A DNA stretch of 64,000 bases from Mesoterricola sediminis (GTDB taxonomy: Bacteria > Acidobacteriota > Holophagae > Holophagales > Holophagaceae), in NCBI RefSeq assembly GCF_030295425.1, contig NZ_AP027081.1:744001-808000 (forward strand), written 5' to 3'. Of this stretch, positions 1 to 64,000 are shown piece after piece. The notes beneath the pieces were generated by a model. It worked only from the letters and a program-made list of their open reading frames with translations, ran no database searches and was not told the DNA's origin. Within the stretch, counting starts at the first letter, position 1. The number at the start of each line of letters is the position of its first letter. Position numbers and translations under genes: made by a program.

Positions 1-1224
1 GACCAGCACGAGAACATCGAGCTGATGACCTGGTCCGAGGTGGAGGCCGTCTCCGGCGGGCCGGGCAGCTACCAGGTGAAGATCCGCCGGAAGGCCCGCT
101 ACGTGGACCTGGACGCCTGCGTCGCCTGCAACGACTGCTCAGCCATCTGCCCCGTCACGGTGAGCAGCGAGTTCGATTCGGGCATCGCCACGCGGAAGGC
201 CATCTACATCCCGTTCCCCCAGGCCATCCCCAACGCCTTCGTGGTGGACAAGGAGCACTGCACCTGGCTCCAGTCCGGGGGCACCAAGTGCGGCGCCTGC
301 GTGAAGAAGTGCAGCAAGGAGGCCATCCACTTCGACGCCAAGGACGAGGTGGTGGAGGTCACCGTGGGCAACATCGTGGTGGCCACCGGCTACGACGTCT
401 TCGATGCCCGGCGCATGGACCGGTACGGGTACGGAACCTACCCCAACGTCCTCACCGCCCTGGAATTCGAGCGCCTCACCAACGCCTCGGGCCCCACCGG
501 CGGCAACATCGTCATGAAGACGAAGAAGCTCGACAAGCGCACCCGGCAGGAGACGTGGGGCTTCGAGCCCGACGGCCCGCGCCCGAAGTCGGTGGCCATC
601 ATCCACTGCGTCGGAAGCCGGGACCGCAACTACAACCCCTACTGCTCCCGCGTGTGCTGCATGTATTCCCTGAAGTTCGCGCACCTGGTCAAGGAGAAGC
701 TCCACGACGCGAAGTGCTACGAGTTCTACATCGACATGCGGGCCTTCGGGAAGGGCTACGAGGAGTTCTTCGAGCGCATCAAGGAGGAGGGCATCCACGT
801 CGTGCGCGGCCGCAGCGCCAAGGTGAAGGAGGTGGGCGGGCAGCTCGTCCTGAGGGGCGAGGACATCGTGGACGACAAGGTGCTGGAGATGCCCGTCGAC
901 ATGGTGCTCCTGGCGGTGGGCCTCGAGCCCGACGCCGGCAGCGACGGCCTGGGCCGCATCCTGGGCCTTTCCCGGGACGAGGGCGGCTGGTACAGCGAGT
1001 CCGACTACAACATGGACCCCACCGGGACCCACCGCGGGGGGATCTTCGTGGCAGGCGCCTGCCAGGGGCCCAAGGACATCCCCGACACCGTGGCCCAGGC
1101 CTCCAGCGTGGCCGCCGCGGTCCTCAAGACGGTCCTGCGCGAGCAGGGCAGCGGAAGCCAGGGCGACCTCTCCCTGGCCAGCATCGAGAACCTGGCCCGC
1201 CAGCTGGCGGAACCCCGAGCGTAG
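1..1224 (+). CDS. HdrA-like flavoprotein, N-terminus outside window
   Basis: This is the C-terminal part of a heterodisulfide reductase subunit A-like FAD/iron-sulfur protein. The frame is open from base 1, so the true start lies upstream. The visible part holds an inserted ferredoxin region with a CxxCxxCxxxCP motif (CVACNDCSAICP) and a second cysteine set around CGACVKKC. The thioredoxin-reductase-like fold follows ([26 protein letters not shown]) and then the closing AGACQGPKDIP segment. Unlike canonical HdrA it has no C-terminal ferredoxin: the protein ends in a short helical tail. It starts the hydrogenase operon, 10 bases before the QmoC-like gene. It probably pairs with the second HdrA-like protein at 2385-4091. 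Confidence 0.9.
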   Translation, partial: DQHENIELMTWSEVEAVSGGPGSYQVKIRRKARYVDLDACVACNDCSAICPVTVSSEFDSGIATRKAIYIPFPQAIPNAFVVDKEHCTWLQSGGTKCGACVKKCSKEAIHFDAKDEVVEVTVGNIVVATGYDVFDARRMDRYGYGTYPNVLTALEFERLTNASGPTGGNIVMKTKKLDKRTRQETWGFEPDGPRPKSVAIIHCVGSRDRNYNPYCSRVCCMYSLKFAHLVKEKLHDAKCYEFYIDMRAFGKGYEEFFERIKEEGIHVVRGRSAKVKEVGGQLVLRGEDIVDDKVLEMPVDMVLLAVGLEPDAGSDGLGRILGLSRDEGGWYSESDYNMDPTGTHRGGIFVAGACQGPKDIPDTVAQASSVAAAVLKTVLREQGSGSQGDLSLASIENLARQLAEPRA

Positions 1225-1234
1225 GGAGGCTCAC

Positions 1235-2374
1235 ATGGCTGTTCAGGCGGATCCCAGACTCGTGGCCGAACTGGAGACCTACGGGGCCCAGGACGTCCTC
1301 AAGTGCTACCACTGCGGCAACTGCACCGCGGTGTGCCCCTTCTCGAAGGAACCCTTCATCTTCCCCCGCAAGTCCATGCGCTACCTGCAGATGGGGTTGA
1401 GGGAAAAGCTCAAGTCCAACCTGGAGCCCTGGCTCTGCTACTACTGCGGCGAGTGCAGCGAGCAGTGCCCCCGGGAGGCCGAGCCCGGCGAGACCATGAT
1501 GAGCATGCGGCGCTGGCTCACCGCGCAGTACGACTTCACGGGCATCTCCAACCTCCTCTACCGCTCCTGGTGGGCGGAGCTGGCCGGCATCCTGGTCCTG
1601 GCCGCCCTCACGGGCTTCGGGTTCTGGAAGTACGGGACCAGCGTGGGCGACATCCGGGTCTACGACGGCCCCAACGCCTTCCTTCCCTCCAGCGCCATCC
1701 ACGCCTTCGACTGGACCATGGCCTCCATCCTGGGCACCTTCCTCCTCGTCAACTGCGTCCGGATGTGGTGGATGACCATGGGCAGGGACCCGAAGACCCG
1801 GGCCACCCCGGCGCAGTACGTGAAGCGGCTGGGCCAGCTGCTCCTGCACTTCTTCACCCAGAAACGCTACAGCGAGTGCGACAAGAAGGCCCCCTGGCGC
1901 CTCCACATCGTCCTGATGCTCAGCTACGTGACGATGCTGGTGCTGATCATGTTCTTCCTCCCCGCCGTCCAGGCCGGGCCCGCCATCAACTGGGCCGTCC
2001 ACATCCTGGGCTACGCCGCCTCGATCGGCCTCATCACCACCGTGGCCATGGCCCTCGTGGGGCGCGTCCGCAAGAGCCAGACCCACTACAAGCACAGCCA
2101 CGAGACCGACTGGATCTTCCTCGGGATGCTCCTCTACGTGGCCGTGACCGGCGTCCTGCAGCACGCGCTGCACCGCCTGGGGCATCCCTACGCCGCCAAC
2201 ATCACCTACCTCGCCCACCTCATGGGCGTGGTGCCGATGCTGGTGCTGGAAGTGCCCTTCAGCAAGTGGGCCCACATGTGCTACCGGCCCCTGGCGATGT
2301 ACTTCGCGGCCCTCCAGATCGACGTGCTGGAGGCGCGCGAGACCGGCCCCGTGGCCGGAACCCGGACCGCGTGA
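1235..2374 (+). CDS. QmoC/HdrC-like iron-sulfur protein with membrane cytochrome domain
   Basis: A 379-residue fusion of a soluble HdrC-like ferredoxin domain and a membrane domain. The N-terminus carries two 4Fe-4S motifs: C24, C27, C30, C34 and C68, C71, C74, C78. From about residue 110 there are about six hydrophobic segments with several histidines (LHIVLML, VHILGY, QHALH, AHLMG, WAHMCY) that could bind heme b, as in NarI/QmoC-type quinone-reactive subunits. This architecture is that of QmoC of sulfate reducers, where it links HdrA-like proteins to the quinone pool. By inference it ties the hydrogenase complex to the cytoplasmic membrane. An AGGGAGG sits upstream of the ATG. Confidence 0.88.
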   Translation: MAVQADPRLVAELETYGAQDVLKCYHCGNCTAVCPFSKEPFIFPRKSMRYLQMGLREKLKSNLEPWLCYYCGECSEQCPREAEPGETMMSMRRWLTAQYDFTGISNLLYRSWWAELAGILVLAALTGFGFWKYGTSVGDIRVYDGPNAFLPSSAIHAFDWTMASILGTFLLVNCVRMWWMTMGRDPKTRATPAQYVKRLGQLLLHFFTQKRYSECDKKAPWRLHIVLMLSYVTMLVLIMFFLPAVQAGPAINWAVHILGYAASIGLITTVAMALVGRVRKSQTHYKHSHETDWIFLGMLLYVAVTGVLQHALHRLGHPYAANITYLAHLMGVVPMLVLEVPFSKWAHMCYRPLAMYFAALQIDVLEARETGPVAGTRTA

Positions 2375-2384
2375 GGAGGCACCC

Positions 2385-4091
2385 ATGGACACCCCCAAGA
2401 TCGGCGTCTACGTCTGCAACTGCGGCACCAACATCAAGAAAGTGGTGGACTGCGACGAGGTGGCCCAGCAGGCCTCCGAACAGCCCGGGGTCGTCTGCGC
2501 CCGGAGCTACAAGTACATGTGCTCCAACCCGGGCCAGGAGATGATCATCAAGGACATCCAGGAGCAGGGCCTGGACCGGGTCGTCGTCTCCGCCTGCAGC
2601 CCCCGCATGCACGAGTCCACCTTCCGCGGGGCCCTGGCGAAGGCGGGGCTGAACCCCTACTTCCTGGAAATGGCCAATATCCGGGAGCAGTGCTCCTGGG
2701 TCCACACGGATCCCCGCGCAGCCACGGACAAGGCCACCGACCTGACCCGCGGCGCCGTCAGGCGCGTGGTCTTCCACGAGGCCCTCGAGAAGCGCTTCGT
2801 GGACATGTGCCCCGCCACCCTCGTCATCGGCGGCGGCATCACCGGCCTCACCGCGGCCCTGGAGCTGGCCGAGAGCGGCAACCAGGTCTACCTGGTCGAA
2901 CAGTCCGGGCGCCTGGGCGGGAACCTGGCCAATGTGGACCTCACGGCCCCCTACCTGGACTCCGCCCGGGACCTCATCCGCGAGCGCATCCTCCGCGCGA
3001 CCCGCAACCCCAACATCACGGTCTTCCTCGACGCCAAGGTGGAGAGCCTCGACGGCTACGTGGGCAACTTCAAGGCCAAGGTGGCCTCGGCCGGCGGAAC
3101 GGTTCCGGTGGAGATCGGGAGCGTCGTGGTGGCCACGGGCTACAAGCCCTTCGACGCCTCCCGGGTGAAGGCCTTCGGGCACGGGACGAACCCCAACGTC
3201 ATCACGAGCTTCGAGTTCGAGGCCATGCTCCGCAAGGGACGGATCCTCACCGACAAGGGCCGCCCTCCCCGCTACGTGACGGTCATCCACTGCGTGGGCA
3301 GCCGCTCCGAGGAGTTCCACCCCTACTGCTCCCGCGTCTGCTGCATGACGGCCCTGAAGTACGGCCAGGAGATCAAGTCGGCCCTGCCCGACGCCTTCGT
3401 CTACGACCTCTACATCGACATGCACGCCTTCGGGAAGGGCTGCGAGGACTTCTACAAGCAGGCCTCCGAGATCCGGACCATCTTCATGATGTTCCAGAAG
3501 AACACGGCCCCCCAGATCCTCCCGGGCGGACCCAAGGACGACTGCGAGATGTTCCTGCGGGTCGACGACAAGCTGAGCGGCGAGGAGGTGGACATCCCCA
3601 CCGACCTCGTCGTCCTCATGGTGGGCATGGAGGCCCGGGACGACAGCGCCGAGGTGGCGCGCCTCGTGAACATCAGCCGGGACAAGGACGGCTGGTTCAT
3701 CGAGAGCCACCCCAAGCTGGACCCCGTGGCCACCACCACGGACGGCGTCTACATCGCCGGCTGCTGCCAGTCCCCCAAGGACATCAACGAGAGCGTCGCC
3801 CAGGCCAGGGCCGCCACGGCCCGCATCATGGCGAAGATCGCCAAGGGGCGCATCGAGGTGGACGCCGTCTTCGCCGAGGTCAACCAGGACGACTGCTCCG
3901 GCTGCCGGGTCTGCAACGACCTCTGCCCGTACGGGGCCATCGACTTCAACTCCGAGACCCGCCGCTCCAACGTCATCAGCGCCATGTGCAAGGCCTGCGG
4001 CGCCTGCGTGACGGCATGCCCGTCGGCCGCCATCAAAGGCCGGCACTTCACGGATGAACAGATCTTCGCCCAGATCGAGGGGGTGCTCTGA
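2385..4091 (+). CDS. HdrA-like flavoprotein with C-terminal ferredoxin
   Basis: A 568-residue HdrA/QmoB-type flavin iron-sulfur protein. It starts with the HdrA signature [11 protein letters not shown] and CSPRMHE, followed by an FAD Rossmann motif ([14 protein letters not shown]), NIVVATG-like and HCVGSRS segments, and YCSRVCCM. The C-terminus has two 4Fe-4S motifs ([12 protein letters not shown] and [12 protein letters not shown]). The inserted ferredoxin that splits the flavin domain of canonical HdrA is absent, and it is present in the upstream paralogue. The two proteins therefore have complementary sets of clusters. It overlaps mvhD by one base (TGATG). The role is electron transfer or bifurcation between hydrogenase, membrane subunit and a soluble acceptor; the acceptor cannot be told from sequence. 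Confidence 0.92.
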
Positions 4092-4531
4092 TGTCCAACG
4101 GCTTCGAGCCCAAGATCGTCGGCTTCCTCTGCAACTGGTGCTCGTACACCGGGGCGGACCTGGCCGGCACCAGCCGCATCAAGTACGCCACCAACCTGCG
4201 GGTGATCCGGACCATGTGCAGCGCCCGCATCGACCCGACCTTCATCCTCAAGGCCCTCCTGGAGGGCGCCGACGGCGTCCTGATCTGCGGTTGCCACCCG
4301 GGCGACTGCCACTACGTGGAGGGGAACTACAAGGCCATGCGCCGCTATCCCCTGTTGAAGCGCCTCCTGGACGCCTACGGGATCGAGAACGAGCGCGTGC
4401 AGCTGGAATGGGTGAGCGCCAGCGAAGGCCGGCGCTTCGCCGAAGTGGTGGACCGCATGACCGAGCAGATCAAGGCGCTGGGTCCATGCAAGGTCCGGAC
4501 CGCCCTTGCCTTCGACATGGCCGAGAGGTAG
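4091..4531 (+). CDS. mvhD: MvhD-type hydrogenase iron-sulfur subunit
   Basis: A 146-residue MvhD-family protein carrying a 2Fe-2S centre that passes electrons between Mvh hydrogenase and HdrA. Family motifs are visible: [10 protein letters not shown] near the N-terminus, [10 protein letters not shown], and [13 protein letters not shown]. Length is normal for a stand-alone MvhD (about 140 residues). It begins one base before the HdrA-like gene ends and is three bases from the small hydrogenase subunit, so translation is probably coupled. Its position between HdrA and MvhG matches the known electron path. Confidence 0.95.
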
Positions 4532-4534
4532 ACG

Positions 4535-5503
4535 ATGGAAACCACCGGGAAGAAGAAGCTCCAGATCGCCCTCTACTGGGGCGCCGCCTGCGGCGGGTGC
4601 GACGTCGCGGTGCTGGACACCAACGAGTTCATCCTGGACGTGGCGGCGATCGCCGACATCCGCATGTGGCCCATCGCCACCGACGGGAAATACAAGGACA
4701 TCGAGGCCATGGAGGACGGGGAGCTGGACCTGGTCCTGTTCAACGGCGCCGTGCGCAACTCCGAGAACGAGCACGTCGCCAAGCTCCTGCGCCGGAAGGC
4801 CAGGGTCATGGTCGCCTTCGGCAGCTGCGCCCACATCGGGGGCATCCCGGGCCTGGCCAACCAGGTCACGAAGGAGGAGATCTTCGACCGGGCCTACCTG
4901 AACAACCCCTCCATCGAGCCGGGCAACCGAACCGTTCCCCTGCCCGAGAGCCACGTGGAGGCCGGGGCCCTGGAGATCCCCACCGCCTACAAGCGGGTCT
5001 ACAAGCTGGACGACATCGTCCCCATCGACTACTACGTCCCCGGCTGTCCGCCCCTCCCCGCCCAGATCAAGGGCGTCCTCCTGGCCGTGGCCACGGGCCA
5101 GCTCCCCGCCCGGGGCTCGGTCGTGGGCGCGGGCCACCGCACCGTCTGCGACGACTGCCGGCGCACCCGGCACGAGCGGAAGATCAAGAAGTTCTACCGC
5201 CCCTGGCAGATCATCCAGGATCCCGAGACCTGCCTGCTGGAACAGGGCATCGTCTGCGCCGGCAGCGCCACCCGCTCGGGCTGCGGCGTGCGCTGCCCGA
5301 ACTCCAACATGCCCTGCCGGGGCTGCTACGGCCCGGCCCCCAACGTGAAGGACCAGGGCGCTAAGATCGTCAGCGCCGTCGCGTCCATCATCGACTCCAA
5401 GGACCCGGCCGAGATCGACCGCATCCTGGAGGACGTGCCCGACATCATGGGCTACGCGTACCGCTTCGGCCTTCCGGCCTCCATGCTCCAGAGGAGGATC
5501 TGA
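4535..5503 (+). CDS. mvhG: NiFe hydrogenase small subunit (MvhG-like)
   Basis: A 322-residue small subunit of a cytoplasmic group 3c-like NiFe hydrogenase. The proximal cluster ligands appear as CGGC near residue 15, GSCAHIGG, and VPGCPP. The C-terminal half adds a cysteine-rich region (CDDCRRTRH, CSKATRSGC-like GSATRSGCGVRCP, PCRGCYGP) for further clusters. There is no twin-arginine signal, so it acts in the cytoplasm. It sits two bases before the large-subunit gene. Confidence 0.94.
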   Translation: METTGKKKLQIALYWGAACGGCDVAVLDTNEFILDVAAIADIRMWPIATDGKYKDIEAMEDGELDLVLFNGAVRNSENEHVAKLLRRKARVMVAFGSCAHIGGIPGLANQVTKEEIFDRAYLNNPSIEPGNRTVPLPESHVEAGALEIPTAYKRVYKLDDIVPIDYYVPGCPPLPAQIKGVLLAVATGQLPARGSVVGAGHRTVCDDCRRTRHERKIKKFYRPWQIIQDPETCLLEQGIVCAGSATRSGCGVRCPNSNMPCRGCYGPAPNVKDQGAKIVSAVASIIDSKDPAEIDRILEDVPDIMGYAYRFGLPASMLQRRI

Positions 5504-5505
5504 CC

Positions 5506-6972
5506 ATGCGCAGCATCAGGATCGACCCCATCACCCGCCTGGAGGGCCACGGCAAGATCGAGATCTTCCTGGACGACGACGGCGGCGTCAGCGACTGCTA
5601 CTTCCAGATCCCCGAGCTCCGGGGCTTCGAGCGCTTCGTCGTTGGCCGTCCCATCGAGGAGCTGCCCCGCATCGTGACCCGCATCTGCGGCGTCTGCCCC
5701 GCGAGCCACCACATGGCCTCGGCCAAGGCGGTGGACGGCTGCTTCGGCGGGGAGCTGCCCCCCCTGGCGCGCAAGCTGCGGGAGATGTACTACCAGGCCC
5801 ACTACATCCACAGCCACATCGCCCACTTCTACGCCCTCGCTGCGCCGGACTTCGTCTGCGGCCCCGACTGCGACCCGGCCACCCGCAACATCCTCGGCGT
5901 GGTCCAGAAGGTCGGCCTCGAGATCGGCGGCCAGGTCATCAAGGCCCGGGCCATGGCCCAGGACATCCAGACGATCCTGGGCGGCCGGAGCACCCACGTC
6001 GTCTGGTGCATCCCCGGCGGCGTCTCCAAGGGCCTCACGAAGGAGGAGCTCGAGCGGATCCGGCCCATGGCCGACCAGCTCTACGACTTCACCCTCTTCA
6101 GCCTCAAGCTCTTCAAGGACGTCGTCCTGGCCAACCCGGCCTACGTGGACCTGATCCTGAACGGGCCCTACACCCTCGACGTCCACAACATGGGCCTGGT
6201 GGACGAGAACAACGCGCCCAATTTCTACGACGGCAAGGTCCGGGTGGTGGACTACGAGGGGAACGAGATCTGCAAGTACGCCCCCGAGGAATACCACCAC
6301 CACGTGGCGGAGCACGTGGAGCCGTGGACCTACCTCAAGTTCCCCTACCTCAAGCAGCGGGGCTGGAAGGGCTTCGTCGAGGGCATCGACACCAGCCTCT
6401 ACTGCGCGACGCCCCTGGCCCGCCTGAACGTTGCCGACCGCATGGCGACGCCCCGGGCCCAGGAGGCCTTCGAGGAGATGTTCCAGGTCCTGGGCGCGAA
6501 GCCCTGCCGAGCCCTCCTGGCGCAGCACTGGGCGCGCCTGGTGGAGATGGTCCAGAACGCCGAGACCCTCAAGGGCTTCGTGGAGGATCCGGAGATCACC
6601 GGGCCCGGCTACCGCGTGGTGCCCCAGCGCATCACCGGCGAGGGGGTCGGGATCGTGGAGGCCATGCGCGGCACCCTGACCCACCACTACACCTGCGACG
6701 AGAAGGGCATCTGCACCTCGGCCAACCTCATCGTCGGCACCACGAACAACAACGCGCCCATCCAGATGGTCACCAAGAAGGTGGCCCAGGCCCTCATCCG
6801 GCCCGGCCAGGAGGTCACGGAGCCGGTGCTGAACATGGTGGAGATGGCCTTCCGGGCCTTCGACCCCTGCTACAGCTGCGCCACCCACACCCTCCCCGGC
6901 CAGATGCCCCTGGAGGCCGTGGTCCACCAGGGCGGCCGGGTGGTGAAGACCCTGCGGAAGAACCTGGGATGA
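5506..6972 (+). CDS. mvhA: NiFe hydrogenase large subunit (MvhA-like)
   Basis: A 488-residue catalytic subunit with the four Ni-Fe ligands: RICGVC (C61, C64) near the N-terminus and DPCYSCATH (C455, C458) near the C-terminus. About 27 residues follow H461. This tail is the peptide normally removed by a maturation endopeptidase, and that protease is encoded by the next gene. The N-terminus IDPITRLEGHGKIEI is typical of the family. Together with MvhG and MvhD it oxidises or evolves H2 in the cytoplasm. The stop codon overlaps the protease start (ATGA). Confidence 0.97.
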   Translation: MRSIRIDPITRLEGHGKIEIFLDDDGGVSDCYFQIPELRGFERFVVGRPIEELPRIVTRICGVCPASHHMASAKAVDGCFGGELPPLARKLREMYYQAHYIHSHIAHFYALAAPDFVCGPDCDPATRNILGVVQKVGLEIGGQVIKARAMAQDIQTILGGRSTHVVWCIPGGVSKGLTKEELERIRPMADQLYDFTLFSLKLFKDVVLANPAYVDLILNGPYTLDVHNMGLVDENNAPNFYDGKVRVVDYEGNEICKYAPEEYHHHVAEHVEPWTYLKFPYLKQRGWKGFVEGIDTSLYCATPLARLNVADRMATPRAQEAFEEMFQVLGAKPCRALLAQHWARLVEMVQNAETLKGFVEDPEITGPGYRVVPQRITGEGVGIVEAMRGTLTHHYTCDEKGICTSANLIVGTTNNNAPIQMVTKKVAQALIRPGQEVTEPVLNMVEMAFRAFDPCYSCATHTLPGQMPLEAVVHQGGRVVKTLRKNLG

Positions 6973-7511
6973 TCGAGCGGACCCTGATCGTCGGGATGGG
7001 AAACCCCTACCTGCGGGACGACGGCGTGGGCATCCGGCTCGCCACGGACCTCATGGCCCGGCTGGACCTCCCCGAGGGCATCCGCCGGGGGCCGGCCGGG
7101 ATCCTGCCGGGCCTCCACATCGAGCCCGAATGCTCCCTAGGGGGCCTGACCCTCGTGGAGCTCATCGACGGCTTCGACCGCCTCGTTGTGCTGGACAGCA
7201 TCGACACCCGGGACGGGGTCCCCGGGGACTGGCACCACTTCACCGCCGCCTCCCTCCGGGAGACCCTGAACCTGAGCAGCGTCCACGACGCCAACTTCGC
7301 CACGGCCCTGGAGCTGGGCCGGCGCATGGGCATGCGCCTCCCGGACGACGCGGAGATCCTGGTCTACGCCGTGGAGGTGGAGGACACCCTCACCTTCGAC
7401 ACCGCCCTCAGCCCGTCCCTGGAGGCCCGGTACGCCGAGTTCGCCGGAGAGATCTTCGCGGACCTCGCCGCCGCCCTTCCGGCTACGCTGGAGCAGGCCG
7501 CAGGCCTCTGA
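6969..7511 (+). CDS. hydrogenase maturation protease (HyaD/HycI family)
   Basis: A 180-residue endopeptidase that trims the C-terminal extension of the hydrogenase large subunit after Ni insertion. The family motif GMGNPYLRDDGVG is at residues 9-21, with the later metal-contact segments DSIDT and SVHDANF. The ATG overlaps the mvhA stop (ATGA), supporting this start and coupled translation. Its probable substrate is the MvhA product immediately upstream. Confidence 0.93.
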   Translation: MIERTLIVGMGNPYLRDDGVGIRLATDLMARLDLPEGIRRGPAGILPGLHIEPECSLGGLTLVELIDGFDRLVVLDSIDTRDGVPGDWHHFTAASLRETLNLSSVHDANFATALELGRRMGMRLPDDAEILVYAVEVEDTLTFDTALSPSLEARYAEFAGEIFADLAAALPATLEQAAGL

Positions 7512-7555
7512 CCCCCCATGTCCCCCTTCGCCCTCCCCGCTCCTGGACCCGCCCG

Positions 7556-7897
7556 ATGCATGAGATGAGCCTCATGGCCTCCCTCCTCGAGATCATCGAG
7601 GACCAGGCGCGGGCCGAGGGCTTCGCCTCGGTCTCCCGGGTGGTCCTGGAGATCGGGCGCCTCGCGGGCGTGGAGGCCGAGGCCATGCGCTTCGCCTTCG
7701 ACGTGGGCACCCGGGGCACCCTGGCCGAGGGGGCCGTCCTGGACATCGACGAGACCCCGGGCCGCGGACGCTGCGCCGCCTGCGGCGGGGAGACCCCCCT
7801 GGAGGCCTTCTACGACCCCTGTCCCGCCTGCGGGAGCGGGCCCCTGGAAATCCTGGCGGGGCGCGAGCTGCGCGTCGTGTCCCTGGATGTGGAGTAG
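7556..7897 (+). CDS. hypA: hydrogenase nickel incorporation protein HypA
   Basis: A 113-residue nickel metallochaperone for NiFe hydrogenase maturation. The N-terminus MHEMSL carries the conserved Ni-binding His2. A rubredoxin-like zinc site is formed by CAACGG and CPACGS. The partner genes hypB, hypD, hypE and hypF are not in this window. It lies 44 bases after the protease and 3 bases before hypC. Confidence 0.95.
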   Translation: MHEMSLMASLLEIIEDQARAEGFASVSRVVLEIGRLAGVEAEAMRFAFDVGTRGTLAEGAVLDIDETPGRGRCAACGGETPLEAFYDPCPACGSGPLEILAGRELRVVSLDVE

Positions 7898-7900
7898 GCC

Positions 7901-8185
7901 ATGTGCGTGGGCGTCCCCGGCAGGATCCTGGAGATCGAGGCGGGCCTCCTGCCCATGGCCCGGGTGGACTTCGCCGGGACGGTGAGGGACGTGAGCCTGG
8001 CCCTGGTCCCCGACGCCCAGGTGGGCCAGTTCGTCCTGGTGAACATGGGCAGCGCGGTCCACACCCTGGACGAAGCCGAGGCCGAGGACCTGATGGGCCT
8101 CCTGGACGACTTCAACGCCTTCCACGAGGCCCAGGACCGCCCCCCCCTGGAGCCCCCCGGCCGCCCTTCGGCACCACTCGCCTGA
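7901..8185 (+). CDS. hypC: hydrogenase assembly chaperone HypC
   Basis: A 94-residue HypC/HupF-family chaperone that carries the Fe(CN)2CO unit with HypD and binds the apo large subunit. It has the defining N-terminus MCVGVPGRI with essential Cys2, and a beta-barrel body. The proline-rich C-terminal tail is longer than in short family members. It is the last gene of the hydrogenase operon. Confidence 0.95.
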   Translation: MCVGVPGRILEIEAGLLPMARVDFAGTVRDVSLALVPDAQVGQFVLVNMGSAVHTLDEAEAEDLMGLLDDFNAFHEAQDRPPLEPPGRPSAPLA

Positions 8186-8188
8186 TCG

Positions 8189-8222
8189 ACTGGAGCCGCC
8201 TGTCGGGATTGAACCGACGACC
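8189..8222. repeat. partial copy of tRNA-Thr 3' half (34-bp direct repeat, copy 1)
   Basis: These 34 bases are identical to 8326-8359, which encode the T-arm, the 3' acceptor strand and CCA of the tRNA-Thr gene. This copy has no D-arm or anticodon arm, so it cannot be a tRNA. The interval to the second copy contains a perfect hairpin. Such a fragment is what a tRNA-targeted integration or an unequal duplication would leave. Confidence 0.9.
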
Positions 8223-8271
8223 GACGGGACCCGTCTGCGAGGCAAGCCCGGAGGGCGCAGACCGAGCAGGA

Positions 8272-8292
8272 GCACAGCGCGGTGCGCTGTGC
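8272..8292. other. perfect 9-bp hairpin between tRNA 3' repeats
   Basis: A 9-bp perfect inverted repeat with a 3-base loop (gcacagcgc, ggt, gcgctgtgc). It lies downstream of the tRNA-Thr gene on the minus strand and downstream of hypC on the plus strand. It may aid termination of either transcript, but no T-run follows on either strand. Confidence 0.5.
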
Positions 8293-8325
8293 GATCCGGG
8301 GTGGTCAGCTGGTGGGTCGGCGCGA

Positions 8326-8359
8326 ACTGGAGCCGCCTGTCGGGATTGAACCGACGACC
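8326..8359. repeat. 34-bp direct repeat, copy 2 (within tRNA-Thr)
   Basis: Second copy of the 34-bp repeat, overlapping the 3' half of the intact tRNA-Thr gene. The two copies start 137 bases apart. Confidence 0.9.
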
Positions 8360-8402
8360 TTCCGCTTACAAGGCGGGCGCTCTACCCCTGAGCTAAGGCG
8401 GC
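8328..8402 (-). tRNA. tRNA-Thr (anticodon UGU)
   Basis: A cloverleaf read on the minus strand. The acceptor stem GCCGCCT pairs with AGGCGGC, the D-arm is AGCTCAGGGGTAGAGC, the anticodon loop CTTGTAA has UGU at positions 34-36, and the T-arm contains GGTTCAATCCC. An encoded CCA follows discriminator T. The first pair of the anticodon stem is a C-A mismatch. It closely resembles bacterial tRNA-Thr. Confidence 0.93.
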
Positions 8403-8413
8403 CTGAGGCCGCC

Positions 8414-8419
8414 AGTATA
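8414..8419 (-). promoter_or_regulatory. -10 box of tRNA-Thr promoter
   Basis: The minus strand reads TATACT eleven bases upstream of the tRNA-Thr 5' end, the usual distance for a sigma-70 -10 element of a tRNA gene. No good -35 match is visible. Confidence 0.55.
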
Positions 8420-8513
8420 GCCGGAACGGGCCGCTGACGCCGGTCCGCGCGGTCGGCCATGGCTTCCCGGGCCCGGGGAAGGGGGCCAGAATCGCGGGTC
8501 TGGAGCGCGGACC

Positions 8514-9350
8514 ATGGACCTGAGATGGCTTTTCCTCTTTCCCCTCGCCCTGCCCCTGGCGGGGGGCGGCGACCCCCACCGGGAGCTCCTGGAGGAGCTC
8601 AACGGGCTCTTCCACGAGACGTACGCCTCCGCCCGGGAGGCGGCCCTGGCCCGGCAGGGGCCGGTGGCCGTGGTGTGGGGGGACCGCCTCCTGCTCTACC
8701 GGGACCGGCAGGTGGCCGCGGAGGCCGTGATCCGGCCGCCCCGGTACCACCACCTGAAGGCGGTCTCCCACGTGCCCCTCGCGGTGAGGCTCGCGGCCCT
8801 GCCCCTGGCGGGGGCGCCCCTCGACCCGGCGCGCGCGGCCCCGCTCCGGAAGCTGCGGGGGCGCCTCGCGGAGCTGCCCAGGGAGCCGATGCTGGACGCG
8901 TCCCTGGGCTTCCTGGACCGGATCCTGGCGCGGGGCGCCTTCAGCCGCCAGGAGGTGGACGCGTTCAGCGCCTCCCTGCGGCGGCCCCTGGAGGAGGCCA
9001 TGGGGGAGGCCGCCGTGCTCGAGCTGGAGGGGCTGGACGCGGCGGTGCGGGCCTGGGGCCCCCAGCCGCCGCCAGGGCTGCGGGTGGTCATCCTGGGCTC
9101 CCACATGGCGCGGGAGGGCGAGATCACCTGGCAGTACTTCGCCCGGCTCCTGGGCGAGACCCGGGAGGGGGACCGCATCGTCTACGCGGAGGAGAAGGCG
9201 GGGCCCGGGGAGGCCCTGACCCTTCTCGCCGCCCACACCGTGGACGGGGACCTGGGCCGGGCCTTTTTCGGGGACCCCGACCGCATGCACCGGGACCTTC
9301 TGGGGGACGCGGCCCGGGCCTGGCTGGATTCCCATCGCCCCCGCCGCTGA
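8514..9350 (+). CDS. exported protein of unknown function
   Basis: A 278-residue protein that I do not recognise. The N-terminus (MDLRWLFLFPLALPLAGGG) looks like a signal peptide, so it is probably periplasmic. The body is helical and rich in Leu, Ala, Arg and Glu, with no cysteine cluster or catalytic motif. A segment near residues 185-190 (GLRVVILGSHM) may form a beta-strand core. It stands alone between the tRNA and the hemerythrin gene. Confidence 0.75.
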   Translation: MDLRWLFLFPLALPLAGGGDPHRELLEELNGLFHETYASAREAALARQGPVAVVWGDRLLLYRDRQVAAEAVIRPPRYHHLKAVSHVPLAVRLAALPLAGAPLDPARAAPLRKLRGRLAELPREPMLDASLGFLDRILARGAFSRQEVDAFSASLRRPLEEAMGEAAVLELEGLDAAVRAWGPQPPPGLRVVILGSHMAREGEITWQYFARLLGETREGDRIVYAEEKAGPGEALTLLAAHTVDGDLGRAFFGDPDRMHRDLLGDAARAWLDSHRPRR

Positions 9351-9413
9351 GTCCGGCTACCATGGCGGTCTGATTCCCGAACAATCCCAAAATCAGGCTT
9401 TGCGGAGGGCGCC

Positions 9414-9836
9414 ATGGCGGCACGGACCTGGGACCGGACTCTGGAGACGGGCATCGAGGATCTGGACGCCCACCACCGCATCCTCTTCGACACCCTGAGC
9501 CGCCTCCGGGCCGCGGCCGGCGCGGGCCGCACGGCGGAGGCCCAGGACGTCGTCTATTTCCTGAGGGACTTCTGCGTCCAGCACTTCCTGGAGGAGCAGG
9601 AGCTGATGGTCCGGTCGGCCTACCCGGGTGATCCGGCCCACCGGGCGGCCCACGCCGAGGCCGCCCGGGAGGTGGACCTGCTGCTGGACCGCCTGCGCAG
9701 CGGTGCGGCGGCCCTCACTCCGGGTATCCTGGATGGACTGGATGCTTGGTTGGTCAAGCACATCCGGGAGGAGGACTTCCGCCTCGCGGAATTCCTGGTT
9801 CGCGCGGGAGCGCCGGAGGAGAAGGAGCCGTCATGA
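9414..9836 (+). CDS. bacteriohemerythrin
   Basis: A 140-residue single-domain hemerythrin, an O2-binding di-iron four-helix bundle. Iron ligand signatures are [28 protein letters not shown] and the final HIREED, giving the expected His/Glu/Asp set. In anaerobes and microaerophiles such proteins scavenge or deliver oxygen, which fits a genome with an O2-sensitive hydrogenase nearby. The stop overlaps the next gene (ATGA), so it is co-translated with phosphotransacetylase. Confidence 0.93.
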
Positions 9837-10843
9837 ATGCCAATCACGAAGCCTGGTTCAAGGTCTTCAGGGAACGGGCCACGTCCCTGGGGCGCCACAT
9901 CGTCCTGCCCGAAGGCGTGGACGACCGCACCCTGCTTGCGGCTGGAAGCCTGCTCAAGGACGGCATCTGCAAGCTCACGGTCCTGGGGGATCCCGCCGCC
10001 ATGAACGCCCGTGCGGCCGAGCTCGGCGTCTCCCTGGCCGGCGCGACCCTGCGGAACCCCGCCACCGACGCCTCCCTGGCCCCCTTCGCCACGGAGTTCT
10101 ACGAGGCGCGCAAGCACAAGGGCATGACCGAGGAGAAGGCCCTGGAGACCGTGAAGCAGCCCCTCTACTTCGGCGGCATGATGGTGCGCACGGGCCAGGC
10201 CGACGGCTTCGTGGCCGGCGCCCTCAACACCACCGGCGAGACCGTGCGGGCCTGCCTCCTCACCATCGGCTGCGCCCCCGGGATCAAGACCGTGAGCTCC
10301 GCCTTCCTGATGATCCACCCGGATCCCCAGTTCGGGGAGCGCGGCGCCATGATGTTCGGCGACTGCGCCGTGATGCCCGATCCCGACGCCTCCCAGCTGG
10401 CCGAGATCGCCATCGCCTCCGCCGACAGCGCCAAGGCGATGCTCGGCGTGGACCCGAAGGTGGCCATGCTCAGCTTCAGCACCGCCGGCAGCGCCGAGCA
10501 CGAGAAGGTGGACAAGGTCCGGGCCGCCCTGAAGGAGGTCCGCGAGCGCCGCCCCGACCTGAACGTGGACGGCGAGATCCAGTTCGACGCGGCCATGATC
10601 CCCGCCATCGGCCAGAAGAAGTTCTCCGGCTCCAAGGTGGCCGGGGCCGCCAATGTCCTCGTCTTCCCCGACCTCAACGCCGGCAACATCGGCTACAAGA
10701 TCGCCGAGCGCTTCGGCGGGGCGAGTGCCAACGGCCCCTTCCTGCAGGGCCTCAAGAAGCCCGGCAACGATCTGAGCCGCGGGTGCACGGCGGTGGACAT
10801 CGTCAACACGGTGATCCTCACGGTCATGCAGACGGCCATCTGA
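9833..10843 (+). CDS. pta: phosphate acetyltransferase
   Basis: A 336-residue short-form phosphotransacetylase interconverting acetyl-CoA and acetyl phosphate. Family features are [10 protein letters not shown] at the N-terminus, [17 protein letters not shown], and the C-terminal segment [17 protein letters not shown]. It lacks the regulatory N-terminal domains of the long enterobacterial form. No acetate kinase gene is adjacent. The ATG overlaps the hemerythrin stop. Confidence 0.95.
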
Positions 10844-10891
10844 GGTCCCCCCGCCGATCCGGAAGAGGGGCGCACGTTCTATGATCGAACC

Positions 10892-11902
10892 ATGCGCTCC
10901 CTCCTCCTGCTCCTCCTGGCCGGGCTGCTCACCGGGTGCACCTCCTCGGGTCTGGCCCGCAAGCTGGTCGCTGCCCCCAACCGGAGCGGCGCGTCCATCC
11001 GGAACCTGGTGGAGGTCGGCCGGGACTTCACCCCCCGCCGCTTCGACCTTCCGGCGACGGAGGGGCGCCCAGCCGTCTCCCTGGCGACCGCGATCGTCGA
11101 ACCCGGCGACTGGCACCTGGCCTACGCCTTCGACGCCGCCCGCACGGCGAAGGCCGTGAACCTTTCCCTGCAGATGTCCTTCCGCCGGCCGGAGGGGGCG
11201 CCCCCCCGGCCGCGGGGAACGATCTTCCTCCTGCACGGGTTCGCCCAGCAGAAGGAGCAGCTGGTCCCCTGGGCGGTGACCCTCGCCCAGGCCGGGTACC
11301 GGTGCGTGCTCGTGGATCTGCGCGGGCACGGGGGCTCTTCGGGGGAATGGATCGGGTACGGCGCCTTCGAGGCCATGGATCTCAAGCTCCTCCTGGACCG
11401 CGCGGCCGAAGCGGGGCTCGTGGAGGGGAAGGTGGGGGTCCTGGGGGTCTCCCTGGGCGCGAGCGCGGCCCTCCAGTGGGCGGGCCTGGACGGGAGGGTC
11501 GCGACCGTGGTGGCCCTGGAGCCCTTCGCCGATCCCCGGGCGGCCATCGAAAGCCTTCTGCGCAACTTCCCGCCCTTCCGCAGGAAGCTCTGGTGGGCCT
11601 CGGAGGCCACCCTCCGGAAGGCCGTCCAGGCGGCCCCCGGCGCGGCGGGCTTCCGGTGGGCTCAGATCGATATCCCCGGGGCGGTGGCGGGGTCGGGCCG
11701 GCCCGTGCTCTTCCTGCACGGGGCGAAGGATGCCCTGGTGCCGCCGGCCGACAGCGAGGTCCTGCGGGCGGTCGCCGCCCCGGGAAGCCGGCTGGTCCTC
11801 CTGCCGGAGGCGGACCACTTCACCCTGCCCTTCCTCCTGAAGCCCCAGGAAGCCGAGGTGCTGGGATGGTTCGAGGGGCGGCTCGGGACTAGAATGATCT
11901 GA
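10892..11902 (+). CDS. lipoprotein alpha/beta hydrolase
   Basis: A 336-residue membrane-anchored serine hydrolase. The N-terminus MRSLLLLLLAGLLTGC ends in a lipobox, with Cys16 the likely lipidated residue. The alpha/beta-hydrolase fold shows the oxyanion motif LLHGFAQQK, the nucleophile elbow GVSLGAS, GAKDALVPP for the acid and ADHFTLPF for the histidine. It resembles the dienelactone hydrolase/BAAT-like group. The substrate is not predictable. No operon partner is evident. Confidence 0.88.
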   Translation: MRSLLLLLLAGLLTGCTSSGLARKLVAAPNRSGASIRNLVEVGRDFTPRRFDLPATEGRPAVSLATAIVEPGDWHLAYAFDAARTAKAVNLSLQMSFRRPEGAPPRPRGTIFLLHGFAQQKEQLVPWAVTLAQAGYRCVLVDLRGHGGSSGEWIGYGAFEAMDLKLLLDRAAEAGLVEGKVGVLGVSLGASAALQWAGLDGRVATVVALEPFADPRAAIESLLRNFPPFRRKLWWASEATLRKAVQAAPGAAGFRWAQIDIPGAVAGSGRPVLFLHGAKDALVPPADSEVLRAVAAPGSRLVLLPEADHFTLPFLLKPQEAEVLGWFEGRLGTRMI

Positions 11903-11987
11903 AATCGAACCGTTCGTGCGCTACCCCAGGAAGTGAACCGCAGGCTGGTGTTTCATTTCGTCCATGCAGGAAGGGGGCAGGTCGGCC

Positions 11988-12887
11988 ATGAGACTTTCAC
12001 GCATATGGATCCTGTCGGCAAGCGTCGCCCTGGGGTCCCAGACCCTGCCGGAAGGCCTGGAGCAGGTCTATCTCCCCACCGTCTCGCCCGGGGTCGAATC
12101 GGTGACCTCCGCCCGGGAAACCCTGGCCGCGCTCCTGCGGGACCGTCGCCGCGAGGTGGGCGTGCGGTTCACGAAAGGCGGCCTCACCTCGATCGATATC
12201 ACGAAGTTCGACAACCGGAACGAATTGGCCGCCCTCCTGAAGGGCGGCAATTACGGTGATCTCAGCAGTTATACCTACGATGACGACCACAACCTGAGGT
12301 ACCTGCAATACAAGACGGTTTCGATTCTGGAGGACCGCATCGAACTGAGCCCACGGGTGGCCTTCTACTACGCGGACGTACTCGGGGTTCCCATCCGGGT
12401 GGCCAGGAAGCGGGCTCCAGACGGGTTCCCCTATGTGATCGTTCTGGGCCATGGGCTCTCCCTCCACTTCCAGAAGCCTGATCTGAAGGATGCGGAGAAG
12501 GCCGCCGATGCGCTCCAGTCCATCCAGCAGGGGGTCCGCAAGGGGGAGGAGGAGGCCGCTCGCTTCGAGGTCCTGGCCACCCGGTACCGCGCCCTGGCGG
12601 TCAAGCCGCCCGTCACCGAAGAACAACGGCGCTTCATCGTCCAGGCCAACGCCTTGAACCAGCAGAAGGACTACCGAAGGGCGATCGAACGGTACCGGAG
12701 GGCCCTTGCCGTGGACCCTGTGTCCTACCCCGCGGCCTACTTCAACATGGCCCTGCTCTCCGCTCAGGTCGGCGGGTACCGCCAGGCCATCGGGTTCATG
12801 AAGCAGTATCTGCTCCTGGAGCCCGAGGCCAAGGACGCGCGCAGCGCCCAGGACAAGATCTACGAATGGGAGATCCTGCTGGAATAG
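11988..12887 (+). CDS. exported TPR-repeat protein
   Basis: A 299-residue protein with a signal peptide (MRLSRIWILSASVALGSQ). The start at 11988 is preferred over the upstream ATG at 11964 because the signal peptide begins there. The first half is a beta-rich domain without a known motif. The last 90 residues form about two tetratricopeptide repeats (ALNQQKDYRRAIERYRRAL; YFNMALLSAQVGGYRQAI), indicating protein-protein contacts in the periplasm. It lies 9 bases upstream of another exported protein and is probably co-transcribed. Confidence 0.82.
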   Translation: MRLSRIWILSASVALGSQTLPEGLEQVYLPTVSPGVESVTSARETLAALLRDRRREVGVRFTKGGLTSIDITKFDNRNELAALLKGGNYGDLSSYTYDDDHNLRYLQYKTVSILEDRIELSPRVAFYYADVLGVPIRVARKRAPDGFPYVIVLGHGLSLHFQKPDLKDAEKAADALQSIQQGVRKGEEEAARFEVLATRYRALAVKPPVTEEQRRFIVQANALNQQKDYRRAIERYRRALAVDPVSYPAAYFNMALLSAQVGGYRQAIGFMKQYLLLEPEAKDARSAQDKIYEWEILLE

Positions 12888-12896
12888 GGAGATCGC

Positions 12897-14333
12897 ATGA
12901 GCCGCGCGCTGGCCTCGCTCCTCCTTGCCGTCCCCCTCTGCGCCCAGGTGGTTCCGGGCGCGTCGAGGCCGGTCTGCATCTACTGCGGAACGCCCCTGCC
13001 CAACGGCGTCCACGCCGCCCGCTGTCCCTATCATGCGCCGGCCCGGAAGCCGTCGGCCCGGCCGGTTGAACCGAAGGCCTCCCTGGCCGGAACGCTGTTC
13101 CAGAACCTGCTCACGTCCCTGTTCGCCTCCGACCCCGAACCGGAAGCGCCGGAGGCCCGGGCGGCGGCGGAGGCCGAGGCCCAGGCTGCGGAAGCCCGGC
13201 AGGCCCGGGATGAGGCCGCTCAGGCAGCCTACCTCCGGATGATGGAAGCCTACAAACCTCTGGACGGCTCCCAGGGGGCCGCCTTCAAGGCCCTCTCCAA
13301 CGCCCGCCTGGACCTGAAGCCCCTGGACGGGGAGACCCTCGAAGCCCGGGCCCGGGCCCCCTTCGATACGCCAGCGGGTCCCACGCCGTTCTTCGGGGAC
13401 ACCATGCCCCTCCAGGACATCCAGTTCCTTGTGAACCCGGGGAACGACCCTCGGGTGGTGGATCTGCGCAAGGCCGGACGCCTGCTGGTGGCGCGCCTGC
13501 GGGCGGATGCGCCCAAGGTCGAAGCGGCCCGGAAGCCCCAGGTGAGGACGCCCGATTGCGCGCGGCTGGCGCAGACCTTGGAGGGAGCCGTCCAGCAGCG
13601 GGCGGCATTCCAGAGGACGGTCCAGGCGTCCCAGGCGCAGGTGGACATCTGGGAGGCCGCCAATCGCGCCGCCCTGCTGAAGGCGGCGCAGGACGGCATG
13701 GAGGCCCTGACCGGCACGGTCCTGGATGCGATGAGCCAACGGGCCGAAGCGGCTGGCCGCCTGGAGCGGATCCTGGAACGGGAGGCCGGGAGGATGGGCA
13801 AGGAGGGCCTGGATGTGGCGGCCATCCGGGCCAAGATCCAGCGGCTCCGGGCCTTGTCCTCCGCCGGGCACCTCCTGGATTTCACCCGCAGCCTGGGCGA
13901 ATGGCAGACGTTCCTGAAGGATGGGGTCTCGGCCCTGCTGGCGCAGTTGGAAGGCTCCAACCGGGAGTTGGCTGAGATGTTCGCCGATCCGCGCCTGAAG
14001 GCGTATTTCGGCGGCGAGGCGCCCGCCCTGAACGCGCTGCTGGACCTCACCAAGCTGGCGGCCTCGAACCAGGTCGTGGGCAAGTGGGTGGCCCGGAAGG
14101 TCCCGGTCATCGCGGGCGTGGAACTGGCCCTCAAGGAGGCCTACAACGCCATGGACTGGTACCTGAGCTTCCAGAGGATCGCCGAGGCCCGCGCCATCAA
14201 CGGGACGGTGCTCGCGGCCGCGGACGCCATCCAGAAGCGCATCGACGACACGTTCATCGCCCTGGAAGGCTGCCACCCCGCGCCTTCGCCGCAGGCGGGT
14301 GGGCGGGGTCTGCCCGTTCCAGGCGCCGAGTAG
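12897..14333 (+). CDS. exported coiled-coil protein with zinc-ribbon-like CxxC motif
   Basis: A 478-residue protein of unknown function. A signal peptide (MSRALASLLLAVPLCAQ) is followed by CIYCGTPLPNGVHAARC, which resembles a half zinc ribbon. Next comes an Ala/Glu-rich helical stretch (about residues 80-115) likely to form a coiled coil, then long helices throughout. A more hydrophobic segment (KVPVIAGVELALKEAY) lies near the C-terminus. An AGGGAGA Shine-Dalgarno precedes the ATG. It is coupled to the TPR gene upstream. Confidence 0.8.
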   Translation: MSRALASLLLAVPLCAQVVPGASRPVCIYCGTPLPNGVHAARCPYHAPARKPSARPVEPKASLAGTLFQNLLTSLFASDPEPEAPEARAAAEAEAQAAEARQARDEAAQAAYLRMMEAYKPLDGSQGAAFKALSNARLDLKPLDGETLEARARAPFDTPAGPTPFFGDTMPLQDIQFLVNPGNDPRVVDLRKAGRLLVARLRADAPKVEAARKPQVRTPDCARLAQTLEGAVQQRAAFQRTVQASQAQVDIWEAANRAALLKAAQDGMEALTGTVLDAMSQRAEAAGRLERILEREAGRMGKEGLDVAAIRAKIQRLRALSSAGHLLDFTRSLGEWQTFLKDGVSALLAQLEGSNRELAEMFADPRLKAYFGGEAPALNALLDLTKLAASNQVVGKWVARKVPVIAGVELALKEAYNAMDWYLSFQRIAEARAINGTVLAAADAIQKRIDDTFIALEGCHPAPSPQAGGRGLPVPGAE

Positions 14334-14360
14334 GGCGCGCGGGTTCCGGGAGCTGTCCCC

Positions 14361-15137
14361 TCAGCGGGCCAGGGCCCTGCGCAGGGCGGCTTCCACGACG
14401 GGCGCCAGGGCGGCGAAGCCCGCGGCGTTCGGGTGGAGCCCGTCCTCGGCCAGGGCGCGCTTGAGCTGGCCGCGGCCGTCCACGGTGGCCGCGTGGAGAT
14501 CCGCCAGGTCCAGGCCCTTGCGGGCGCAGTAGGACCGGATCCACTGGTCCAGGGCCTGGATGCGGTCCAGGGGGCGCGTGACGAAGTAGTCCCGGGAGGC
14601 CTCGGTGTCGTTGTGGACGGGCAGGACGGTGCACAGGACGGGGCGGATCCCGTTGGCCACGGCCAGGTCGGCCATGGAGGCGAGATTGGCCTCGATGTCC
14701 TCGAGGGCGATGGGGCCCGTGTTCCCGGCGATGTCGTTGGTGCCCGCGAGGATCACGACGGCACGGGGGCGCAGGGCCACGACGTCCTGCTGGAAGCGGA
14801 GGAGCATCTGGCCCGTGGTCTGGCCGCTGATGCCCCGGTTCACGTAGGGGCGGCCGGGGAAGCTCGCCGCCAGGTCCCAGATGTCCGTGATGGAGTCGCC
14901 CAGGAACACCACGCGGTCCTCCCCGGGGCGGGGCGCCCTCAGCCGGGCGTTGGCGTCCCGGTAGCGCGCCCGCTGGCCCCAGTCATCCATCAGCTCGGCC
15001 TGGATGGACCTGCGCCAATCCTGGAGGTGGCGTTTGGCCGTGGCCAGGGTCTCGGCGGGGGTCGGGGGAGGCGCCTGGCCGAAGAGGGAGGGGGCCGCGA
15101 GGGCGGCCAGGCACATGAGGGAACGCCTGTTCGGCAT
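14361..15137 (-). CDS. exported SGNH/GDSL hydrolase
   Basis: A 258-residue secreted esterase/lipase of the SGNH family. Block I is VVFLGDSITDIWD with the nucleophile Ser, block II is NRGISGQT, block III is ILAGTNDIAGNTG, and block V is EDGLHPNAAG, carrying the Asp/His pair. The start at 15137 gives a proper signal peptide (MPNRRSLMCLAALAAPSLFGQ); the longer frame to 15251 adds a poor leader. It is the last gene of the minus-strand run that includes the DUF3857 proteins. Confidence 0.9.
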   Translation of the reverse strand: MPNRRSLMCLAALAAPSLFGQAPPPTPAETLATAKRHLQDWRRSIQAELMDDWGQRARYRDANARLRAPRPGEDRVVFLGDSITDIWDLAASFPGRPYVNRGISGQTTGQMLLRFQQDVVALRPRAVVILAGTNDIAGNTGPIALEDIEANLASMADLAVANGIRPVLCTVLPVHNDTEASRDYFVTRPLDRIQALDQWIRSYCARKGLDLADLHAATVDGRGQLKRALAEDGLHPNAAGFAALAPVVEAALRRALAR

Positions 15138-15154
15138 GGGAACTCCCGGGAAGG

Positions 15155-15181
15155 GCCCGTTCCAGAAGAGGACGAACGGGC
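15155..15181. other. hairpin in 15138-15354 intergenic stretch
   Basis: An 8-bp inverted repeat (gcccgttc/gaacgggc) with an 11-base loop, 18 bases upstream of the SGNH hydrolase start on the minus strand. It may act in the leader of that gene or end the upstream transcript. Nothing else recognisable was seen in the 217-base gap. Confidence 0.35.
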
Positions 15182-15354
15182 TTGCCTCGCTTCCAGTATG
15201 TCGGAGGTGCCGGCCGCACCCCAAGCGCCGGGCGCCCGGCACCACCGGCACGGGCCGTCCGGTGCGGGGCAGGGGCTTCGCGGCGAAGGCGCAGCTGGAA
15301 CCTCGACCTGGCGCGTCGCCTGGAGGACGGGGAGCCCGGCTGATGGAACCCCCG

Positions 15355-16260
15355 TCAGGGGCGGGTCGGCCCGTAGACGGCGAGGGCCTCCTCGAGGTTC
15401 TCGATCCGCTTGCTGGCCTTGACCTTCTCGGCGCTGTCCCGGCTCACGCGGATCCGGCCGTCGCGGATGCCCTTCAGGTTCTCCAGGTTCCGGCGCCAGC
15501 GGGCGAGAACGGCGGGGGGGACGGGAGCGATGCCCCCCGGCTCGAAGCGCCGGGGAGCGATCCGGGAGGGGAGGCCCCGCTGCCGGAGCTCCCGGGCGAG
15601 CTGGGGCAGGTGGGCGGCGCCATAGACGATGAGGATCCGCTTCGCGCCGGGCGCGGCGTCCAGGGTGTGCTCGATGACGCGGCGGTTGCGTTCGATCCAG
15701 GCGCCGCCCGCGATGTCCGCCGGGGTGTTGTCGCCGGCCACCTCGAAGAACATGTGGTCCACCTCGGCCAGGAAGGGCCCGTGCAGGAATTCGTAGAGCC
15801 CCTTGGCCTCGGCCGCGGCCTGCAGCTCCTTCACGGTCTTCTGCCCGATGGCGTCGATCTCGGCCCGGACGGCGGCGGGAACCTGGGCCTCCGCGCGGTC
15901 CTGCCAGGCCTTGGCGATGCGCCAATCGGTGGGCGCCACCCGGGCGTGGAGGTCCGGGGCGATGGCGGCGATGAAGGCCGCCTCGGGGGGGAAGTAGCCC
16001 TCCATGGGGCCGTCGAAGGCCTCGGGCTCGATCTCGAGGCAGATGAGATCGGGGCCGATGGCCTCGATCTGGCGCCGGAGGTCGCCCAGGGAGAAGTGCA
16101 TCCCGGGTTTCATGTGCATGTCGTGGACGGTGCCGAGGAGGACGATCTCGGGCCCGGGGGCCTGGCCGAAGGCGAGGGCGGTCGCGAGGAAGGCGAGGGC
16201 CAGGGGGCGCCAGGGGCGGCGCTTCCGGGCCGAAGGCATGGATGGGGACGGGCTGGGCAA
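15355..16260 (-). CDS. exported TraB/Tiki-like family protein
   Basis: A 301-residue protein resembling the TraB/PrgY/ChaN-like superfamily of putative metal-dependent proteases or haem-binding proteins. Conserved features are IVLLGTVHDMHM at the mature N-terminus, an ICLEIEPEAF glutamate segment and ILIVYGAAHLPQL near the C-terminus. Positively charged residues and a hydrophobic stretch (PLALAFLATALAFGQ) form a signal peptide. Met9 at 16236 is an alternative start. It is 37 bases downstream of the active-type DUF3857 protein and may share its transcript. Confidence 0.75.
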   Translation of the reverse strand: MPSPSPSMPSARKRRPWRPLALAFLATALAFGQAPGPEIVLLGTVHDMHMKPGMHFSLGDLRRQIEAIGPDLICLEIEPEAFDGPMEGYFPPEAAFIAAIAPDLHARVAPTDWRIAKAWQDRAEAQVPAAVRAEIDAIGQKTVKELQAAAEAKGLYEFLHGPFLAEVDHMFFEVAGDNTPADIAGGAWIERNRRVIEHTLDAAPGAKRILIVYGAAHLPQLARELRQRGLPSRIAPRRFEPGGIAPVPPAVLARWRRNLENLKGIRDGRIRVSRDSAEKVKASKRIENLEEALAVYGPTRP

Positions 16261-16297
16261 GGGGGTCTCCTGGGGGGTGGACGGGATCCGGGGCGCC

Positions 16298-18277
16298 TCA
16301 GGGCGCGCCCGCGCCCCATTGGAAGCGCAGGCCCTGGTCCAGCAGCTTCTGGATGAGCTGGCGGTCCGCCTTCCAGGCCTGCACCCCCTCGGGGCGCCGG
16401 TCCCAGGAGAAATCGGCGTCCTTGAGGCGGTCCTCCAGGTCGAGAAGGAGCCGGGGGCCCTCGGCCCGGGCCGTCCAGCGCAGGCTGCGCAGGGGGGTGT
16501 CGCTCTTGAGTTCGGGGAGGGAGGGCTGGGCGGGCGCGGGCAGCGTCCACGCGGCGTGGATGACCAGCTCCCGGTTGGCGCGGCGCTGGAAGGGCAGCCG
16601 GCGGGGGACGCCGGGTTTCTGGGCCGCGGCCGGGGCGGAGGGCAGGCCCCAGTCGATCAGCGTGCCGCGGGTGCCGGTGGTGTACCAGCCCTGGGGGTGG
16701 CGGAGCTTGAAGCGGACCTCGAAGGGCCGGTCCACATCGAGGGGATCCCCGGTCGAGAGGTCGGTGAGGGCGCCCCCCGGCGGGATCTGGAAGCCGGTCC
16801 TGACGAGGTGCCGGCGCAGGTCGTCCAGGCCGCCCACATGGGCCACCTCCCGCAGGCCCCAGGCATCGGCCGACTCCCGGATCCGGACCGTGGCCTGGAC
16901 CGCGCCCGAGGCTTCGGCGGCGCCATCCAGATCCACCTCGACCCGGGGGCGCGCGGTGGCGGTGTCGGGCACCCGGACCCAGATGCCGCCTTCGGGGGTG
17001 CAGATCAGGAGCCGCCGCCCCCGGTGATCGGGCGGGAGGAGCCCCATCGAGGTGTACCGGGCCGTGGCGTCCACCAGGAGGAAGCGGCCCGCGGGCGTCT
17101 CCACCTCCGCGGGCCAGCCCAGGCTTTCGGGGAGCCGGATCGCGGCGATCACATGGTTGAAGGCATAGGCGCTCACGGGCGCGTCGTCGGCGATGGCGCC
17201 GTCCTGGATGCGGCAAAGGGCGGGGAAGGCCTTGAGGCCCGCCTGGGCGGCTTCCGCGATGAGGCAGGTGGCCAGGTCCTTGCAGTCACCGTAGCGGCGG
17301 CGCATCACTTCGGCGGGGGACACGGGGATCCAGCCCCGTTCGGGGGTCAGGTAGACGGCCCTGTACACCAGTTCCCGGCGCATCCAGCGGCTGATGGCGG
17401 CGAGGGCCTCCCGGGGCGGCAGGCCCGCGAGGCCGGGGATGCTCCCGGGGGCCCGGACCTCGTCGTACCGGGCCCAGAGCCAGGCGCCGAGGGCCGCCCA
17501 GGTGGTTCTGGGCGCGCTCCGGAGGTCGCCGGGATCCTGGAAGCGCAGGAGGACCTTGGGCAGGATGTCGGGCAGGTAGGGGGTGGCGCGCTCGTGCTCG
17601 GGCAGGGGGGGGATGGCGTTGGCCGCGAGGCCGCCCCCCTCCAGGGGTTCGGGTCGCAGGCCCCATTCGGCCCAGTTCCGCGTCTCCAGGGGGGAGGCCA
17701 CCTCGGAGAGGTCGCTGAAGAAGCCCCCGCGCTTGGCGAAGGCCAGCTCCCAGCGCCGGATGGGGATGTCCTCCGGCAGGTACCAGACCTTGTCGGGCCC
17801 CATGGGCAGCCGCTCCACCGTCAGGGCCTCGAAGGCCACCAGGCTGCCCGGAGCCACCCGCTGGAGCCAGGCCGACGTCCTCACCCGGGTGCTGACCTCG
17901 CCGTCCGAATCCGCGTCCGTCCAGGCGACATCATCGCGCTCCAGCTTCACCAGCTCGCCATCGGGGCGGAGGTTCCAGCCCTTGAGGTGCTTGAGGCGGG
18001 AGGCCCGGCCACCGAGGCTGTGGAGGGTGTAGGCCCCTTCCTGGAGCCCGCGCTCGCCCAGGACCTTCACCAGGCGCAGGGTCCGCACGCGCACTTCCCC
18101 GCCGCCGGTGTAGGCCGCTTCCTGGCGGAGGAAGAGCCCCCAGGCCCAGGCCCCCGCCGGGGGCGCCTCGGCCTGGGCCGCCTGGGCCGGTCCCCGCGCC
18201 CATTCGGGCAGCCGGGAAACGTCCTGGGCGGGCAGGGCCAGGGCGAAGAGCACGGAGAAGAGGAGGCGACGGATCAC
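16298..18277 (-). CDS. DUF3857/transglutaminase-like protein, catalytic triad intact
   Basis: A 659-residue exported protein with an N-terminal DUF3857 beta domain, a central transglutaminase-like (papain-fold) domain and a C-terminal beta domain. The triad is visible: C332 in RRYGDCKDLAT, H375 in AFNHV and D403 in LLVDATA. The signal peptide is MIRRLLFSVLFALALPAQ. It overlaps the upstream paralogue by 4 bases (ATGA), so the two are co-translated. Function in this family is unknown; a periplasmic protease or peptide-linking role is possible. It is the only one of three tandem paralogues that keeps the triad. Confidence 0.88.
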   Translation of the reverse strand: MIRRLLFSVLFALALPAQDVSRLPEWARGPAQAAQAEAPPAGAWAWGLFLRQEAAYTGGGEVRVRTLRLVKVLGERGLQEGAYTLHSLGGRASRLKHLKGWNLRPDGELVKLERDDVAWTDADSDGEVSTRVRTSAWLQRVAPGSLVAFEALTVERLPMGPDKVWYLPEDIPIRRWELAFAKRGGFFSDLSEVASPLETRNWAEWGLRPEPLEGGGLAANAIPPLPEHERATPYLPDILPKVLLRFQDPGDLRSAPRTTWAALGAWLWARYDEVRAPGSIPGLAGLPPREALAAISRWMRRELVYRAVYLTPERGWIPVSPAEVMRRRYGDCKDLATCLIAEAAQAGLKAFPALCRIQDGAIADDAPVSAYAFNHVIAAIRLPESLGWPAEVETPAGRFLLVDATARYTSMGLLPPDHRGRRLLICTPEGGIWVRVPDTATARPRVEVDLDGAAEASGAVQATVRIRESADAWGLREVAHVGGLDDLRRHLVRTGFQIPPGGALTDLSTGDPLDVDRPFEVRFKLRHPQGWYTTGTRGTLIDWGLPSAPAAAQKPGVPRRLPFQRRANRELVIHAAWTLPAPAQPSLPELKSDTPLRSLRWTARAEGPRLLLDLEDRLKDADFSWDRRPEGVQAWKADRQLIQKLLDQGLRFQWGAGAP

Positions 18278-20208
18278 AGGCGCTCCAGGGCAAGGTTCAG
18301 GTGCATGGCCTCATCGATCCAGCCGAGGAAGGTCCGGAAGGCGGCGATCTCGCTGGCGGGGGCCGCGGCCCGGCGCACATCGACCCGGAAGGCCGCCTTG
18401 GCCTGGACCGCGTCGCCTTCCTTCCGGGTTTCCACCAGGTAGGCCACGCGGCCGAAGGCGTTCTCGCGCACGAAGGGCTTGAAGGGCGCGAGGGCGTACC
18501 CCGGGGGGATCGGGAAGGTGCAGGTCGCCACCTGGATGCCCAGGTGATCGAGAACGATGGGTGCCGTGCGGGGTTCCGGCCAGGTGGCGGGCAGGTACAG
18601 GGGGGAGGCCATGCCGGGGAAGGGGAAGAAGGGGGCCGTGGGCGCCGCGTCCAGATTCCCTTCCGCGCGCCAGGCGAGGTTGGCGTCGGGCTCCAGGGCG
18701 TTGAGCACCTGGGCGGACGTGATGCCGGCCTCCGGGAGGGCGGCCTCCAGGGCGCTCCGGAGCAGGCTCGCCTGGCCTTCCGGGGAAAGGTGCATGAACC
18801 GGGCCCGCTGCCGCCATTCCGGGATGCCGGTGAAGGTGGCGGCGAGGCGGAAGTGGCGGCCGTCCTCCCCGATCGTGGCGGTGTAGGCGAAATGGGTCAC
18901 ATGGGCCTCGGGCGCCTGGACGGGGAGGACCCCCCGGGAGACCTCCCAGGTGGCCGTGTCCACGAGGACCGCGTCCGTGCCCTGGTAGTCGGGGTGGATG
19001 AGCCCGGGGGGCGCGAAGCGCAGGGTGGGGTCGAACCACAGGATCCGGTCCCCGCCCCCCCGCACCCCGACCAGGACACGGTCCGCCTGGTAGGCGTTGG
19101 GCAGGTCGTAGTGGAGGCGGCCCCGCCTCCGGTTGCGGGCCAGGGCGAGGATGGGTCTGGCGTTGGCGTGGTCCAGGAGGGCCAGGTACAGCTGCAGCAT
19201 CTCCCCGGGCTGGGCCGATCCCCGCTCGACGAGGAAATCCAGGTCGCGGGCCTCCTTGTAGGTATCGGCGCCGATGGCCTTGAGGTTCAGGGAGCCCTCT
19301 TCCTCCAGGGTGGCCTGGTCGATGTTGCGGATCCTGCGGTCCAGGCGCCGGAGGAGTGTGCTCGCCGCCGGACCAGGCTCGGCAGGTAGACCGTTGGTCA
19401 GCTCCTTGGCGAAGGCCTGGAAGGCCTTGCCCGCGCGCACATCCCGCTTGAACATCCGCTTCCAGAAGTGCTCGACCGTGGCCTCCCAGTAGGCCTGGGC
19501 TCCCTGCGTACCCGCCTCGACCAGGTCCGGGGGCTGCCACCACACGGCCAGCTGGGGAAGGCCCGTCAGGGCCTTCAGGGCGTAGGGCGGGCCTTCCCAG
19601 CGCGGGATGTCGCGCAGGACGTAGGTGATCGTTCCGGACGCTTCGGTGCGCGAAAAGTGGGGCCAGCCGAGGAGGGCGGACACCCAGCCGAAGCGGGGCA
19701 GGAATTCGATCGTCAGCTGCTGGATCGGATAGGGGCCACCGATCCGCCAGTGCCCGTACGGCCCGAGGCTCAGGGGCAGGGGGGCCATCCGCTCGATGTC
19801 CCCCTCGGTCCAACGGCAATCCACGATGCAATCGGAAGTGATGCCCGGCGCGACGAGCGTCCGGACCGGTGCGCGGTCCTTCAGGGCCTTGGTGCTCAGG
19901 TCCCTGCGCAGGTCGAAGGGCACCACCCGGCCGTCGCGGTAGACGGTGCGGCCTTCGAAGTCCTTGGCCTCGGGCAGGAAATCGGCGAAGACGGCCGCGT
20001 CCCGCGCCGCCTCGGACAGGATCCGGACCCGCAGGGTATGGACGATGGAAAAGCCCGTGAAGGTGAGGCGTTGGTCCAGGACCACGGCGCCCTGGATCCC
20101 CCGGGCCGGGTCCTCCTTCAGGTCCCAGGCCGACGGGGGGATGGGGGCCCATTCGGCCGCGGCCGCAACGAGGGTGAAGCCGGCTGCGAGGACGGTGCGT
20201 GCGGACAT
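18274..20208 (-). CDS. DUF3857 protein, degenerate transglutaminase domain
   Basis: A 644-residue exported paralogue of the neighbouring DUF3857 proteins. Aligned by eye with the intact copy, the catalytic Cys position is Ala (GDCKD becomes GSAQP) and the His position is Arg (QADRV), while the Asp remains (WFDPT). It is therefore probably a non-catalytic binding or scaffold protein. It has a signal peptide (MSARTVLAAGFTLVAAAAEW). It lies 9 bases downstream of its closest paralogue and overlaps the active-type copy by 4 bases. Confidence 0.85.
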   Translation of the reverse strand: MSARTVLAAGFTLVAAAAEWAPIPPSAWDLKEDPARGIQGAVVLDQRLTFTGFSIVHTLRVRILSEAARDAAVFADFLPEAKDFEGRTVYRDGRVVPFDLRRDLSTKALKDRAPVRTLVAPGITSDCIVDCRWTEGDIERMAPLPLSLGPYGHWRIGGPYPIQQLTIEFLPRFGWVSALLGWPHFSRTEASGTITYVLRDIPRWEGPPYALKALTGLPQLAVWWQPPDLVEAGTQGAQAYWEATVEHFWKRMFKRDVRAGKAFQAFAKELTNGLPAEPGPAASTLLRRLDRRIRNIDQATLEEEGSLNLKAIGADTYKEARDLDFLVERGSAQPGEMLQLYLALLDHANARPILALARNRRRGRLHYDLPNAYQADRVLVGVRGGGDRILWFDPTLRFAPPGLIHPDYQGTDAVLVDTATWEVSRGVLPVQAPEAHVTHFAYTATIGEDGRHFRLAATFTGIPEWRQRARFMHLSPEGQASLLRSALEAALPEAGITSAQVLNALEPDANLAWRAEGNLDAAPTAPFFPFPGMASPLYLPATWPEPRTAPIVLDHLGIQVATCTFPIPPGYALAPFKPFVRENAFGRVAYLVETRKEGDAVQAKAAFRVDVRRAAAPASEIAAFRTFLGWIDEAMHLNLALERL

Positions 20209-20217
20209 GGGGTCTCC

Positions 20218-22158
20218 TCAGCGCTTTTCGAGCACGATCTGGCGGCGGCAGGCTTCGTCGACCCAGCCCATGAAGGTCCGGAAATCGGCGTAGGCCTCGG
20301 GGGCGGCGGTGGGCTGGAGCAGGTCCACGCGGAGCACGGCCTTGGCCTGGAGGCCGTCCCCCGTGTCCTTGGTCTCCACCAGGAAGATCACCCGGCCGAA
20401 GGCATTCTGATGCTGGCTCGCCTGGCCTGCCTTGAGCGCATAGCCCTTGGGGACGGTGAACTCGCAGGTGGCCAGGTGGATCCCCAGGTGGTCCAGGATG
20501 ATCCGCTCGGTGCGGGTCTCGGGCCAGGCGGTGGGGAGGTACAGGGGGGTGGGGACGCCGGGGAAGGGGTCGAAGGTGAGGGTGTCGCCCGGGGGGCACT
20601 CGAGGGTGCCCGTCGCCGTGATCGAGACATTCCGGTCGGGATCGGTGGCGTTGAGGACCTGGGCGGAGCCGATGGCGCAGTCCGGGACCGAGCCCTCCAG
20701 GGACTCCTTGAGCGTGCGGGTCTGCTCCGCGGCCGACAGGGACATGAAGCGGAGGCGCTCCAGGTACTCCGGCAGCCCCGAGAATTCCCCCTTCAGCGTG
20801 AAGGAGCGCTCCCCCTCGCCGAAGGTATGGGTGACCTTGTACGAGGCCACGTTGAACGTATGGGGCTGGATGGGGATGTGCCCCCGGGAGGCCTTCCAGG
20901 TGGCCGTGTCGACCACGAGGGCGGCCCAGCCCTGGAAGGTCGGGTGGATGAGCCCGGGCGTGGCGTAGCGCATGGCGGGGTCCATCCACAGGACCTCGCC
21001 GTTGGCGACGGGGACACCGACCAGGAGGTTGGTGGCCTGGAAGACGTTGGGCAGGTCGAAGAGGAAGAGGTTCCGGCCCCGGCTCTTCACGAAGGCGAGC
21101 TGGGGCTTGAGGCCGGCGTGCTCCAGGAGGGCGATGCAGAGGATGCCCATCTGGTGGCCGGTGGCGGCGCCGCGCTGGATGATGCGGTCGAGGTCGCGGG
21201 CCTCATCGTAGGCTTCGCCCGTGATGGCCTTGATGTCCAGGCTGGAGAGCTCGGCCAGGGTCGGCAGGCTCACATTGCGGATCCGCTTGTCCAGGCGGCG
21301 CAGGAGGAGGGTGGCGGCCCGGGCCGGGTCGGGCCCCAGGTCCGCGGTCAGTTCGGTCGCGAAGGCCTTGAAGGCCCGGCCCTTCTTGACGTTGTCGTGG
21401 TAGGAGGGCTTCCAGAAGGTGTCCACGGCGGCCTGCCAGTACCGCACGGAATCGCCCCGGGAGGCGGTCAGGAGCAGGTCGGGCTGGCGCCAGGCGAGGA
21501 CCGAGGGCAGGCCCGCCAGGGAACGGAGCGCGTAGGGGGGCACCTCGCGGCCGGGCAGGTTCCGGAACACGTACTTGCGCCGGTCGGGCGACACCTCGGG
21601 GGCCGTGGTCCGGCCCGGCAGCACCAGCCCGTTCCAGTGGTAGCCGGGCCAGAACTCGATGGTCTGCTCGAGGATGGGATAGCGGCCCCCGATGAGCCAC
21701 TCCCCGGAGTAGCCCAGGCTGGGCGGCAGGTTGCCCTCGCCCACCGTCGCGTAGTCGCTCCACCGGAGCTCGACCACGCAGTCGGAGGTGACCCCGGGCG
21801 GGATGAGGACCTTGCGGTCCTCGGTCCCCTTGATGGCCTTCACCTTGAAGTCCTTGCGCCCCTCGAAGGGGACCACCTTGCCGTCCCGCTGAACCGTCCG
21901 CCCCTCCACGTCGTAGGCCTCGGGGAGGAAGTCGTCGAACTCGGCGGCGTCGCGTCCCGCCTCGGACAGGATCCGGATCCGCGCCGAATGCAGGATGGCG
22001 CGGCCCGTGAACGACATGCGGCTCTCCAGCACGACGGCGCCCTTGAGGCCCCGGGCCGGGTCCTCCTTCAGCTCCCACACCGACGGGGGCAGGGGGGCCC
22101 ATTCCGCGGCGCCCAGCACCAACCCGATGCAGGCCGCAAGTACGACCCGTGCGCCCAT
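20218..22158 (-). CDS. DUF3857 protein, degenerate transglutaminase domain
   Basis: A 646-residue exported protein, close paralogue of the 18274-20208 product along its whole length (for example WAPLPPSVWELKEDPARG against WAPIPPSAWDLKEDPARG). The catalytic Cys position is Ala (RGAATGHQ) and the His position is Asn (QATNL); the Asp is retained (WMDPA). It is the first of three tandem copies. Its Shine-Dalgarno (AGGAGG) overlaps a small leader hairpin at 22167-22187. Confidence 0.85.
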   Translation of the reverse strand: MGARVVLAACIGLVLGAAEWAPLPPSVWELKEDPARGLKGAVVLESRMSFTGRAILHSARIRILSEAGRDAAEFDDFLPEAYDVEGRTVQRDGKVVPFEGRKDFKVKAIKGTEDRKVLIPPGVTSDCVVELRWSDYATVGEGNLPPSLGYSGEWLIGGRYPILEQTIEFWPGYHWNGLVLPGRTTAPEVSPDRRKYVFRNLPGREVPPYALRSLAGLPSVLAWRQPDLLLTASRGDSVRYWQAAVDTFWKPSYHDNVKKGRAFKAFATELTADLGPDPARAATLLLRRLDKRIRNVSLPTLAELSSLDIKAITGEAYDEARDLDRIIQRGAATGHQMGILCIALLEHAGLKPQLAFVKSRGRNLFLFDLPNVFQATNLLVGVPVANGEVLWMDPAMRYATPGLIHPTFQGWAALVVDTATWKASRGHIPIQPHTFNVASYKVTHTFGEGERSFTLKGEFSGLPEYLERLRFMSLSAAEQTRTLKESLEGSVPDCAIGSAQVLNATDPDRNVSITATGTLECPPGDTLTFDPFPGVPTPLYLPTAWPETRTERIILDHLGIHLATCEFTVPKGYALKAGQASQHQNAFGRVIFLVETKDTGDGLQAKAVLRVDLLQPTAAPEAYADFRTFMGWVDEACRRQIVLEKR

Positions 22159-22166
22159 GACCGCCT

Positions 22167-22187
22167 CCTGGATTTGATTTTTCCAGG
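22167..22187 (-). promoter_or_regulatory. leader hairpin overlapping a Shine-Dalgarno
   Basis: The minus-strand leader of the first DUF3857 gene folds as CCTGGA, 9-base A/T-rich loop, TCCAGG. The 3' arm runs into the AGGAGG ribosome site (22164-22169), sharing its AGG. Pairing would partly hide the site. Control is inferred only. Confidence 0.35.
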
Positions 22188-22215
22188 TTAGCGCAAGCCG
22201 GGCCGGAGGGGGGGC

Positions 22216-24699
22216 TTAGCGCACGAGGGATTGGCGGAGGAGGGCCTTCACCGGTTCGGCGTTCTCCTGCTCCAGGGCCAGGGCCATGCACTCCCGGGCC
22301 TCGGTGGTGTTCTGGGCGGCCAGGGCGCGGGCGGCGGCCAGGCGCAGGTCCAGGGGCTCCCGTCCGCGGAAGAGGCCCTTCTTCTGGAAGAGGTCCAGGA
22401 GGGGGCGGGCGGCGCCGGGGGCGGGGATGCGCCCCAGGGTCTCGATGGCCCGCAGGCGGAGGCGCTGGGCCTCCTCCCCGGGGCCGGCCTCCGCCAGGAT
22501 GGCCAGCACGGCGGGCAGGGCCGCGGCGTCGCCCAGGCCGCCCAGCAGGTCCAGGCCCTCCAGGCGGAGCTCCGCGTCCCCCTGGGCGAGGGCGGCGGCG
22601 AGGGCCTGGGCCGCCGCTTCCGCGCCGCCCAGGTGGGCCAGGGCGGCCACCGCCGCCCGGCGGATCCGCCCGTCGGGATGGGCGACGGCGGCCGTCAGCT
22701 CGGGGGTCGCGGAGGGATCCCCGGCGCGGGCGAGCAAATCCACGGCCTCCAGGACCACCTCCACCCGGGGGGAGGAGAGCAGGTCCAGGAGCACGGGCAG
22801 GGCCCGCCGGCCGAAGGCGGCCAGGGCCGCGGCGAGGGCGGTCCGGTTCGCGCCGATCCCCTCCTCCTCCAGGGCCCGGGCCAGATGGGCGGCGGCGGGC
22901 AGGCCCATGAGGGCGAGGACGGCCTGGACCCGGTCGGCGGGGTTCACGGGGCTGGGGTGATGGAGGAGGTCCACCAGGCGCCCGATGTTGCGGGGGCTGG
23001 CCAGCCGAGCCAGGAGGTCCCGGATGAGCTGGGGCTTCCAACTGGCGGCCCCCACCAGGGGGTAGGCCAGGTCGCCCAGGCCCGACAGTTCCAGGTGGAC
23101 GGCGGAGAAGAGCCCGTAGACGATCCAGCGGTCGAGGATGGTTTCCAGGGTCTGGGCGCACCACTGGGCGACGGGAGGGTCGTTCTCGGCGGTGAGGCGA
23201 TCCCGGGCGGCGGCCAGGATGCGGTTCTCCAGGTCCTGGGGAAGGCCGGCATCCGCCAGGCCCTCGGCGAGGTGGGCGAGGATCTCCATGCCGTGCCGGC
23301 GCACCCCCGCTTGGGGGCTGGCCAGCTCCTTTTCCAGCTGGGCGAGCATGGAGCGGATGTCGTCCACCCGGCGCCCGCGGATCAGCTGGCGGCCCAGGGT
23401 CTTGACGAGGTGGGGGTCCAGCTTGTGGATCGCCCGGCGTTCCAGGCTCATGTGGAGCTTGGTGTCGGTGCCCTGGCACTCCCACTGGATGGCTTCCTTG
23501 AACTCCTCCACCTCCTGCATCCCCCAGCCCTCGAACTGGAGGCGGCCGCGGACGGCCTCCAGGCAGAGCTCCCGGTCGGGCACGCACTGGAGGAGGGCCA
23601 CGGCGAGGAGGGCCAGGTCGAACATGGAGGGGGCGTGGGCCGTGTGCACGTGGGCCACGGCCTGGGCCAGCATCTCGGGGCCGAGGAAGTCCAGGGCCCG
23701 GCGCAGGACGAACTCGCCCTCGGGCAGGCCGGGGAAGCCCAGGACGAGGTCGCCCTGCTCGCCGGCGGGGAAATCGGACAGGGCCCGGCGGAGGGCGTCG
23801 CGCACGGCGCCGGCGTCCACCGTGTCCAGGCTCAGGCGCGCGCCGGCGCCCTCGAGGGCGCCGAAGTCGGGCACGCGGAACCCGAAGCGCACCAGGGCCT
23901 CCCGCTGGTCCACGCCCCAGGGGCTCCGGGGGCCGGCCTTGTCGGGCGAGGAACGGGTCGCCAGGGCCGCGCGGAAGAGGGCGCTGAACTCCTCCCGCAG
24001 GGCGGCGGGGGACAGGGCCGCGACCTCGATGGGCTCGATGGGGGGCAGGGAGGCCTCGTCCACCGCCGGTTGCGGCGGCGCGGCCCGGCGCAGCTCCTCG
24101 GGCGTGAGGGGCTCGGGCAGGGCGGGGGCCTCGGCGTCCCGGAACCCTCCGCCCACGGTGGGACCGGGGCCCGCCCAGGGAACGGGGTCGGGATCCGCGG
24201 GCCGGGGCGCGTCGGTGAAGACCTTGTTCCAGTCCAGCTCCACGTCGGCCTCCCGCAGGGGCGAGGCCGGGCGCGGCTGGGGCGGCGGCGCGGGGGGGAG
24301 GGGCCGCAGGAGGCCGTCGTCGGGCAGGAGCAGGGAGGCGCCGCCCATCTCCTCCAGCCGCTGGGGCCGAAGCTGCAGGATGAAGATCAGGGTGCGGAGC
24401 TCCTCGGGATCCAGGCCGGGGAGGAAGGCCACCCCGCCCATGCCCCGGGCCTCCATCTCCCGGGCCAGGGCCATGGCCGCGTTGGGAGCGCCGGTCACGG
24501 GGCCGCCGGGGGTCGCGAAGCCGACGCCGGTGCTGCGGAGCTCGATGGCGCCGAGGGTCTCCAGGAGGCCTGGGACGTAGGCCTCCAGCGCCGCCAGGGC
24601 CGCGAGGGCGTCGGGATGGTCGGGGGCGTGCACCAGCTGGGCCCGATAGGCCTGGTGGAGAAGCTCGATGAGGCGTGTGAGCGGCTGGGGCGCGGGCAT
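22216..24699 (-). CDS. HEAT-repeat protein
   Basis: An 827-residue protein with no signal peptide. The N-terminal part (1-130) is helical, a proline-rich linker spans about 130-230, and the C-terminal half is a run of HEAT/PBS-lyase-type repeats rich in AxxALxxL patterns (for example IRRAAVAALAHLGGAEAA; LRLEGLDLLGGLGDAAAL). Such solenoids act as protein scaffolds. No enzyme motif is present. It lies 57 bases upstream of the DUF3857 genes on the same strand. Confidence 0.85.
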   Translation of the reverse strand: MPAPQPLTRLIELLHQAYRAQLVHAPDHPDALAALAALEAYVPGLLETLGAIELRSTGVGFATPGGPVTGAPNAAMALAREMEARGMGGVAFLPGLDPEELRTLIFILQLRPQRLEEMGGASLLLPDDGLLRPLPPAPPPQPRPASPLREADVELDWNKVFTDAPRPADPDPVPWAGPGPTVGGGFRDAEAPALPEPLTPEELRRAAPPQPAVDEASLPPIEPIEVAALSPAALREEFSALFRAALATRSSPDKAGPRSPWGVDQREALVRFGFRVPDFGALEGAGARLSLDTVDAGAVRDALRRALSDFPAGEQGDLVLGFPGLPEGEFVLRRALDFLGPEMLAQAVAHVHTAHAPSMFDLALLAVALLQCVPDRELCLEAVRGRLQFEGWGMQEVEEFKEAIQWECQGTDTKLHMSLERRAIHKLDPHLVKTLGRQLIRGRRVDDIRSMLAQLEKELASPQAGVRRHGMEILAHLAEGLADAGLPQDLENRILAAARDRLTAENDPPVAQWCAQTLETILDRWIVYGLFSAVHLELSGLGDLAYPLVGAASWKPQLIRDLLARLASPRNIGRLVDLLHHPSPVNPADRVQAVLALMGLPAAAHLARALEEEGIGANRTALAAALAAFGRRALPVLLDLLSSPRVEVVLEAVDLLARAGDPSATPELTAAVAHPDGRIRRAAVAALAHLGGAEAAAQALAAALAQGDAELRLEGLDLLGGLGDAAALPAVLAILAEAGPGEEAQRLRLRAIETLGRIPAPGAARPLLDLFQKKGLFRGREPLDLRLAAARALAAQNTTEARECMALALEQENAEPVKALLRQSLVR

Positions 24700-24750
24700 G
24701 GCCTTCCCGGTGCGTGGTAGGACCAGGGTAGTCGATCCGCGTGTTTTCGC

Positions 24751-25623
24751 CTACCGGGATCCCGCCGCGGCGGCCTTCCAGGCCCTGGACTCGGGGAAGA
24801 AGAGGGGCTGGCCGAACCTGTCCTTCCCGAAGGCGGCGATGACGGCCTGGCCCTTGGCGGGATCCGTGAGCCAGGCCGCGAAGGCCTTGGCCGCGGCATG
24901 GTCGACGCGGGGGAACCGGGCCGGGTTCACCAGGATCACGGAGATGTGGTTGAGCAGGACCTCGTCGCCCTCCACCAGCACGTCCAGGGCCACCCGGCTC
25001 CGGGCGCCCAGGTAGGTGGCGCGGTCGATGAGGGTGTAGGCGCCCTGCTGCCCCGTGAAGAGGAGGGTGGCCACGTTGCCCTCGGCGCCGCGCTCGAACT
25101 TGCGGTACCAGGGGCCTTCGGGCTTGATCCCGGCCAGGGTCCACAGGTCCCGTTCCGCCACGTGGGTGCCGGAGAGGTCGCCCCGCGTCACGAAGGGGGC
25201 GCCCTTGGCGGCCAGGACGCGCAGGGCCTCGAGGGCGCCCTTCATCCCCCGCACCCCGGCGGGGTCCGAGGGGGGGCCGACCAGGACGAAGTCGTTGTAC
25301 ATGAGCGGGATCCGCTCCAGGCCGAACCCTTCGGCGACGAACCGCTCCTCCAGGGCCCGGGCGTGGACGAGCACCAGGTCCACGTTCCCCTGCCGCCCGA
25401 TGTCCAGGGCCGCCCCCGTCCCGGCGCCGACGTGGCGGACCCGGATGCCGGTGTCCCGCTCGAAGCCGGCCTCCAGGGCCTCCACGATCCCCGCGTCGAT
25501 GGGGCCGATGGTGCTGGCCATGAGGACGACGGGGCCGGCCTGCCGGGGTCCGGCCTCCCGGGCCCCGAGGACCGCGCAGGCGGAGAGGAGGAGGGCGGTC
25601 GTCAGCGACTGGAGGATGCGCAT
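24751..25623 (-). CDS. tupA: tungstate ABC transporter substrate-binding protein (TupA-like)
   Basis: A 290-residue periplasmic oxyanion-binding protein of the TupA type. Family features are MASTIGPIDAGIVEAL near the mature N-terminus, DLVLVHARALEERFVAEG, YNDFVLVGPPSDP and TRGDLSGTHVAE. The signal sequence has a lipobox-like LSAC. The permease and ATPase genes are not adjacent, so it must use components encoded elsewhere or act alone. It lies 25 bases downstream of a ketosynthase gene and may be transcribed with it. Confidence 0.87.
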   Translation of the reverse strand: MRILQSLTTALLLSACAVLGAREAGPRQAGPVVLMASTIGPIDAGIVEALEAGFERDTGIRVRHVGAGTGAALDIGRQGNVDLVLVHARALEERFVAEGFGLERIPLMYNDFVLVGPPSDPAGVRGMKGALEALRVLAAKGAPFVTRGDLSGTHVAERDLWTLAGIKPEGPWYRKFERGAEGNVATLLFTGQQGAYTLIDRATYLGARSRVALDVLVEGDEVLLNHISVILVNPARFPRVDHAAAKAFAAWLTDPAKGQAVIAAFGKDRFGQPLFFPESRAWKAAAAGSR

Positions 25624-25648
25624 GGGGAGACTCCGCCGGGGGGCCGGC

Positions 25649-26878
25649 TCAAGGGGCGCATTCGAGGACGAGGGAGGTGTTGATGCCCCCGAAGGCGAAG
25701 TTGTTGTTCATGAACACGGCGCCCGCGGGCTTCCGGCCCGCGCCGCGGATGTAGTCGAGGTCGGCGCAGCGGGGGTCCACGGCGTCGAGGTTGAGGGTGG
25801 GCGCGACCCAGCCGGAGCGGGTCATCTGGATCCCCAGCCAGGCCTCGATGGCGCCGCAGGCGCCCAGGGTGTGGCCCAGGTAGCTCTTGAAGGAGACGAT
25901 GGGCACCGCGCGGCCGAAGGTGGCCCGGGTGGCCTGGGTCTCGGCGATGTCGCCGTGTTCGGTGGCGGTGCCGTGGGCGTCGACCCAGTCCACGGCCTCC
26001 GGGGGGAGCCCCGCGTCGGCGAGGGCGGACTGCATGGTCGCGGCCATGGTGGGGGCCTGGGGCTGGGTGATGTGGCTGCCGTCGGAATTGGTGCCGAAGC
26101 CGAGGATCTCGGCGTAGATCCGGGCGCCCCGGGCCAGGGCCCGCTCCCGCTCCTCCAGCACGAAGGTGCAGCCGCCCTCGCCGAGGACGAGGCCGTCCCG
26201 CTGGGCGTCGAAGGGGCGCGGGGAGCGGTCCGGCTCGGCATTCCGCAGGCTGGTGGCGAAGAGGGTGTCGAAGACCGCCGCGCTGCAGAACGTCAGCTCG
26301 TCGGAACCCCCGGCCACCATGGCGTCCTGCAGGCCGTACTTGATGGCCTCGTAGGCGTAGCCCAGCCCCTGGCTGCCGGAGGTGCAGGCGCTGCTGGTGG
26401 GGATGACGCGCCCCTGCATGCCGAAGAAGAGGCCGATGTTCACGGCGGCGGTGTGGCTCATGAACTGGATGTAGCCCGTGGCGCTGATGCCGGTGGCCCT
26501 GCCGCCGGCGAGGGCGGAGCCCAGGCCCAGGATGGGTTCCAGGCTGCCTGACGAGGAGCCGTAGGCCACGCCCATGCGGCCGCTTTTCAGGAGGGGGTCG
26601 TCCAGGAGACCGGCATCCGTCAACGCCAGTTCCGTGGCCCGCACCCCGAGGAGGGCCACGCGGCCCATGGAGCGGATGAACTTGCGCGGGTAGTGGGCGG
26701 GCGCCTGGAAGTCCGGGATGGGGGCCCCGAGGCGCGTCTGGAGATCCGGGTAGGCCGCCCAGTCCGGCATGGTCACCACCGCGTTGGCGCCCGCGCGCAG
26801 GCGGGCCTCCACGGCGGCCCAATCGCTCCCGAACGCGGTGACCGCGCCCATTCCCGTGACTACGACTCGTCGATTCAA
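25649..26878 (-). CDS. beta-ketoacyl-ACP synthase (FabF-like, pigment cluster)
   Basis: A 409-residue condensing enzyme with a complete Cys-His-His site: Cys in TSSACTSGSQG, His in DAHGTATEHGD and His in GHTLGACGA. The start is probably TTG at 26878 (LNRRVVVTGMGAVTAFG), because this matches the family N-terminus and a GGGAG lies 8 bases upstream; the open frame continues to 27175 without homology. It is transcribed away from the ACP gene across a 138-base intergenic region. It likely extends the polyene chain with the neighbouring ketosynthase. Confidence 0.93.
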   Translation of the reverse strand: MNRRVVVTGMGAVTAFGSDWAAVEARLRAGANAVVTMPDWAAYPDLQTRLGAPIPDFQAPAHYPRKFIRSMGRVALLGVRATELALTDAGLLDDPLLKSGRMGVAYGSSSGSLEPILGLGSALAGGRATGISATGYIQFMSHTAAVNIGLFFGMQGRVIPTSSACTSGSQGLGYAYEAIKYGLQDAMVAGGSDELTFCSAAVFDTLFATSLRNAEPDRSPRPFDAQRDGLVLGEGGCTFVLEERERALARGARIYAEILGFGTNSDGSHITQPQAPTMAATMQSALADAGLPPEAVDWVDAHGTATEHGDIAETQATRATFGRAVPIVSFKSYLGHTLGACGAIEAWLGIQMTRSGWVAPTLNLDAVDPRCADLDYIRGAGRKPAGAVFMNNNFAFGGINTSLVLECAP

Positions 26879-27016
26879 AGGCGGTCTCCCTGGCTCCTCC
26901 GGCTCCGCGCGGGAACCACGTGGGGGTGCACAGCCGGGCGCCAGAGGGGTGAAATGATGATAGCCTGATGGCCCAACGCAGACCATTTCAGCCCCGATCC
27001 AGGAAACGGAAGGTTC

Positions 27017-27271
27017 ATGGAAACCAAGCTCAGGCTCAAGACATTGCTCATCGAGGAACTGAACCTCGAGGACACCGCCCCGGAGGACATCCAGGACGAC
27101 GCCCCCCTGTTCCGGGAGGGCCTGGGCCTGGATTCCCTGGACGCCGTCGAGATCGTCATGCTCCTGAAGAAGCACTTCGGCATCGAGCTCAAGGACATGG
27201 AGGAGGCCAAGCCCGCCTTCCGGTCCATCGACACCCTCGCCGCCCTGGTCGAGGCGCGCGGCAAGGGATGA
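27017..27271 (+). CDS. acyl carrier protein
   Basis: An 84-residue ACP. The phosphopantetheine attachment Ser is in GLGLDSLDAVEI. Acidic helix II (VEIVMLLKKHFGIEL) is typical. It is the first gene of a three-gene plus-strand group and overlaps the downstream ketosynthase (ATGA). It probably carries the growing polyene or its aromatic starter. Confidence 0.95.
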   Translation: METKLRLKTLLIEELNLEDTAPEDIQDDAPLFREGLGLDSLDAVEIVMLLKKHFGIELKDMEEAKPAFRSIDTLAALVEARGKG

Positions 27272-28413
27272 TCGCCGTCACGGGCCTGGGCTGCATCTCG
27301 GCGGCGGGACGGGGCCTGGAGGCCAGCCTGGCGTCGATGGCCGCCGGTGTCCGTTCGCCAGCTCCTCCCACGGCCTTCACCACGGACCACCCGGAGCCCT
27401 GCCCGGTCTTCGAGGTGGGGGGCTTCGCCGCCGACCCGGCCCTCCTGCGCACCAGCGGCCTGCTGGCCTGGGCCGCGCGGGAGGCCCTGGCCGACGCGGG
27501 GCTGGCCCCGGAGGACCTCGCCCGCCTGCGGGTGGGGGTGTGCATCGGCACCACGGTGGGCTGCGCCCTCAACGACGAGCCCTTCTGCCGCGCCTACCGC
27601 GCGGGGGGCCATCCCCCCCTCGAGGCCATGGCGCGGATCCTGCGGAGCAATCCGGCGGAAGCCCTGGCTCGGACGTTCGGCTGTACCGGTCCCCTCCAGA
27701 CGGTGGTGAACGCCTGCGCCTCGGGCACGGACGCGGTGGGGCTGGGGGCCCAGTGGCTGCGGGCCGGCCTCTGCGACGTGGTGCTGGCCGGCGGGGCCGA
27801 CGAACTGAGCCGGATCACGTACAACGGCTTCCGGGCCCTGAAGATCACCGCCTCCGAGCCTTGCCGCCCCTTCGACCGGAACCGCACGGGCCTGAACCTG
27901 GGCGAGGGCGCGGGGGTCCTCGTGCTGGAGCGGCCCGGCCGCGCCCGGGCCCGGGCCTTCGTGGCGGGCTACGGCACCGCCTGCGACGCGTACCACCCCA
28001 CGGCCCCGCACCCGGAGGGGGCCGGCCTCCGCCGCGCCCTGGCGGGGGCCCTGGAGGGCCTGGATCCCGCGGAGGTGGCCTTCGTCAACGCCCACGGCAC
28101 GGCCACCCCCGACAACGACAAGGTGGAGGGGCTCGTCCTGCGCGAGGTCCTGCCCGGCGTGCCCTTCCTCTCCACCAAGGGCTACACGGGGCACACCCTG
28201 GGCGCCGCGGGCGCGCTGGAGGCGGTGTTCACCGTGGCCTGCCTGGAGGCGGGCCGCATCCCGGCCAGCGCCGGCTTCGAGGAGCCGGACCCCGCCCTGG
28301 GCGGCGCGGTCCCCGTGGACCGGCCCACCTCCGTGCGGGGGCGCCTCGCCCTCTCCCAGTCCCTGGCCTTCGGCGGCAACAACGCCGTGGTGGCCTTCGC
28401 GGAGGCCCGGTGA
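27268..28413 (+). CDS. beta-ketoacyl-ACP synthase
   Basis: A 381-residue FabF-like ketosynthase with Cys in NACASGTDAVG, His in NAHGTATPDND and His in GYTGHTLGAAGA. It is slightly shorter than FabF (about 410), as is usual for ketosynthases of aryl polyene clusters. The start at 27268 overlaps the ACP stop. Its stop overlaps the GTG of the next ketosynthase-like gene, so all three are translationally coupled. Confidence 0.94.
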   Translation: MIAVTGLGCISAAGRGLEASLASMAAGVRSPAPPTAFTTDHPEPCPVFEVGGFAADPALLRTSGLLAWAAREALADAGLAPEDLARLRVGVCIGTTVGCALNDEPFCRAYRAGGHPPLEAMARILRSNPAEALARTFGCTGPLQTVVNACASGTDAVGLGAQWLRAGLCDVVLAGGADELSRITYNGFRALKITASEPCRPFDRNRTGLNLGEGAGVLVLERPGRARARAFVAGYGTACDAYHPTAPHPEGAGLRRALAGALEGLDPAEVAFVNAHGTATPDNDKVEGLVLREVLPGVPFLSTKGYTGHTLGAAGALEAVFTVACLEAGRIPASAGFEEPDPALGGAVPVDRPTSVRGRLALSQSLAFGGNNAVVAFAEAR

Positions 28414-29177
28414 ACCCCGCGGTCCTGGGCGTCGGCGCCGTGGGAGGCTTCGGGGCGGGGGCCCGCGCCCTGCTCGAGCCCGCCCAGCCGGGCCTCTACG
28501 AGCTGCCCTGGGGCGAGGGGCGGCGCGCGATCCCCGCCTTCCGCGCGGACACGGCCCCCCTGGAGCGCTTCGTGCCCCGGCGGGCCCTGCGCCGCATCGA
28601 CGCCTTCAGCCGCATCGCCCTCCTCGGGGCCTGCCTGGCCCTGGAGGACGCCGGGATGCCCACCTCGGGCCTCGAGGGCCTGGGCGTGGTGCTGGGCAGC
28701 GGCTACGGGGCCACCGGCACCACCTTCGCCCTGATCGATTCCATGATCGAGGGGGGCGACGCCTGCGCTTCCCCCACCCACTTCGCGGGCTCCCTCCACA
28801 ACACGCCGGCCTCGCACCTGGCCATCACCCTGGGGGCCACGGGCCCCAGCCTCTCCCTGAGCCGCTTCCAGGGCCTGGGGGACGCGGTGCTGCTCGCGGC
28901 CCGGCTCATGCTGGCCGAGGGCCGCGCGACGCGGGTCCTGGCGGGGGTGGTGGACGAGGTGTCCGATCTCACCGCCTACCTCTGGGCCCGGGGCGAGGGG
29001 GGGACGCCGCCGGGGGAAGGGGCCGCCTTCCTGGTGCTCGGGGAGGGGGAGGGGGCCTACGGGAGCCTGGACGCAGCCATGGCGGGCCGGGGTCCGTCCG
29101 AAGGGCCCTGGGGCGCCCTGCCGGGGGCGGACGCCTTCGCCGTCGCCGCGGCGGCGGTCAGATCATCCCGCCGTTGA
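28410..29177 (+). CDS. ketosynthase-like chain-length-factor protein, no active-site Cys
   Basis: A 255-residue protein matching the N-terminal half of a ketosynthase (YGATGTTFALIDS; SLHNTPASHLAITLGATGPSLSL). The residue aligned with the catalytic Cys lies in SLSRFQG, with no Cys. The C-terminal half with the two histidines is missing. Such half-ketosynthases are typical partners in aryl polyene clusters and probably act like chain-length factors. The start is GTG at 28410, overlapping the upstream stop. Its 3' end overlaps the ketoreductase gene on the other strand by 20 bases. Confidence 0.85.
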   Translation: MNPAVLGVGAVGGFGAGARALLEPAQPGLYELPWGEGRRAIPAFRADTAPLERFVPRRALRRIDAFSRIALLGACLALEDAGMPTSGLEGLGVVLGSGYGATGTTFALIDSMIEGGDACASPTHFAGSLHNTPASHLAITLGATGPSLSLSRFQGLGDAVLLAARLMLAEGRATRVLAGVVDEVSDLTAYLWARGEGGTPPGEGAAFLVLGEGEGAYGSLDAAMAGRGPSEGPWGALPGADAFAVAAAAVRSSRR

Positions 29178-29898
29178 CGCCGATGACCTGCCGGGTGATG
29201 TAGGCGGCCTCCGGGGAGAAGAGGAAGGCCACGAGCCCCGCGACCTCCTCGGGCCGGCCGATGCGCCCCATGGGCACCGCCTGGAGGGCGAAGCCCAGGT
29301 CCACCCCCTCCAGCATCTCGGATTCGATGAGCCCCGGGGCCACGCAGTTGACGGTGATCCCCCGGCCCGCGAGCTCCACGGCCAGGGCCTTGGCGGCGCC
29401 GATGAGCCCGGCCTTGGCCGCGCTGTAGTTCACCTGGCCGCGGTTGCCGATGACGCCCGAGACGGAGGCGACGCACACGATGCGCCCGCCCTTGCGGGTG
29501 CGCACCATGGGCATGGTGAGGGGGTGCACCACGTTGAAGAACCCGTCGAGCCCCGTGGCGAGGACGACGTCCCATTCCTCGCCGGTGAGGGCGGGGAAGG
29601 CGTTGTCCCGGGTGACGCCCGCGTTCACGACCACGCCGTAGTAGGGGCCGGCGGCCTCCACGAGGGCCTCGAGGACCTCGCGCGCATGCTCGCGGTCGGT
29701 GACGTCGAAGGCCGTCACGTCGGCGCTGCCGCCGGCCGCCTCGATCTCGGCCGCCACCTCCCGGGCCTTCTCCAGGCGGGAGCGGCAGTGGACGGTCACG
29801 TGGAAGCCGGCCCGGGCGAGGTCGAGGGCGATGGCGCGGCCGATGCGGCCGCTGCCGCCCGTGACGAGGACGCGGCGGGGAGCGCTGGGTGGGGTCAT
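29158..29898 (-). CDS. 3-oxoacyl-ACP reductase (FabG-like)
   Basis: A 246-residue short-chain dehydrogenase/reductase. The NADPH motif is VTGGSGRIG near residues 13-21, NAG is at VVNAGVTRD, and the catalytic pair is in YSAAK with the Ser in SVSGV. It reduces the beta-keto group during polyene extension. It ends the long minus-strand operon and overlaps the dehydratase upstream by 4 bases. Confidence 0.94.
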   Translation of the reverse strand: MTPPSAPRRVLVTGGSGRIGRAIALDLARAGFHVTVHCRSRLEKAREVAAEIEAAGGSADVTAFDVTDREHAREVLEALVEAAGPYYGVVVNAGVTRDNAFPALTGEEWDVVLATGLDGFFNVVHPLTMPMVRTRKGGRIVCVASVSGVIGNRGQVNYSAAKAGLIGAAKALAVELAGRGITVNCVAPGLIESEMLEGVDLGFALQAVPMGRIGRPEEVAGLVAFLFSPEAAYITRQVIGVNGGMI

Positions 29899-30311
29899 GG
29901 GGCCTCGAAGGTCTTCAGGAGGGCGGTGGCGGCGGGCCGCCCCGCGTGGGAGAGGGTGCACTGGAAGGCCGAGAGGCCGATCTCGTCCAGGTATTCCAGC
30001 CGGGCCTCGATGAGGAGCTCGGCGCCGGCCGGGAAGGCGGGGACTTCGCAGGCGTAGCACTGGGTGCCCAGCAGGTAGCCCAGGCGGGGGGGGATCCCGT
30101 CGGCCTGTTTGCGGGCGCCGCTGTAGGCCGCCACCGCCTGGGCCATCAGCTCGATGCCAAACCACCCGGGCATGCTGCCGTCCGGGTCCGCGTACCAGGC
30201 CCCGGGGTCCACCCGGGCCAGGGCCCGGACCCCCTCGGCGTCCACGGACAGGACCTCGGCGAGGAGGAGCATGGGGGGACGGTGGGCCACCAGCTGGGCG
30301 GGATCGGTCAT
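29895..30311 (-). CDS. 3-hydroxyacyl-ACP dehydratase (ApeP/FabZ-like)
   Basis: A 138-residue hotdog-fold dehydratase. The catalytic His is in LVAHRPPMLLLAEV and the acid is in MPGWFGIELMAQAVAA, as in FabZ and the ApeP group. It would remove water from the ketoreductase product to give the conjugated double bonds of the polyene. It overlaps fabG by 4 bases and lies 3 bases from the lipoprotein gene. Confidence 0.9.
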   Translation of the reverse strand: MTDPAQLVAHRPPMLLLAEVLSVDAEGVRALARVDPGAWYADPDGSMPGWFGIELMAQAVAAYSGARKQADGIPPRLGYLLGTQCYACEVPAFPAGAELLIEARLEYLDEIGLSAFQCTLSHAGRPAATALLKTFEAP

Positions 30312-30314
30312 GGG

Positions 30315-30845
30315 TCAATCTTCCAACGTCGTGATTTCCGCTTCCACCCCGAAGGCGGGGAAGCGCAGGCGGACGCGGCGCCAGGGCGGGGCGGCGCCCT
30401 CGCGCGTCAGGACGAGGAGCGTCCGGCCCCCCCGGCGCAGGGTGCGGACCTGGTCCGCCTCCAGCAGCTCCGCCCCCTCCGGCAGGCCCTGGCGGGCCTC
30501 GTCCAGGGGCCAGTCGCTCAGCTCGATGAGGGTGGCGAGGAACCGGGGATCCAGCTCCGGCGGCAGGGGGACCCGGGCGTCCACCTGGGCGGGCCCGTCC
30601 GTCCAGGTGAGGATGAAGAGGGTCTGGCCCAGGACGGTGGAGGCCACCACCGAGGCCTTGCCGCCGGTGTTCTCCACCGTGGTGAGGAGACGTTCAGTCC
30701 GGCCACCGGGGAGCTTGAACAGCACCTCCTGGTTGGCGAAGACCGCCGGCCCCGTGCGGGCGGGGCGCAGGGCGTAGGGGAAGTCCAGGCGGGGCCGGCA
30801 CCCGGTCAGCAGGAGGGCCGCGAAGGCCAGGACCGCGGCCCTCAT
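30315..30845 (-). CDS. DUF3261 lipoprotein of the pigment cluster
   Basis: A 176-residue lipoprotein with signal MRAAVLAFAALLLTGC (lipobox Cys16). The body is beta-rich and resembles the DUF3261 proteins found in aryl polyene and xanthomonadin clusters. It is presumed to receive the product at the outer membrane with the LolA-like carrier. The start overlaps the MMPL gene end by 4 bases. Confidence 0.82.
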   Translation of the reverse strand: MRAAVLAFAALLLTGCRPRLDFPYALRPARTGPAVFANQEVLFKLPGGRTERLLTTVENTGGKASVVASTVLGQTLFILTWTDGPAQVDARVPLPPELDPRFLATLIELSDWPLDEARQGLPEGAELLEADQVRTLRRGGRTLLVLTREGAAPPWRRVRLRFPAFGVEAEITTLED

Positions 30846-33112
30846 GCCGTCTCCCGCTGGGCCAGGGCCAGGTGGCAGGTGAGGAGGGTGACGGTCACCG
30901 CCACCCCGAGGAGGACGCCGAAGCTCCGGAGGGCCGGCGTGTGGCTGAGGCCCAGGAGGCCGTAGGAGATGAGGGTGCTGGCCCCCGCCAGGGCGACGCC
31001 CAGCAGGGCCGATGGGCCCCCCGCCCGGAGGAACAGCGCGTAGTCCACCCCGAAGCCCAGGGCCAGGATGAGGGCCATGAGGGTGAAGAGGGACACGGGG
31101 AAGCCCAGGAGGGCCCCCGCCGCGAGGGCGGCCAGGATCCCCAGGACGGCGGGGAGGAGGAGGCGGAGCGCCCAGCGGGGGCCGTACCAGGCCCCCAGGG
31201 CGAGGCCCACGAGGAGGACGGCCCCGCCCAGGGCCCACGTGGCCAGGCGGCGGTAGTGGCCCATGAGGTCGCTGACGCTCTGGGCCTTGTCCACGAGGGC
31301 GACCCCCGGGAGGCCGGCGGCGGCCCGGCGCAGGGCCCCGGAGGTGGGGGTCCCGGTGGGCAGGACGATGCTGGCATGGCCGTGGCGGGTCTGCCCCAGC
31401 CAGAGCATGCGCACGGGCGCCGCGAAGGGCTGGGCCAGGAAGGTGGCGGGCTGGAGGACCGGGGTCTCCAGGCCGTCCAGGCCCCGGGCCACGGCGTCGG
31501 GCCGGAAGCCCACCTGGGCCATGGCCCGGGCGAGGGCCGGGCGGAGCTCCCGGTTCCGGGCGAGATGGGCCGCCTGGACGGCCGGGGAGGGCACGAAGGC
31601 GGAGACGGCCATGAGCCCCTCCACCCCCTCGATGGGCAGGCGGGCCCGGAGGGCCTCCTCCCGGGCCAGGACCTGGCCTTCGTCCGCGCCTTCCACCAGG
31701 AAGAAGGCCCCGGCGCTGGAGATCCGCATCAGCTCGGAAAGGCGGGCCTCGTCCCGGCGCAGGGCGGCGGAGGGCTGGATGAGGCCCCGGACCTGGTCGT
31801 CCGTGTGGCCCAGGCAGGCGACGGCTGCCAGGAGGGCGGCCAAGGCGAAGGCGCCGGGCAGGGCCCAGGGGCGGAGGGCCAGGGTCCGCACCCGGGCGTG
31901 GAGCCGCGCCAGGGGATCCAGGAGGCTGGGCCGGGGCGGCATGGGCGCCTCCAGCCAATCGGGCAGCGCCAGGAACACCGTGAGGAAGGCCCCGGCGAGG
32001 CCCACCATGGAGAACACGGCGATCTGCCGCAGGCCGGGGAAGGGGGCCGCGAGGAGGGCCCCGTAGCCGAGGATCGTCGTGGCGAAGCCGCCCAGGAGGG
32101 GGGGCCGGAGCCGGGCCAGGGCCTCCCGGGGCCGCCAGGCGTCCCCCGCGCCCAGATGGTGGGCGAAGTAGAGGAAGGCGTAGTCCACGGACACGCCCAG
32201 GACGCTCACGCCGCACACCAGGGTCAGGAGGTGCAGGCGTCCGAAGAGCAGGAGGCTGACGGCCAGGGCGGATACCAGGCCGGCCGTGGCGCAGGCGAGC
32301 CCCAGCGCCAGGTGGCGGACGGAGCGGAAGACCGCCACGTAGAGGGCGATGATGGCCAGGATGGACAGGGCGCTGATGAGGTTCATCTCACGCTCGGCCG
32401 TTTGGCGAGCGTCCGCGGCGTAGAAGGCGACGCCCGTGCGCAGGACCTCGGTGCCCGGGAAGGCGGCGCGGGTGGCCCCCAGGGCGGTCTCCACGGCGCC
32501 CAGGGCGCGGGTCTGGACCTGGGGATCGAACCCGGAGCCGGAGAGGCCCGCGGTCACGAGGATGTGGAGGCCGTCGGCGGCGCGGACGGTGAGCAGGTTG
32601 TCCCGGAGCTCCAGGCCGGTGGACTGGAAGGGGAGGCTCCCGAGGAAGCCGGCGAAGCCGCCCAGGGGGTCCAGCTCGGGGGGCAGGCCGGAGAACCGGG
32701 GCGACGCGAGCTGGGCCTCCAGGGCCGCGGCGGGGTCGGGGCCCGCCAGGGCGCCGGAGGCCAGGCGGAAGCGGTAGGGGGCGTAGAAGCGCACCAGGTC
32801 GCCGGGATCGATGGGGGGCAGGGTGGACTGCACGTCCCGGAAGGCGCCGGAGGCCTCGAGGCCCCGGGCCAGGTGCAGGGCCGCGGCCTTCCCGGCCTCG
32901 TCGCCGGGGCCCTTCACCAGGAGGATCACCCGCTCCTGGGTGGCCCGGGCCAGGGACTGGAGGGCCTGCTCGGCGACGGGGTTCTTCTCCGTCTCCGGCA
33001 GCATGGCCAGCAGATCCGTCTCCAGGGCCCGGCCGGAGGCCAGGCGCAGGCCCGCGAAGGTGGCCAGCGCGGCCAGGAGCGCGGCCCAGATCCAGCCGCG
33101 GGCGCGCATCAC
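30842..33112 (-). CDS. MMPL/RND-family exporter
   Basis: A 756-residue inner-membrane transporter with two repeats of one TM helix, a large periplasmic loop and a bundle of five TM helices. The first helix is WIWAALLAALATFAGLRLASG; the second bundle starts near residue 625 (WALGGAVLLVGLALGAWYG). GVSVDYAFLYFAHH and GFGVDYALFLRAG are the paired TM motifs with the proton-relay Asp. It likely extracts or exports the aryl polyene lipid. Confidence 0.9.
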   Translation of the reverse strand: MMRARGWIWAALLAALATFAGLRLASGRALETDLLAMLPETEKNPVAEQALQSLARATQERVILLVKGPGDEAGKAAALHLARGLEASGAFRDVQSTLPPIDPGDLVRFYAPYRFRLASGALAGPDPAAALEAQLASPRFSGLPPELDPLGGFAGFLGSLPFQSTGLELRDNLLTVRAADGLHILVTAGLSGSGFDPQVQTRALGAVETALGATRAAFPGTEVLRTGVAFYAADARQTAEREMNLISALSILAIIALYVAVFRSVRHLALGLACATAGLVSALAVSLLLFGRLHLLTLVCGVSVLGVSVDYAFLYFAHHLGAGDAWRPREALARLRPPLLGGFATTILGYGALLAAPFPGLRQIAVFSMVGLAGAFLTVFLALPDWLEAPMPPRPSLLDPLARLHARVRTLALRPWALPGAFALAALLAAVACLGHTDDQVRGLIQPSAALRRDEARLSELMRISSAGAFFLVEGADEGQVLAREEALRARLPIEGVEGLMAVSAFVPSPAVQAAHLARNRELRPALARAMAQVGFRPDAVARGLDGLETPVLQPATFLAQPFAAPVRMLWLGQTRHGHASIVLPTGTPTSGALRRAAAGLPGVALVDKAQSVSDLMGHYRRLATWALGGAVLLVGLALGAWYGPRWALRLLLPAVLGILAALAAGALLGFPVSLFTLMALILALGFGVDYALFLRAGGPSALLGVALAGASTLISYGLLGLSHTPALRSFGVLLGVAVTVTLLTCHLALAQRETA

Positions 33113-33708
33113 TCGAAGGCGAGGAGCCTGCGCTCCTCGGCGGTGAGGGGGGCGCCGGGGTTGAAGCGGAGGAACTGGATGTCGGTGGTGTCGCCCGAGG
33201 GCTCATCCACGTGGATGGTCTCCACGAAGGCGCCGCCCCGGATGCGCACGCCCTTGATGAAGGCGGCGGTCTGGGGCCGGGGCTCCAGCAGGATGGTCCA
33301 GGCCTCGGGGCCGCCCTGGCCCTTCACCGTGAAGAGCTCCTCCAGCCCGCTCCAGCGGCCCTCCAGGAGGGACTTCATGATGCCCGCCATGCGCGCCGCC
33401 ATGGCGTTGTCCTTGGCGGTCTGGAGCTTCCGGTTGCCCTGGGCGTCCACCTCCGCCACGCCCTTCGGCCCGAGGGCGACGGTGAGGCGCAGGGGCTTCT
33501 CCATGCGCCACAGCACGCCCAGTTCCCGGGAGACGACGAGGTTCCCCGAGGACTTGAGGGGGCGGGAGAGGGCCGCCAGGCGCCGGGTCTGCACGAAGTC
33601 GGCGTGGAGCAGGGGCGTGGCCTTCAGGTGGGCCGTGAGGGCCTCGGGCACCGGCTGGGCCTGGACGAGCAGGGCGAGGGGGGCGGCCAGGGCCGCGTGC
33701 GCCCTCAC
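33109..33708 (-). CDS. LolA-like outer-membrane lipoprotein carrier
   Basis: A 199-residue periplasmic LolA-fold protein: HADFVQTRRLAALSRPLKSSGNL and WRMEKPLRLTVAL match the start of LolA domains. The start is GTG at 33708, overlapping the thioesterase stop (GTGA); it gives a signal peptide (VRAHAALAAPLALLVQAQ). LolA-like proteins recur in aryl polyene clusters and may shuttle the lipid product across the periplasm. Confidence 0.85.
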   Translation of the reverse strand: MRAHAALAAPLALLVQAQPVPEALTAHLKATPLLHADFVQTRRLAALSRPLKSSGNLVVSRELGVLWRMEKPLRLTVALGPKGVAEVDAQGNRKLQTAKDNAMAARMAGIMKSLLEGRWSGLEELFTVKGQGGPEAWTILLEPRPQTAAFIKGVRIRGGAFVETIHVDEPSGDTTDIQFLRFNPGAPLTAEERRLLAFE

Positions 33709-34124
33709 CGGGCCACCCCGGCCAGCGCCTCGCGCAGCGCGTCGGGGCACCCGAAGCGCAGCTGCCCGGTGGCGGCCTCCACCGCCAGCTGGACGGTCTC
33801 GGCCTTGTGGAGGGTCTCGCCGGTCCCGGCATCGGTGATGCGGTAGTCGATGCGGATGCGGTCCTCGTACTCCAGGAGCCGGCAGGCCACGCGGAAGCGC
33901 TGGCCGTAGCGCAGGGGGCGGACGTACTTCATGGAGCAGGTGACCACGGGCCAGATGACGCCCCAGTCCTGCATCTGGGCCCAGTCCAGGCCCGCCTCGC
34001 GCATCATGGCCGTGCGGGCCAGCTCCAGGTACTTCACGTAGTGGCCGTGCCACACGAAGCCCATCATGTCGACGTCGTGGAACGGCGCCTCCAGTTCGAT
34101 CTCGCCTTGCAGGAAGGGTTTCAT
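33705..34124 (-). CDS. acyl-CoA/ACP thioesterase (4HBT family)
   Basis: A 139-residue hotdog thioesterase of the YbgC/4-hydroxybenzoyl-CoA type. The active-site signature is DVDMMGFVWHGHYVKYLELAR with the usual Asp. It may release the finished acyl chain or edit mis-loaded carriers. It overlaps both neighbours by 4 bases. Confidence 0.9.
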   Translation of the reverse strand: MKPFLQGEIELEAPFHDVDMMGFVWHGHYVKYLELARTAMMREAGLDWAQMQDWGVIWPVVTCSMKYVRPLRYGQRFRVACRLLEYEDRIRIDYRITDAGTGETLHKAETVQLAVEAATGQLRFGCPDALREALAGVAR

Positions 34125-35656
34125 GGGTAGAGGCTCCAGGTCTGTTCGCGGACGGCGTCGCAGAGGCCGGACAGGACCCCGTCCAGGGGACGGTCCTCGT
34201 CCAGGAAGGGCAGGTCCGAGCCGAGCCCCTCGAGGAAGCTCCGGGCCTCGGGGGCCAGCCGCTCCGCGGCCGCGATCCCCTGGCGCTCCCGGATGCGCAG
34301 GGCCTGCACGACGGCCAGGGCCAGGGAGGCCGCGACCTGCTCGGCCAGCTCCAGCACCCGCAGGGCGTCCCGGGCGGCGATGGTGCCCATGCTCACCTTG
34401 TCCTGGTTGTGGCACTCGGTGGAGCGGGAGAAGGCGGTGGCGGGCATCGTCAGCTTGAGGGCTTCGGCGGTCCAGGCGCTGGCCCCGATCTGCACGGCCT
34501 TGAGCCCGTGGTTGAGGGCGGCCCGGCGGCCCTCCGCCCCGGAGAGGTTCATGGGGAGGCCCTGGTTGTAGCGGACGTCCACCAGGAGGGCCAGCTGCCG
34601 GTCCATGAGGTCGGCCAGGCTGGCCACGGCGTTCTTCAGGCCGTCCATGGCGAAGGCCACGTGGCCGCCGTAGAAGTGGCCGCCGTGGAAGAGGAGGCCC
34701 GCCTCCGCGTCGATGAGCGGGTTGTCGTTGGCGCTGTTGAGTTCGGTCTCCAGGTCCCGGCGGATCCAGGCCAGGGCGTCGCCCAGCACCCCGATGACGT
34801 GGGGGGCGCAGCGCACGGAGTAGCGGTCCTGGAGCCGGGCCGGATCCTCCGTCCCCGGGGCGCCCCCCAGGTCCTCGTAGGCCCGCACCGCGGCCCGCAG
34901 GGTCCCGGGGTGGGGCTTCAGCTGGAAGAAGCGGGGGTGGAAGTGGTCCCGGTTGCCCCGCAGGGCCGCCACGGCCAGGGCGGTGAGGCGGGTGGCGAAG
35001 CGCTCCAGGTACCCGGCGCGGTGGGTGGCCAGGCATGCGAGCCCGGTCATGGCCGCCGTCCCGTTCATGAGGGCCAGGCCCTCCTTGGGGAAGAGGGTGA
35101 TGGGGGCGAGGCCGGCCTCCCGCAGGGCCTCGGCGGCGGGCAGGACACGGCCGTCGTAGAGGGCGTCCCGCTCCCCCACGAGGGTCGCGGCCACGTAGGA
35201 GAGGGGCGTGAGGTCGCCGCTGGCCCCCACGGAGCCTTCGGCGGGGATGCGGGGCAGGACGCCGCGGTTGAGGAGCGCCGCCAGGGCCGCGAGCAGCTCC
35301 CACCGCACGCCGGAGAAGCCCAGGGCCAGGGAGTTGAGGCGCGCCGCCAGCACCGCCCGCGTCTCGGCGGGGTCCAGGATCCGGCCCAGGCCGCAGCCGT
35401 GGTAGCGGGTGAGGTGGAGGGGCAGCTCCGGCACCAGGTCCGGCGCCACCTGCACCGTGCAGCTGTCCCCGTAGCCGGTGGTGACCCCGTAGACCTCGTG
35501 CCCCCGGGCGAGGAGTCCGGCCAGGAAGGCCGCGCCCCCCGCGATGCGGGCGGGGTCCGCCGCCAGGGTTACGCCCCGGCCCCGGGCCACCTCGGCCACG
35601 TCCTCGAGGGTCAGCGGGCCTGCGCCCAGGGCGATGGGGGGGAGGGATGCGTGCAT
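34121..35656 (-). CDS. aromatic amino acid ammonia-lyase (HAL/PAL/TAL family)
   Basis: A 511-residue MIO enzyme. The prosthetic group forms from A145-S146-G147 in GSVGASGDLTPLSY; the catalytic Tyr is in VYGVTTGYG. Length fits bacterial HAL/TAL. The substrate-selectivity pair aligns to Y85-H86 (LTRYHGCGLG), which is neither Ser-His (HAL), His-Leu (TAL) nor Phe-Leu (PAL). Neighbouring genes argue for cinnamate- or coumarate-type starter formation, as in flexirubin clusters, rather than histidine breakdown: no hut genes are present. Confidence 0.93.
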   Translation of the reverse strand: MHASLPPIALGAGPLTLEDVAEVARGRGVTLAADPARIAGGAAFLAGLLARGHEVYGVTTGYGDSCTVQVAPDLVPELPLHLTRYHGCGLGRILDPAETRAVLAARLNSLALGFSGVRWELLAALAALLNRGVLPRIPAEGSVGASGDLTPLSYVAATLVGERDALYDGRVLPAAEALREAGLAPITLFPKEGLALMNGTAAMTGLACLATHRAGYLERFATRLTALAVAALRGNRDHFHPRFFQLKPHPGTLRAAVRAYEDLGGAPGTEDPARLQDRYSVRCAPHVIGVLGDALAWIRRDLETELNSANDNPLIDAEAGLLFHGGHFYGGHVAFAMDGLKNAVASLADLMDRQLALLVDVRYNQGLPMNLSGAEGRRAALNHGLKAVQIGASAWTAEALKLTMPATAFSRSTECHNQDKVSMGTIAARDALRVLELAEQVAASLALAVVQALRIRERQGIAAAERLAPEARSFLEGLGSDLPFLDEDRPLDGVLSGLCDAVREQTWSLYP

Positions 35657-35664
35657 GGCGTCGG

Positions 35665-36012
35665 TCAGCCTTCGGGATGGAACCGGACGACGCCGGAGGA
35701 TTTGGGGCCCGCGGCCCCGCGGAGGGCGAAGCGCAGTCGCCCGCGCTCCGGGTCGTGCTCCAGCTGCAGGACCAGGGCCTCGCCGGGGCGGATGGGTTCC
35801 TTGAACTTGAGCTGGTCCACCCCGCGGAAGGCGCCGAGGCCGGGGAAGGCGAGGCGGCCGAAATGGACGGCCCAGTCCAGCTGGGTGACGCCGGGCAGGA
35901 TGGGCTCCTGGGGGAAGTGCCCCTGGAACCCCAGCAGGTCCGCCTCCACCTGGATCGCGAATTCCGCCCGCCCGGGGGCGACGGTCCCCCCGCGGCCCTC
36001 CGGGAACCTCAT
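35665..36012 (-). CDS. hydroxyacyl-ACP dehydratase (ApeI-like hotdog)
   Basis: A 115-residue single hotdog domain with the FabA/FabZ-type signature FQGHFPQEPILPGVTQLDW, where His is catalytic. This is a second dehydratase, distinct from that at 29895-30311. Two dehydratases acting together are known in aryl polyene systems. It overlaps the ACP upstream by 4 bases. Confidence 0.87.
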   Translation of the reverse strand: MRFPEGRGGTVAPGRAEFAIQVEADLLGFQGHFPQEPILPGVTQLDWAVHFGRLAFPGLGAFRGVDQLKFKEPIRPGEALVLQLEHDPERGRLRFALRGAAGPKSSGVVRFHPEG

Positions 36013-36263
36013 GAGGCGGAGAGCATCTGGTGGACGGCCTCCACCACGTCCCGGACCGTGCGCACGTGCTTGAACTCCTCGGCCTTCACCCGCCGGCCCG
36101 TGAGCTCCTGGAGCTGGATGGCCAGCTCCACGGCGTCGATGCTGTCCAGGTCCAGGTCCGTGAACAGGTGGGCGTCCAGGGTCACCTTCTCCACGGGCAG
36201 GTCGAAGGACGCATGCAGAATGGCCTGAAGGCGGGCGAGGATTTCTTCGTGGGTGAGGGTCAT
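36009..36263 (-). CDS. acyl carrier protein
   Basis: An 84-residue ACP with attachment Ser in LDLDSIDAVELA. It lies between the dehydratase and the acyl-activating enzyme. Paired ACPs flanking the ligase (this one and 37603-37881) suggest separate carriers for the starter and the growing chain. Confidence 0.93.
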   Translation of the reverse strand: MTLTHEEILARLQAILHASFDLPVEKVTLDAHLFTDLDLDSIDAVELAIQLQELTGRRVKAEEFKHVRTVRDVVEAVHQMLSAS

Positions 36264-36298
36264 CGGGACGGTCTCCGGGCGCGTGGCCCATTCTAGCG

Positions 36299-37603
36299 TT
36301 ACGGGGTGGGGCCGGTCGGCTCGAAGAGGGCGGCCAGGGCCTCGGCCCGCAGCTTCCCCCGGGCGTCCAGGGGCAGTTCCTCCACGAACCGCCACTTGCG
36401 GGGCAGGGCGGGGGCTTCGAGGGTCTGGGCCAGGCGCGCGCGCAGGTCCTCCCCCAGGGCGCGGCGGGCGGGGGCGTCCGGCGGGAGGGCCCCGCGGAGG
36501 ACGACGGCGGCCCCCAGCTGGCGGCGCCGGCCCTCCAGGAGCACCACCGCGGCCCCGGCGACGCCGGGGCAGGCCTTCAGGGCCGCCTCCACCTGGGGCA
36601 GGGAGACGCGCTTCTCCTCGATCTTCACGGTGCGGTCCAGGCGGCCCAGCAGCTCGAAGGTCCCGTCGGGATCCAGGCGGACGGCGTCCTCCATGCGCAG
36701 GCCGCCGGGGTCCACCCGGGAGGACCGCACGTGGAGCGCCCCGTCGGCCTCGACGCCGAGCTGCGTGTCCGGGAAGGGCGCCCACCGGGAGCTGGCGGGG
36801 TCGGGACCCGGGTTCCGCCAGGCGATGCCGCCGCTTTCGGTGCTGCCGTAGACCTCGAAGACGCCCGTCCGGGAAGCCCGCCGCCAGGTCAGGGCGTCCT
36901 CCCGCTCCAGCACGCCGCCCGAGGAGAAGACGGCCGGAAGGTCCAGGCCGTCGAGGGCCACCAGCTTGGGCAGGCGGGCGAGGTGGGCCGGACTGGCCAC
37001 CAGGATCGGGCGCAGGGCCATGGCCTCCCGGAAGCTGGCCGGGTCCCCGCAGGCGGCCGTCAGGAAGGGCCGGCCCGTGGCCAGGGGCCACAGGATCCGG
37101 AAGAGGCAGCCGTAGATGTGGTGGGGGGGCACGGTGGCGGCCACGGGGGCGTCGCCCGCCGCTTCGCCGAAGAGGGCGGCGAGGAGCTCCGCCTCCCGGG
37201 CGAGCTGGTGGAAGCGCCGGAGCACCGCCTTGGGGGTGCCGGTGGACCCGGAGGTCCAGAACTCCACGTCCGTGTCGGGCAGGGGGCCGGAGGCCGGGGC
37301 CGCCCCCTCCCGGAGGCAGCGGGCGTCGTCCAGCACCGCGTCGGCGCCCACGCAGGCCAGGGTGGCGGGCAGGAGATTGGGGGGGATGATCACCCGGGCG
37401 CCGCCGAGGACGGCGCCCAGGAGGCCGGCGGCGAAGGCATAGGCGTCCTCGCAGGCGAGGACGACCCGCTCGCCGGTCCGCACCTGGTCCCGCACCCCGG
37501 CCACCGCCCGCCGGAAGGCGCCGGTGGGGCGGGGCCCGTCCGGGGCCAGGGCCGCGGGGGAATCGCTCGGGCGTCCGACGTCCAGCAGGGACCGACCCAC
37601 CAT
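36299..37603 (-). CDS. AMP-dependent acyl-CoA/ACP ligase
   Basis: A 434-residue ANL-superfamily adenylating enzyme. Motifs are FWTSGSTGTPKAV (P-loop), VYGSTESGG, GRLDRTVKIEEKRV (hinge) and the C-terminal DARGKL lysine. It is shorter than standard ligases (about 500), like the XanA2/aryl polyene group. Its likely job is to activate the ammonia-lyase product and load it on an adjacent ACP. It overlaps the upstream ACP by one base. Confidence 0.9.
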   Translation of the reverse strand: MVGRSLLDVGRPSDSPAALAPDGPRPTGAFRRAVAGVRDQVRTGERVVLACEDAYAFAAGLLGAVLGGARVIIPPNLLPATLACVGADAVLDDARCLREGAAPASGPLPDTDVEFWTSGSTGTPKAVLRRFHQLAREAELLAALFGEAAGDAPVAATVPPHHIYGCLFRILWPLATGRPFLTAACGDPASFREAMALRPILVASPAHLARLPKLVALDGLDLPAVFSSGGVLEREDALTWRRASRTGVFEVYGSTESGGIAWRNPGPDPASSRWAPFPDTQLGVEADGALHVRSSRVDPGGLRMEDAVRLDPDGTFELLGRLDRTVKIEEKRVSLPQVEAALKACPGVAGAAVVLLEGRRRQLGAAVVLRGALPPDAPARRALGEDLRARLAQTLEAPALPRKWRFVEELPLDARGKLRAEALAALFEPTGPTP

Positions 37604-37881
37604 CAGGCGCTCATCATGGCCTGGACGCAGTCGACCACGTCCTGGACCGTGTACATCAGGCGGAACTCGTCCGGCTGGAGGCGCCGGCCGGTGTATTCCT
37701 GCATGTGCTGGGCCAGCTCGACTTCGTCGATGCTGTCCAGGCCCAGGTCCGTGAACAGATTGGCCTCGGGGGTCACGGTGCGGGGGTCCAGGCGGAACTG
37801 CTGGTGCAGGGTCTGGCGGACCCAGCGGAGGATGTCCTCCGGGGTCCGGACGGGGGTGGACGCGTTGCCTGGATTCAACAT
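37603..37881 (-). CDS. acyl carrier protein
   Basis: A 92-residue ACP, Ser in LGLDSIDEVELA. The start at 37881 (MLNPGNAS) is chosen since an AGG lies at a plausible distance; 37920 is an in-frame alternative. It begins 86 bases after the hydrolase-radical SAM gene and directly abuts the ligase. Confidence 0.92.
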   Translation of the reverse strand: MLNPGNASTPVRTPEDILRWVRQTLHQQFRLDPRTVTPEANLFTDLGLDSIDEVELAQHMQEYTGRRLQPDEFRLMYTVQDVVDCVQAMMSA

Positions 37882-37967
37882 GAAAATGGAAAACCTGCCT
37901 TGGGTCGGAGAATCACCCATGCTAAGCCAAACGGGCCGGGGATGCCAGCCTGCGCGGTCACAACCGG

Positions 37968-39674
37968 TCAAAGCCGGGGGCAGCCGCGGCAGGCGGCGGG
38001 CGGCGCTCCGGCCAGGAGGCCCTGGCGAAGCGCCCGCAGGGCGGGTCCGTTCCACACCTGCTGGAAGGCGGGGTGGAGGAGGCTCCCCGCCGGGTTCCCG
38101 GGCTGGCAATCGCAGCAGGTGAGGGTGCCGTCGGCACCCACGGCCGCGGTCTGCCAGGGCGAGAGGCAGTGCCGGTGGCGGTCCGCCCGGTCCCAGAGCC
38201 GTTCGGCGGGGCGCAGGAGGTACTCCCGCAGGCGGAAGGGCTTCCCCAGTTCCTCCAGGCCCCGCACCGAGAGCGCGGGAAGGCCGGCCGCCAGGGCCCG
38301 TTCCAGGGAACGGGCAACCGTCTCCCGGACCCCGGCGGGGGCGGCCCGGAGGCTGCGGGCCCGGTTCGCCGCGAAATTGAGGTCGGAGAGCATCCAGGCC
38401 CGGGCCCCCAGCCCCAGGGCCAGGTCGGCCACGCCGTCCAGGTGCTCGGCGTTTTCCGTGGAGACGGCGGTGAACACCGCCAGGGCCACCCGGCCCCGCC
38501 AGCGTTCGGCCGCCTCCCGGAAGGCGCCCAGGGTGCGCTGGAAGGGGACGCCCGGGCGGAGGCGCTCCGCCAGGGCCGGATCGGCCGCGTCCACGGAGAA
38601 CGTGGCCTGGGCCAGGCCCGCGTCCGCCAGGGCCTCGGCGAGGGGGGCGGTGAGGGCCGCGCCGCTGGTGACGAGGCCCACCCAGCGCCCCTGGCGGGCG
38701 GCCATCGCCACGCAGGCGGCCAGGTCCGGGTGGAGGGTCGGTTCCCCCAGGCCCACCAGGGTGATGCGGGCGGCCTCGGGCAGCCGGTCCAGGACCTGGG
38801 CGAAGGTGGCCAGGGTCATGTCCCCGCGGTCCGGCCGATCCTGGGTGCGGGCGCAGGCCACGCAGCGGTGGGGGCACCGGGTGGTGAGTTCGACGTTGAC
38901 GAGGGCCGGGGGCGGGGCCCAGGGACCGAGTTCCGGCAGGGCGCCGGGCTGGAGGGCCCGCCGGACGGAGGGGGTCCGGCCCGCGGCATGCCAGCCGCCG
39001 GGGCGGGCCTCGGCGTAGGCCGCCACGCCCGGTTCCAGGAGGGCGATCCGCGCCCGCTCCGCCGCGGTCAGGGCGTCCCCGGGCAGGAGGGCGTCCACGA
39101 TGGCGGCGACGAGGGCGTCCCAGGCCGCGGGCGAGGTGAGGTGATGGCCCTCGCCCGGCAGGATCAGGACCTCCCGGCCCCAGGAGGCCAGGTCCTCCGG
39201 CGGCACCAGTTCGTCCGCCCCGCCGTGGGCCAGGACCAGCGGGACCTGGGGCAGGCCGGCGGCGCCGGCCCGGTTGAGGGTGTGGACCAGGCGGCAGGCA
39301 TCCAGGAGCGTGGGGGGGTCCATCCGGCCGTGGGTCGCGGCCAGGAAGCGGGGCAGGTGTTCCAGGCCCACCCGGGGCGGGACGCCCAGCAGGACGAGCA
39401 GGTCCGGCCGGAGCTGGGCCTGGGCCAGCAGGGCCAGGGAACCCCCCGTGGAGTGGCCCACCAGGGCCCAGGGGCCCGGTCCCTCCGCCGCCGCGGCCAC
39501 CGCGGCGAGGAAGGCCGCCTCGTCGAAGGGCGGGGGGCTGCCCGTGCCCGTCCAGGCGGGGTGGAGGGCCGCGAACCGGGCGCAGCCCGCCCCGAAGACC
39601 CCTTCCAGGGCCTCGGCCAGGGGGGCGAGGTCCGCCGGGGCGCCCAGGTAGCCGTGGACGAGCACGAAGCGCAT
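37968..39674 (-). CDS. alpha/beta-hydrolase fused to radical SAM/SPASM domain
   Basis: A 568-residue two-domain protein. Residues 1-200 are an alpha/beta hydrolase with oxyanion HGYLG, nucleophile S75 in GHSTGG, acid in GGADELVPP and His in GEGHHL. From about 255 a radical SAM domain starts with C267, C271 and C274 (TTRCPHRCVACA), and the C-terminus has a SPASM-like cysteine set (CCDCQPGNP, CRGCP) with the VWNGPALRALRQ element. No stop or frameshift separates the parts. The combination is unusual; the substrate is unknown. Its start overlaps the glycosyltransferase stop by one base. Confidence 0.9.
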   Translation of the reverse strand: MRFVLVHGYLGAPADLAPLAEALEGVFGAGCARFAALHPAWTGTGSPPPFDEAAFLAAVAAAAEGPGPWALVGHSTGGSLALLAQAQLRPDLLVLLGVPPRVGLEHLPRFLAATHGRMDPPTLLDACRLVHTLNRAGAAGLPQVPLVLAHGGADELVPPEDLASWGREVLILPGEGHHLTSPAAWDALVAAIVDALLPGDALTAAERARIALLEPGVAAYAEARPGGWHAAGRTPSVRRALQPGALPELGPWAPPPALVNVELTTRCPHRCVACARTQDRPDRGDMTLATFAQVLDRLPEAARITLVGLGEPTLHPDLAACVAMAARQGRWVGLVTSGAALTAPLAEALADAGLAQATFSVDAADPALAERLRPGVPFQRTLGAFREAAERWRGRVALAVFTAVSTENAEHLDGVADLALGLGARAWMLSDLNFAANRARSLRAAPAGVRETVARSLERALAAGLPALSVRGLEELGKPFRLREYLLRPAERLWDRADRHRHCLSPWQTAAVGADGTLTCCDCQPGNPAGSLLHPAFQQVWNGPALRALRQGLLAGAPPAACRGCPRL

Positions 39675-40852
39675 CAGGCCCCCAGCCGTTCGGCTACTCG
39701 GTCCGCGGCGCGGGCGAGGGGGACGGGGAGGGGCAGGGGGCCCCGGCGGGGCAGGCCCATCAGGCGCGCGTCCAGCTCCGCGTCCCCCAGGGCCGCCAGG
39801 GCGTCGGCGTAGACCCGGCTGGACCCCCAGAACACCGTGGGGGGGACCAGGCGCGCGCCGGCCCCCAGGCGCTCCAGGCAGAGGCCGTTCTGGGCCTGCT
39901 CGGGATGGAAGGGAAAGACGGCGGTGGGCACGCCCGCGGCGAGGGCCTCGAAGACGGTCTGCTGGCCCCCGTGGCACACCAGGAGGTCCGCGCGGGCCAG
40001 GAGGTCCCCCATGGGCGCGAAGCCGAAGGCCGTGACCCCGGGCCTCGGCGCGCGCCCGGAGGGGAATCCGCCGCCCGCCAGGGCCACCTGGAAGCCCAGG
40101 GCCAGGAGCCGGTCCAGGATGCGCCCCGGCGCCGCGTCCGGGCCGATGGCCGTGCCCAGGGAAAGCACAGCCAAGGGGCTGCCCAGGCGATCCAGGGCCG
40201 GCCCGGCGGCCTCCGTCCCGGGCCACCGGTCCCAGGCCAGGGGGCCCACGTGCTCCAGGCCGGGGGCCGGCGCCAGGGGCTGGAAGTCCGGGGTGTCCCA
40301 CAGGTAGGTTCGGCGGCCGAGCAGCAACGACCGCACGTCCTCCACGGCGGGCCGCCCCAGGGCCGCCAGCGCCCGGGAGGCCCGGGCCCCGCAGTGGCTG
40401 TAGAAGGTGTCCAGGAAGGGGCGCTGGGCCTCGTGCCCGGGTTCCCCGGGGGCGAAGCCCAGGACGCCGCGGAAGGCGGGGAGCATGCAGCCGCAGGCCA
40501 GGGTGTCGCAGGGGATCCCGGCCAGGGCCGCCGAGGTGGGGGCCGTGAAACGGAAGATGCCCAGGACGAGGTCGGGCTTCACCTCGGCCAGGAGGGCGGT
40601 CTCGGCCTGGACGACCCGCAGGAACCGGTCGGGGTGGCGGAACCAGGCGAAGGTGGGGGCGGAGCCGCCGTCCGCCTCCTGGAGGTCCGGCAGCACCCGG
40701 TGGGGCACGTCCAGCCGCGTGAGGAAGGGCGAGCGGGCCGCCGATGCCGCGAAGACCACCTCCGCGCCACGCGCCCGCAGGGCCTCGCGCACGGCGAGCC
40801 CCTTGGCCAGGTGGGAGAGGGCGTTGCTCCCCGGCAGGATCAGGACCCGCAC
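39674..40852 (-). CDS. MGT-type glycosyltransferase (GT1-like)
   Basis: A 392-residue GT-B glycosyltransferase. The donor-binding motif CHGGQQTVFEALAAGVP lies near residue 310, and the N-terminus SNALSHLAKGLAVREALRARG is typical of the MGT/UGT group. The start is GTG at 40852, overlapping the acyltransferase by 13 bases; RVLILPGSN follows at once. It may glycosylate the aryl head group. The sugar is not predictable. Confidence 0.87.
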   Translation of the reverse strand: MRVLILPGSNALSHLAKGLAVREALRARGAEVVFAASAARSPFLTRLDVPHRVLPDLQEADGGSAPTFAWFRHPDRFLRVVQAETALLAEVKPDLVLGIFRFTAPTSAALAGIPCDTLACGCMLPAFRGVLGFAPGEPGHEAQRPFLDTFYSHCGARASRALAALGRPAVEDVRSLLLGRRTYLWDTPDFQPLAPAPGLEHVGPLAWDRWPGTEAAGPALDRLGSPLAVLSLGTAIGPDAAPGRILDRLLALGFQVALAGGGFPSGRAPRPGVTAFGFAPMGDLLARADLLVCHGGQQTVFEALAAGVPTAVFPFHPEQAQNGLCLERLGAGARLVPPTVFWGSSRVYADALAALGDAELDARLMGLPRRGPLPLPVPLARAADRVAERLGA

Positions 40853-41736
40853 GTCCCGTCCTCCGCCCAGAGGTCGAAGAAGTTGAACCAGTGATGGGGG
40901 TGCGCGGCCAGGAAGGCCTCCAGCATGCCGGCGAAGGCTGCGGCGTGGGGCGCGTAGGGGGCGGCGCCCCGGCCCAGGCCCGGCGGCACCCGGATCACGC
41001 CCGCCAGGCTCATTTCGAACTGATCGGGGCAGGGCTTGACGGGGAGGAGCACCGCGATGGGCGCGCCCGTCGCGGAGGCCAGCCGGTAGGCGGCGGAGGG
41101 CAGGCGGACCGTGCCCCCCAGGAAGGGCGCGGCCACGGCCGTGCGGGTGTCCCCCCAGGTGCGGTCCCCCATCAGGCAGAGCACGCCGCCCTGCTGGAGC
41201 ACCCCGACCATGGCCGGCACGCCCCCGAGGAAGCCGTCGGGGTCGATGCGCGTGAAGGGGTGGGCCCCTTCCCGGAAGGGCGAACTGCGGTCCCCGGGCT
41301 CGAGGCGGGCCACCGTCGCGAGGGGCTGGGACAGGGCGCCCAGGTTGGCCATGCCGAGCTGCCACGCGCCCACGTGGGCGGTGAGGATGATGAGGCCCCG
41401 GCCCTCCCCCAGCAGCGCCTGGAGCGGCTCCCGGCACTGGAGGGTGGTGCCCAGGGTGGGATCCCCCAGGCGGAGGGCCGTCTGGTCCACCAGGAGGCGG
41501 GCGAAGGTCTGGACCAGCCGGAGGGTGTCGCCCAGGAGGCGACGGCGGCCCGGGAACCGGTGCCGGAGGTAGGGGCGGCAGCGGGCTCGCACGGAGGGAC
41601 GGGCCAGTACGTACCAGAGGGCCACCAGGTCCGCGAGGCGGTAGGCGACGGGCCGGCCCGCGCGTCGGATGCAGGCCCGGAAGAACCCGAACTGCCAGCC
41701 GGCACCCAGGCCCCGCTCCCGCCAGCCGGCGCTCAT
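40840..41736 (-). CDS. LpxL-like lipid acyltransferase
   Basis: A 298-residue member of the LpxL/HtrB lysophospholipid acyltransferase group. Family segments are LTAHVGAWQLGMANL (position of the HxxxxD/E-like motif) and CLMGDRTWGD. In aryl polyene clusters such acyltransferases attach fatty acyl chains so that the pigment becomes a membrane lipid. It overlaps both neighbours. Confidence 0.85.
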   Translation of the reverse strand: MSAGWRERGLGAGWQFGFFRACIRRAGRPVAYRLADLVALWYVLARPSVRARCRPYLRHRFPGRRRLLGDTLRLVQTFARLLVDQTALRLGDPTLGTTLQCREPLQALLGEGRGLIILTAHVGAWQLGMANLGALSQPLATVARLEPGDRSSPFREGAHPFTRIDPDGFLGGVPAMVGVLQQGGVLCLMGDRTWGDTRTAVAAPFLGGTVRLPSAAYRLASATGAPIAVLLPVKPCPDQFEMSLAGVIRVPPGLGRGAAPYAPHAAAFAGMLEAFLAAHPHHWFNFFDLWAEDGTCGS

Positions 41737-43190
41737 GGCGTTCCTCCGGCCTTCCGTTCCGTGCGGCGGGTGAAGGCCAGGAACGCGCCCAGGCTGCCCA
41801 GGAAGCGCAGCCAGCTGTGGGGGGAGCGCCAGAGCATGGCCACGTAGCCCAGAAGCACCTTGGGGCGCCGGAAGTGGCCCTCGTAGAAGGCCCGGAACAG
41901 CTCCTCCAGGCGCGCCTTCGTCATGCCGCGGGGGACGAACTGGATGCTCATGCAGTCCATCTTCTCCCAGTCCTCCTCGAAGGTGCCCAGCTCGTGGGCC
42001 TTCTCGTAGATGGGCGACCCCGGGAAGGGGGTGAACTTGGCCAGGTTGAAGTCGTCGATGGGCAGCGCGTAGACGTAGTCCATGCTCTTGCGGACGCTCG
42101 CTTCCGACTCCCCGGGCAGGCCCAGCATCAGGAGGCCCTTGGTTCGGATGCCCGCCTTCTTGATCATGCGGATCTTGCCGGCCAGGTGATCCAGGTCGGG
42201 GTTCTGGCGGTGCTGGGCCAGGAGCTCCGGATCGCCGGTCTCGATCCCCAGGCTCATCATCCAGCACCCGGCCCGCTTGAGGCGCGCCACCAGGTCCGCG
42301 TCGATGTGCTCGGCCCGCACGGTGCAGTTGAAGGTCATGCCCAGGGGCCGCTCCAGGAGCAGGTCCGTGAGGCGCTCCACCCGGCGGCGGTCGAGGGTGA
42401 ACTGGTCGTCGTAGAAGTTGAGGTGGCGGATGCCGAAATCCCGGCGCAGGTGGCGCATGTGGTCGTACAGGTACGCCGCCGAATTGAAGCGGAAGCTGCG
42501 CCGGAACACGGAGCGGTCGCAGTACGAGCAGGCGTAGGGGCATCCGCGGCTGGTGATGCAGCTGCTGTTGGGCGCGGTGGGGTAGTTGAAGATGGGGAGC
42601 CGGTAGGCCCCGGGGAAGCCCTCCAGCCTGGCGTAGGCGGGGAAGGGGAGGTCGTCCAGCACGAGGGCTTCGCGGCGGTAGCCGTTGAACCGGCCCGGGC
42701 CGTCCGCGCCGTCCCGCCAGGCCAGGCCCTCCACGGACGCGGGGGCCTCCCACCCGCCCGACACGAGCTCGAGGAGCGTCGCCTCCCCCTCCCCCACCAC
42801 GATGAAGTCCACCGCCGGGTAGTCCTCCAGCAGGCGCGCCTTCAGGGCGGAGACGTGGGACCCCCCGAACACCGTGCGGATGCCGGGCAGGGCCGCCTTG
42901 GCCAGGGCGGCGATGCGCACGCCGTCCAGGAAACTGGACGTGGTGCAGCTCAGGCCGATGAAGGCCGGGCGCTCCGTGCGCAGCCGTTCGAGGATGGCCG
43001 CGTCGGAGAAGGGGTGGGCGAAGCAGTCGATGATGGAGGCCGAGAACCCGTGCCGCTCCAGGTAGGCCGCGAGCATGGCGAGGCCCAGGGGCGGCATGAG
43101 GTTGGCGACCCGGGAGATGTCGGCCCCGGCCTCTTCGGCGCGGTAGCCCAGGGGGTGGACGAGAAGGATCCTGGACGCGTCGAGCTTCAT
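41733..43190 (-). CDS. radical SAM protein with B12-binding-like N-terminus
   Basis: A 485-residue radical SAM enzyme of the B12-binding-domain type. The N-terminal 150 residues form a Rossmann-like domain (LMPPLGLAMLAAYLERHG; GGSHVSAL; VVGEGEATLLEL), without a clear DxHxxG cobalamin motif. The radical SAM cluster ligands are C217, C221 and C224 (SRGCPYACSYC). The closest architectures include BchE-like and methyltransferase/ring-forming enzymes. It overlaps both neighbours by 4 bases. Reaction unknown. Confidence 0.9.
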   Translation of the reverse strand: MKLDASRILLVHPLGYRAEEAGADISRVANLMPPLGLAMLAAYLERHGFSASIIDCFAHPFSDAAILERLRTERPAFIGLSCTTSSFLDGVRIAALAKAALPGIRTVFGGSHVSALKARLLEDYPAVDFIVVGEGEATLLELVSGGWEAPASVEGLAWRDGADGPGRFNGYRREALVLDDLPFPAYARLEGFPGAYRLPIFNYPTAPNSSCITSRGCPYACSYCDRSVFRRSFRFNSAAYLYDHMRHLRRDFGIRHLNFYDDQFTLDRRRVERLTDLLLERPLGMTFNCTVRAEHIDADLVARLKRAGCWMMSLGIETGDPELLAQHRQNPDLDHLAGKIRMIKKAGIRTKGLLMLGLPGESEASVRKSMDYVYALPIDDFNLAKFTPFPGSPIYEKAHELGTFEEDWEKMDCMSIQFVPRGMTKARLEELFRAFYEGHFRRPKVLLGYVAMLWRSPHSWLRFLGSLGAFLAFTRRTERKAGGTP

Positions 43191-44521
43191 GCGGGCACCG
43201 GAAAGCGCACCAGGGTATCCCAGAGCAGGCCCTTGAAGCCCAGGGCGCGCAGGGCCTCCAGCCGCTCGCGGCCCCGGGAGGGGGGGAACACGCGGTCCCG
43301 CCGGCCCTTGAAGACGCCCGCGATCCGGGCCTCCATGGCCTGCCGGTCCAGGCCCGGGGCGAAGTAGTGCAGGGGCTCCAGCAGGGGGGCCCCGGGCGTG
43401 GCGAGGCCCTGCCGCTGCGCCAGGCCCAGCAGGGGCGTGCCGGGGAGGATGCGGATGCCGGAGAAGGCGAAGACCACCGTGTGGCGCAGGCGCTCCAGGT
43501 TGGCCAGCCCCTCCTCCACCGTGGCCGCCGTCTCCCCGGGCCCGCCGAACATGACGAAGTGGGCGCAGGGCACCCGGGCCTCCACGAAGGCCTCGTTGGC
43601 CTCCACCACCTCCGCGAAGGTGAAGCCCTTGCCGAGCCCCCGCAGGGTGGCGTCGCAGGCCGCGTCCGTGCCCAGCTCCGCCGCCCGGAGCCCGGCGCGC
43701 TTGAGCAGGCGCAGGTCCTCGGCGCGCAGGCCCTGGGGGCGCATGTAGCAGCTCCAGGTCACGTCCAGGCCCCGGCGCAGGATCTCCTCCGCCAGCTCCC
43801 GGTAGCCGGGGTCGCCGTTGAAGAGCGCGTCGGCCAGGAAGAAGGCCTCCGCGCCCAGGTCCCGGCGCGCCCGGGCCAGGTCGTCGGCCACGGCCCCGGG
43901 CTCGCGGCGGCGGATGCGGGTCCCCTCCAGGTCGGCGTAGTTGCAGTAGACGCAGCTCTGATCGCAGCCCCGCTGGGTCTGGACGTTGAGGAGCCCGGAG
44001 CGCTCCAGGTAGAAGCGCGCGATGGCGGGATCGTAGGCGGGCGCCCCCAGGACCTCCGGCACGGCTCCCCGCTGGATGGGGGGCACGGGCCGCCCCGCGG
44101 CGAGGGCTTCCACCACCAGCGGGCCGGTGACCTCCCCCTCGCCCACGACGCCGCAGTCCGCGCCCGTGTAGGCCAGCAGCTCGGCGGGAAGGATGGAGAA
44201 GGCGGGGCCGCCCAGGACGATGGGCGCCCGGGTGTGGGCCCGGGCCACGGCCACCAGGTGGCGGGCCGTGGACGGATAGTCGGTGGTGGCCAGGGAATCG
44301 CAGGAATCCAGGTTGCGGAGCGAGAAGCCCAGGACCTCGGGCTGGAAGGCGGCGATCCGCGCCGCGAAGGCCTCCTCCGGCCGCGCCTCGGCGAGGACAT
44401 CGAACTGGGCCACCTCGTGGCCCCGGGCCGCCAGGGCCCCGGCGAGGATCGCCATGCCCAGCGGGTGAACCGGGTACGGATCACAGGTGACGTTGGTGGA
44501 AACGAGCAGGACGCGGCTCAT
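43187..44521 (-). CDS. radical SAM protein with B12-binding-like N-terminus
   Basis: A 444-residue second radical SAM enzyme of the same class. The N-terminal domain has VHPLGMAILAGALAARGH, IVLGGPAFS and VVGEGEVTGPLV; no DxHxxG is seen. The 4Fe-4S ligands are C186, C190 and C193 (QRGCDQSCVYC). It is the first gene of the 16-gene minus-strand operon and is divergent from the deacetylase-methyltransferase gene across 72 bases. It overlaps the next radical SAM gene by 4 bases, so the two probably act together. Confidence 0.9.
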   Translation of the reverse strand: MSRVLLVSTNVTCDPYPVHPLGMAILAGALAARGHEVAQFDVLAEARPEEAFAARIAAFQPEVLGFSLRNLDSCDSLATTDYPSTARHLVAVARAHTRAPIVLGGPAFSILPAELLAYTGADCGVVGEGEVTGPLVVEALAAGRPVPPIQRGAVPEVLGAPAYDPAIARFYLERSGLLNVQTQRGCDQSCVYCNYADLEGTRIRRREPGAVADDLARARRDLGAEAFFLADALFNGDPGYRELAEEILRRGLDVTWSCYMRPQGLRAEDLRLLKRAGLRAAELGTDAACDATLRGLGKGFTFAEVVEANEAFVEARVPCAHFVMFGGPGETAATVEEGLANLERLRHTVVFAFSGIRILPGTPLLGLAQRQGLATPGAPLLEPLHYFAPGLDRQAMEARIAGVFKGRRDRVFPPSRGRERLEALRALGFKGLLWDTLVRFPVPA

Positions 44522-44580
44522 GGACGGGCGGAGAAGGGCGTGGGATCAGAGCTGGCGAACAGCCTGTTTCGGGGATCGGA

Positions 44581-44587
44581 TAAGATA
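44581..44587. promoter_or_regulatory. candidate shared -10 element of divergent promoters
   Basis: In the 72-base gap between divergent genes the sequence reads TAAGAT on the plus strand (44581-44586) and TATCTT on the minus strand (44587-44582). These overlap and both resemble a sigma-70 -10 box. The plus-strand box would place the transcript start at or next to the ATG at 44594. The -35 matches are weak on both strands. Confidence 0.35.
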
Positions 44588-44593
44588 CCACAC

Positions 44594-46042
44594 ATGCGAT
44601 TCCCCCTGTCCGCGGCCCACCTGACCGGTCTGGCCGCCTTCCAGCTGGCGCTCGGCCTCTTGTTCGTTGATCCGCGCCTGGCGGCGATCCCGCTGGCCGC
44701 CTTCGTCCTCCTCACGCTCCTCGCGCCCCTCTTTCCCGCCTTCCCGTACTTCCTGCCCATCGTCACCCACGGCGACCGGCGGCGGCCCCGGGTGGCCCTC
44801 AGCTTCGACGACGGGCCCGATCCCGAGGTGACCCCCCGCGTTCTCGACCTGCTGGACGAGGCCGGCGTCAAGGCGGTGTTCTTCATGGTGGCCCGGAAGG
44901 CCGAGGCCCACCCGGACCTGGTGCGCGAGGTGCTGGCCCGGGGGCACGCCGTGGGCAACCACAGCCTGCGCCACGACACCCTCCTCATGCTCAAGGGGCC
45001 CCGGGCCCTGCGGGCGGACATCGTCGAATCCCAGGCCGTCTTCCGGCGCCTGGGGGTCGTGCCCCGGGCCTTCCGGCCCCCCGTCGGCATCACGAACCCC
45101 GACCTCTGGAACGTGCTCCTGGACGAGGGTCTCTTCTGCATGAACTTCAGCTGCCGGGCCGGTGACCTGGGCAACCGCCGCGTCCAGGGCCTTGCCGCCC
45201 GCATCCTGGGCCGGGTGCGCCCCGGGGACCTCCTCCTCCTCCACGACGGCCGGCCCCCGCGCCTGGACGTCGACCAGCTGCTGGGCGAGCTGAGGGCGCT
45301 CCTGCAGGGGCTGCGGGCCCGGAACCTGGAGCTCGTGCCTCCCGGCGTCCTGGTCGGGCGGGAGCTCATGGCCCGCGCCGAAGGGGCCGGCATCGCCGAG
45401 CGCTTCTACGACGATCTGGCCGAGGGCTACGACGCCGAGCAGTTCGAGAGTCCCGTCGCCCGGTCCCGCACCCTGGAGCAGCGCCTCTTCCGGGCCCACT
45501 GGCCCCGCCTCTCCCTGGGCGCGGGCCGGGTGCTGGAGGTGGGCGCGGGCACGGGCATCTTCACCCTGGAGATCGCCGCGGCCTGCCGGGAAGTGCACGC
45601 CCTGGACCTGTCGGAGCGCATGCTCGAGCAGCTTCGCCGCAAGGCGGAGCGGGCCGGCCTGTCCAACATCGTGACCCGCCAGGGCGACGCGGAGCGCCTG
45701 CCCCTGGAGGGCCCCTATTCCGTCCTGTGCGCCTTCCTCGCCTTCGAGTATTTCCACGACCTGCCCGGCTTCCTCAAGCGGGTGGGCCCCCACATGGAGC
45801 CGGGGGCGCGCCTGTACTTCTGCACGGCCAGGCGCTCCTTCTTCCGGTTCTGGACCCAGGTGGGCAACGCCATGCGCCAGGGCATCTGGCTGCGGGCCCG
45901 GAGCCGCCGGGAGGTGGAGGCCATGCTGCGCGAGGCGGGCATCGAGGTGGTGCGGATCGAAGGGCACCTGCTCAAGGTGGCGGGCCTGGGCGGCATGCTG
46001 CTGGAGGTGGAGGGCCGCTGGCCGGAGACGCCCCGTGCCTGA
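44594..46042 (+). CDS. polysaccharide deacetylase-methyltransferase fusion
   Basis: A 482-residue fusion. Two hydrophobic segments (residues 8-57) anchor a NodB-like deacetylase domain: D72-D73 in SFDDGPDP, H123 and H127 in GNHSLRH, RPPVGI, and LLLLHDG. From about 268 a class I SAM methyltransferase follows (ERFYDDLAEGYD; motif I VLEVGAGTG at 313-321; ALDLSERML). No obvious Shine-Dalgarno precedes the ATG. It overlaps the GT2 gene by 8 bases. It probably tailors a sugar or aryl group of the cluster product. Confidence 0.9.
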   Translation: MRFPLSAAHLTGLAAFQLALGLLFVDPRLAAIPLAAFVLLTLLAPLFPAFPYFLPIVTHGDRRRPRVALSFDDGPDPEVTPRVLDLLDEAGVKAVFFMVARKAEAHPDLVREVLARGHAVGNHSLRHDTLLMLKGPRALRADIVESQAVFRRLGVVPRAFRPPVGITNPDLWNVLLDEGLFCMNFSCRAGDLGNRRVQGLAARILGRVRPGDLLLLHDGRPPRLDVDQLLGELRALLQGLRARNLELVPPGVLVGRELMARAEGAGIAERFYDDLAEGYDAEQFESPVARSRTLEQRLFRAHWPRLSLGAGRVLEVGAGTGIFTLEIAAACREVHALDLSERMLEQLRRKAERAGLSNIVTRQGDAERLPLEGPYSVLCAFLAFEYFHDLPGFLKRVGPHMEPGARLYFCTARRSFFRFWTQVGNAMRQGIWLRARSRREVEAMLREAGIEVVRIEGHLLKVAGLGGMLLEVEGRWPETPRA

Positions 46043-46796
46043 GGCGCCCCGGGTCCTGGCCGTCGTGCCCGTGTACAACCATGCGGCCACCCTGCCGGGT
46101 GTCGTCCAGGGCCTCCTGGCGCAGGACCTGGACGTGCTCGTCGTGGACGACGGCAGCACCGACGATCCCCTGGCGTCCCTCGGGGGGCTGCCCCTGCGTT
46201 CGCTCCGCCTCGACCCCAACCAGGGCAAGGGCGCCGCGCTCCTGGCCGCCGCCCGGTGGGCCCAGGCGGAGGGCTACGACCTCCTCCTGACCCTGGACGC
46301 GGACGGCCAGCACCTCCCCGCCGATGCGCCCCGCCTCCTCGCCGAAGCCCGGGCCCACTGGCCGGCCCTCGTGGTGGGGAACCGGGCCATGGAGGACGAG
46401 CACGTGCCCTGGTCCAGCCGGTTCGGGCGGGCCTTCTCCAATGGGTGGGTGCGCCTGGAGTGCGGCCGGCGCCTGGGGGACACCCAGAGCGGGTTCCGGG
46501 CCTATCCCGTCGCGTTCCTCGTCCGCACGCCCTTCCTGACCCGCCGCTACACCTTCGAGGTGGAGGTGCTCGTGAAGGCGGCCTGGGCGGGCCTTCCCAT
46601 CCGGGACGTCCCCGTGCGGGTGATCTACCCGCCGGCCGGCGAGCGGATCTCCCATTTCCGGGCCTTCCGGGACAACGCCCGGCTCACCGCCCTCCACACC
46701 TGGCTGGTGACGTGCCGTCTGTGGGCGCTGGCGACGGGCCGGTCCTACTTGGGCAGGAGGGCCACGACCTCGGCGAAGGAGAAGGACTCGGCGTAG
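46035..46796 (+). CDS. family 2 glycosyltransferase
   Basis: A 253-residue GT-A glycosyltransferase resembling dolichol-phosphate-mannose synthase-like enzymes: VVPVYNHAATLP, VVDDGSTDD, the metal motif in LTLDADGQHLP, and GDTQSGFRAYP. The start is GTG at 46035, overlapping the upstream gene. The last 17 codons overlap the ankyrin gene on the other strand. Similar GT2 enzymes occur in aryl polyene clusters. Confidence 0.88.
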   Translation: MPEAPRVLAVVPVYNHAATLPGVVQGLLAQDLDVLVVDDGSTDDPLASLGGLPLRSLRLDPNQGKGAALLAAARWAQAEGYDLLLTLDADGQHLPADAPRLLAEARAHWPALVVGNRAMEDEHVPWSSRFGRAFSNGWVRLECGRRLGDTQSGFRAYPVAFLVRTPFLTRRYTFEVEVLVKAAWAGLPIRDVPVRVIYPPAGERISHFRAFRDNARLTALHTWLVTCRLWALATGRSYLGRRATTSAKEKDSA

Positions 46797-47191
46797 TCCC
46801 GGGCGGTCTGGCCCTTGGAATCCTTGAGCGCCGGATCGGCCTTGTGGTCGAGCAGGGCCTTCACGATCTTCGCGTGGCCGTAGTACGCGGCGAGGATGAG
46901 GGGGGACGTGCCGGGCTGGTAGCGGCCGTACGACTTGATGGTGAGGAGGTTGGGATCGGCGCCCCGCTCCAGGAGGAGGACCGCGGCCTTCTCCTGGCCG
47001 TAGTAGCAGGCCCAGAGCAGGGGGGTCCAGCCCCACTTGTCGATGTCGTTCACCTTCTCGCCCGCTTCCATGAGCTGGGTCATCTGGGCGATGTTGCCGT
47101 CCAGGGCCGCGCGGGAGAGTTTCGTGCCACCCTGCAGCGCCGGGGCGCAGAGGACCATGGTCAAAGCGGGGACGAGGACGCGGAGGTTCAT
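46745..47191 (-). CDS. exported ankyrin-repeat protein
   Basis: A 148-residue protein with a signal peptide (MNLRVLVPALTMVLCAPALQG) and about three ankyrin repeats (GWTPLLWACYYGQEKAAVLLLERGAD is one; TSPLILAAYYGHAKIVKALLDHKAD the next). It should act by binding another periplasmic protein. Its 3' end overlaps the GT2 gene by 52 bases, tail to tail. Confidence 0.85.
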   Translation of the reverse strand: MNLRVLVPALTMVLCAPALQGGTKLSRAALDGNIAQMTQLMEAGEKVNDIDKWGWTPLLWACYYGQEKAAVLLLERGADPNLLTIKSYGRYQPGTSPLILAAYYGHAKIVKALLDHKADPALKDSKGQTARDYAESFSFAEVVALLPK

Positions 47192-47211
47192 GTTTTATCC
47201 TGGGAAGGCCC

Positions 47212-47484
47212 TCAGCATAGCAGGCCTTCGCGCCGCTGGTTCACCCAGGCCGCCAGATTCGCGGCCGTGTCCAGCCGCCCCTGGAAGGGGCCCGCCTCCC
47301 CGATCTCCACCCCGTACCGCGCCCGCAGGGCGATGCTCAGCTCCAGGGCATCGATGGAATCGAGCCCCAGGCCCCCCTGGAAGAGGGGCTGGGCGTCGCC
47401 GATGGCCTCCGGCGTCAGGTCCTCCAGGCCGAGGGACTGGATGACGAGGCACTTGATCTCATGGGGCGTGACGGGGGGCATCAT
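47212..47484 (-). CDS. acyl carrier protein
   Basis: A 90-residue ACP with the Ser in LGLDSIDALELS. It overlaps the PlsC-like acyltransferase by 26 bases, indicating tight coupling. This fourth ACP at the edge of the cluster may serve lipid transfer rather than chain extension. Confidence 0.92.
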   Translation of the reverse strand: MMPPVTPHEIKCLVIQSLGLEDLTPEAIGDAQPLFQGGLGLDSIDALELSIALRARYGVEIGEAGPFQGRLDTAANLAAWVNQRREGLLC

Positions 47485-48259
47485 GCGGAGCCTGCTGGAA
47501 GAGGCCCTCGAGGGCCTGGGTGAGCCGGCGGGACCTCCGGCCCAGGGGGTCCCCCGCGGGGAGGCCCTCCGGGCGCGGCAGGGCCCGCGCGCTGCGGATG
47601 CGGAAGACGACCGTCTCCGCCGGGATGTGGTACCACCGGTGCCCCTTGGCCAGGAGGGGCGGGTCGGCGGTGATGTGGAAGGCGAAGATGGGGGCGCCCG
47701 AGGCCAGGGCCAGATGGGCCGAACCCCGGTGGAACCGCCGCCGCTGCCCCGGGAGCGTGCGGGTGCCGTCCGGGAAGATGATGAGGGTCTTGCCGGCGGC
47801 GAGGGCGGCCTGCCCCGAGGCCAGCGTCCGCTCGGGATCGATGTTGGGGATGAACCCCGCGCTGCGCACGAGGGGCCCGAAGAAGGGATTGCGCCAGACC
47901 CCCTCCTTGACCACGCAGATGGCGCCCGGCAGCAGGGCGATGAGGATGACGATGTCCAGGTACGAGGGGTGGTCGGCCAGGACGAGGGACCCCCCCAGGG
48001 CCTCCATGCCAGGCAGGTCCTCCGCCTCCACCCGCAGGATGCCCGACCCCTCCAGTCCCAGGACGAAGCCCCGGAAGAACCGGCTGATCATCCGGGCGGA
48101 GCGGGCCTGGGCGGCGGCGGGGTCCCCCCGCCGGAGGGCCAGGAAGGGCAGGACGAGGAAGGAGGCCAGGGCGCCCCCGATGGCCAGCAGGGCGAACAAG
48201 GCTCCGCTCACGAGGATCTTCAGCCATCTCCTGAGGGTGCGCGACATCCGTGGTTCCAT
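47459..48259 (-). CDS. PlsC-like 1-acylglycerol-phosphate acyltransferase family protein
   Basis: A 266-residue membrane acyltransferase. Motif I HxxxxD is in LADHPSYLD and motif III is in IFPDGTRTL. The N-terminus has one long hydrophobic segment (ILVSGALFALLAIGGALASFLVLPF). Met5 (48247) is an alternative start. With its ACP it may acylate the pigment, giving two acyltransferases in the cluster. Ordinary phospholipid synthesis is the alternative. Confidence 0.88.
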   Translation of the reverse strand: MEPRMSRTLRRWLKILVSGALFALLAIGGALASFLVLPFLALRRGDPAAAQARSARMISRFFRGFVLGLEGSGILRVEAEDLPGMEALGGSLVLADHPSYLDIVILIALLPGAICVVKEGVWRNPFFGPLVRSAGFIPNIDPERTLASGQAALAAGKTLIIFPDGTRTLPGQRRRFHRGSAHLALASGAPIFAFHITADPPLLAKGHRWYHIPAETVVFRIRSARALPRPEGLPAGDPLGRRSRRLTQALEGLFQQAPHDAPRHAP

Positions 48260-48366
48260 CCAGCCGGGGTGAAGGCCCAGTATGCCGGAAACCCGATCCC
48301 CCGGGAGGTGGGGGCGGACGGATGGCCCGCGGGGACCGGAGCATGCATAATGGGCCGGAGGTGCCC

Positions 48367-48654
48367 ATGCTCCGCCCCCTGCTCCTGGCGCTGGTCGTGT
48401 CCTTCCCGCCCGTCGCGGCCGAGGAAGGGGTCAAGGATGGGCTCAAGACCGCCGGCCGGGAGGTGGGTCACGCCTTCCGGGACGGCGGCAAGCAGGTGGG
48501 TCACGCGGCCCGGGACGGGGCCAAGGCCGTCGGCCGGGGGGCCAAGAAGGCCGGGAAAGCCGTCGGTCACGCGGCCAAGAAGGTGGGCCAGGGCTTCAAG
48601 GAGGGCGGCAAGGCCGTCGGCAAAGGCGTCAAGGATGCGGTGAAGGGGGATTGA
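48367..48654 (+). CDS. small exported Lys/Gly-rich repeat protein
   Basis: A 95-residue protein. A signal peptide (MLRPLLLALVVSFPPVAA) is followed by six or seven imperfect 11-residue repeats of the type GxxVGHAxKDGxK. The mature form is very basic and helical, like amphipathic LEA-type or apolipoprotein-like repeats. The start at 48367 is preferred to 48250 for the signal peptide. Its 3' end overlaps the acetyltransferase gene by 26 bases. Function unknown. Confidence 0.7.
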   Translation: MLRPLLLALVVSFPPVAAEEGVKDGLKTAGREVGHAFRDGGKQVGHAARDGAKAVGRGAKKAGKAVGHAAKKVGQGFKEGGKAVGKGVKDAVKGD

Positions 48655-49390
48655 GGGGGGCGCCCTCGGCCCAGGGCGACAGGCGCTCGCCCAGGGTTCC
48701 GATCGTACGGAAGCCCATGCGGGCGTACACCGGGACGCCCATGCGGGAGCCATAGAGGGCCAGGCGTTCCAGGCCCCAGGCCTGGGCCCGGGCCACGCAG
48801 GCCCCGACGGCCGCCGCGGCCAGGCCCCGGCCCCGATAGGCCGGCAGGGTGGCCACGTTGTGGACGCCGCCCGTGCCTTCACCCGGAGTGACGAGGGCCG
48901 TCGCGACCGGTGCGCCGTCCATCCACACCAGGTAGGCCACCGAACCCACCCGGCGCAGGAGGGGCCGCCACACCGCCGCTTCCGCCGCCGCCCCCGCCCC
49001 GAAGATCTCCCCCGTGAGGGCGGACCAGGCGGCCAGATCCTCCGGCCCGGCCTCCGCGACCCGGGCGCCCGCGGGGGGGGGCGGGACCGCCGCCCCGGCC
49101 AGATCCAGCACCATCTCCCGCGTGGCCTCCACCCGCACGTAGCCGGCGCCGGCGAGGGGGCCGGGGTCCGCGTCCGCCGGCAGGTACCACCGGTGCTGCC
49201 GGTCCCCGAAGAAGGTCCAGGCCCGGGCCAGGCTTTCGGGCGAGGGCAGCCCCCAGGCCAGGTTGAGGACCGGCGCCGGCACGGGGGTGCGGATGGCCTG
49301 GAGGGCCGGCGTCTCCAGCACCGCCCACCCCGGTTCATCCTCGACCCGGCGCGCGGCCCAGAGCAGGTTGGCCTCGAGGGGACTGTCCAT
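48629..49390 (-). CDS. GNAT-family acetyltransferase
   Basis: A 253-residue protein whose C-terminal half is a GNAT fold: VHNVATLPAYRGRGLAAAAVGACV carries the acetyl-CoA motif, and YARMGFRTIG is the usual end. The N-terminal half resembles a second degenerate GNAT domain. The start at 49390 has GGAGG six bases upstream, better than 49402 or 49489. Substrate unknown. Confidence 0.87.
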   Translation of the reverse strand: MDSPLEANLLWAARRVEDEPGWAVLETPALQAIRTPVPAPVLNLAWGLPSPESLARAWTFFGDRQHRWYLPADADPGPLAGAGYVRVEATREMVLDLAGAAVPPPPAGARVAEAGPEDLAAWSALTGEIFGAGAAAEAAVWRPLLRRVGSVAYLVWMDGAPVATALVTPGEGTGGVHNVATLPAYRGRGLAAAAVGACVARAQAWGLERLALYGSRMGVPVYARMGFRTIGTLGERLSPWAEGAPLNPPSPHP

Positions 49391-49457
49391 GGCTTCCTCC
49401 ATGCCAGCCTTGGATGGCGCCAGGGGGCAGGGGGGTTCCTCGGTGGAGCGGGGCCCC

Positions 49458-50090
49458 TCAGCCCTGGAAAGCCGCCTCCAGGAGGCCATCCAGGACGGCC
49501 AGGGAAGCGGGATCCAGGAGGCCGTGGTCGTCGTCCACCACGCGCAGGTCGGCGCCGGGGTTGGCCGCGACGAAGGCCTCGCTCTCCGCCAGGGGCACGG
49601 CCTCGTCCCGCCGGCCGTGCAGGATGGCCACGGGCACGGACAGGTGCCAGGTGCGATCGTCCCTCCAGGCGGGTAGATCCTCCAGCAGGTCCCGCTGGAG
49701 CACCGTCCAGGCGTTGCGGGCGTAGTGGAAGGTGGGCATGGTGCCCCGCCGCCGGTAGCCGGCCCAGCGGGGCCCCGCGAGGCGGCGCAGGGAGAAGCCG
49801 AAGGCCGGGGCCAGGAGGATGAGGCCCCGCAGGGCCGTTCCCCGGTGGGCCACGGCGGCGGCCACCAGGCCGCCCAGGCTGCTGCCCACCACCACGGCCG
49901 GGGGCAGGCCAGCCAGCAGCGTCTCCACCGCCTCCACCTGAGCCGTCACCGTCAGGTGCTCGAAATCCGGCAGGTTCAGGTCGGGGGCGTGGAAGGGGAG
50001 GCCCCGCGCCTCGGCCCACCGGCGGCAGTGGGTGCCCTTGCTGCCGCCGGGGCCGGACGCGAAGCCGTGCAGGTATACGAGGGGGGTCAC
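49458..50090 (-). CDS. YqiA/UPF0227-like esterase
   Basis: A 210-residue alpha/beta hydrolase: YLHGFASGPGGSKG, nucleophile in VVGSSLGGLVA, acid in GRRDEAVP and His in DDDHGL. The start is GTG at 50090, overlapping the fabD stop (GTGA). Translational coupling with fabD suggests constant low expression; the substrate is unknown. Confidence 0.87.
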   Translation of the reverse strand: MTPLVYLHGFASGPGGSKGTHCRRWAEARGLPFHAPDLNLPDFEHLTVTAQVEAVETLLAGLPPAVVVGSSLGGLVAAAVAHRGTALRGLILLAPAFGFSLRRLAGPRWAGYRRRGTMPTFHYARNAWTVLQRDLLEDLPAWRDDRTWHLSVPVAILHGRRDEAVPLAESEAFVAANPGADLRVVDDDHGLLDPASLAVLDGLLEAAFQG

Positions 50091-51025
50091 GCCAGGGCGG
50101 CCAGGTCCTCGGGACCGCCGATGGAGAAGGCGGCCACCTCGAGGCCCGCTTCCTTGGCCTGGCGCTTCACCAGGCCGCTCAGGACCTTGCCGGGGCCGAG
50201 CTCGTAGAAGGTCGTCACGCCCTGCTGCAGCAGGAGGGCCGTGAGGGCCTCCCAGCGCACGGCGCCGGGGATCTGGCGGACCAGCCCGTCCCGCAGGGCC
50301 TCGGGCTCGCTCACGAGGGCGGCGTCCACGTTGTTGGCCAGGGGGCAAACGGGCTTCGCGAAGGCCAGGGCGGCCAGCACGGGGGCCATGGCGGCCTGGG
50401 CGGGCTCCATGAGGGGGCTGTGGAAGGGGGCGCTCACGGGGAGCTTCATCATCTTGCGCACGCCCCGGGCCTTGAGCAGCTCGATGGCGGCGTCCACGCC
50501 CTCCACGTGGCCGGCGATCACGATCTGGCCGGGGCCGTTGAAGTTGGCCGGCACGGCCACCTTGCCCGTCTGGCTTTGGGCCTGGGCGCAGGCGGCCTCC
50601 ACGTCGGCCGCGGCGGCGCCCAGGATGGCGGCCATGGCCCCCACGCCCACGGGCACGGCGGTCTGCATGGCCTGGCCCCGCTCGCGCACGGTGCGCACGG
50701 CGTCGGCGAAGGTGAGGGCGCCGCTGGCCACCAGGGCGCTGTACTCGCCCAGGCTGTGCCCGGCGACGAAGTCGGGCCGGGGCAGGCGGTCGCCGTAGGC
50801 GCGCACCACCATGGTGCTGTGGGTGAGGATGGCGGGCTGGGTGTGCTCGGTGAGCTTGAGCACCTCCTCCGGGCCCTGGGCCATGACCGTGGAGAGGGTG
50901 AAGCCGAGGGCCTCGTCGGCCTCCCGGAGGACGGCCTTGGCGGCGGGTTCGGCCTCGGCGAGGGCCATGCCCATGCCCACGGCCTGGGAGCCCTGCCCGG
51001 GGAACAACCACGCGGTCTTGCTCAT
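50087..51025 (-). CDS. fabD: malonyl-CoA-ACP transacylase
   Basis: A 312-residue FabD. The family motif FPGQGSQ is at residues 8-14, the nucleophile S91 in GHSLGEYSAL, and the His in APFHSPLM. It supplies malonyl-ACP for fatty acids and, by inference, for the polyene cluster, which has no transacylase of its own. The start at 51025 has AGGAGG upstream. It follows tsf after a strong hairpin. Confidence 0.97.
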   Translation of the reverse strand: MSKTAWLFPGQGSQAVGMGMALAEAEPAAKAVLREADEALGFTLSTVMAQGPEEVLKLTEHTQPAILTHSTMVVRAYGDRLPRPDFVAGHSLGEYSALVASGALTFADAVRTVRERGQAMQTAVPVGVGAMAAILGAAAADVEAACAQAQSQTGKVAVPANFNGPGQIVIAGHVEGVDAAIELLKARGVRKMMKLPVSAPFHSPLMEPAQAAMAPVLAALAFAKPVCPLANNVDAALVSEPEALRDGLVRQIPGAVRWEALTALLLQQGVTTFYELGPGKVLSGLVKRQAKEAGLEVAAFSIGGPEDLAALA

Positions 51026-51040
51026 GTATGCCTCCTGAAT

Positions 51041-51073
51041 GAACGAGGGCGGCCCAGGGCCGCCCTCTCGTTC
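51041..51073 (-). terminator. hairpin between tsf and fabD
   Basis: A 9-bp stem (gagggcggc/gccgccctc) with a 5-base loop, extended by an outer gaac/gttc pairing across a 2-base bulge. It lies just after the tsf stop. No U-run follows on the minus strand, so it may attenuate rather than end transcription. Confidence 0.55.
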
Positions 51074-51095
51074 GTACCGTTTCGTGCTGGAATCC

Positions 51096-51761
51096 CTACT
51101 GCTGGGCGGCGGCGGCCTGGGCGGCCACTTCCGCGGCGAAGTCATCCTTGCGCTTCTCGAGGCCCTCGCCGAGGACGTACTTGGTGAAGCGGCGGATGCT
51201 GAGCTTCTCGCCGATCTCGGCGGTCTTGGTGGCCAGGTGCTGGGCGACGGTCACATCGCCGTTCATGATGAACTTCTGCTCGAGCAGGCAGACCTCTTCG
51301 AAGATCTTGTTCATCTTGCCTTCGACGATCTTCTCGACGACGGCGGCGGGCTTGCCGGTGGCCTGGGCCTGGGCGGTGGCGATCTCCTTTTCCTTGGCCA
51401 GGAAATCGGCGGTCACCTCGTCCTTGCCGACGAACTGGGGCGCGGGGTCGTGGGCCGCCACGTGCATGGCGATCTCGCGGACCAGGCGCTGGAAGTTCTC
51501 GGTGCGGGCCACGAAGTCGGTCTCGCAGTTCAGCTCGATCAGCACGCCGACGCGGCCGCCGGGGTGGATGTAGGCTTCGACGATGCCTTCGGCGGCGATG
51601 CGGCCGGCCTTGGCGGCGGAGGCGGCGAGGCCCTTCTTGCGAAGGTAGTCGATGGCCTTCTCCATGTCGCCGCCGTTCTCCTCGAGGGCCTTCTTGCAGT
51701 CCATCATGCCGAGACCGGTCTTGTCGCGGAGGGCCTTCACGTCCTGGGCGGTGTAGCTCAT
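51096..51761 (-). CDS. tsf: elongation factor Ts
   Basis: A 221-residue EF-Ts, the guanine nucleotide exchange factor for EF-Tu. The N-terminal UBA-like segment ([19 protein letters not shown]) and the TDFVART core motif ([15 protein letters not shown]) are clear. It is shorter than the E. coli protein (283), as in Thermus-type EF-Ts with a reduced second half. It follows rpsB, the usual order. Confidence 0.97.
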
Positions 51762-51799
51762 AGGGGTACTCCTGTCAGTGAATGTCGTGGGAAGGACGA

Positions 51800-51838
51800 A
51801 GCGGTCAGGGGCCTGGCCGGAGCCGGCGCCTGACCGCT
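51800..51838 (-). terminator. hairpin between rpsB and tsf
   Basis: A 10-bp inverted repeat (agcggtcagg/cctgaccgct) around a GC-rich 19-base inner loop, just after the rpsB stop on the minus strand. No U-run follows; it likely tunes read-through into tsf. Confidence 0.5.
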
Positions 51839-51849
51839 CTCCAGGAAGC

Positions 51850-52608
51850 CTAGGCTTCGGCGCCCTCGTTCATCTTCTCGGCCATCATGGCCTTCATCTG
51901 CTCGTTGTCGCCCTTGTCCTGGAAGGACTGGCGGCCCTCGAGGACGGAGTCGGCGACGCGCTCGGAGAAGAGCAGGATGGAGCGGATGGCGTCGTCGTTG
52001 GCGGGGATCACGTAGTCGATCTTGTCGGGGTCGCAGTTGGTGTCGACCAGGCCGACGATCTTGATGCCCAGCTTGGCGGCCTCGGTGATGGCGATGTCCT
52101 CGCGGTGGGGATCGATCACGAAGATGACGTCGGGCACGTTGCGCATGTCGCGGATGCCGGCGAAGCTGGCTTCCAGCTTGGCCTTGGCCCGGTTCAGGTT
52201 CAGGATCTCCTTCTTGGAGAGCTGGGCGGTGCGGGCGGGATCGTTCAGGGTCGCCTCGATGTCGCGCAGCTTGTCCAGGGACTTCTTGATGGTGGCAAAG
52301 TTGGTGAGCATGCCGCCCAGCCACCGGTTGTTCACGTAGAAGGCGCCGCAGCGCTGGGCCTGCTCGGCGATGAGCTCCTGGGCCTGGGGCTTGGTGGCGA
52401 CGAACAGGAAGGTCTTGCCCTCGCTGGCGGCCTTGGTCAGGAAGTTGGCGGCGGTGTTCCAGAGGCGCAGGGTCTTCTGGAGGTCGATGATGTAGATGCT
52501 GTTGCGCGCGCCGAAGATGTACTTCTTCATCTTGGGGTTCCAGCGCTTCGTCTGGTGCCCGAAGTGCACGCCGGCTTCGAGCAGTTCCTTCATCTGGATG
52601 GCAGCCAT
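51850..52608 (-). CDS. rpsB: 30S ribosomal protein S2
   Basis: A 252-residue S2 protein: [20 protein letters not shown] at the N-terminus, [12 protein letters not shown] and [11 protein letters not shown] inside, all family signatures. The start at 52608 has GGGAGG upstream; the open frame to 52704 lacks homology. Confidence 0.98.
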
Positions 52609-52708
52609 GATGGCCTCCCTTGGAATGCGGCGGATGCCGCGGGGGATGAAAGGCGAAGGGGAGAACCTCCGCCCGGATCGGTCCCGGTGGGGACCCGTGA
52701 ACACACGA

Positions 52709-52731
52709 ACGGGGAGATCGAATCTCCCCGT
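52709..52731 (-). terminator. hairpin after rpsI
   Basis: A perfect 10-bp stem (acggggagat/atctccccgt) with a 3-base loop, 19 bases after the rpsI stop on the minus strand. No U-run follows. It separates the rplM-rpsI pair from rpsB. Confidence 0.6.
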
Positions 52732-52750
52732 CCCTGGAAGCTGAGAAAGA

Positions 52751-53143
52751 CTAGCGCTTCGAGAACTGGAAGCGGCGACGGGCGCCCATCTGACCGGGCT
52801 TCTTGCGCTCCTTCATGCGAGGATCGCGGGTCAGCAGGCCGGCCTGGCGGAGCAGGCTCTTGAGCTGGTCGTTGTAACCCAGGAGGGCGCGGGAGAGGCC
52901 CATGCGGATGGCGGAAGCCTGGCCGGCGGGGCCGCCGCCGTTGACCGTCACGACGAGGTCGAACTTCCCGTCGAGCTCGGCCATGACCAGGGGCTGGTGC
53001 ACGACCATGCGGAGCACGGCGTTGGGGAAGTAGTTCTCGAGGGTGCGGCCGTTCACGGTGACCTTGCCGGTGCCGGGGCGCAGGAAGACGCGGGCGGTGC
53101 AGCTCTTGCGGCGGCCGGTTCCGTAGTTCTGGGAAATCGCCAT
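52751..53143 (-). CDS. rpsI: 30S ribosomal protein S9
   Basis: A 130-residue S9 with the start [34 protein letters not shown] and the basic C-terminus [11 protein letters not shown] that reaches the decoding centre. It is 22 bases after rplM, the usual pair. Confidence 0.98.
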
Positions 53144-53165
53144 GGGGTGCCTCAGGAAATTCGGT

Positions 53166-53603
53166 TTAGAGCTTGATGGCCAGGGTTTCGGGCTGCTGGG
53201 ACTGCTGCTGATGCTCGGCGCCCTCGTAGACCTTGAGCTTCCGGTACATCTGGCGGCCCAGGGGGCCCTTGGGGAGCATGCCCTTCACGGCGCTCTCGAT
53301 GATGCGGCCGGGGAAGGTCTTCTTCATGACGTCGGCCCGCACCTCGACCATGGAGCCGGGCTGGGTCGTCGTGCGGCGGTAGAACTTCTGGCTGCCCTTC
53401 TTGCCGGTGAACACGGCCTTGGCGGCGTTGATCACCACGACGTGGTCGCCCATGTCGAGGAAGGGGGTCCAGGTGGGCTTGTTCTTGCCCGAGAGCACCT
53501 CGGCCACGGCCGAGCTCAGGCGGCCCACGGGCAGCCCGGTGGCGTCGACGACGTACCACTTGCGGTTGATCTGATCCTGGGCTTTGGGGAAATAGGTGCT
53601 CAT
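53166..53603 (-). CDS. rplM: 50S ribosomal protein L13
   Basis: A 145-residue L13: [36 protein letters not shown] and [19 protein letters not shown] are diagnostic. The start at 53603 (MSTYFPK) is chosen over the longer frame at 53645. It is the first gene of the rplM-rpsI-rpsB-tsf-fabD run and has a good promoter upstream. Confidence 0.98.
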
Positions 53604-53682
53604 GTCCGAACTCCGGGAACCTTGCGAAAGCGGAACTGGATCCATCTAAAAGCCGCCCATCTCTCTGACGGGCAGAACATTC

Positions 53683-53711
53683 ACCATATCGTTGATCCCA
53701 CCTAGGGTCAA
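53683..53711 (-). promoter_or_regulatory. sigma-70 promoter for rplM-rpsI
   Basis: Reading the minus strand: -35 TTGACC (53711-53706), a 17-base spacer, -10 TATGGT (53688-53683). The transcript would start near 53676, giving a leader of about 70 bases before rplM. The -35 hexamer covers the last codon of the PseG-like gene. Confidence 0.7.
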
Positions 53712-54787
53712 GGGCGGAATTGGAAAAGGTTCCAGAGTTCCTGGGCCACCCGGGAGGCCCCCAGGCCGTCCACCAGGGCCATGCCGTCCCGCACCTGCTC
53801 CTGGCGCGTCTCCTGGCCCTCGGGGCCCAGCCACTGCGCCAGCGCGTCCCGGGTCGCGCCCAGGTCCGCCTCCGGCCCGATGCCCAGGTCCAGGTTGCCC
53901 CCGTGGCGGGCGATGTCCGACAGCATGGCGGCCTGGCGCTCGTTCTGGCTCCAGGTGGCGGCGGGCACGCCCATGCACTGGGCCTCGGCCAGGGTCAGGC
54001 CGCCGGCGCACCAGAGGGCGTCGTACTCGGGGATGCGGCGGGTCAGGCCCGGCAGGCTCCGGATCACCTTGCAGCCGGCGAAGGGGCTGCCCTCGTCCCC
54101 CTGGGGGGCGAGGACCGTGCAGGTGCCGGTCCAGCGGCCGGTGCGCGCCAGCTCGCCCAGCACCTGCAGGGCGCGGGCGGCGAGGCCGGGCCCGTCGGAA
54201 CCGCCGAAGGTCACGAGGAGCTTGTGGACGGCCAGGGGCTGCAGGGGCTCGCGGCGGGGGCGCAGTTCCAGCGCGGCGGGATCCACCACCACGAAGGAGG
54301 TGCCCCGCAGCACGCGGCACGCGCCGCGCTTCGTCTCCAGGGGCCGGACCTTGCGCCCGTCCACGGTCCGCAGGGGGGACGCGGGCCAGCTCACCCCCTC
54401 CAGGTACGGCTGGAAGAGCACGTCCGCGGCCTCGTGGGCGTCGCCCTCGTCCTCGTGGAGGGCCACCTGGAGGGGGCGCGCGCCGGCCACGTCCTCGGCC
54501 GCGGTGTCCCAGTGGTCCAGGAGGACGACGCCGGGCTCTCCCTTGAGGGCGGGGGGCAGGGGGGCGTGGAGGTCCTCCCCCAGGTCCACCACCTCGCAGG
54601 GCAGGGGGGCGCCGGTGAAGGGGTGCTCGCCCCGGCCCAGGGTGCGGGCGCGGGCGTCCCCGCTGACGGCGAGGAGGGCCCGGCCGCCCAGGGCCCGCCA
54701 GGATGCCTGCAGCACCAGGGCACGGGCGACGTGGCCGAAGCCGAGTCGGAGGTCGGTGTGGACGCGGAGGATGAGGAGGGGGCTCAT
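53708..54787 (-). CDS. PseG-like UDP-sugar hydrolase/glycosyltransferase-fold protein
   Basis: A 359-residue protein of the GT-B fold resembling PseG (UDP-2,4-diacetamido-trideoxy-altropyranose hydrolase): LRVHTDLRLGFGHVARAL matches its N-terminal GxGHxxR motif, and WCAGGLTLAEAQCMGVP the C-terminal nucleotide-sugar loop. No other pseudaminate genes are nearby, so the exact substrate is uncertain. The start at 54787 lacks a good ribosome site; 54817 is an alternative. Confidence 0.7.
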   Translation of the reverse strand: MSPLLILRVHTDLRLGFGHVARALVLQASWRALGGRALLAVSGDARARTLGRGEHPFTGAPLPCEVVDLGEDLHAPLPPALKGEPGVVLLDHWDTAAEDVAGARPLQVALHEDEGDAHEAADVLFQPYLEGVSWPASPLRTVDGRKVRPLETKRGACRVLRGTSFVVVDPAALELRPRREPLQPLAVHKLLVTFGGSDGPGLAARALQVLGELARTGRWTGTCTVLAPQGDEGSPFAGCKVIRSLPGLTRRIPEYDALWCAGGLTLAEAQCMGVPAATWSQNERQAAMLSDIARHGGNLDLGIGPEADLGATRDALAQWLGPEGQETRQEQVRDGMALVDGLGASRVAQELWNLFQFRP

Positions 54788-54869
54788 GGGTGTGGAATAT
54801 TCAATGATGGACAGCATAGCCTCAAACCGCGCCCGCGCCGCCGGGGAAATCCGGCCCCCGCCGCCGGGG

Positions 54870-55451
54870 TCAGGGGGCCTCGTGGCCGTCCGCGAATCCC
54901 GGGCTCGGGAAGGCCGCCTCCGGGGCCACGGCCATGGGCCAGCCGTCCTTGAAATAGGCCTCCTTGTACTTCACGTACCGGGCGCTGACGGTCTGGATCA
55001 GCTCCCGCTGGGCGGCCTTCACCTCGCCCTTCACCTGGGCCGGCCACCCCGCCACCAGGGTCCCGGCGGGGGCCTTGAAGCCCTCCCGGAGCAGGGACCC
55101 GGCCGCCACCAGGCAGCCTTCGCCCACCTCCGCCCCGTCCATGATGGTCGTGCTCATGCCCACGAGGGCGCCCCGCCGGACGATGCAGCCGTGGAGCATC
55201 ACGTTGTGGGCGATGCTCACATCGTCCTCCAGGGTCAGCGACCAGCGGCCGTTGGTGACGTGGAGGCAGCTGAAGTCCTGGATGTTCACCCGCGCGCCGA
55301 TGCGGATGGCGTTCACGTCCCCGCGCAGCACGCAGTTGAACCACACGGAGCAGTCGTCGCCCAGGACCACGTCGCCGAGGACCGTGGCGTTGGGCGCCAC
55401 GAGGACGCGGCGGCCGACGCGGGGGGCCATGCCTTGGAAGGGCAGAATCAT
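54870..55451 (-). CDS. gamma-carbonic anhydrase-like protein
   Basis: A 193-residue left-handed beta-helix hexapeptide-repeat protein. It has LRGDVNAIRIG, the first zinc His in QDFSCLHV, and the pair in SIAHNVMLHGC, as in gamma-carbonic anhydrases and YrdA/CaiE-like proteins. The start at 55451 has a GGAGGTG upstream. Activity may be lost in YrdA-type members, so CO2 hydration is not certain. Confidence 0.9.
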   Translation of the reverse strand: MILPFQGMAPRVGRRVLVAPNATVLGDVVLGDDCSVWFNCVLRGDVNAIRIGARVNIQDFSCLHVTNGRWSLTLEDDVSIAHNVMLHGCIVRRGALVGMSTTIMDGAEVGEGCLVAAGSLLREGFKAPAGTLVAGWPAQVKGEVKAAQRELIQTVSARYVKYKEAYFKDGWPMAVAPEAAFPSPGFADGHEAP

Positions 55452-55509
55452 GGAGCACCTCCGCTCCACCCTACCGGATGGTGTACGGTGGATGCCAGCG
55501 AGGTTCCCC

Positions 55510-56724
55510 GTGTCCGAACATCTGGTTCCCAGCCGCCGGGGCCTGCCCGGCAACGACCCCATCTTCGCCCTGGACGCCGAGGCCCGGCGCCGCAAGCTGG
55601 CGGGTGAAACGGTGGTCAACGCCACCCTGGGCGCCCTGACCGGCGATGACGGCCGCCTGGTCATCCTCGAGCCCGTCATGCGGGCCTGGGCGGACCTGAC
55701 CCCGGCCGAGGTGGCCCCCTACGCGCCCATCGCCGGGGACCCGGCCTTCCTGGACGCCCTCGTGGCCCGGCACTGGCCCGGCGAGGCCTGCCGTTCCGGC
55801 TGCGCCACCCCGGGCGGCAGCGGCGCCCTCGGCCTCTCGGCCCGCGCCTTCCTGGAGCCGGGCATGGCCGTCCTGGCCGCGGGTCCCTGCTGGGGCCCCT
55901 ACCGGACCCTGGCCGGAGAGGCCGGCTGCGGCCTCGTCACCGCCCCCTTCCCCGAACCGGGCCGCCCCCTCGATCTCGCCGCCTGGGAGGCCGCGGCCTC
56001 GGCCCTCCTCGCCCGCCAGGGCCGGCTCCTCGTGTGGCTCAACGATCCCTGCCACAACCCCACCGGGCGCAGCCTCAGCGCCGCCGACCGGCAGGCCCTC
56101 CATGGCCTGCTGGAGGCCCTGGCGGCCCGGGGTCCCGCCACCCTCCTCCTGGACCTGGCCTACCAGGACTACACGCCGGACCCCGCCCACGTGCGGGCGG
56201 CCTTGGACGACCACGCGCGCCTGGGCCGGGCCGGCCGGGTCCTGGCGGGGGCCTGCCTCTCCCTCTCCAAGGCCCTCACCCTGTACGGCGGCCGGGGCGG
56301 CGCCCTCGCCTTCCCGTGGACCGACGACGCCGATCTCCGGGCGGCCCTGGGCGCCTGCTGCCGGGGCCTCTGGTCCAACGCCCCGCGGGCCCCCCAGGCC
56401 GTGCTGCTGCGCCTCCTCGGCGACCCCGCCCTGCGGGAGGCCCTCGCGGCGGCCCACCGGACCTGGTCCGAGATCCTGCGGAGCCGCGCGGCGGCCCTCG
56501 ACGCGGCCATGCGGGCCGAAGGCCTGGACGGCATCACCTGGCAGGGCGGGTTCTTCACCGCGCTGCCCGGCGATCCGGGCGGAAGCCTGGCGGCCCGCCT
56601 CAAGGACCAGGGCGTCTTCGTCGTGCCCCTGCCCGAGGGCATGCGCGTGGGCCTCTGCGCCCTGCGCGCGGATGAGGCCCCCTCCTTTGCTCGGGCGCTG
56701 AAGGCCGCTTCCAGCCTGGTTTGA
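55510..56724 (+). CDS. class I/II PLP-dependent aminotransferase
   Basis: A roughly 404-residue fold-type I aminotransferase like the aspartate/aromatic amino acid group. PGGSGALGL is the phosphate-binding turn, NDPCHNPTGRSLS contains the conserved NPTG, DLAYQDYT holds the ring-contact Asp/Tyr, and the PLP lysine is in SLSKALTLYGGR. The start is GTG at 55510 (GAGG six bases upstream) or ATG at 55492. It is divergent from the carbonic anhydrase gene. Confidence 0.87.
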   Translation: MSEHLVPSRRGLPGNDPIFALDAEARRRKLAGETVVNATLGALTGDDGRLVILEPVMRAWADLTPAEVAPYAPIAGDPAFLDALVARHWPGEACRSGCATPGGSGALGLSARAFLEPGMAVLAAGPCWGPYRTLAGEAGCGLVTAPFPEPGRPLDLAAWEAAASALLARQGRLLVWLNDPCHNPTGRSLSAADRQALHGLLEALAARGPATLLLDLAYQDYTPDPAHVRAALDDHARLGRAGRVLAGACLSLSKALTLYGGRGGALAFPWTDDADLRAALGACCRGLWSNAPRAPQAVLLRLLGDPALREALAAAHRTWSEILRSRAAALDAAMRAEGLDGITWQGGFFTALPGDPGGSLAARLKDQGVFVVPLPEGMRVGLCALRADEAPSFARALKAASSLV

Positions 56725-56773
56725 ACCCGGCGCCCCCTTCCGGCACCCAAAGGCGCATCGGCTGGCGGCGGGC

Positions 56774-56793
56774 CCGCGGGAACCTCCCCGCGG
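56774..56793 (+). other. leader hairpin upstream of TonB-dependent receptor
   Basis: A 7-bp stem (ccgcggg/cccgcgg) with a 6-base loop in the 97-base gap between the aminotransferase and receptor genes. It could end the aminotransferase transcript or structure the receptor leader. No riboswitch signature was recognised. Confidence 0.4.
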
Positions 56794-56821
56794 CCGGAGG
56801 TCTGGCCGGGAAGGGAGATTC

Positions 56822-58648
56822 ATGGTCTGGCGCGCCGGACTTACCTGCATGACGGCCGCGTGGCTGGTGGCGGCACCCCCCCGGGTGGCCTCCCACCCGG
56901 GGTCGCGTTCCACCGAGTACTTCGCCCGGGGCCTGGACCTGGCCTCCGGCAGCGACTTCGCCTTCGAGCTGGGGGGCGTGCCCCTGAACCTGCCGGGCCA
57001 CGTGCGGGGGCCCGGGTTCCTGGACGGCGCCCTGGCCATCCCCGAGCTCCTGGAGCCCCCCGCCTACCTGAAGGGGCCCTACCTGGCCGCGGAGGGGCCC
57101 TTCGCCCTCGCCGGCGCCGCCCGCCGGGACCTGGTCCAGCGGCTGGACGCCCCCTTCGTGGGGCTCACCGTGGGCCCCCAGGATTCGGACCGCTTCGCCC
57201 GCCTCGTCTACGCGGGCCAGAACGCCGCCCGGGACCTGGTGTTCGGCCTGGAGGCCCGCCGGGACAGCCGGGAATGGCGCGACCAGGGTTCCCGCCGCTT
57301 CAATGGCGCCCTGCGCCGGGACGGGCGGAACGCCTGGGGCGCCTGGACCCTCACCCTCCTGGCCTCCGAGGACCGCAGCGACGGCGGCGCCGCCCGGCCC
57401 GCGCGCCCCGGGGATCCGGCCCTGCCCACCGTGGAGGACGTGAAGGCCGGGGACGGCGCCCGCAGCCGGCGGCTGCTGGGGGCCTGGCGCCTGCGCACCC
57501 CCGGGGGCGGGCGCTACCGGGTCTTCGGCGGGGCCCAGGACACGCGCCTGTGGGCGAACTGGACCTTCTTCCTGCGGGACCCCGTGTGGGGGGACCAGCG
57601 GGAGCAGGTGGACCGGCGGATGTTCCTGGGCGTCGACGCCGCCCGGGACTGGACCGGCGGCCGCGGCAACACCCGCTGGGTCCACACCCTGGGCGGGGAC
57701 CTGCGGGTGGACCGGGTGGCCGCGGTGGAGGTCCACCCCACCGTGGTGCGGGCGCGGGTGGAGGGCGGACCCGCTCCCGCCTTCGCGGCCCGCGGCCTGC
57801 TGTACCACGGGGCCCTGCACGCCCAGAGCACCGTGCGCTGGGGCGGCGGCTGGGAGGCCTTCGCCGGGGTGCGCCTGGACGGCCAGGCCAATCGGCCCGG
57901 ATCCGCCCGGGGCCCCTGGGCGCCCCGGTCCACCTCGTCCGTCCTGGCCAGCCCCCGGGCGGGCCTCGCCTTCTCCCCCGCCGAAGGCACCGTCCTCCGG
58001 CTCCAGGGCGGCCTGGGCGTTCGGTCCATGGACCCCTGGCGGGACGGGGTGGCCCAGGCCCGGGCGCGGAGCGTCGAGGCCAGCGTCCAGACCCGCCCCG
58101 TCCGAGCCTGGACCGTGGTGCTCACCGCCTACCGGCTGGACCTGGACCGGGAGAACCTCTTCGATCCGGCGGCCGTCGCCTGGACGGCCCGGGGCGCCAG
58201 CCGCCACGAGGGCTTCGAACTGCGCAACGACGTCAAGGCGGGGCCCTGGACCCTCGAGGCCCTCTGGGGCTGGGACCGGGCCCGGTTCCGGGCCGATGGG
58301 GCGCGGGTGCCCGGCGCCCCCGCCCAGGCCGGCCTGGTGTCCGCCGGCTGGTCCCGGCGGGGCTTTTCGGCCGGCGCGGCCTTCCGGCGGGCCGGGGCGC
58401 GGCCCCTGCTTCCGGACGACAGCCTGCGCGCGGGCCGGGAGGACGCCGTGGAGGCGAGGGTCCAGCAGGTCTTCGGGCCGTGGACCGTGGGGGTGCAGGT
58501 GGCCAACGCCTTCGGACGCAAGGCGTACAACCAGCAGTTCGCCTACGTGTCCCGCCTGCCCCTGGAGCCCGCCGGCGGCGTCCTGGGCCGGTGCGTCAAG
58601 CCCGCGGACCCCCAGCAGTGGCGCCTGGAAATCCGCAGGCGATTCTGA
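56822..58648 (+). CDS. TonB-dependent receptor with shortened plug
   Basis: A 608-residue outer-membrane beta-barrel receptor. A signal peptide (MVWRAGLTCMTAAWLVAAP) is followed directly by the later part of a plug domain (EYFARGLDLASGSDFAFEL; GVPLNLPGHVRGPGFLD; YLKGPY). The TonB box and the first 50 or so plug residues seen in relatives are absent. The barrel follows and ends with Phe (EIRRRF), the usual outer-membrane assembly signal. The AAGGGAGA before the ATG supports this start. Substrate unknown. Confidence 0.85.
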   Translation: MVWRAGLTCMTAAWLVAAPPRVASHPGSRSTEYFARGLDLASGSDFAFELGGVPLNLPGHVRGPGFLDGALAIPELLEPPAYLKGPYLAAEGPFALAGAARRDLVQRLDAPFVGLTVGPQDSDRFARLVYAGQNAARDLVFGLEARRDSREWRDQGSRRFNGALRRDGRNAWGAWTLTLLASEDRSDGGAARPARPGDPALPTVEDVKAGDGARSRRLLGAWRLRTPGGGRYRVFGGAQDTRLWANWTFFLRDPVWGDQREQVDRRMFLGVDAARDWTGGRGNTRWVHTLGGDLRVDRVAAVEVHPTVVRARVEGGPAPAFAARGLLYHGALHAQSTVRWGGGWEAFAGVRLDGQANRPGSARGPWAPRSTSSVLASPRAGLAFSPAEGTVLRLQGGLGVRSMDPWRDGVAQARARSVEASVQTRPVRAWTVVLTAYRLDLDRENLFDPAAVAWTARGASRHEGFELRNDVKAGPWTLEALWGWDRARFRADGARVPGAPAQAGLVSAGWSRRGFSAGAAFRRAGARPLLPDDSLRAGREDAVEARVQQVFGPWTVGVQVANAFGRKAYNQQFAYVSRLPLEPAGGVLGRCVKPADPQQWRLEIRRRF

Positions 58649-58650
58649 GC

Positions 58651-58678
58651 TGGACAATGGGGCCCGGTGTGGTATTCT
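58651..58678 (+). promoter_or_regulatory. sigma-70 promoter for tRNA-Val
   Basis: The sequence TGGACA (58651-58656), a 16-base spacer and TATTCT (58673-58678) form a near-consensus promoter ending ten bases before the tRNA 5' end. It begins two bases after the receptor stop. Confidence 0.6.
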
Positions 58679-58688
58679 AATGGACCGC

Positions 58689-58763
58689 GGGCATATAACT
58701 CAGCGGTAGAGTGCTATCTTCACACGGTAGAAGTCCCTGGTTCGAACCCAGGTATGCCCACCA
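58689..58763 (+). tRNA. tRNA-Val (anticodon CAC)
   Basis: A full cloverleaf: acceptor GGGCATA with TATGCCC, D-arm AACTCAGCGGTAGAGT, anticodon stem CTATC/GGTAG with loop TTCACAC (CAC at 34-36), T-arm CCCTGGTTCGAACCCAGG, discriminator A and encoded CCA. Confidence 0.94.
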
Positions 58764-58831
58764 CCGACACTGGCCCCCGCAACCGGGGGCCTTCCCATTG
58801 AAAGACCGCTTTCTCTCCATGAGGTGACCCC

Positions 58832-59398
58832 ATGCCATTCATCAACGCCACGCAGGTGCGCGCGGGGATGATCATCAACTTCGAGGGCGAGCTCTGCCGC
58901 GTCATCAGCGTGGAGCACCAGACGCCCGGCAACCTCCCGGCCCGCATCGTCACCAAGATGAAGCGGCTCAAGGACGGCCTCAACCGCGAGAACCGCTTCG
59001 GCTCCTCCGACAAGATCGACAAGGCCAGCCTCGAGCAGCACATGATGGAGTTCCTCTACGAGGACGGCGACCATCTCGTGCTCATGAACAACGAGACCTA
59101 CGAGCAGATGGAAGTCCACAAGGACCTCCTGGGCGAGGACCTGCCCTTCCTCCAGGCCAACATGCAGGTGGAGGTGGAGTTCTACGAGGGCACCCCCCTC
59201 TCCATCACCCTGCCCGTCAGCGTCGTGCTCGAGATCGTGGAGACCGACCCCGTCATGAAGAACGCCAACGCGACGGGTTCGTACAAGCCCGCCAAGCTCG
59301 AGAACGGCATCACCGTCGGCGTGCCCCCCTACATGGAGGCCGGCGAAAAGATCCGCGTGAACACCGTCGACCGCACCTTCATGGAACGCGTCAAGTAG
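58832..59398 (+). CDS. efp: elongation factor P
   Basis: A 188-residue EF-P, which rescues ribosomes stalled at polyproline. The N-terminal KOW-like domain (INATQVRAGMIINFEGELCRV) and the C-terminal ETDPVMKNANATGSYKPAKLENG signature in the OB domain are clear. The loop residue at the modification site lies in HQTPGNLPARI, where the tip is Asn-Leu rather than the Lys or Arg of the modified types. The AGGTGA before the ATG is well placed. Confidence 0.97.
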   Translation: MPFINATQVRAGMIINFEGELCRVISVEHQTPGNLPARIVTKMKRLKDGLNRENRFGSSDKIDKASLEQHMMEFLYEDGDHLVLMNNETYEQMEVHKDLLGEDLPFLQANMQVEVEFYEGTPLSITLPVSVVLEIVETDPVMKNANATGSYKPAKLENGITVGVPPYMEAGEKIRVNTVDRTFMERVK

Positions 59399-59416
59399 AC
59401 CGTCCCAACAAACAGA

Positions 59417-59443
59417 CGAAGGCCCCGGTTCCCGGGGCCTTCG
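59417..59443 (+). terminator. efp terminator hairpin
   Basis: A perfect 12-bp stem (cgaaggccccgg/ccggggccttcg) with a 3-base loop, 18 bases after the efp stop. No U-run follows. It is the strongest hairpin seen in the window. Confidence 0.75.
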
Positions 59444-59509
59444 CGCGTACCTGGAACCCGTCCGGCCCGGGGGGCATCTCACCCTTGCGCGTTCGCGGCG
59501 GAGGCGGGG

Positions 59510-61693
59510 ATGAGGGAGCGTGGGGTCTACATCCTGCTGATCAGCGTCCACGGCCTCATCCGGGGCGAGGCGCCCGAACTGGGCCGCGACCCCGACACGG
59601 GGGGGCAGGTCCTCTACGTCCTGGAACTGGCCCGGGCCCTGGCCCGGAACGAGGCCGTCGCCCAGGTGGACCTCCTCACCCGGCTCGTGGAGGACCCCGC
59701 CGTGTCGGAGGACTACGCCCGGCCCGAGGAGGCCCTGGGCCCCCACGCCCGCATCATCCGGCTGCCCTTCGGGCCCCGTCGCTACATCCGCAAGGAGCGG
59801 CTCTGGGACCACCTGGACCACCTCGTGGACCGGTACCTGGTCTTCGCGCGGGACCTGCCGCGCCTGCCGGACCTCATGCACAGCCACTACGGCGACGCGG
59901 GCCTCGTTGCCGTTCGCCTGTCCACCCTCCTGGACATCCCCTTCCTCCACACCGCCCATTCCCTGGGCCGCTGCAAGCGGGAGCGGCTCCTCATGGCCGG
60001 GGGCCGGGAGGCGGCCCTGGAGCGCACCTTCCACTTCGAGCGGCGGATCGGGGCGGAGGAGGAGGTGCTCCGCCACGCTTCCGGGGTCATCGCCAGCACC
60101 CGCCAGGAGACGGCGGAGCAGTATGGCCTGTACGACCGCTTCGATCCCCGCCGGGCCGTGGTGATCCCCCCGGGCACCGACCTGGCCCGCTTCTCCCCGC
60201 CCGTATCCCGCCGCCCCGACCCGGCCATGGCCCACCTGGTGGACCGTTTCCTGGCGCGGCCCCGCAAGCCCCTCGTGCTCTGCATCGGCCGCCCCGTTCC
60301 CTCCAAGAACCTCCTGGGCCTCGTGGAGGCCTTCGGCGCCGATCCGGCCCTGCGGGAGGCCGCGAACCTGCTGGTGGTCGCCGGCCGCCACGAGGACATC
60401 CGCGGCATGGACGAGGAGGGCCGGCGCACCTGGGAGGACCTCCTCCTGGCCTTCGACCGCCACGACCTCTTCGGGCAGGTCGCCTTCCCCAAGGCCCACC
60501 AGCCCGGGGACGTGCCCGCCTTCTACCGCCTCGCCGCCCTCCGCCGGGGTGTGTACGTCAACCCCAGCTCCCAGGAGGGCTTCGGCCTGACCCTCCTCGA
60601 GGCCGCCGCCACCGGCCTGCCCGTGGTCACCACCGACAGCGGCGGCCCCCGCGACATCATCGCCAACTGCCGCCACGGGCTCGTGGTGCCGCCCCACGAC
60701 CCCGCCGCCCTCGCCGCCGGCATCCGGGAAGCCCTGGCGGACCCCGCGCGCTGGTCGGCGTGGGCCCGCAACGGCCCTCGCCGCGTGCGGGACGCCTACA
60801 CCTGGGAAGCCCACGTGGACCGCTACCTCAAGCTGGCCCTGCGCCTCCTCCGGCGCCTGCGCAAGCGGGCCCGCAGGGCCCGCGCCGGGGCGCGCCCCGA
60901 TGGCCTGGCGACCCCCTTCCTCCACGCCCGGGCCGTCCTGGTCTGCGACATCGACGACACCCTCACCGGCGACCCCGCGGCCCTGGCCGAGCTCATGGCC
61001 TGGGTGGCGGCGAGGCGCGGCGACCTGGCCTTCGGCGTGGCCTCGGGCCGCAAGGTGGAGAGCGCCCTGCGCATCCTCCGCGCCTGGGGCGTGCCCGTCC
61101 CCGACGTCATCATCGGGGGCGTGGGCTCCGAGATCCGCTACGGCGCCACCGCGGCCCCCGACGAGGCCTGGGCGGCCCACATCCGCCAGGACTGGCGCCG
61201 GGACGACCTCGCCCAGGCCCTCCGGGACGTGCCCGGGCTCCGCCTCCAGGCGCGGCGCAAGCAGGGGCCCTGCAAGCTCAGCTACGTGGTGCGCCCCGGG
61301 CGCCTGCCGCCCCTGGGCGACGTGGCCGAGGGCCTCCACCGGGCCGGGCTCCGGGCCAACCTCATCCTCAGCCGCTCCCGCCACCTGGACGTCCTGCCCG
61401 CCCGGGCCTCCAAGGGCCACGCGGTCCGCTACCTGGCCTTCAAGTGGGGCATCCCCCTGGACCGCTTCATCGTGGCCGGCGACAGCGGCAACGACCGGGA
61501 CATGCTCGTGGGCGACATGCTGGGCATCGTGGTGGGCAACCACGGGCCCGAGCTGGACGACCTGCGGGGGCGGGCGCGGGTCTACTTCGCCCGGCAGCCC
61601 AGCGCCGCCGGCGTCCTGGAGGGGCTGCGCCACTACGACCAGCGCCTCCTGGGCCTCAGGCCCGGTCGTGGGCCGGCGGATCCAGGGCCATGA
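59510..61693 (+). CDS. sucrose-phosphate synthase with sucrose-phosphatase domain
   Basis: A 727-residue two-domain enzyme. Residues 1-450 are a GT4 glycosyltransferase (LISVHGLIRGEAPELGRDPDTGGQ; HTAHSLGRCKRERLL; GRPVPSKNLLGLVEAF; NPSSQEGFGLTLLEAAATGLP) joining UDP- or ADP-glucose to fructose-6-phosphate. Residues 475-720 are a HAD phosphatase (VCDIDDTLTGD with the DxDxT motif; VAGDSGNDRDML) releasing sucrose. The cell may store sucrose as a compatible solute. Its 3' end overlaps the glycosidase on the other strand by 38 bases. Confidence 0.92.
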   Translation: MRERGVYILLISVHGLIRGEAPELGRDPDTGGQVLYVLELARALARNEAVAQVDLLTRLVEDPAVSEDYARPEEALGPHARIIRLPFGPRRYIRKERLWDHLDHLVDRYLVFARDLPRLPDLMHSHYGDAGLVAVRLSTLLDIPFLHTAHSLGRCKRERLLMAGGREAALERTFHFERRIGAEEEVLRHASGVIASTRQETAEQYGLYDRFDPRRAVVIPPGTDLARFSPPVSRRPDPAMAHLVDRFLARPRKPLVLCIGRPVPSKNLLGLVEAFGADPALREAANLLVVAGRHEDIRGMDEEGRRTWEDLLLAFDRHDLFGQVAFPKAHQPGDVPAFYRLAALRRGVYVNPSSQEGFGLTLLEAAATGLPVVTTDSGGPRDIIANCRHGLVVPPHDPAALAAGIREALADPARWSAWARNGPRRVRDAYTWEAHVDRYLKLALRLLRRLRKRARRARAGARPDGLATPFLHARAVLVCDIDDTLTGDPAALAELMAWVAARRGDLAFGVASGRKVESALRILRAWGVPVPDVIIGGVGSEIRYGATAAPDEAWAAHIRQDWRRDDLAQALRDVPGLRLQARRKQGPCKLSYVVRPGRLPPLGDVAEGLHRAGLRANLILSRSRHLDVLPARASKGHAVRYLAFKWGIPLDRFIVAGDSGNDRDMLVGDMLGIVVGNHGPELDDLRGRARVYFARQPSAAGVLEGLRHYDQRLLGLRPGRGPADPGP

Positions 61694-63110
61694 GCAGCGG
61701 GGGCGCCAGGGCCACCTCGGCGCTCTCCAGGTAGATGCCCAGGTTCGCGCCAGAGAAGCGCCCGTCCACCAGGGAAAGGCGCACCACCCCGTTGACCGAG
61801 AGCTCGATGTAGGGTCCCCAGCGGATCAGGCGGAGCCGGTGCCGGCGGTCCGCGACGGGAGTGAACTCGCCGATCTGGAGGCTCTCGTAGATGTAGTTCT
61901 CGAAGACCCGCTCCAGGCGGTTGCCCCAGGCCCGGATGTGGGCGCGCCCCTTCTCCGCGTCCAGGCTCACGAAGTAGCCGTTGAGGTGGTCGTCCAGGGA
62001 GAACACCAGGCCCGCGTCCCCCTGGCGCAGGGTCTGCCATTCCAGGTCCAGGATCCAGCTCCCGTTCCCCACCGCCACCGTGAACAGCTCGAAGCCGCTG
62101 CGGCACGCGAACCGCGTCCGCTCCCCGTCCTTCGCGCGGGAGGCCGCGCCGTTGGCGAGGCGGGGCTCCAGCAGGTCCGGATCGATGGCGGTGCGCGCCC
62201 GCACCTTGTCCATCCAGCGGTGGAAGCTCACCAGCTCCAGCTTTCCGTCCGTGCGCCGCCGGATCTCCTTGGGCGGCGGCAGGCTGCGGGTGCCGGCCTT
62301 CACGTCCAGGGCATCGATGTAGAAGGTGTAGACCAGCGTCCGCGGCCCGTCGCGCATCGTCCGTGCCGCGTAGTTGCCCCGGGGCAGCAGGACGTTGTCG
62401 TTGAAGGCCTTGTACTCCCCCCGGAAGGTCTCGCTCCACCAGTAGTGCACCTCCACGTCCTCGCGCACCGAACCGATGAGGTAGTACGTGCCCTCCAGCT
62501 CCAGGAGGCAGGGGCACTCGATGTCGTCGTACATGCGGGGGAAGAAGAGGGGCGGCTCCAGGACGTAGCCCTCGTCGGTGCGGCGCACCAGCCCCACGCA
62601 GCCCCGCCGGCTCACGGGTCCCCCGGCCACCCGGGCGCAGAGGAGGAGCCACTCCTCCTCCGCGCTGCGCCACAGGAAGGGATCCCGGAAGGAGACCCAG
62701 CCCCGCTCCGACGTGCCGGGGCCCTCGTAGACCTCCCCCCGGGGCACCAGGGGCAGGTTGTGCTCGTTGTCCTTCCGCCAGGCCACGAGGTCCCGCGAGA
62801 CGGCCCTGCCGATCCGCTGGAAATACCCGTTTTCCGCCCGGTGGAGGCCCGTGTAGAACATCTCGTACACCTTCCGGGCCGGGTTGTGGCTCACGTGCAT
62901 GGTCCAGAGCATGTCGTCGTCCCAGGCCCCGGGCTCCCCGGTGAAGAGGGCGTTGCGGGTGCGGGCCCAGCTCATCCCGTCGTCCGAGATGGCGTGGGCG
63001 ATGTAGTCGTGGTTGGGGAGCACCAGATGGAACAGGTGGTACTTGGTGCCACGTTTGATGACGTCTATATCCCCAATTTCCCATTCCCGGAACCCTTGGG
63101 ATTTGTACAT
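61656..63110 (-). CDS. GH32/GH68-like beta-fructosidase family protein
   Basis: A 484-residue five-bladed beta-propeller glycosidase. The three family acid sites are visible: the N-terminal Asp (D14 or D16 in IGDIDVI), RDP at 142-144 in SFRDPFLW, and the EC acid/base pair at 198-199 in DIECPCLLE. A C-terminal beta-sandwich follows. No signal peptide, so it is cytoplasmic. Paired with sucrose-phosphate synthase it likely breaks down sucrose or related fructosides. The start at 63110 has no strong ribosome site, but the long frame upstream lacks homology. Confidence 0.85.
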   Translation of the reverse strand: MYKSQGFREWEIGDIDVIKRGTKYHLFHLVLPNHDYIAHAISDDGMSWARTRNALFTGEPGAWDDDMLWTMHVSHNPARKVYEMFYTGLHRAENGYFQRIGRAVSRDLVAWRKDNEHNLPLVPRGEVYEGPGTSERGWVSFRDPFLWRSAEEEWLLLCARVAGGPVSRRGCVGLVRRTDEGYVLEPPLFFPRMYDDIECPCLLELEGTYYLIGSVREDVEVHYWWSETFRGEYKAFNDNVLLPRGNYAARTMRDGPRTLVYTFYIDALDVKAGTRSLPPPKEIRRRTDGKLELVSFHRWMDKVRARTAIDPDLLEPRLANGAASRAKDGERTRFACRSGFELFTVAVGNGSWILDLEWQTLRQGDAGLVFSLDDHLNGYFVSLDAEKGRAHIRAWGNRLERVFENYIYESLQIGEFTPVADRRHRLRLIRWGPYIELSVNGVVRLSLVDGRFSGANLGIYLESAEVALAPPLLMALDPPAHDRA

Positions 63111-63229
63111 GTCTTGCCTTTCCACGGTTTTTTGGAACTGCCTACCTTGGATTCCCTCGCCGCTCCCTCCGTTCCCCGGAAGGGTGGTCTGTGCCTCATA
63201 CCGCCCGCGTGTTCCCGGGCCCCGACTTG

Positions 63230-63245
63230 TGTGATACAAATCACG
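63230..63245. promoter_or_regulatory. CRP-type operator palindrome
   Basis: The sequence TGTGATACAAATCACG matches the CRP consensus TGTGA-N6-TCACA in all but the last base; its core GTGAT/ATCAC is a perfect inverted repeat. It lies 18 bases before the Crp-family start and 120 bases before the glycosidase start on the other strand, so it could serve either gene. Confidence 0.75.
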
Positions 63246-63263
63246 GGTGCTTTTGGGGTGCCC

Positions 63264-63938
63264 ATGGCCCAGGCGGTAGTCAATTTGAGGCGGATCGAAT
63301 ACCTGGCGGGCCTGCCGGCGGCAGAAGCCGAGGAACTGGCCGCCGTCAGCGAGCTCAGGAAGTACACCGACGGCACCCCCGTCTTCAGCCAGGGCGAGAC
63401 CATCCCGGGCGTCTTCGTCGTCGTCCAGGGGGCCCTCAAGGTCTTCCGCACCGACGGCCGGGGCAAGGTCCAGGTCATCGACATCCTCCAGCCCGGCACC
63501 TGCGTGGGCGAAGTCCAGGTCTTCGACGGCGGCGTGGCCGCCAGCGGGGCCGAGGCCCACGGGGACACCGAGTGCTGGCTGGTCCCCGCCAACGCCCTGC
63601 GGCTCATGGCCGTCAAGAACAACGCCGTGGCCATGTGCATGATCCAGCACTTCGCCGGCAAGGTGCGCCACCTCATCTCCCTGGTCGAGACCCTGAGCCT
63701 CCACAGCGTCCCCGAGCGCGTGGGCCAGCTGATCCTCGAGTACCAGGGCCGGAATCCCGGCCGCGCGCTGGTCGAGTTCAAGGAGACCCAGGAGGACCTG
63801 GCCCAGTGCATCGGCGCCAGCCGCGAAGCCTTCAGCCGAGCCCTCCGCCTCCTCGCCGACCTCGGCCTGATCCAGAGCACCTTCCCCGTCGTCCGGATCC
63901 TGGATATCCAGAAACTCCAGCGCTACGCCCGCGGCTAA
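63264..63938 (+). CDS. Crp/Fnr-family transcription regulator
   Basis: A 224-residue regulator with an N-terminal cyclic-nucleotide-binding beta-roll (GETIPGVFVVVQGALKVF; CVGEVQVFDGG) and a C-terminal winged helix. The recognition helix ASREAFSRALRLL keeps the Arg-Glu and Arg residues that in E. coli CRP read TGTGA. The FNR-type N-terminal cysteines are absent, and the cAMP-contact Arg of CRP appears to be replaced (VAASG), so the ligand is uncertain. A CRP-type palindrome just upstream suggests self-regulation. Confidence 0.9.
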   Translation: MAQAVVNLRRIEYLAGLPAAEAEELAAVSELRKYTDGTPVFSQGETIPGVFVVVQGALKVFRTDGRGKVQVIDILQPGTCVGEVQVFDGGVAASGAEAHGDTECWLVPANALRLMAVKNNAVAMCMIQHFAGKVRHLISLVETLSLHSVPERVGQLILEYQGRNPGRALVEFKETQEDLAQCIGASREAFSRALRLLADLGLIQSTFPVVRILDIQKLQRYARG

Positions 63939-64000
63939 GGCAACCGAACGAGCTCTGCGACCACCTGGCGCCGGGCAGGGCCAGGGCCTCCCTCCGCGAA

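Follow-up and report, generated by a model that had tools for sequence, protein, structure and literature searches.

Organization of the locus

Within the window, i.e. the whole stretch of 64,000 nucleotides of Mesoterricola sediminis DNA that we analysed, the gene g38 codes for a single protein that joins an alpha/beta-hydrolase to a radical SAM/twitch moiety. It is part of the g23-g47 gene run, whose enzymes include ApeP-like and ApeI-like dehydratases, ketosynthases (KS), KR, acyl carrier proteins (ACPs), an AMP-ligase, an aromatic ammonia-lyase and a 4HBT thioesterase. LolA-like, MMPL and DUF3261 proteins, acyltransferases, a family 2 glycosyltransferase and a NodB-type deacetylase-methyltransferase are also encoded in this interval. 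The main features are the following:

25649..29177: g23-g26, with g23, a ketosynthase, on the minus strand, followed on the plus strand by an ACP, a ketosynthase and a partial ketosynthase/CLF-like protein
29158..34124, minus strand: g27-g32, KR, ApeP-like dehydratase, DUF3261 protein, MMPL exporter, LolA-like protein and 4HBT thioesterase (aryl-polyene core and export genes)
34121..35656, minus strand: g33, aromatic amino acid ammonia-lyase with an ASG (MIO) motif (PF00221, 7e-154)
36299..37603, minus strand: g36, AMP-ligase (4-coumarate ligase-like)
37603..37881, minus strand: g37, acyl carrier protein (PF00550)
37968..39674, minus strand: g38, fused alpha/beta-hydrolase and radical SAM/twitch protein of 568 residues (ORF, translation, Pfam matches and nine further fused orthologues)
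39674..40852, minus strand: g39, UGT/YjiC-type glycosyltransferase, directly upstream of g38, with a stop codon that overlaps the g38 start (TGATG)
40840..41736, minus strand: g40, lipid A-type acyltransferase (PF03279)
41733..43190, minus strand: g41, B12-binding radical SAM protein, BchE/HpnJ-like, under all family cut-offs
43187..44521, minus strand: g42, B12-binding radical SAM protein, TIGR04072 (rSAM_ladder_B12; 563 bits for a cut-off of 360)
44594..46042, plus strand: g43, NodB-type deacetylase fused to a SAM methyltransferase
46035..46796, plus strand: g44, family 2 glycosyltransferase

Reading frame of g38

The g38 gene starts with an ATG at 39674 and ends with a stop codon at 37968-37970, on the minus strand. 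The initial annotation had described this uninterrupted frame of 568 codons without giving its strand, and the frame is present. The G+C content around g38 is 74-78%, and antisense frames are likewise open in this context, including a plus-strand ORF of 579 residues at 38073-39812, so that the open frame alone is weak proof of a gene. It is homology that lifts g38 above chance, with Pfam matches to Radical_SAM and SPASM and to hydrolase models in its orthologues. We consider it virtually certain that the fused protein is real. The initial annotation had raised the concern that homologues might always be separate genes, or that a sequencing error had joined two genes here; instead, the fusion is found in 10/10 loci, and in none of the loci inspected did the two halves appear as adjacent, independent genes. 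The probability of a sequencing or assembly artefact is negligible: the window genome is complete, in one contig, and the nine other loci, which come from independent assemblies, carry the same type of fusion, ruling out an erroneous junction.

Domain composition and catalytic residues

The protein can be divided as follows:

39075..39674, minus strand: alpha/beta-hydrolase domain, residues ~1-200, with invariant S75, D154 and H177 and hydrolase fold neighbours
38913..39074, minus strand: helical linker, residues ~201-254, delineated from the secondary structure of the models and partly conserved
38355..38912, minus strand: radical SAM core, residues ~255-440, with PF04055 at 261-418 and an invariant CxxxCxxC motif (C267/C271/C274)
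37971..38192, minus strand: C-terminal twitch-like domain, residues ~495-568, with PF13186 at 503-566 and the NF033640 twitch model at 502-565

The Radical_SAM signature (PF04055) was detected in g38 at 2e-19, with 70.6 bits for a cut-off of 29.5, which places the protein in this superfamily, and the SPASM signature (PF13186) was found at 1e-6, also over its cut-off. Both are present in 5/5 aligned members of the fusion family, as is the serine-hydrolase model Hydrolase_4. Abhydrolase_6 reaches 1e-9 in orthologues; the hydrolase matches of the window protein alone are weak, under the Pfam cut-offs. Membership of the alpha/beta-hydrolase fold is evidenced by the invariance of the S75/D154/H177 triad and by the hydrolase folds found among the model matches. 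In the nine intact fusions, this triad and eight Cys residues (267, 271, 274, 503, 521, 523, 562 and 565) are strictly conserved. The proposal of a genuine two-domain enzyme with both predicted active sites intact is thus borne out, and the earlier numbering of S75 (in GHSTGG), C267, C271 and C274 is correct.

The C-terminal region had been called SPASM-like, a description that holds in part, as the Cys residues are there and PF13186 matches over its cut-off, but their arrangement is a twitch pattern rather than the full SPASM motif. The latter comprises seven Cys residues, CX9-15GX4C-gap-CX2CX5CX3C-gap-C, and goes with two auxiliary clusters (PMC6231123). The twitch domain is a truncated SPASM domain with one auxiliary cluster and the first four Cys residues of the motif (PMC6231123, PMC9012708). 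In g38, the C-terminal domain holds five Cys residues, arranged as C503-X12-G516-X4-C521-D-C523 ... C562-X2-C565, and the protein ends three residues after C565. Only the CX12GX4C and CX2C elements of the seven-Cys motif were found, and the Cys count rules out a full SPASM domain. The twitch pattern is invariant in the nine intact copies, and a beta-hairpin precedes the last Cys residues in a model of the L021 orthologue. Because the Cys residues form C-X12-G-X4-C ... C-X2-C and the protein then ends, we infer that this domain is of the twitch type and would bind one auxiliary cluster.

Distribution of the fused proteins

Fused loci were found in three phyla, in members of the Acidobacteriota, in Desulfobacterota-type genomes and in one gammaproteobacterial genome. 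There are ten, nine of them intact: the window, G004, G021/L022, L021/G331, L023/G332, G399, G560, G550, G526 and G1227. L022 and G021, each of 53,094 bases, represent a single contig and were counted once. G004, whose locus was read by tblastn, belongs to the same genus as the window genome, with 64% identity between the fusions, and G021/L022 is a metagenome-assembled genome (MAG) of the same family, Holophagaceae. L021/G331 and L023/G332 are a Desulfobacterales and a gammaproteobacterial MAG, respectively. G399, G560, G550 and G526 belong to the same class as G331, and G1227 to the same phylum, the taxonomy of the G genomes resting on kinship labels.

Fusions were identified in 3/60 relatives of the window genome, in 5/291 genomes of the class of G331 (full-length matches and G526), in 2/247 genomes of its phylum and in 1/250 genomes of the order of G332. 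A draw of 297 genomes from the phylum of the window genome yielded none besides that of this genome itself. This rare and patchy occurrence suggests horizontal transfer. In a tree of the radical SAM proteins that included 16 unfused relatives, the fused proteins form one clade (support 91/98), which long branches among the unfused sequences make indicative rather than final. Trees built one by one for the hydrolase half, the radical SAM half and g39 all pair the window with G004 and L021 with G399.

Unfused radical SAM relatives in G466, G614, G592 and G480 sit among glycan-type genes, and no hydrolase gene was recognised by eye beside them. Stand-alone relatives in L059, L060 and L061 are found in apparent glycan clusters, next to asparagine-synthase-like genes. 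The viral contigs searched yielded only one distant radical SAM protein.

The partner glycosyltransferase

The g39 gene adjoins the fusion gene in all ten loci; the two overlap by 1-8 bases in most of them and are 2 bases apart in G550. Among the 291 genomes of the class of G331, g39 is present in four, and all four harbour the fusion. It is also present in 4 of the 60 relatives, three of which have the fusion; in the fourth, G005, g39 is cut by the end of the contig and its neighbour lies beyond view. Together, g38 and g39 form a two-gene cassette, located mostly within clusters for type II polyene/aryl-polyene lipids.

G526 (L058:4041-6075) harbours a decayed version of this cassette. Its glycosyltransferase consists of two ends only, the middle being lost. 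In its fusion, the triad is intact, as are the first three Cys residues, and the gene is frameshifted further on, possibly through an assembly fault. Both members of the pair thus appear to have decayed.

The surrounding biosynthetic gene cluster

The dehydratase, KS, KR, AMP-ligase and ACP genes occur together with the MMPL, LolA and DUF3261 export genes, a combination that defines an aryl-polyene (APE) cluster, and the context is rich in ACPs. The presence of g42, which scores over the TIGR04072 cut-off, makes the cluster of the ladderane type as well, which does not imply the production of ladderanes. From its gene content, the cluster is predicted to make an outer-membrane aryl-polyene (glyco)lipid. 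TIGR04072 proteins over the cut-off occur in 8/10 fusion genomes, the other two being G332 and G526. In the gammaproteobacterial MAG L023, the pair is found in an APE-type cluster devoid of B12-radical SAM genes. In G1227, few cluster genes surround the pair in the stretch examined; flanks are partial for G550, G1227 and L023.

Clusters without the pair are informative. ApeP was identified in 18/60 relatives, vs the fusion in 3/60. In G001, of the same genus, nearly the whole gene run is kept and g38, g39 and g41 are missing; at the site of the pair, g40 runs directly into TGATGTATACT, a sequence located after g38 in G004. As this cluster is otherwise syntenic and cleanly lacks the pair, we conclude that g38-g39 is an optional tailoring unit added to the polyene-lipid pathway. 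A dependence of the pair on g41 was ruled out, since g41 occurs in G003, where the fusion and g39 are both missing, and the pair occurs in L023, where g41 is missing.

A few other features of these loci were observed. The ladderane-type gene g42 shares an APE-type cluster with an aromatic ammonia-lyase gene. The g43 gene is one frame of 482 residues, kept in G004, G001 and G021 at 59-65% identity. At 27415-29177, a ketosynthase gene precedes one for a partial, CLF-like ketosynthase that lacks the C-terminal Pfam domain; the counterparts of the two appear as a single double ketosynthase of 709-711 residues in G399 and G560. G560 (L056) has two more radical SAM genes in tandem (365 and 332 residues) within its lipid cluster. 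At the other end of the window (25-8185), g1-g9 by eye resemble genes for subunits of a heterodisulfide-reductase and a [NiFe]-hydrogenase, accompanied by maturation genes.

Relatives of the two halves

Comparison of the radical SAM core with profiles of solved structures gave BlsE (5e-14), PqqE (3e-13), the archaeal GDGT synthase 7tol (3e-11) and BtrN (4e-11), with further matches to AbmM and MoaA and, lower, to DesII (4e-4). BlsE, BtrN and DesII are established to act on sugars, nucleosides or cyclitols, and AbmM acts on a sugar-type substrate. Two AlphaFold models, of the window and L021 proteins, were built from four-sequence alignments, with pLDDT values of 63 and 69 and pTM values of 0.46 and 0.49, at which the arrangement of the domains relative to each other, and with it the placement of one active site towards the other, is not usable. 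The first Foldseek match was BlsE for the former model and DesII for the latter, followed by SkfB, SuiB, PqqE and BtrN. Fold neighbours of the hydrolase half include FphH, TesA, LipS/T, a mycobacterial monoacylglycerol lipase, carboxylesterases and the Vlm2 thioesterase domain.

The best NCBIfam match is TIGR04311 (putative metalloenzyme maturase), with 88 of the 400 bits required for membership, and scores for the PqqE family (64.5 of 381 bits) and the BlsE family TIGR04466 (38 of 400 bits) are likewise under their cut-offs, which rules out g38 as a member of any of the three. Moreover, sequence similarity among Twitch/SPASM proteins is a poor predictor of function (PMC6231123).

Proposed function of the pair

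We propose g38 as a probable, so far uncharacterised enzyme of polyene-lipid tailoring. Because several of the nearest solved relatives handle sugars, nucleosides or cyclitols and the invariant partner is a glycosyltransferase, we favour a sugar substrate, and together with the polyene-lipid context these features lead us to a tentative model, to which we give somewhat less than an even chance, in which the pair tailors a polyene glycolipid. Characterised aryl-polyene lipids have an amino-sugar phosphoglycerol headgroup. In the model, g39 would glycosylate the lipid or the headgroup, and the radical SAM/twitch half would take a hydrogen from the added sugar, which would thereby be oxidised, decarboxylated or rearranged in reactions like those of BtrN, BlsE and DesII with their small sugar-type substrates. 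An electron might be taken up or relayed by the auxiliary cluster, and the hydrolase half would act on an ester (acyl group) of this molecule, cleaving or moving it. Against this reading, the peptide enzymes PqqE, SuiB and SkfB score close to BlsE, TIGR04311 is the best NCBIfam match, few cluster genes surround the pair in G1227, and the models are of low to medium confidence. The broader proposition, that one enzyme couples the ester chemistry of a serine hydrolase to radical SAM chemistry on the sugar of a polyene glycolipid, and that the transferable cassette it forms with its glycosyltransferase gives rise to an unseen class of aryl-polyene glycolipids, is a speculative one that we hold to be rather unlikely in its entirety.

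The initial annotation had favoured chemistry on a carrier-bound intermediate. In this cluster, the hydrolase half would then be a thioesterase or acyltransferase acting on an ACP-bound polyene, and the radical half would modify the same chain before its release. The several ACPs of the cluster, weak Thioesterase (PF00975) matches in 2/5 members and the presence of the type II thioesterase TesA and the Vlm2 domain among the fold neighbours are in line with this mechanism. However, monoacylglycerol lipases and carboxylesterases figure among these neighbours too, and a distinct 4HBT thioesterase (g32, ApeK-like) is already encoded in the cluster. The invariant partner is a glycosyltransferase and not an ACP, and some of the solved proteins closest to the radical SAM half work on small sugar-type molecules. 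We therefore regard this mechanism as unlikely, yet deserving attention.

The pair might instead modify the aryl head, with g39 glycosylating a phenolic hydroxyl and g38 altering the ring or the sugar attached to it. Phenols are common acceptors of UGT-type enzymes, the window encodes both the ammonia-lyase g33 and a coumarate-ligase-like enzyme, and L023 and G550 also have ammonia-lyase homologues close to the pair. None was detected in the examined regions, some of them partial, of L021, G399, G560 and G021, where another aromatic starter might be used, and we hold this possibility to be improbable. Slightly more doubtful still is a role of the radical SAM half as a peptide or protein maturase similar to PqqE, SkfB or TIGR04311 proteins: TIGR04311, TIGR04317 and PqqE are the best NCBIfam matches and SuiB, SkfB and PqqE are among the first fold matches, but all family scores are far under the cut-offs, a hydrolase rather than a peptide-recognition element precedes the core, and the gene context is one of lipid and sugar genes. 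Finally, coupling or cyclization of lipid tails through ladderane-like or tetraether-like carbon-carbon bonds, as hinted at by the TIGR04072 neighbour and the weak match to 7tol, is very improbable, since that match spans only the general radical SAM core and the L023 pair belongs to an APE-type cluster without a ladderane-type radical SAM gene.

If the glycolipid-tailoring model is correct, a membrane lipid would be subject to a new kind of radical chemistry, carried out by a radical SAM-hydrolase fusion encoded in a polyene-lipid cluster. In titles and abstracts of the open-licence literature, we recognised no description of a hydrolase-radical SAM fusion or of radical SAM genes in APE clusters. 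Since some genomes carry the pair and a close relative lacks it, a comparison already provided by nature could show what the cassette contributes, and through its ladderane-type radical SAM neighbour the cassette is tied to clusters with no assigned product.

Comparison with known systems

Among solved structures, the cytosylglucuronate decarboxylase BlsE (PDB 7vob/7voc) is the best profile match of the g38 core; unlike g38, it has no hydrolase domain. The twitch-domain dehydrogenase BtrN has the same C-X12-G-X4-C ... C-X2-C layout with one auxiliary cluster, whereas g38 is much larger, fused to a hydrolase and endowed with the additional invariant C523. The sugar-nucleotide deaminase DesII, for which we know of no hydrolase domain, superposes weakly on the L021 model (TM 0.40, rmsd 8.8). 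The SPASM-twitch maturases PqqE, TIGR04311 and SkfB have core scores similar to those of the other matches of g38; they act on peptides or proteins, and g38 lacks the seven-Cys SPASM motif.

At the cluster level, the FASII clusters called 'ladderane-type' in Kuenenia and Desulfotalea resemble the window in combining FASII and radical SAM genes, with g42 belonging to TIGR04072 (PMC2649909); the ammonia-lyase and APE-type export genes are features of the window, and we know of no fused hydrolase-radical SAM protein described for those clusters. Outside the anammox bacteria, numerous phyla carry ladderane-type clusters as well, the product of which is unknown (PMC9902471). The APE cluster of E. 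coli CFT073 has in common with the window KS, KR, ApeP/ApeI dehydratases, ACPs, AMP-ligase and 4HBT genes, as well as genes for LolA-like, MMPL and DUF3261 proteins, an acyltransferase and a glycosyltransferase (PMC8253772). The E. coli apeA-R list includes no radical SAM gene (PMC8253772), whereas the window has three, plus the extra glycosyltransferase gene g39.
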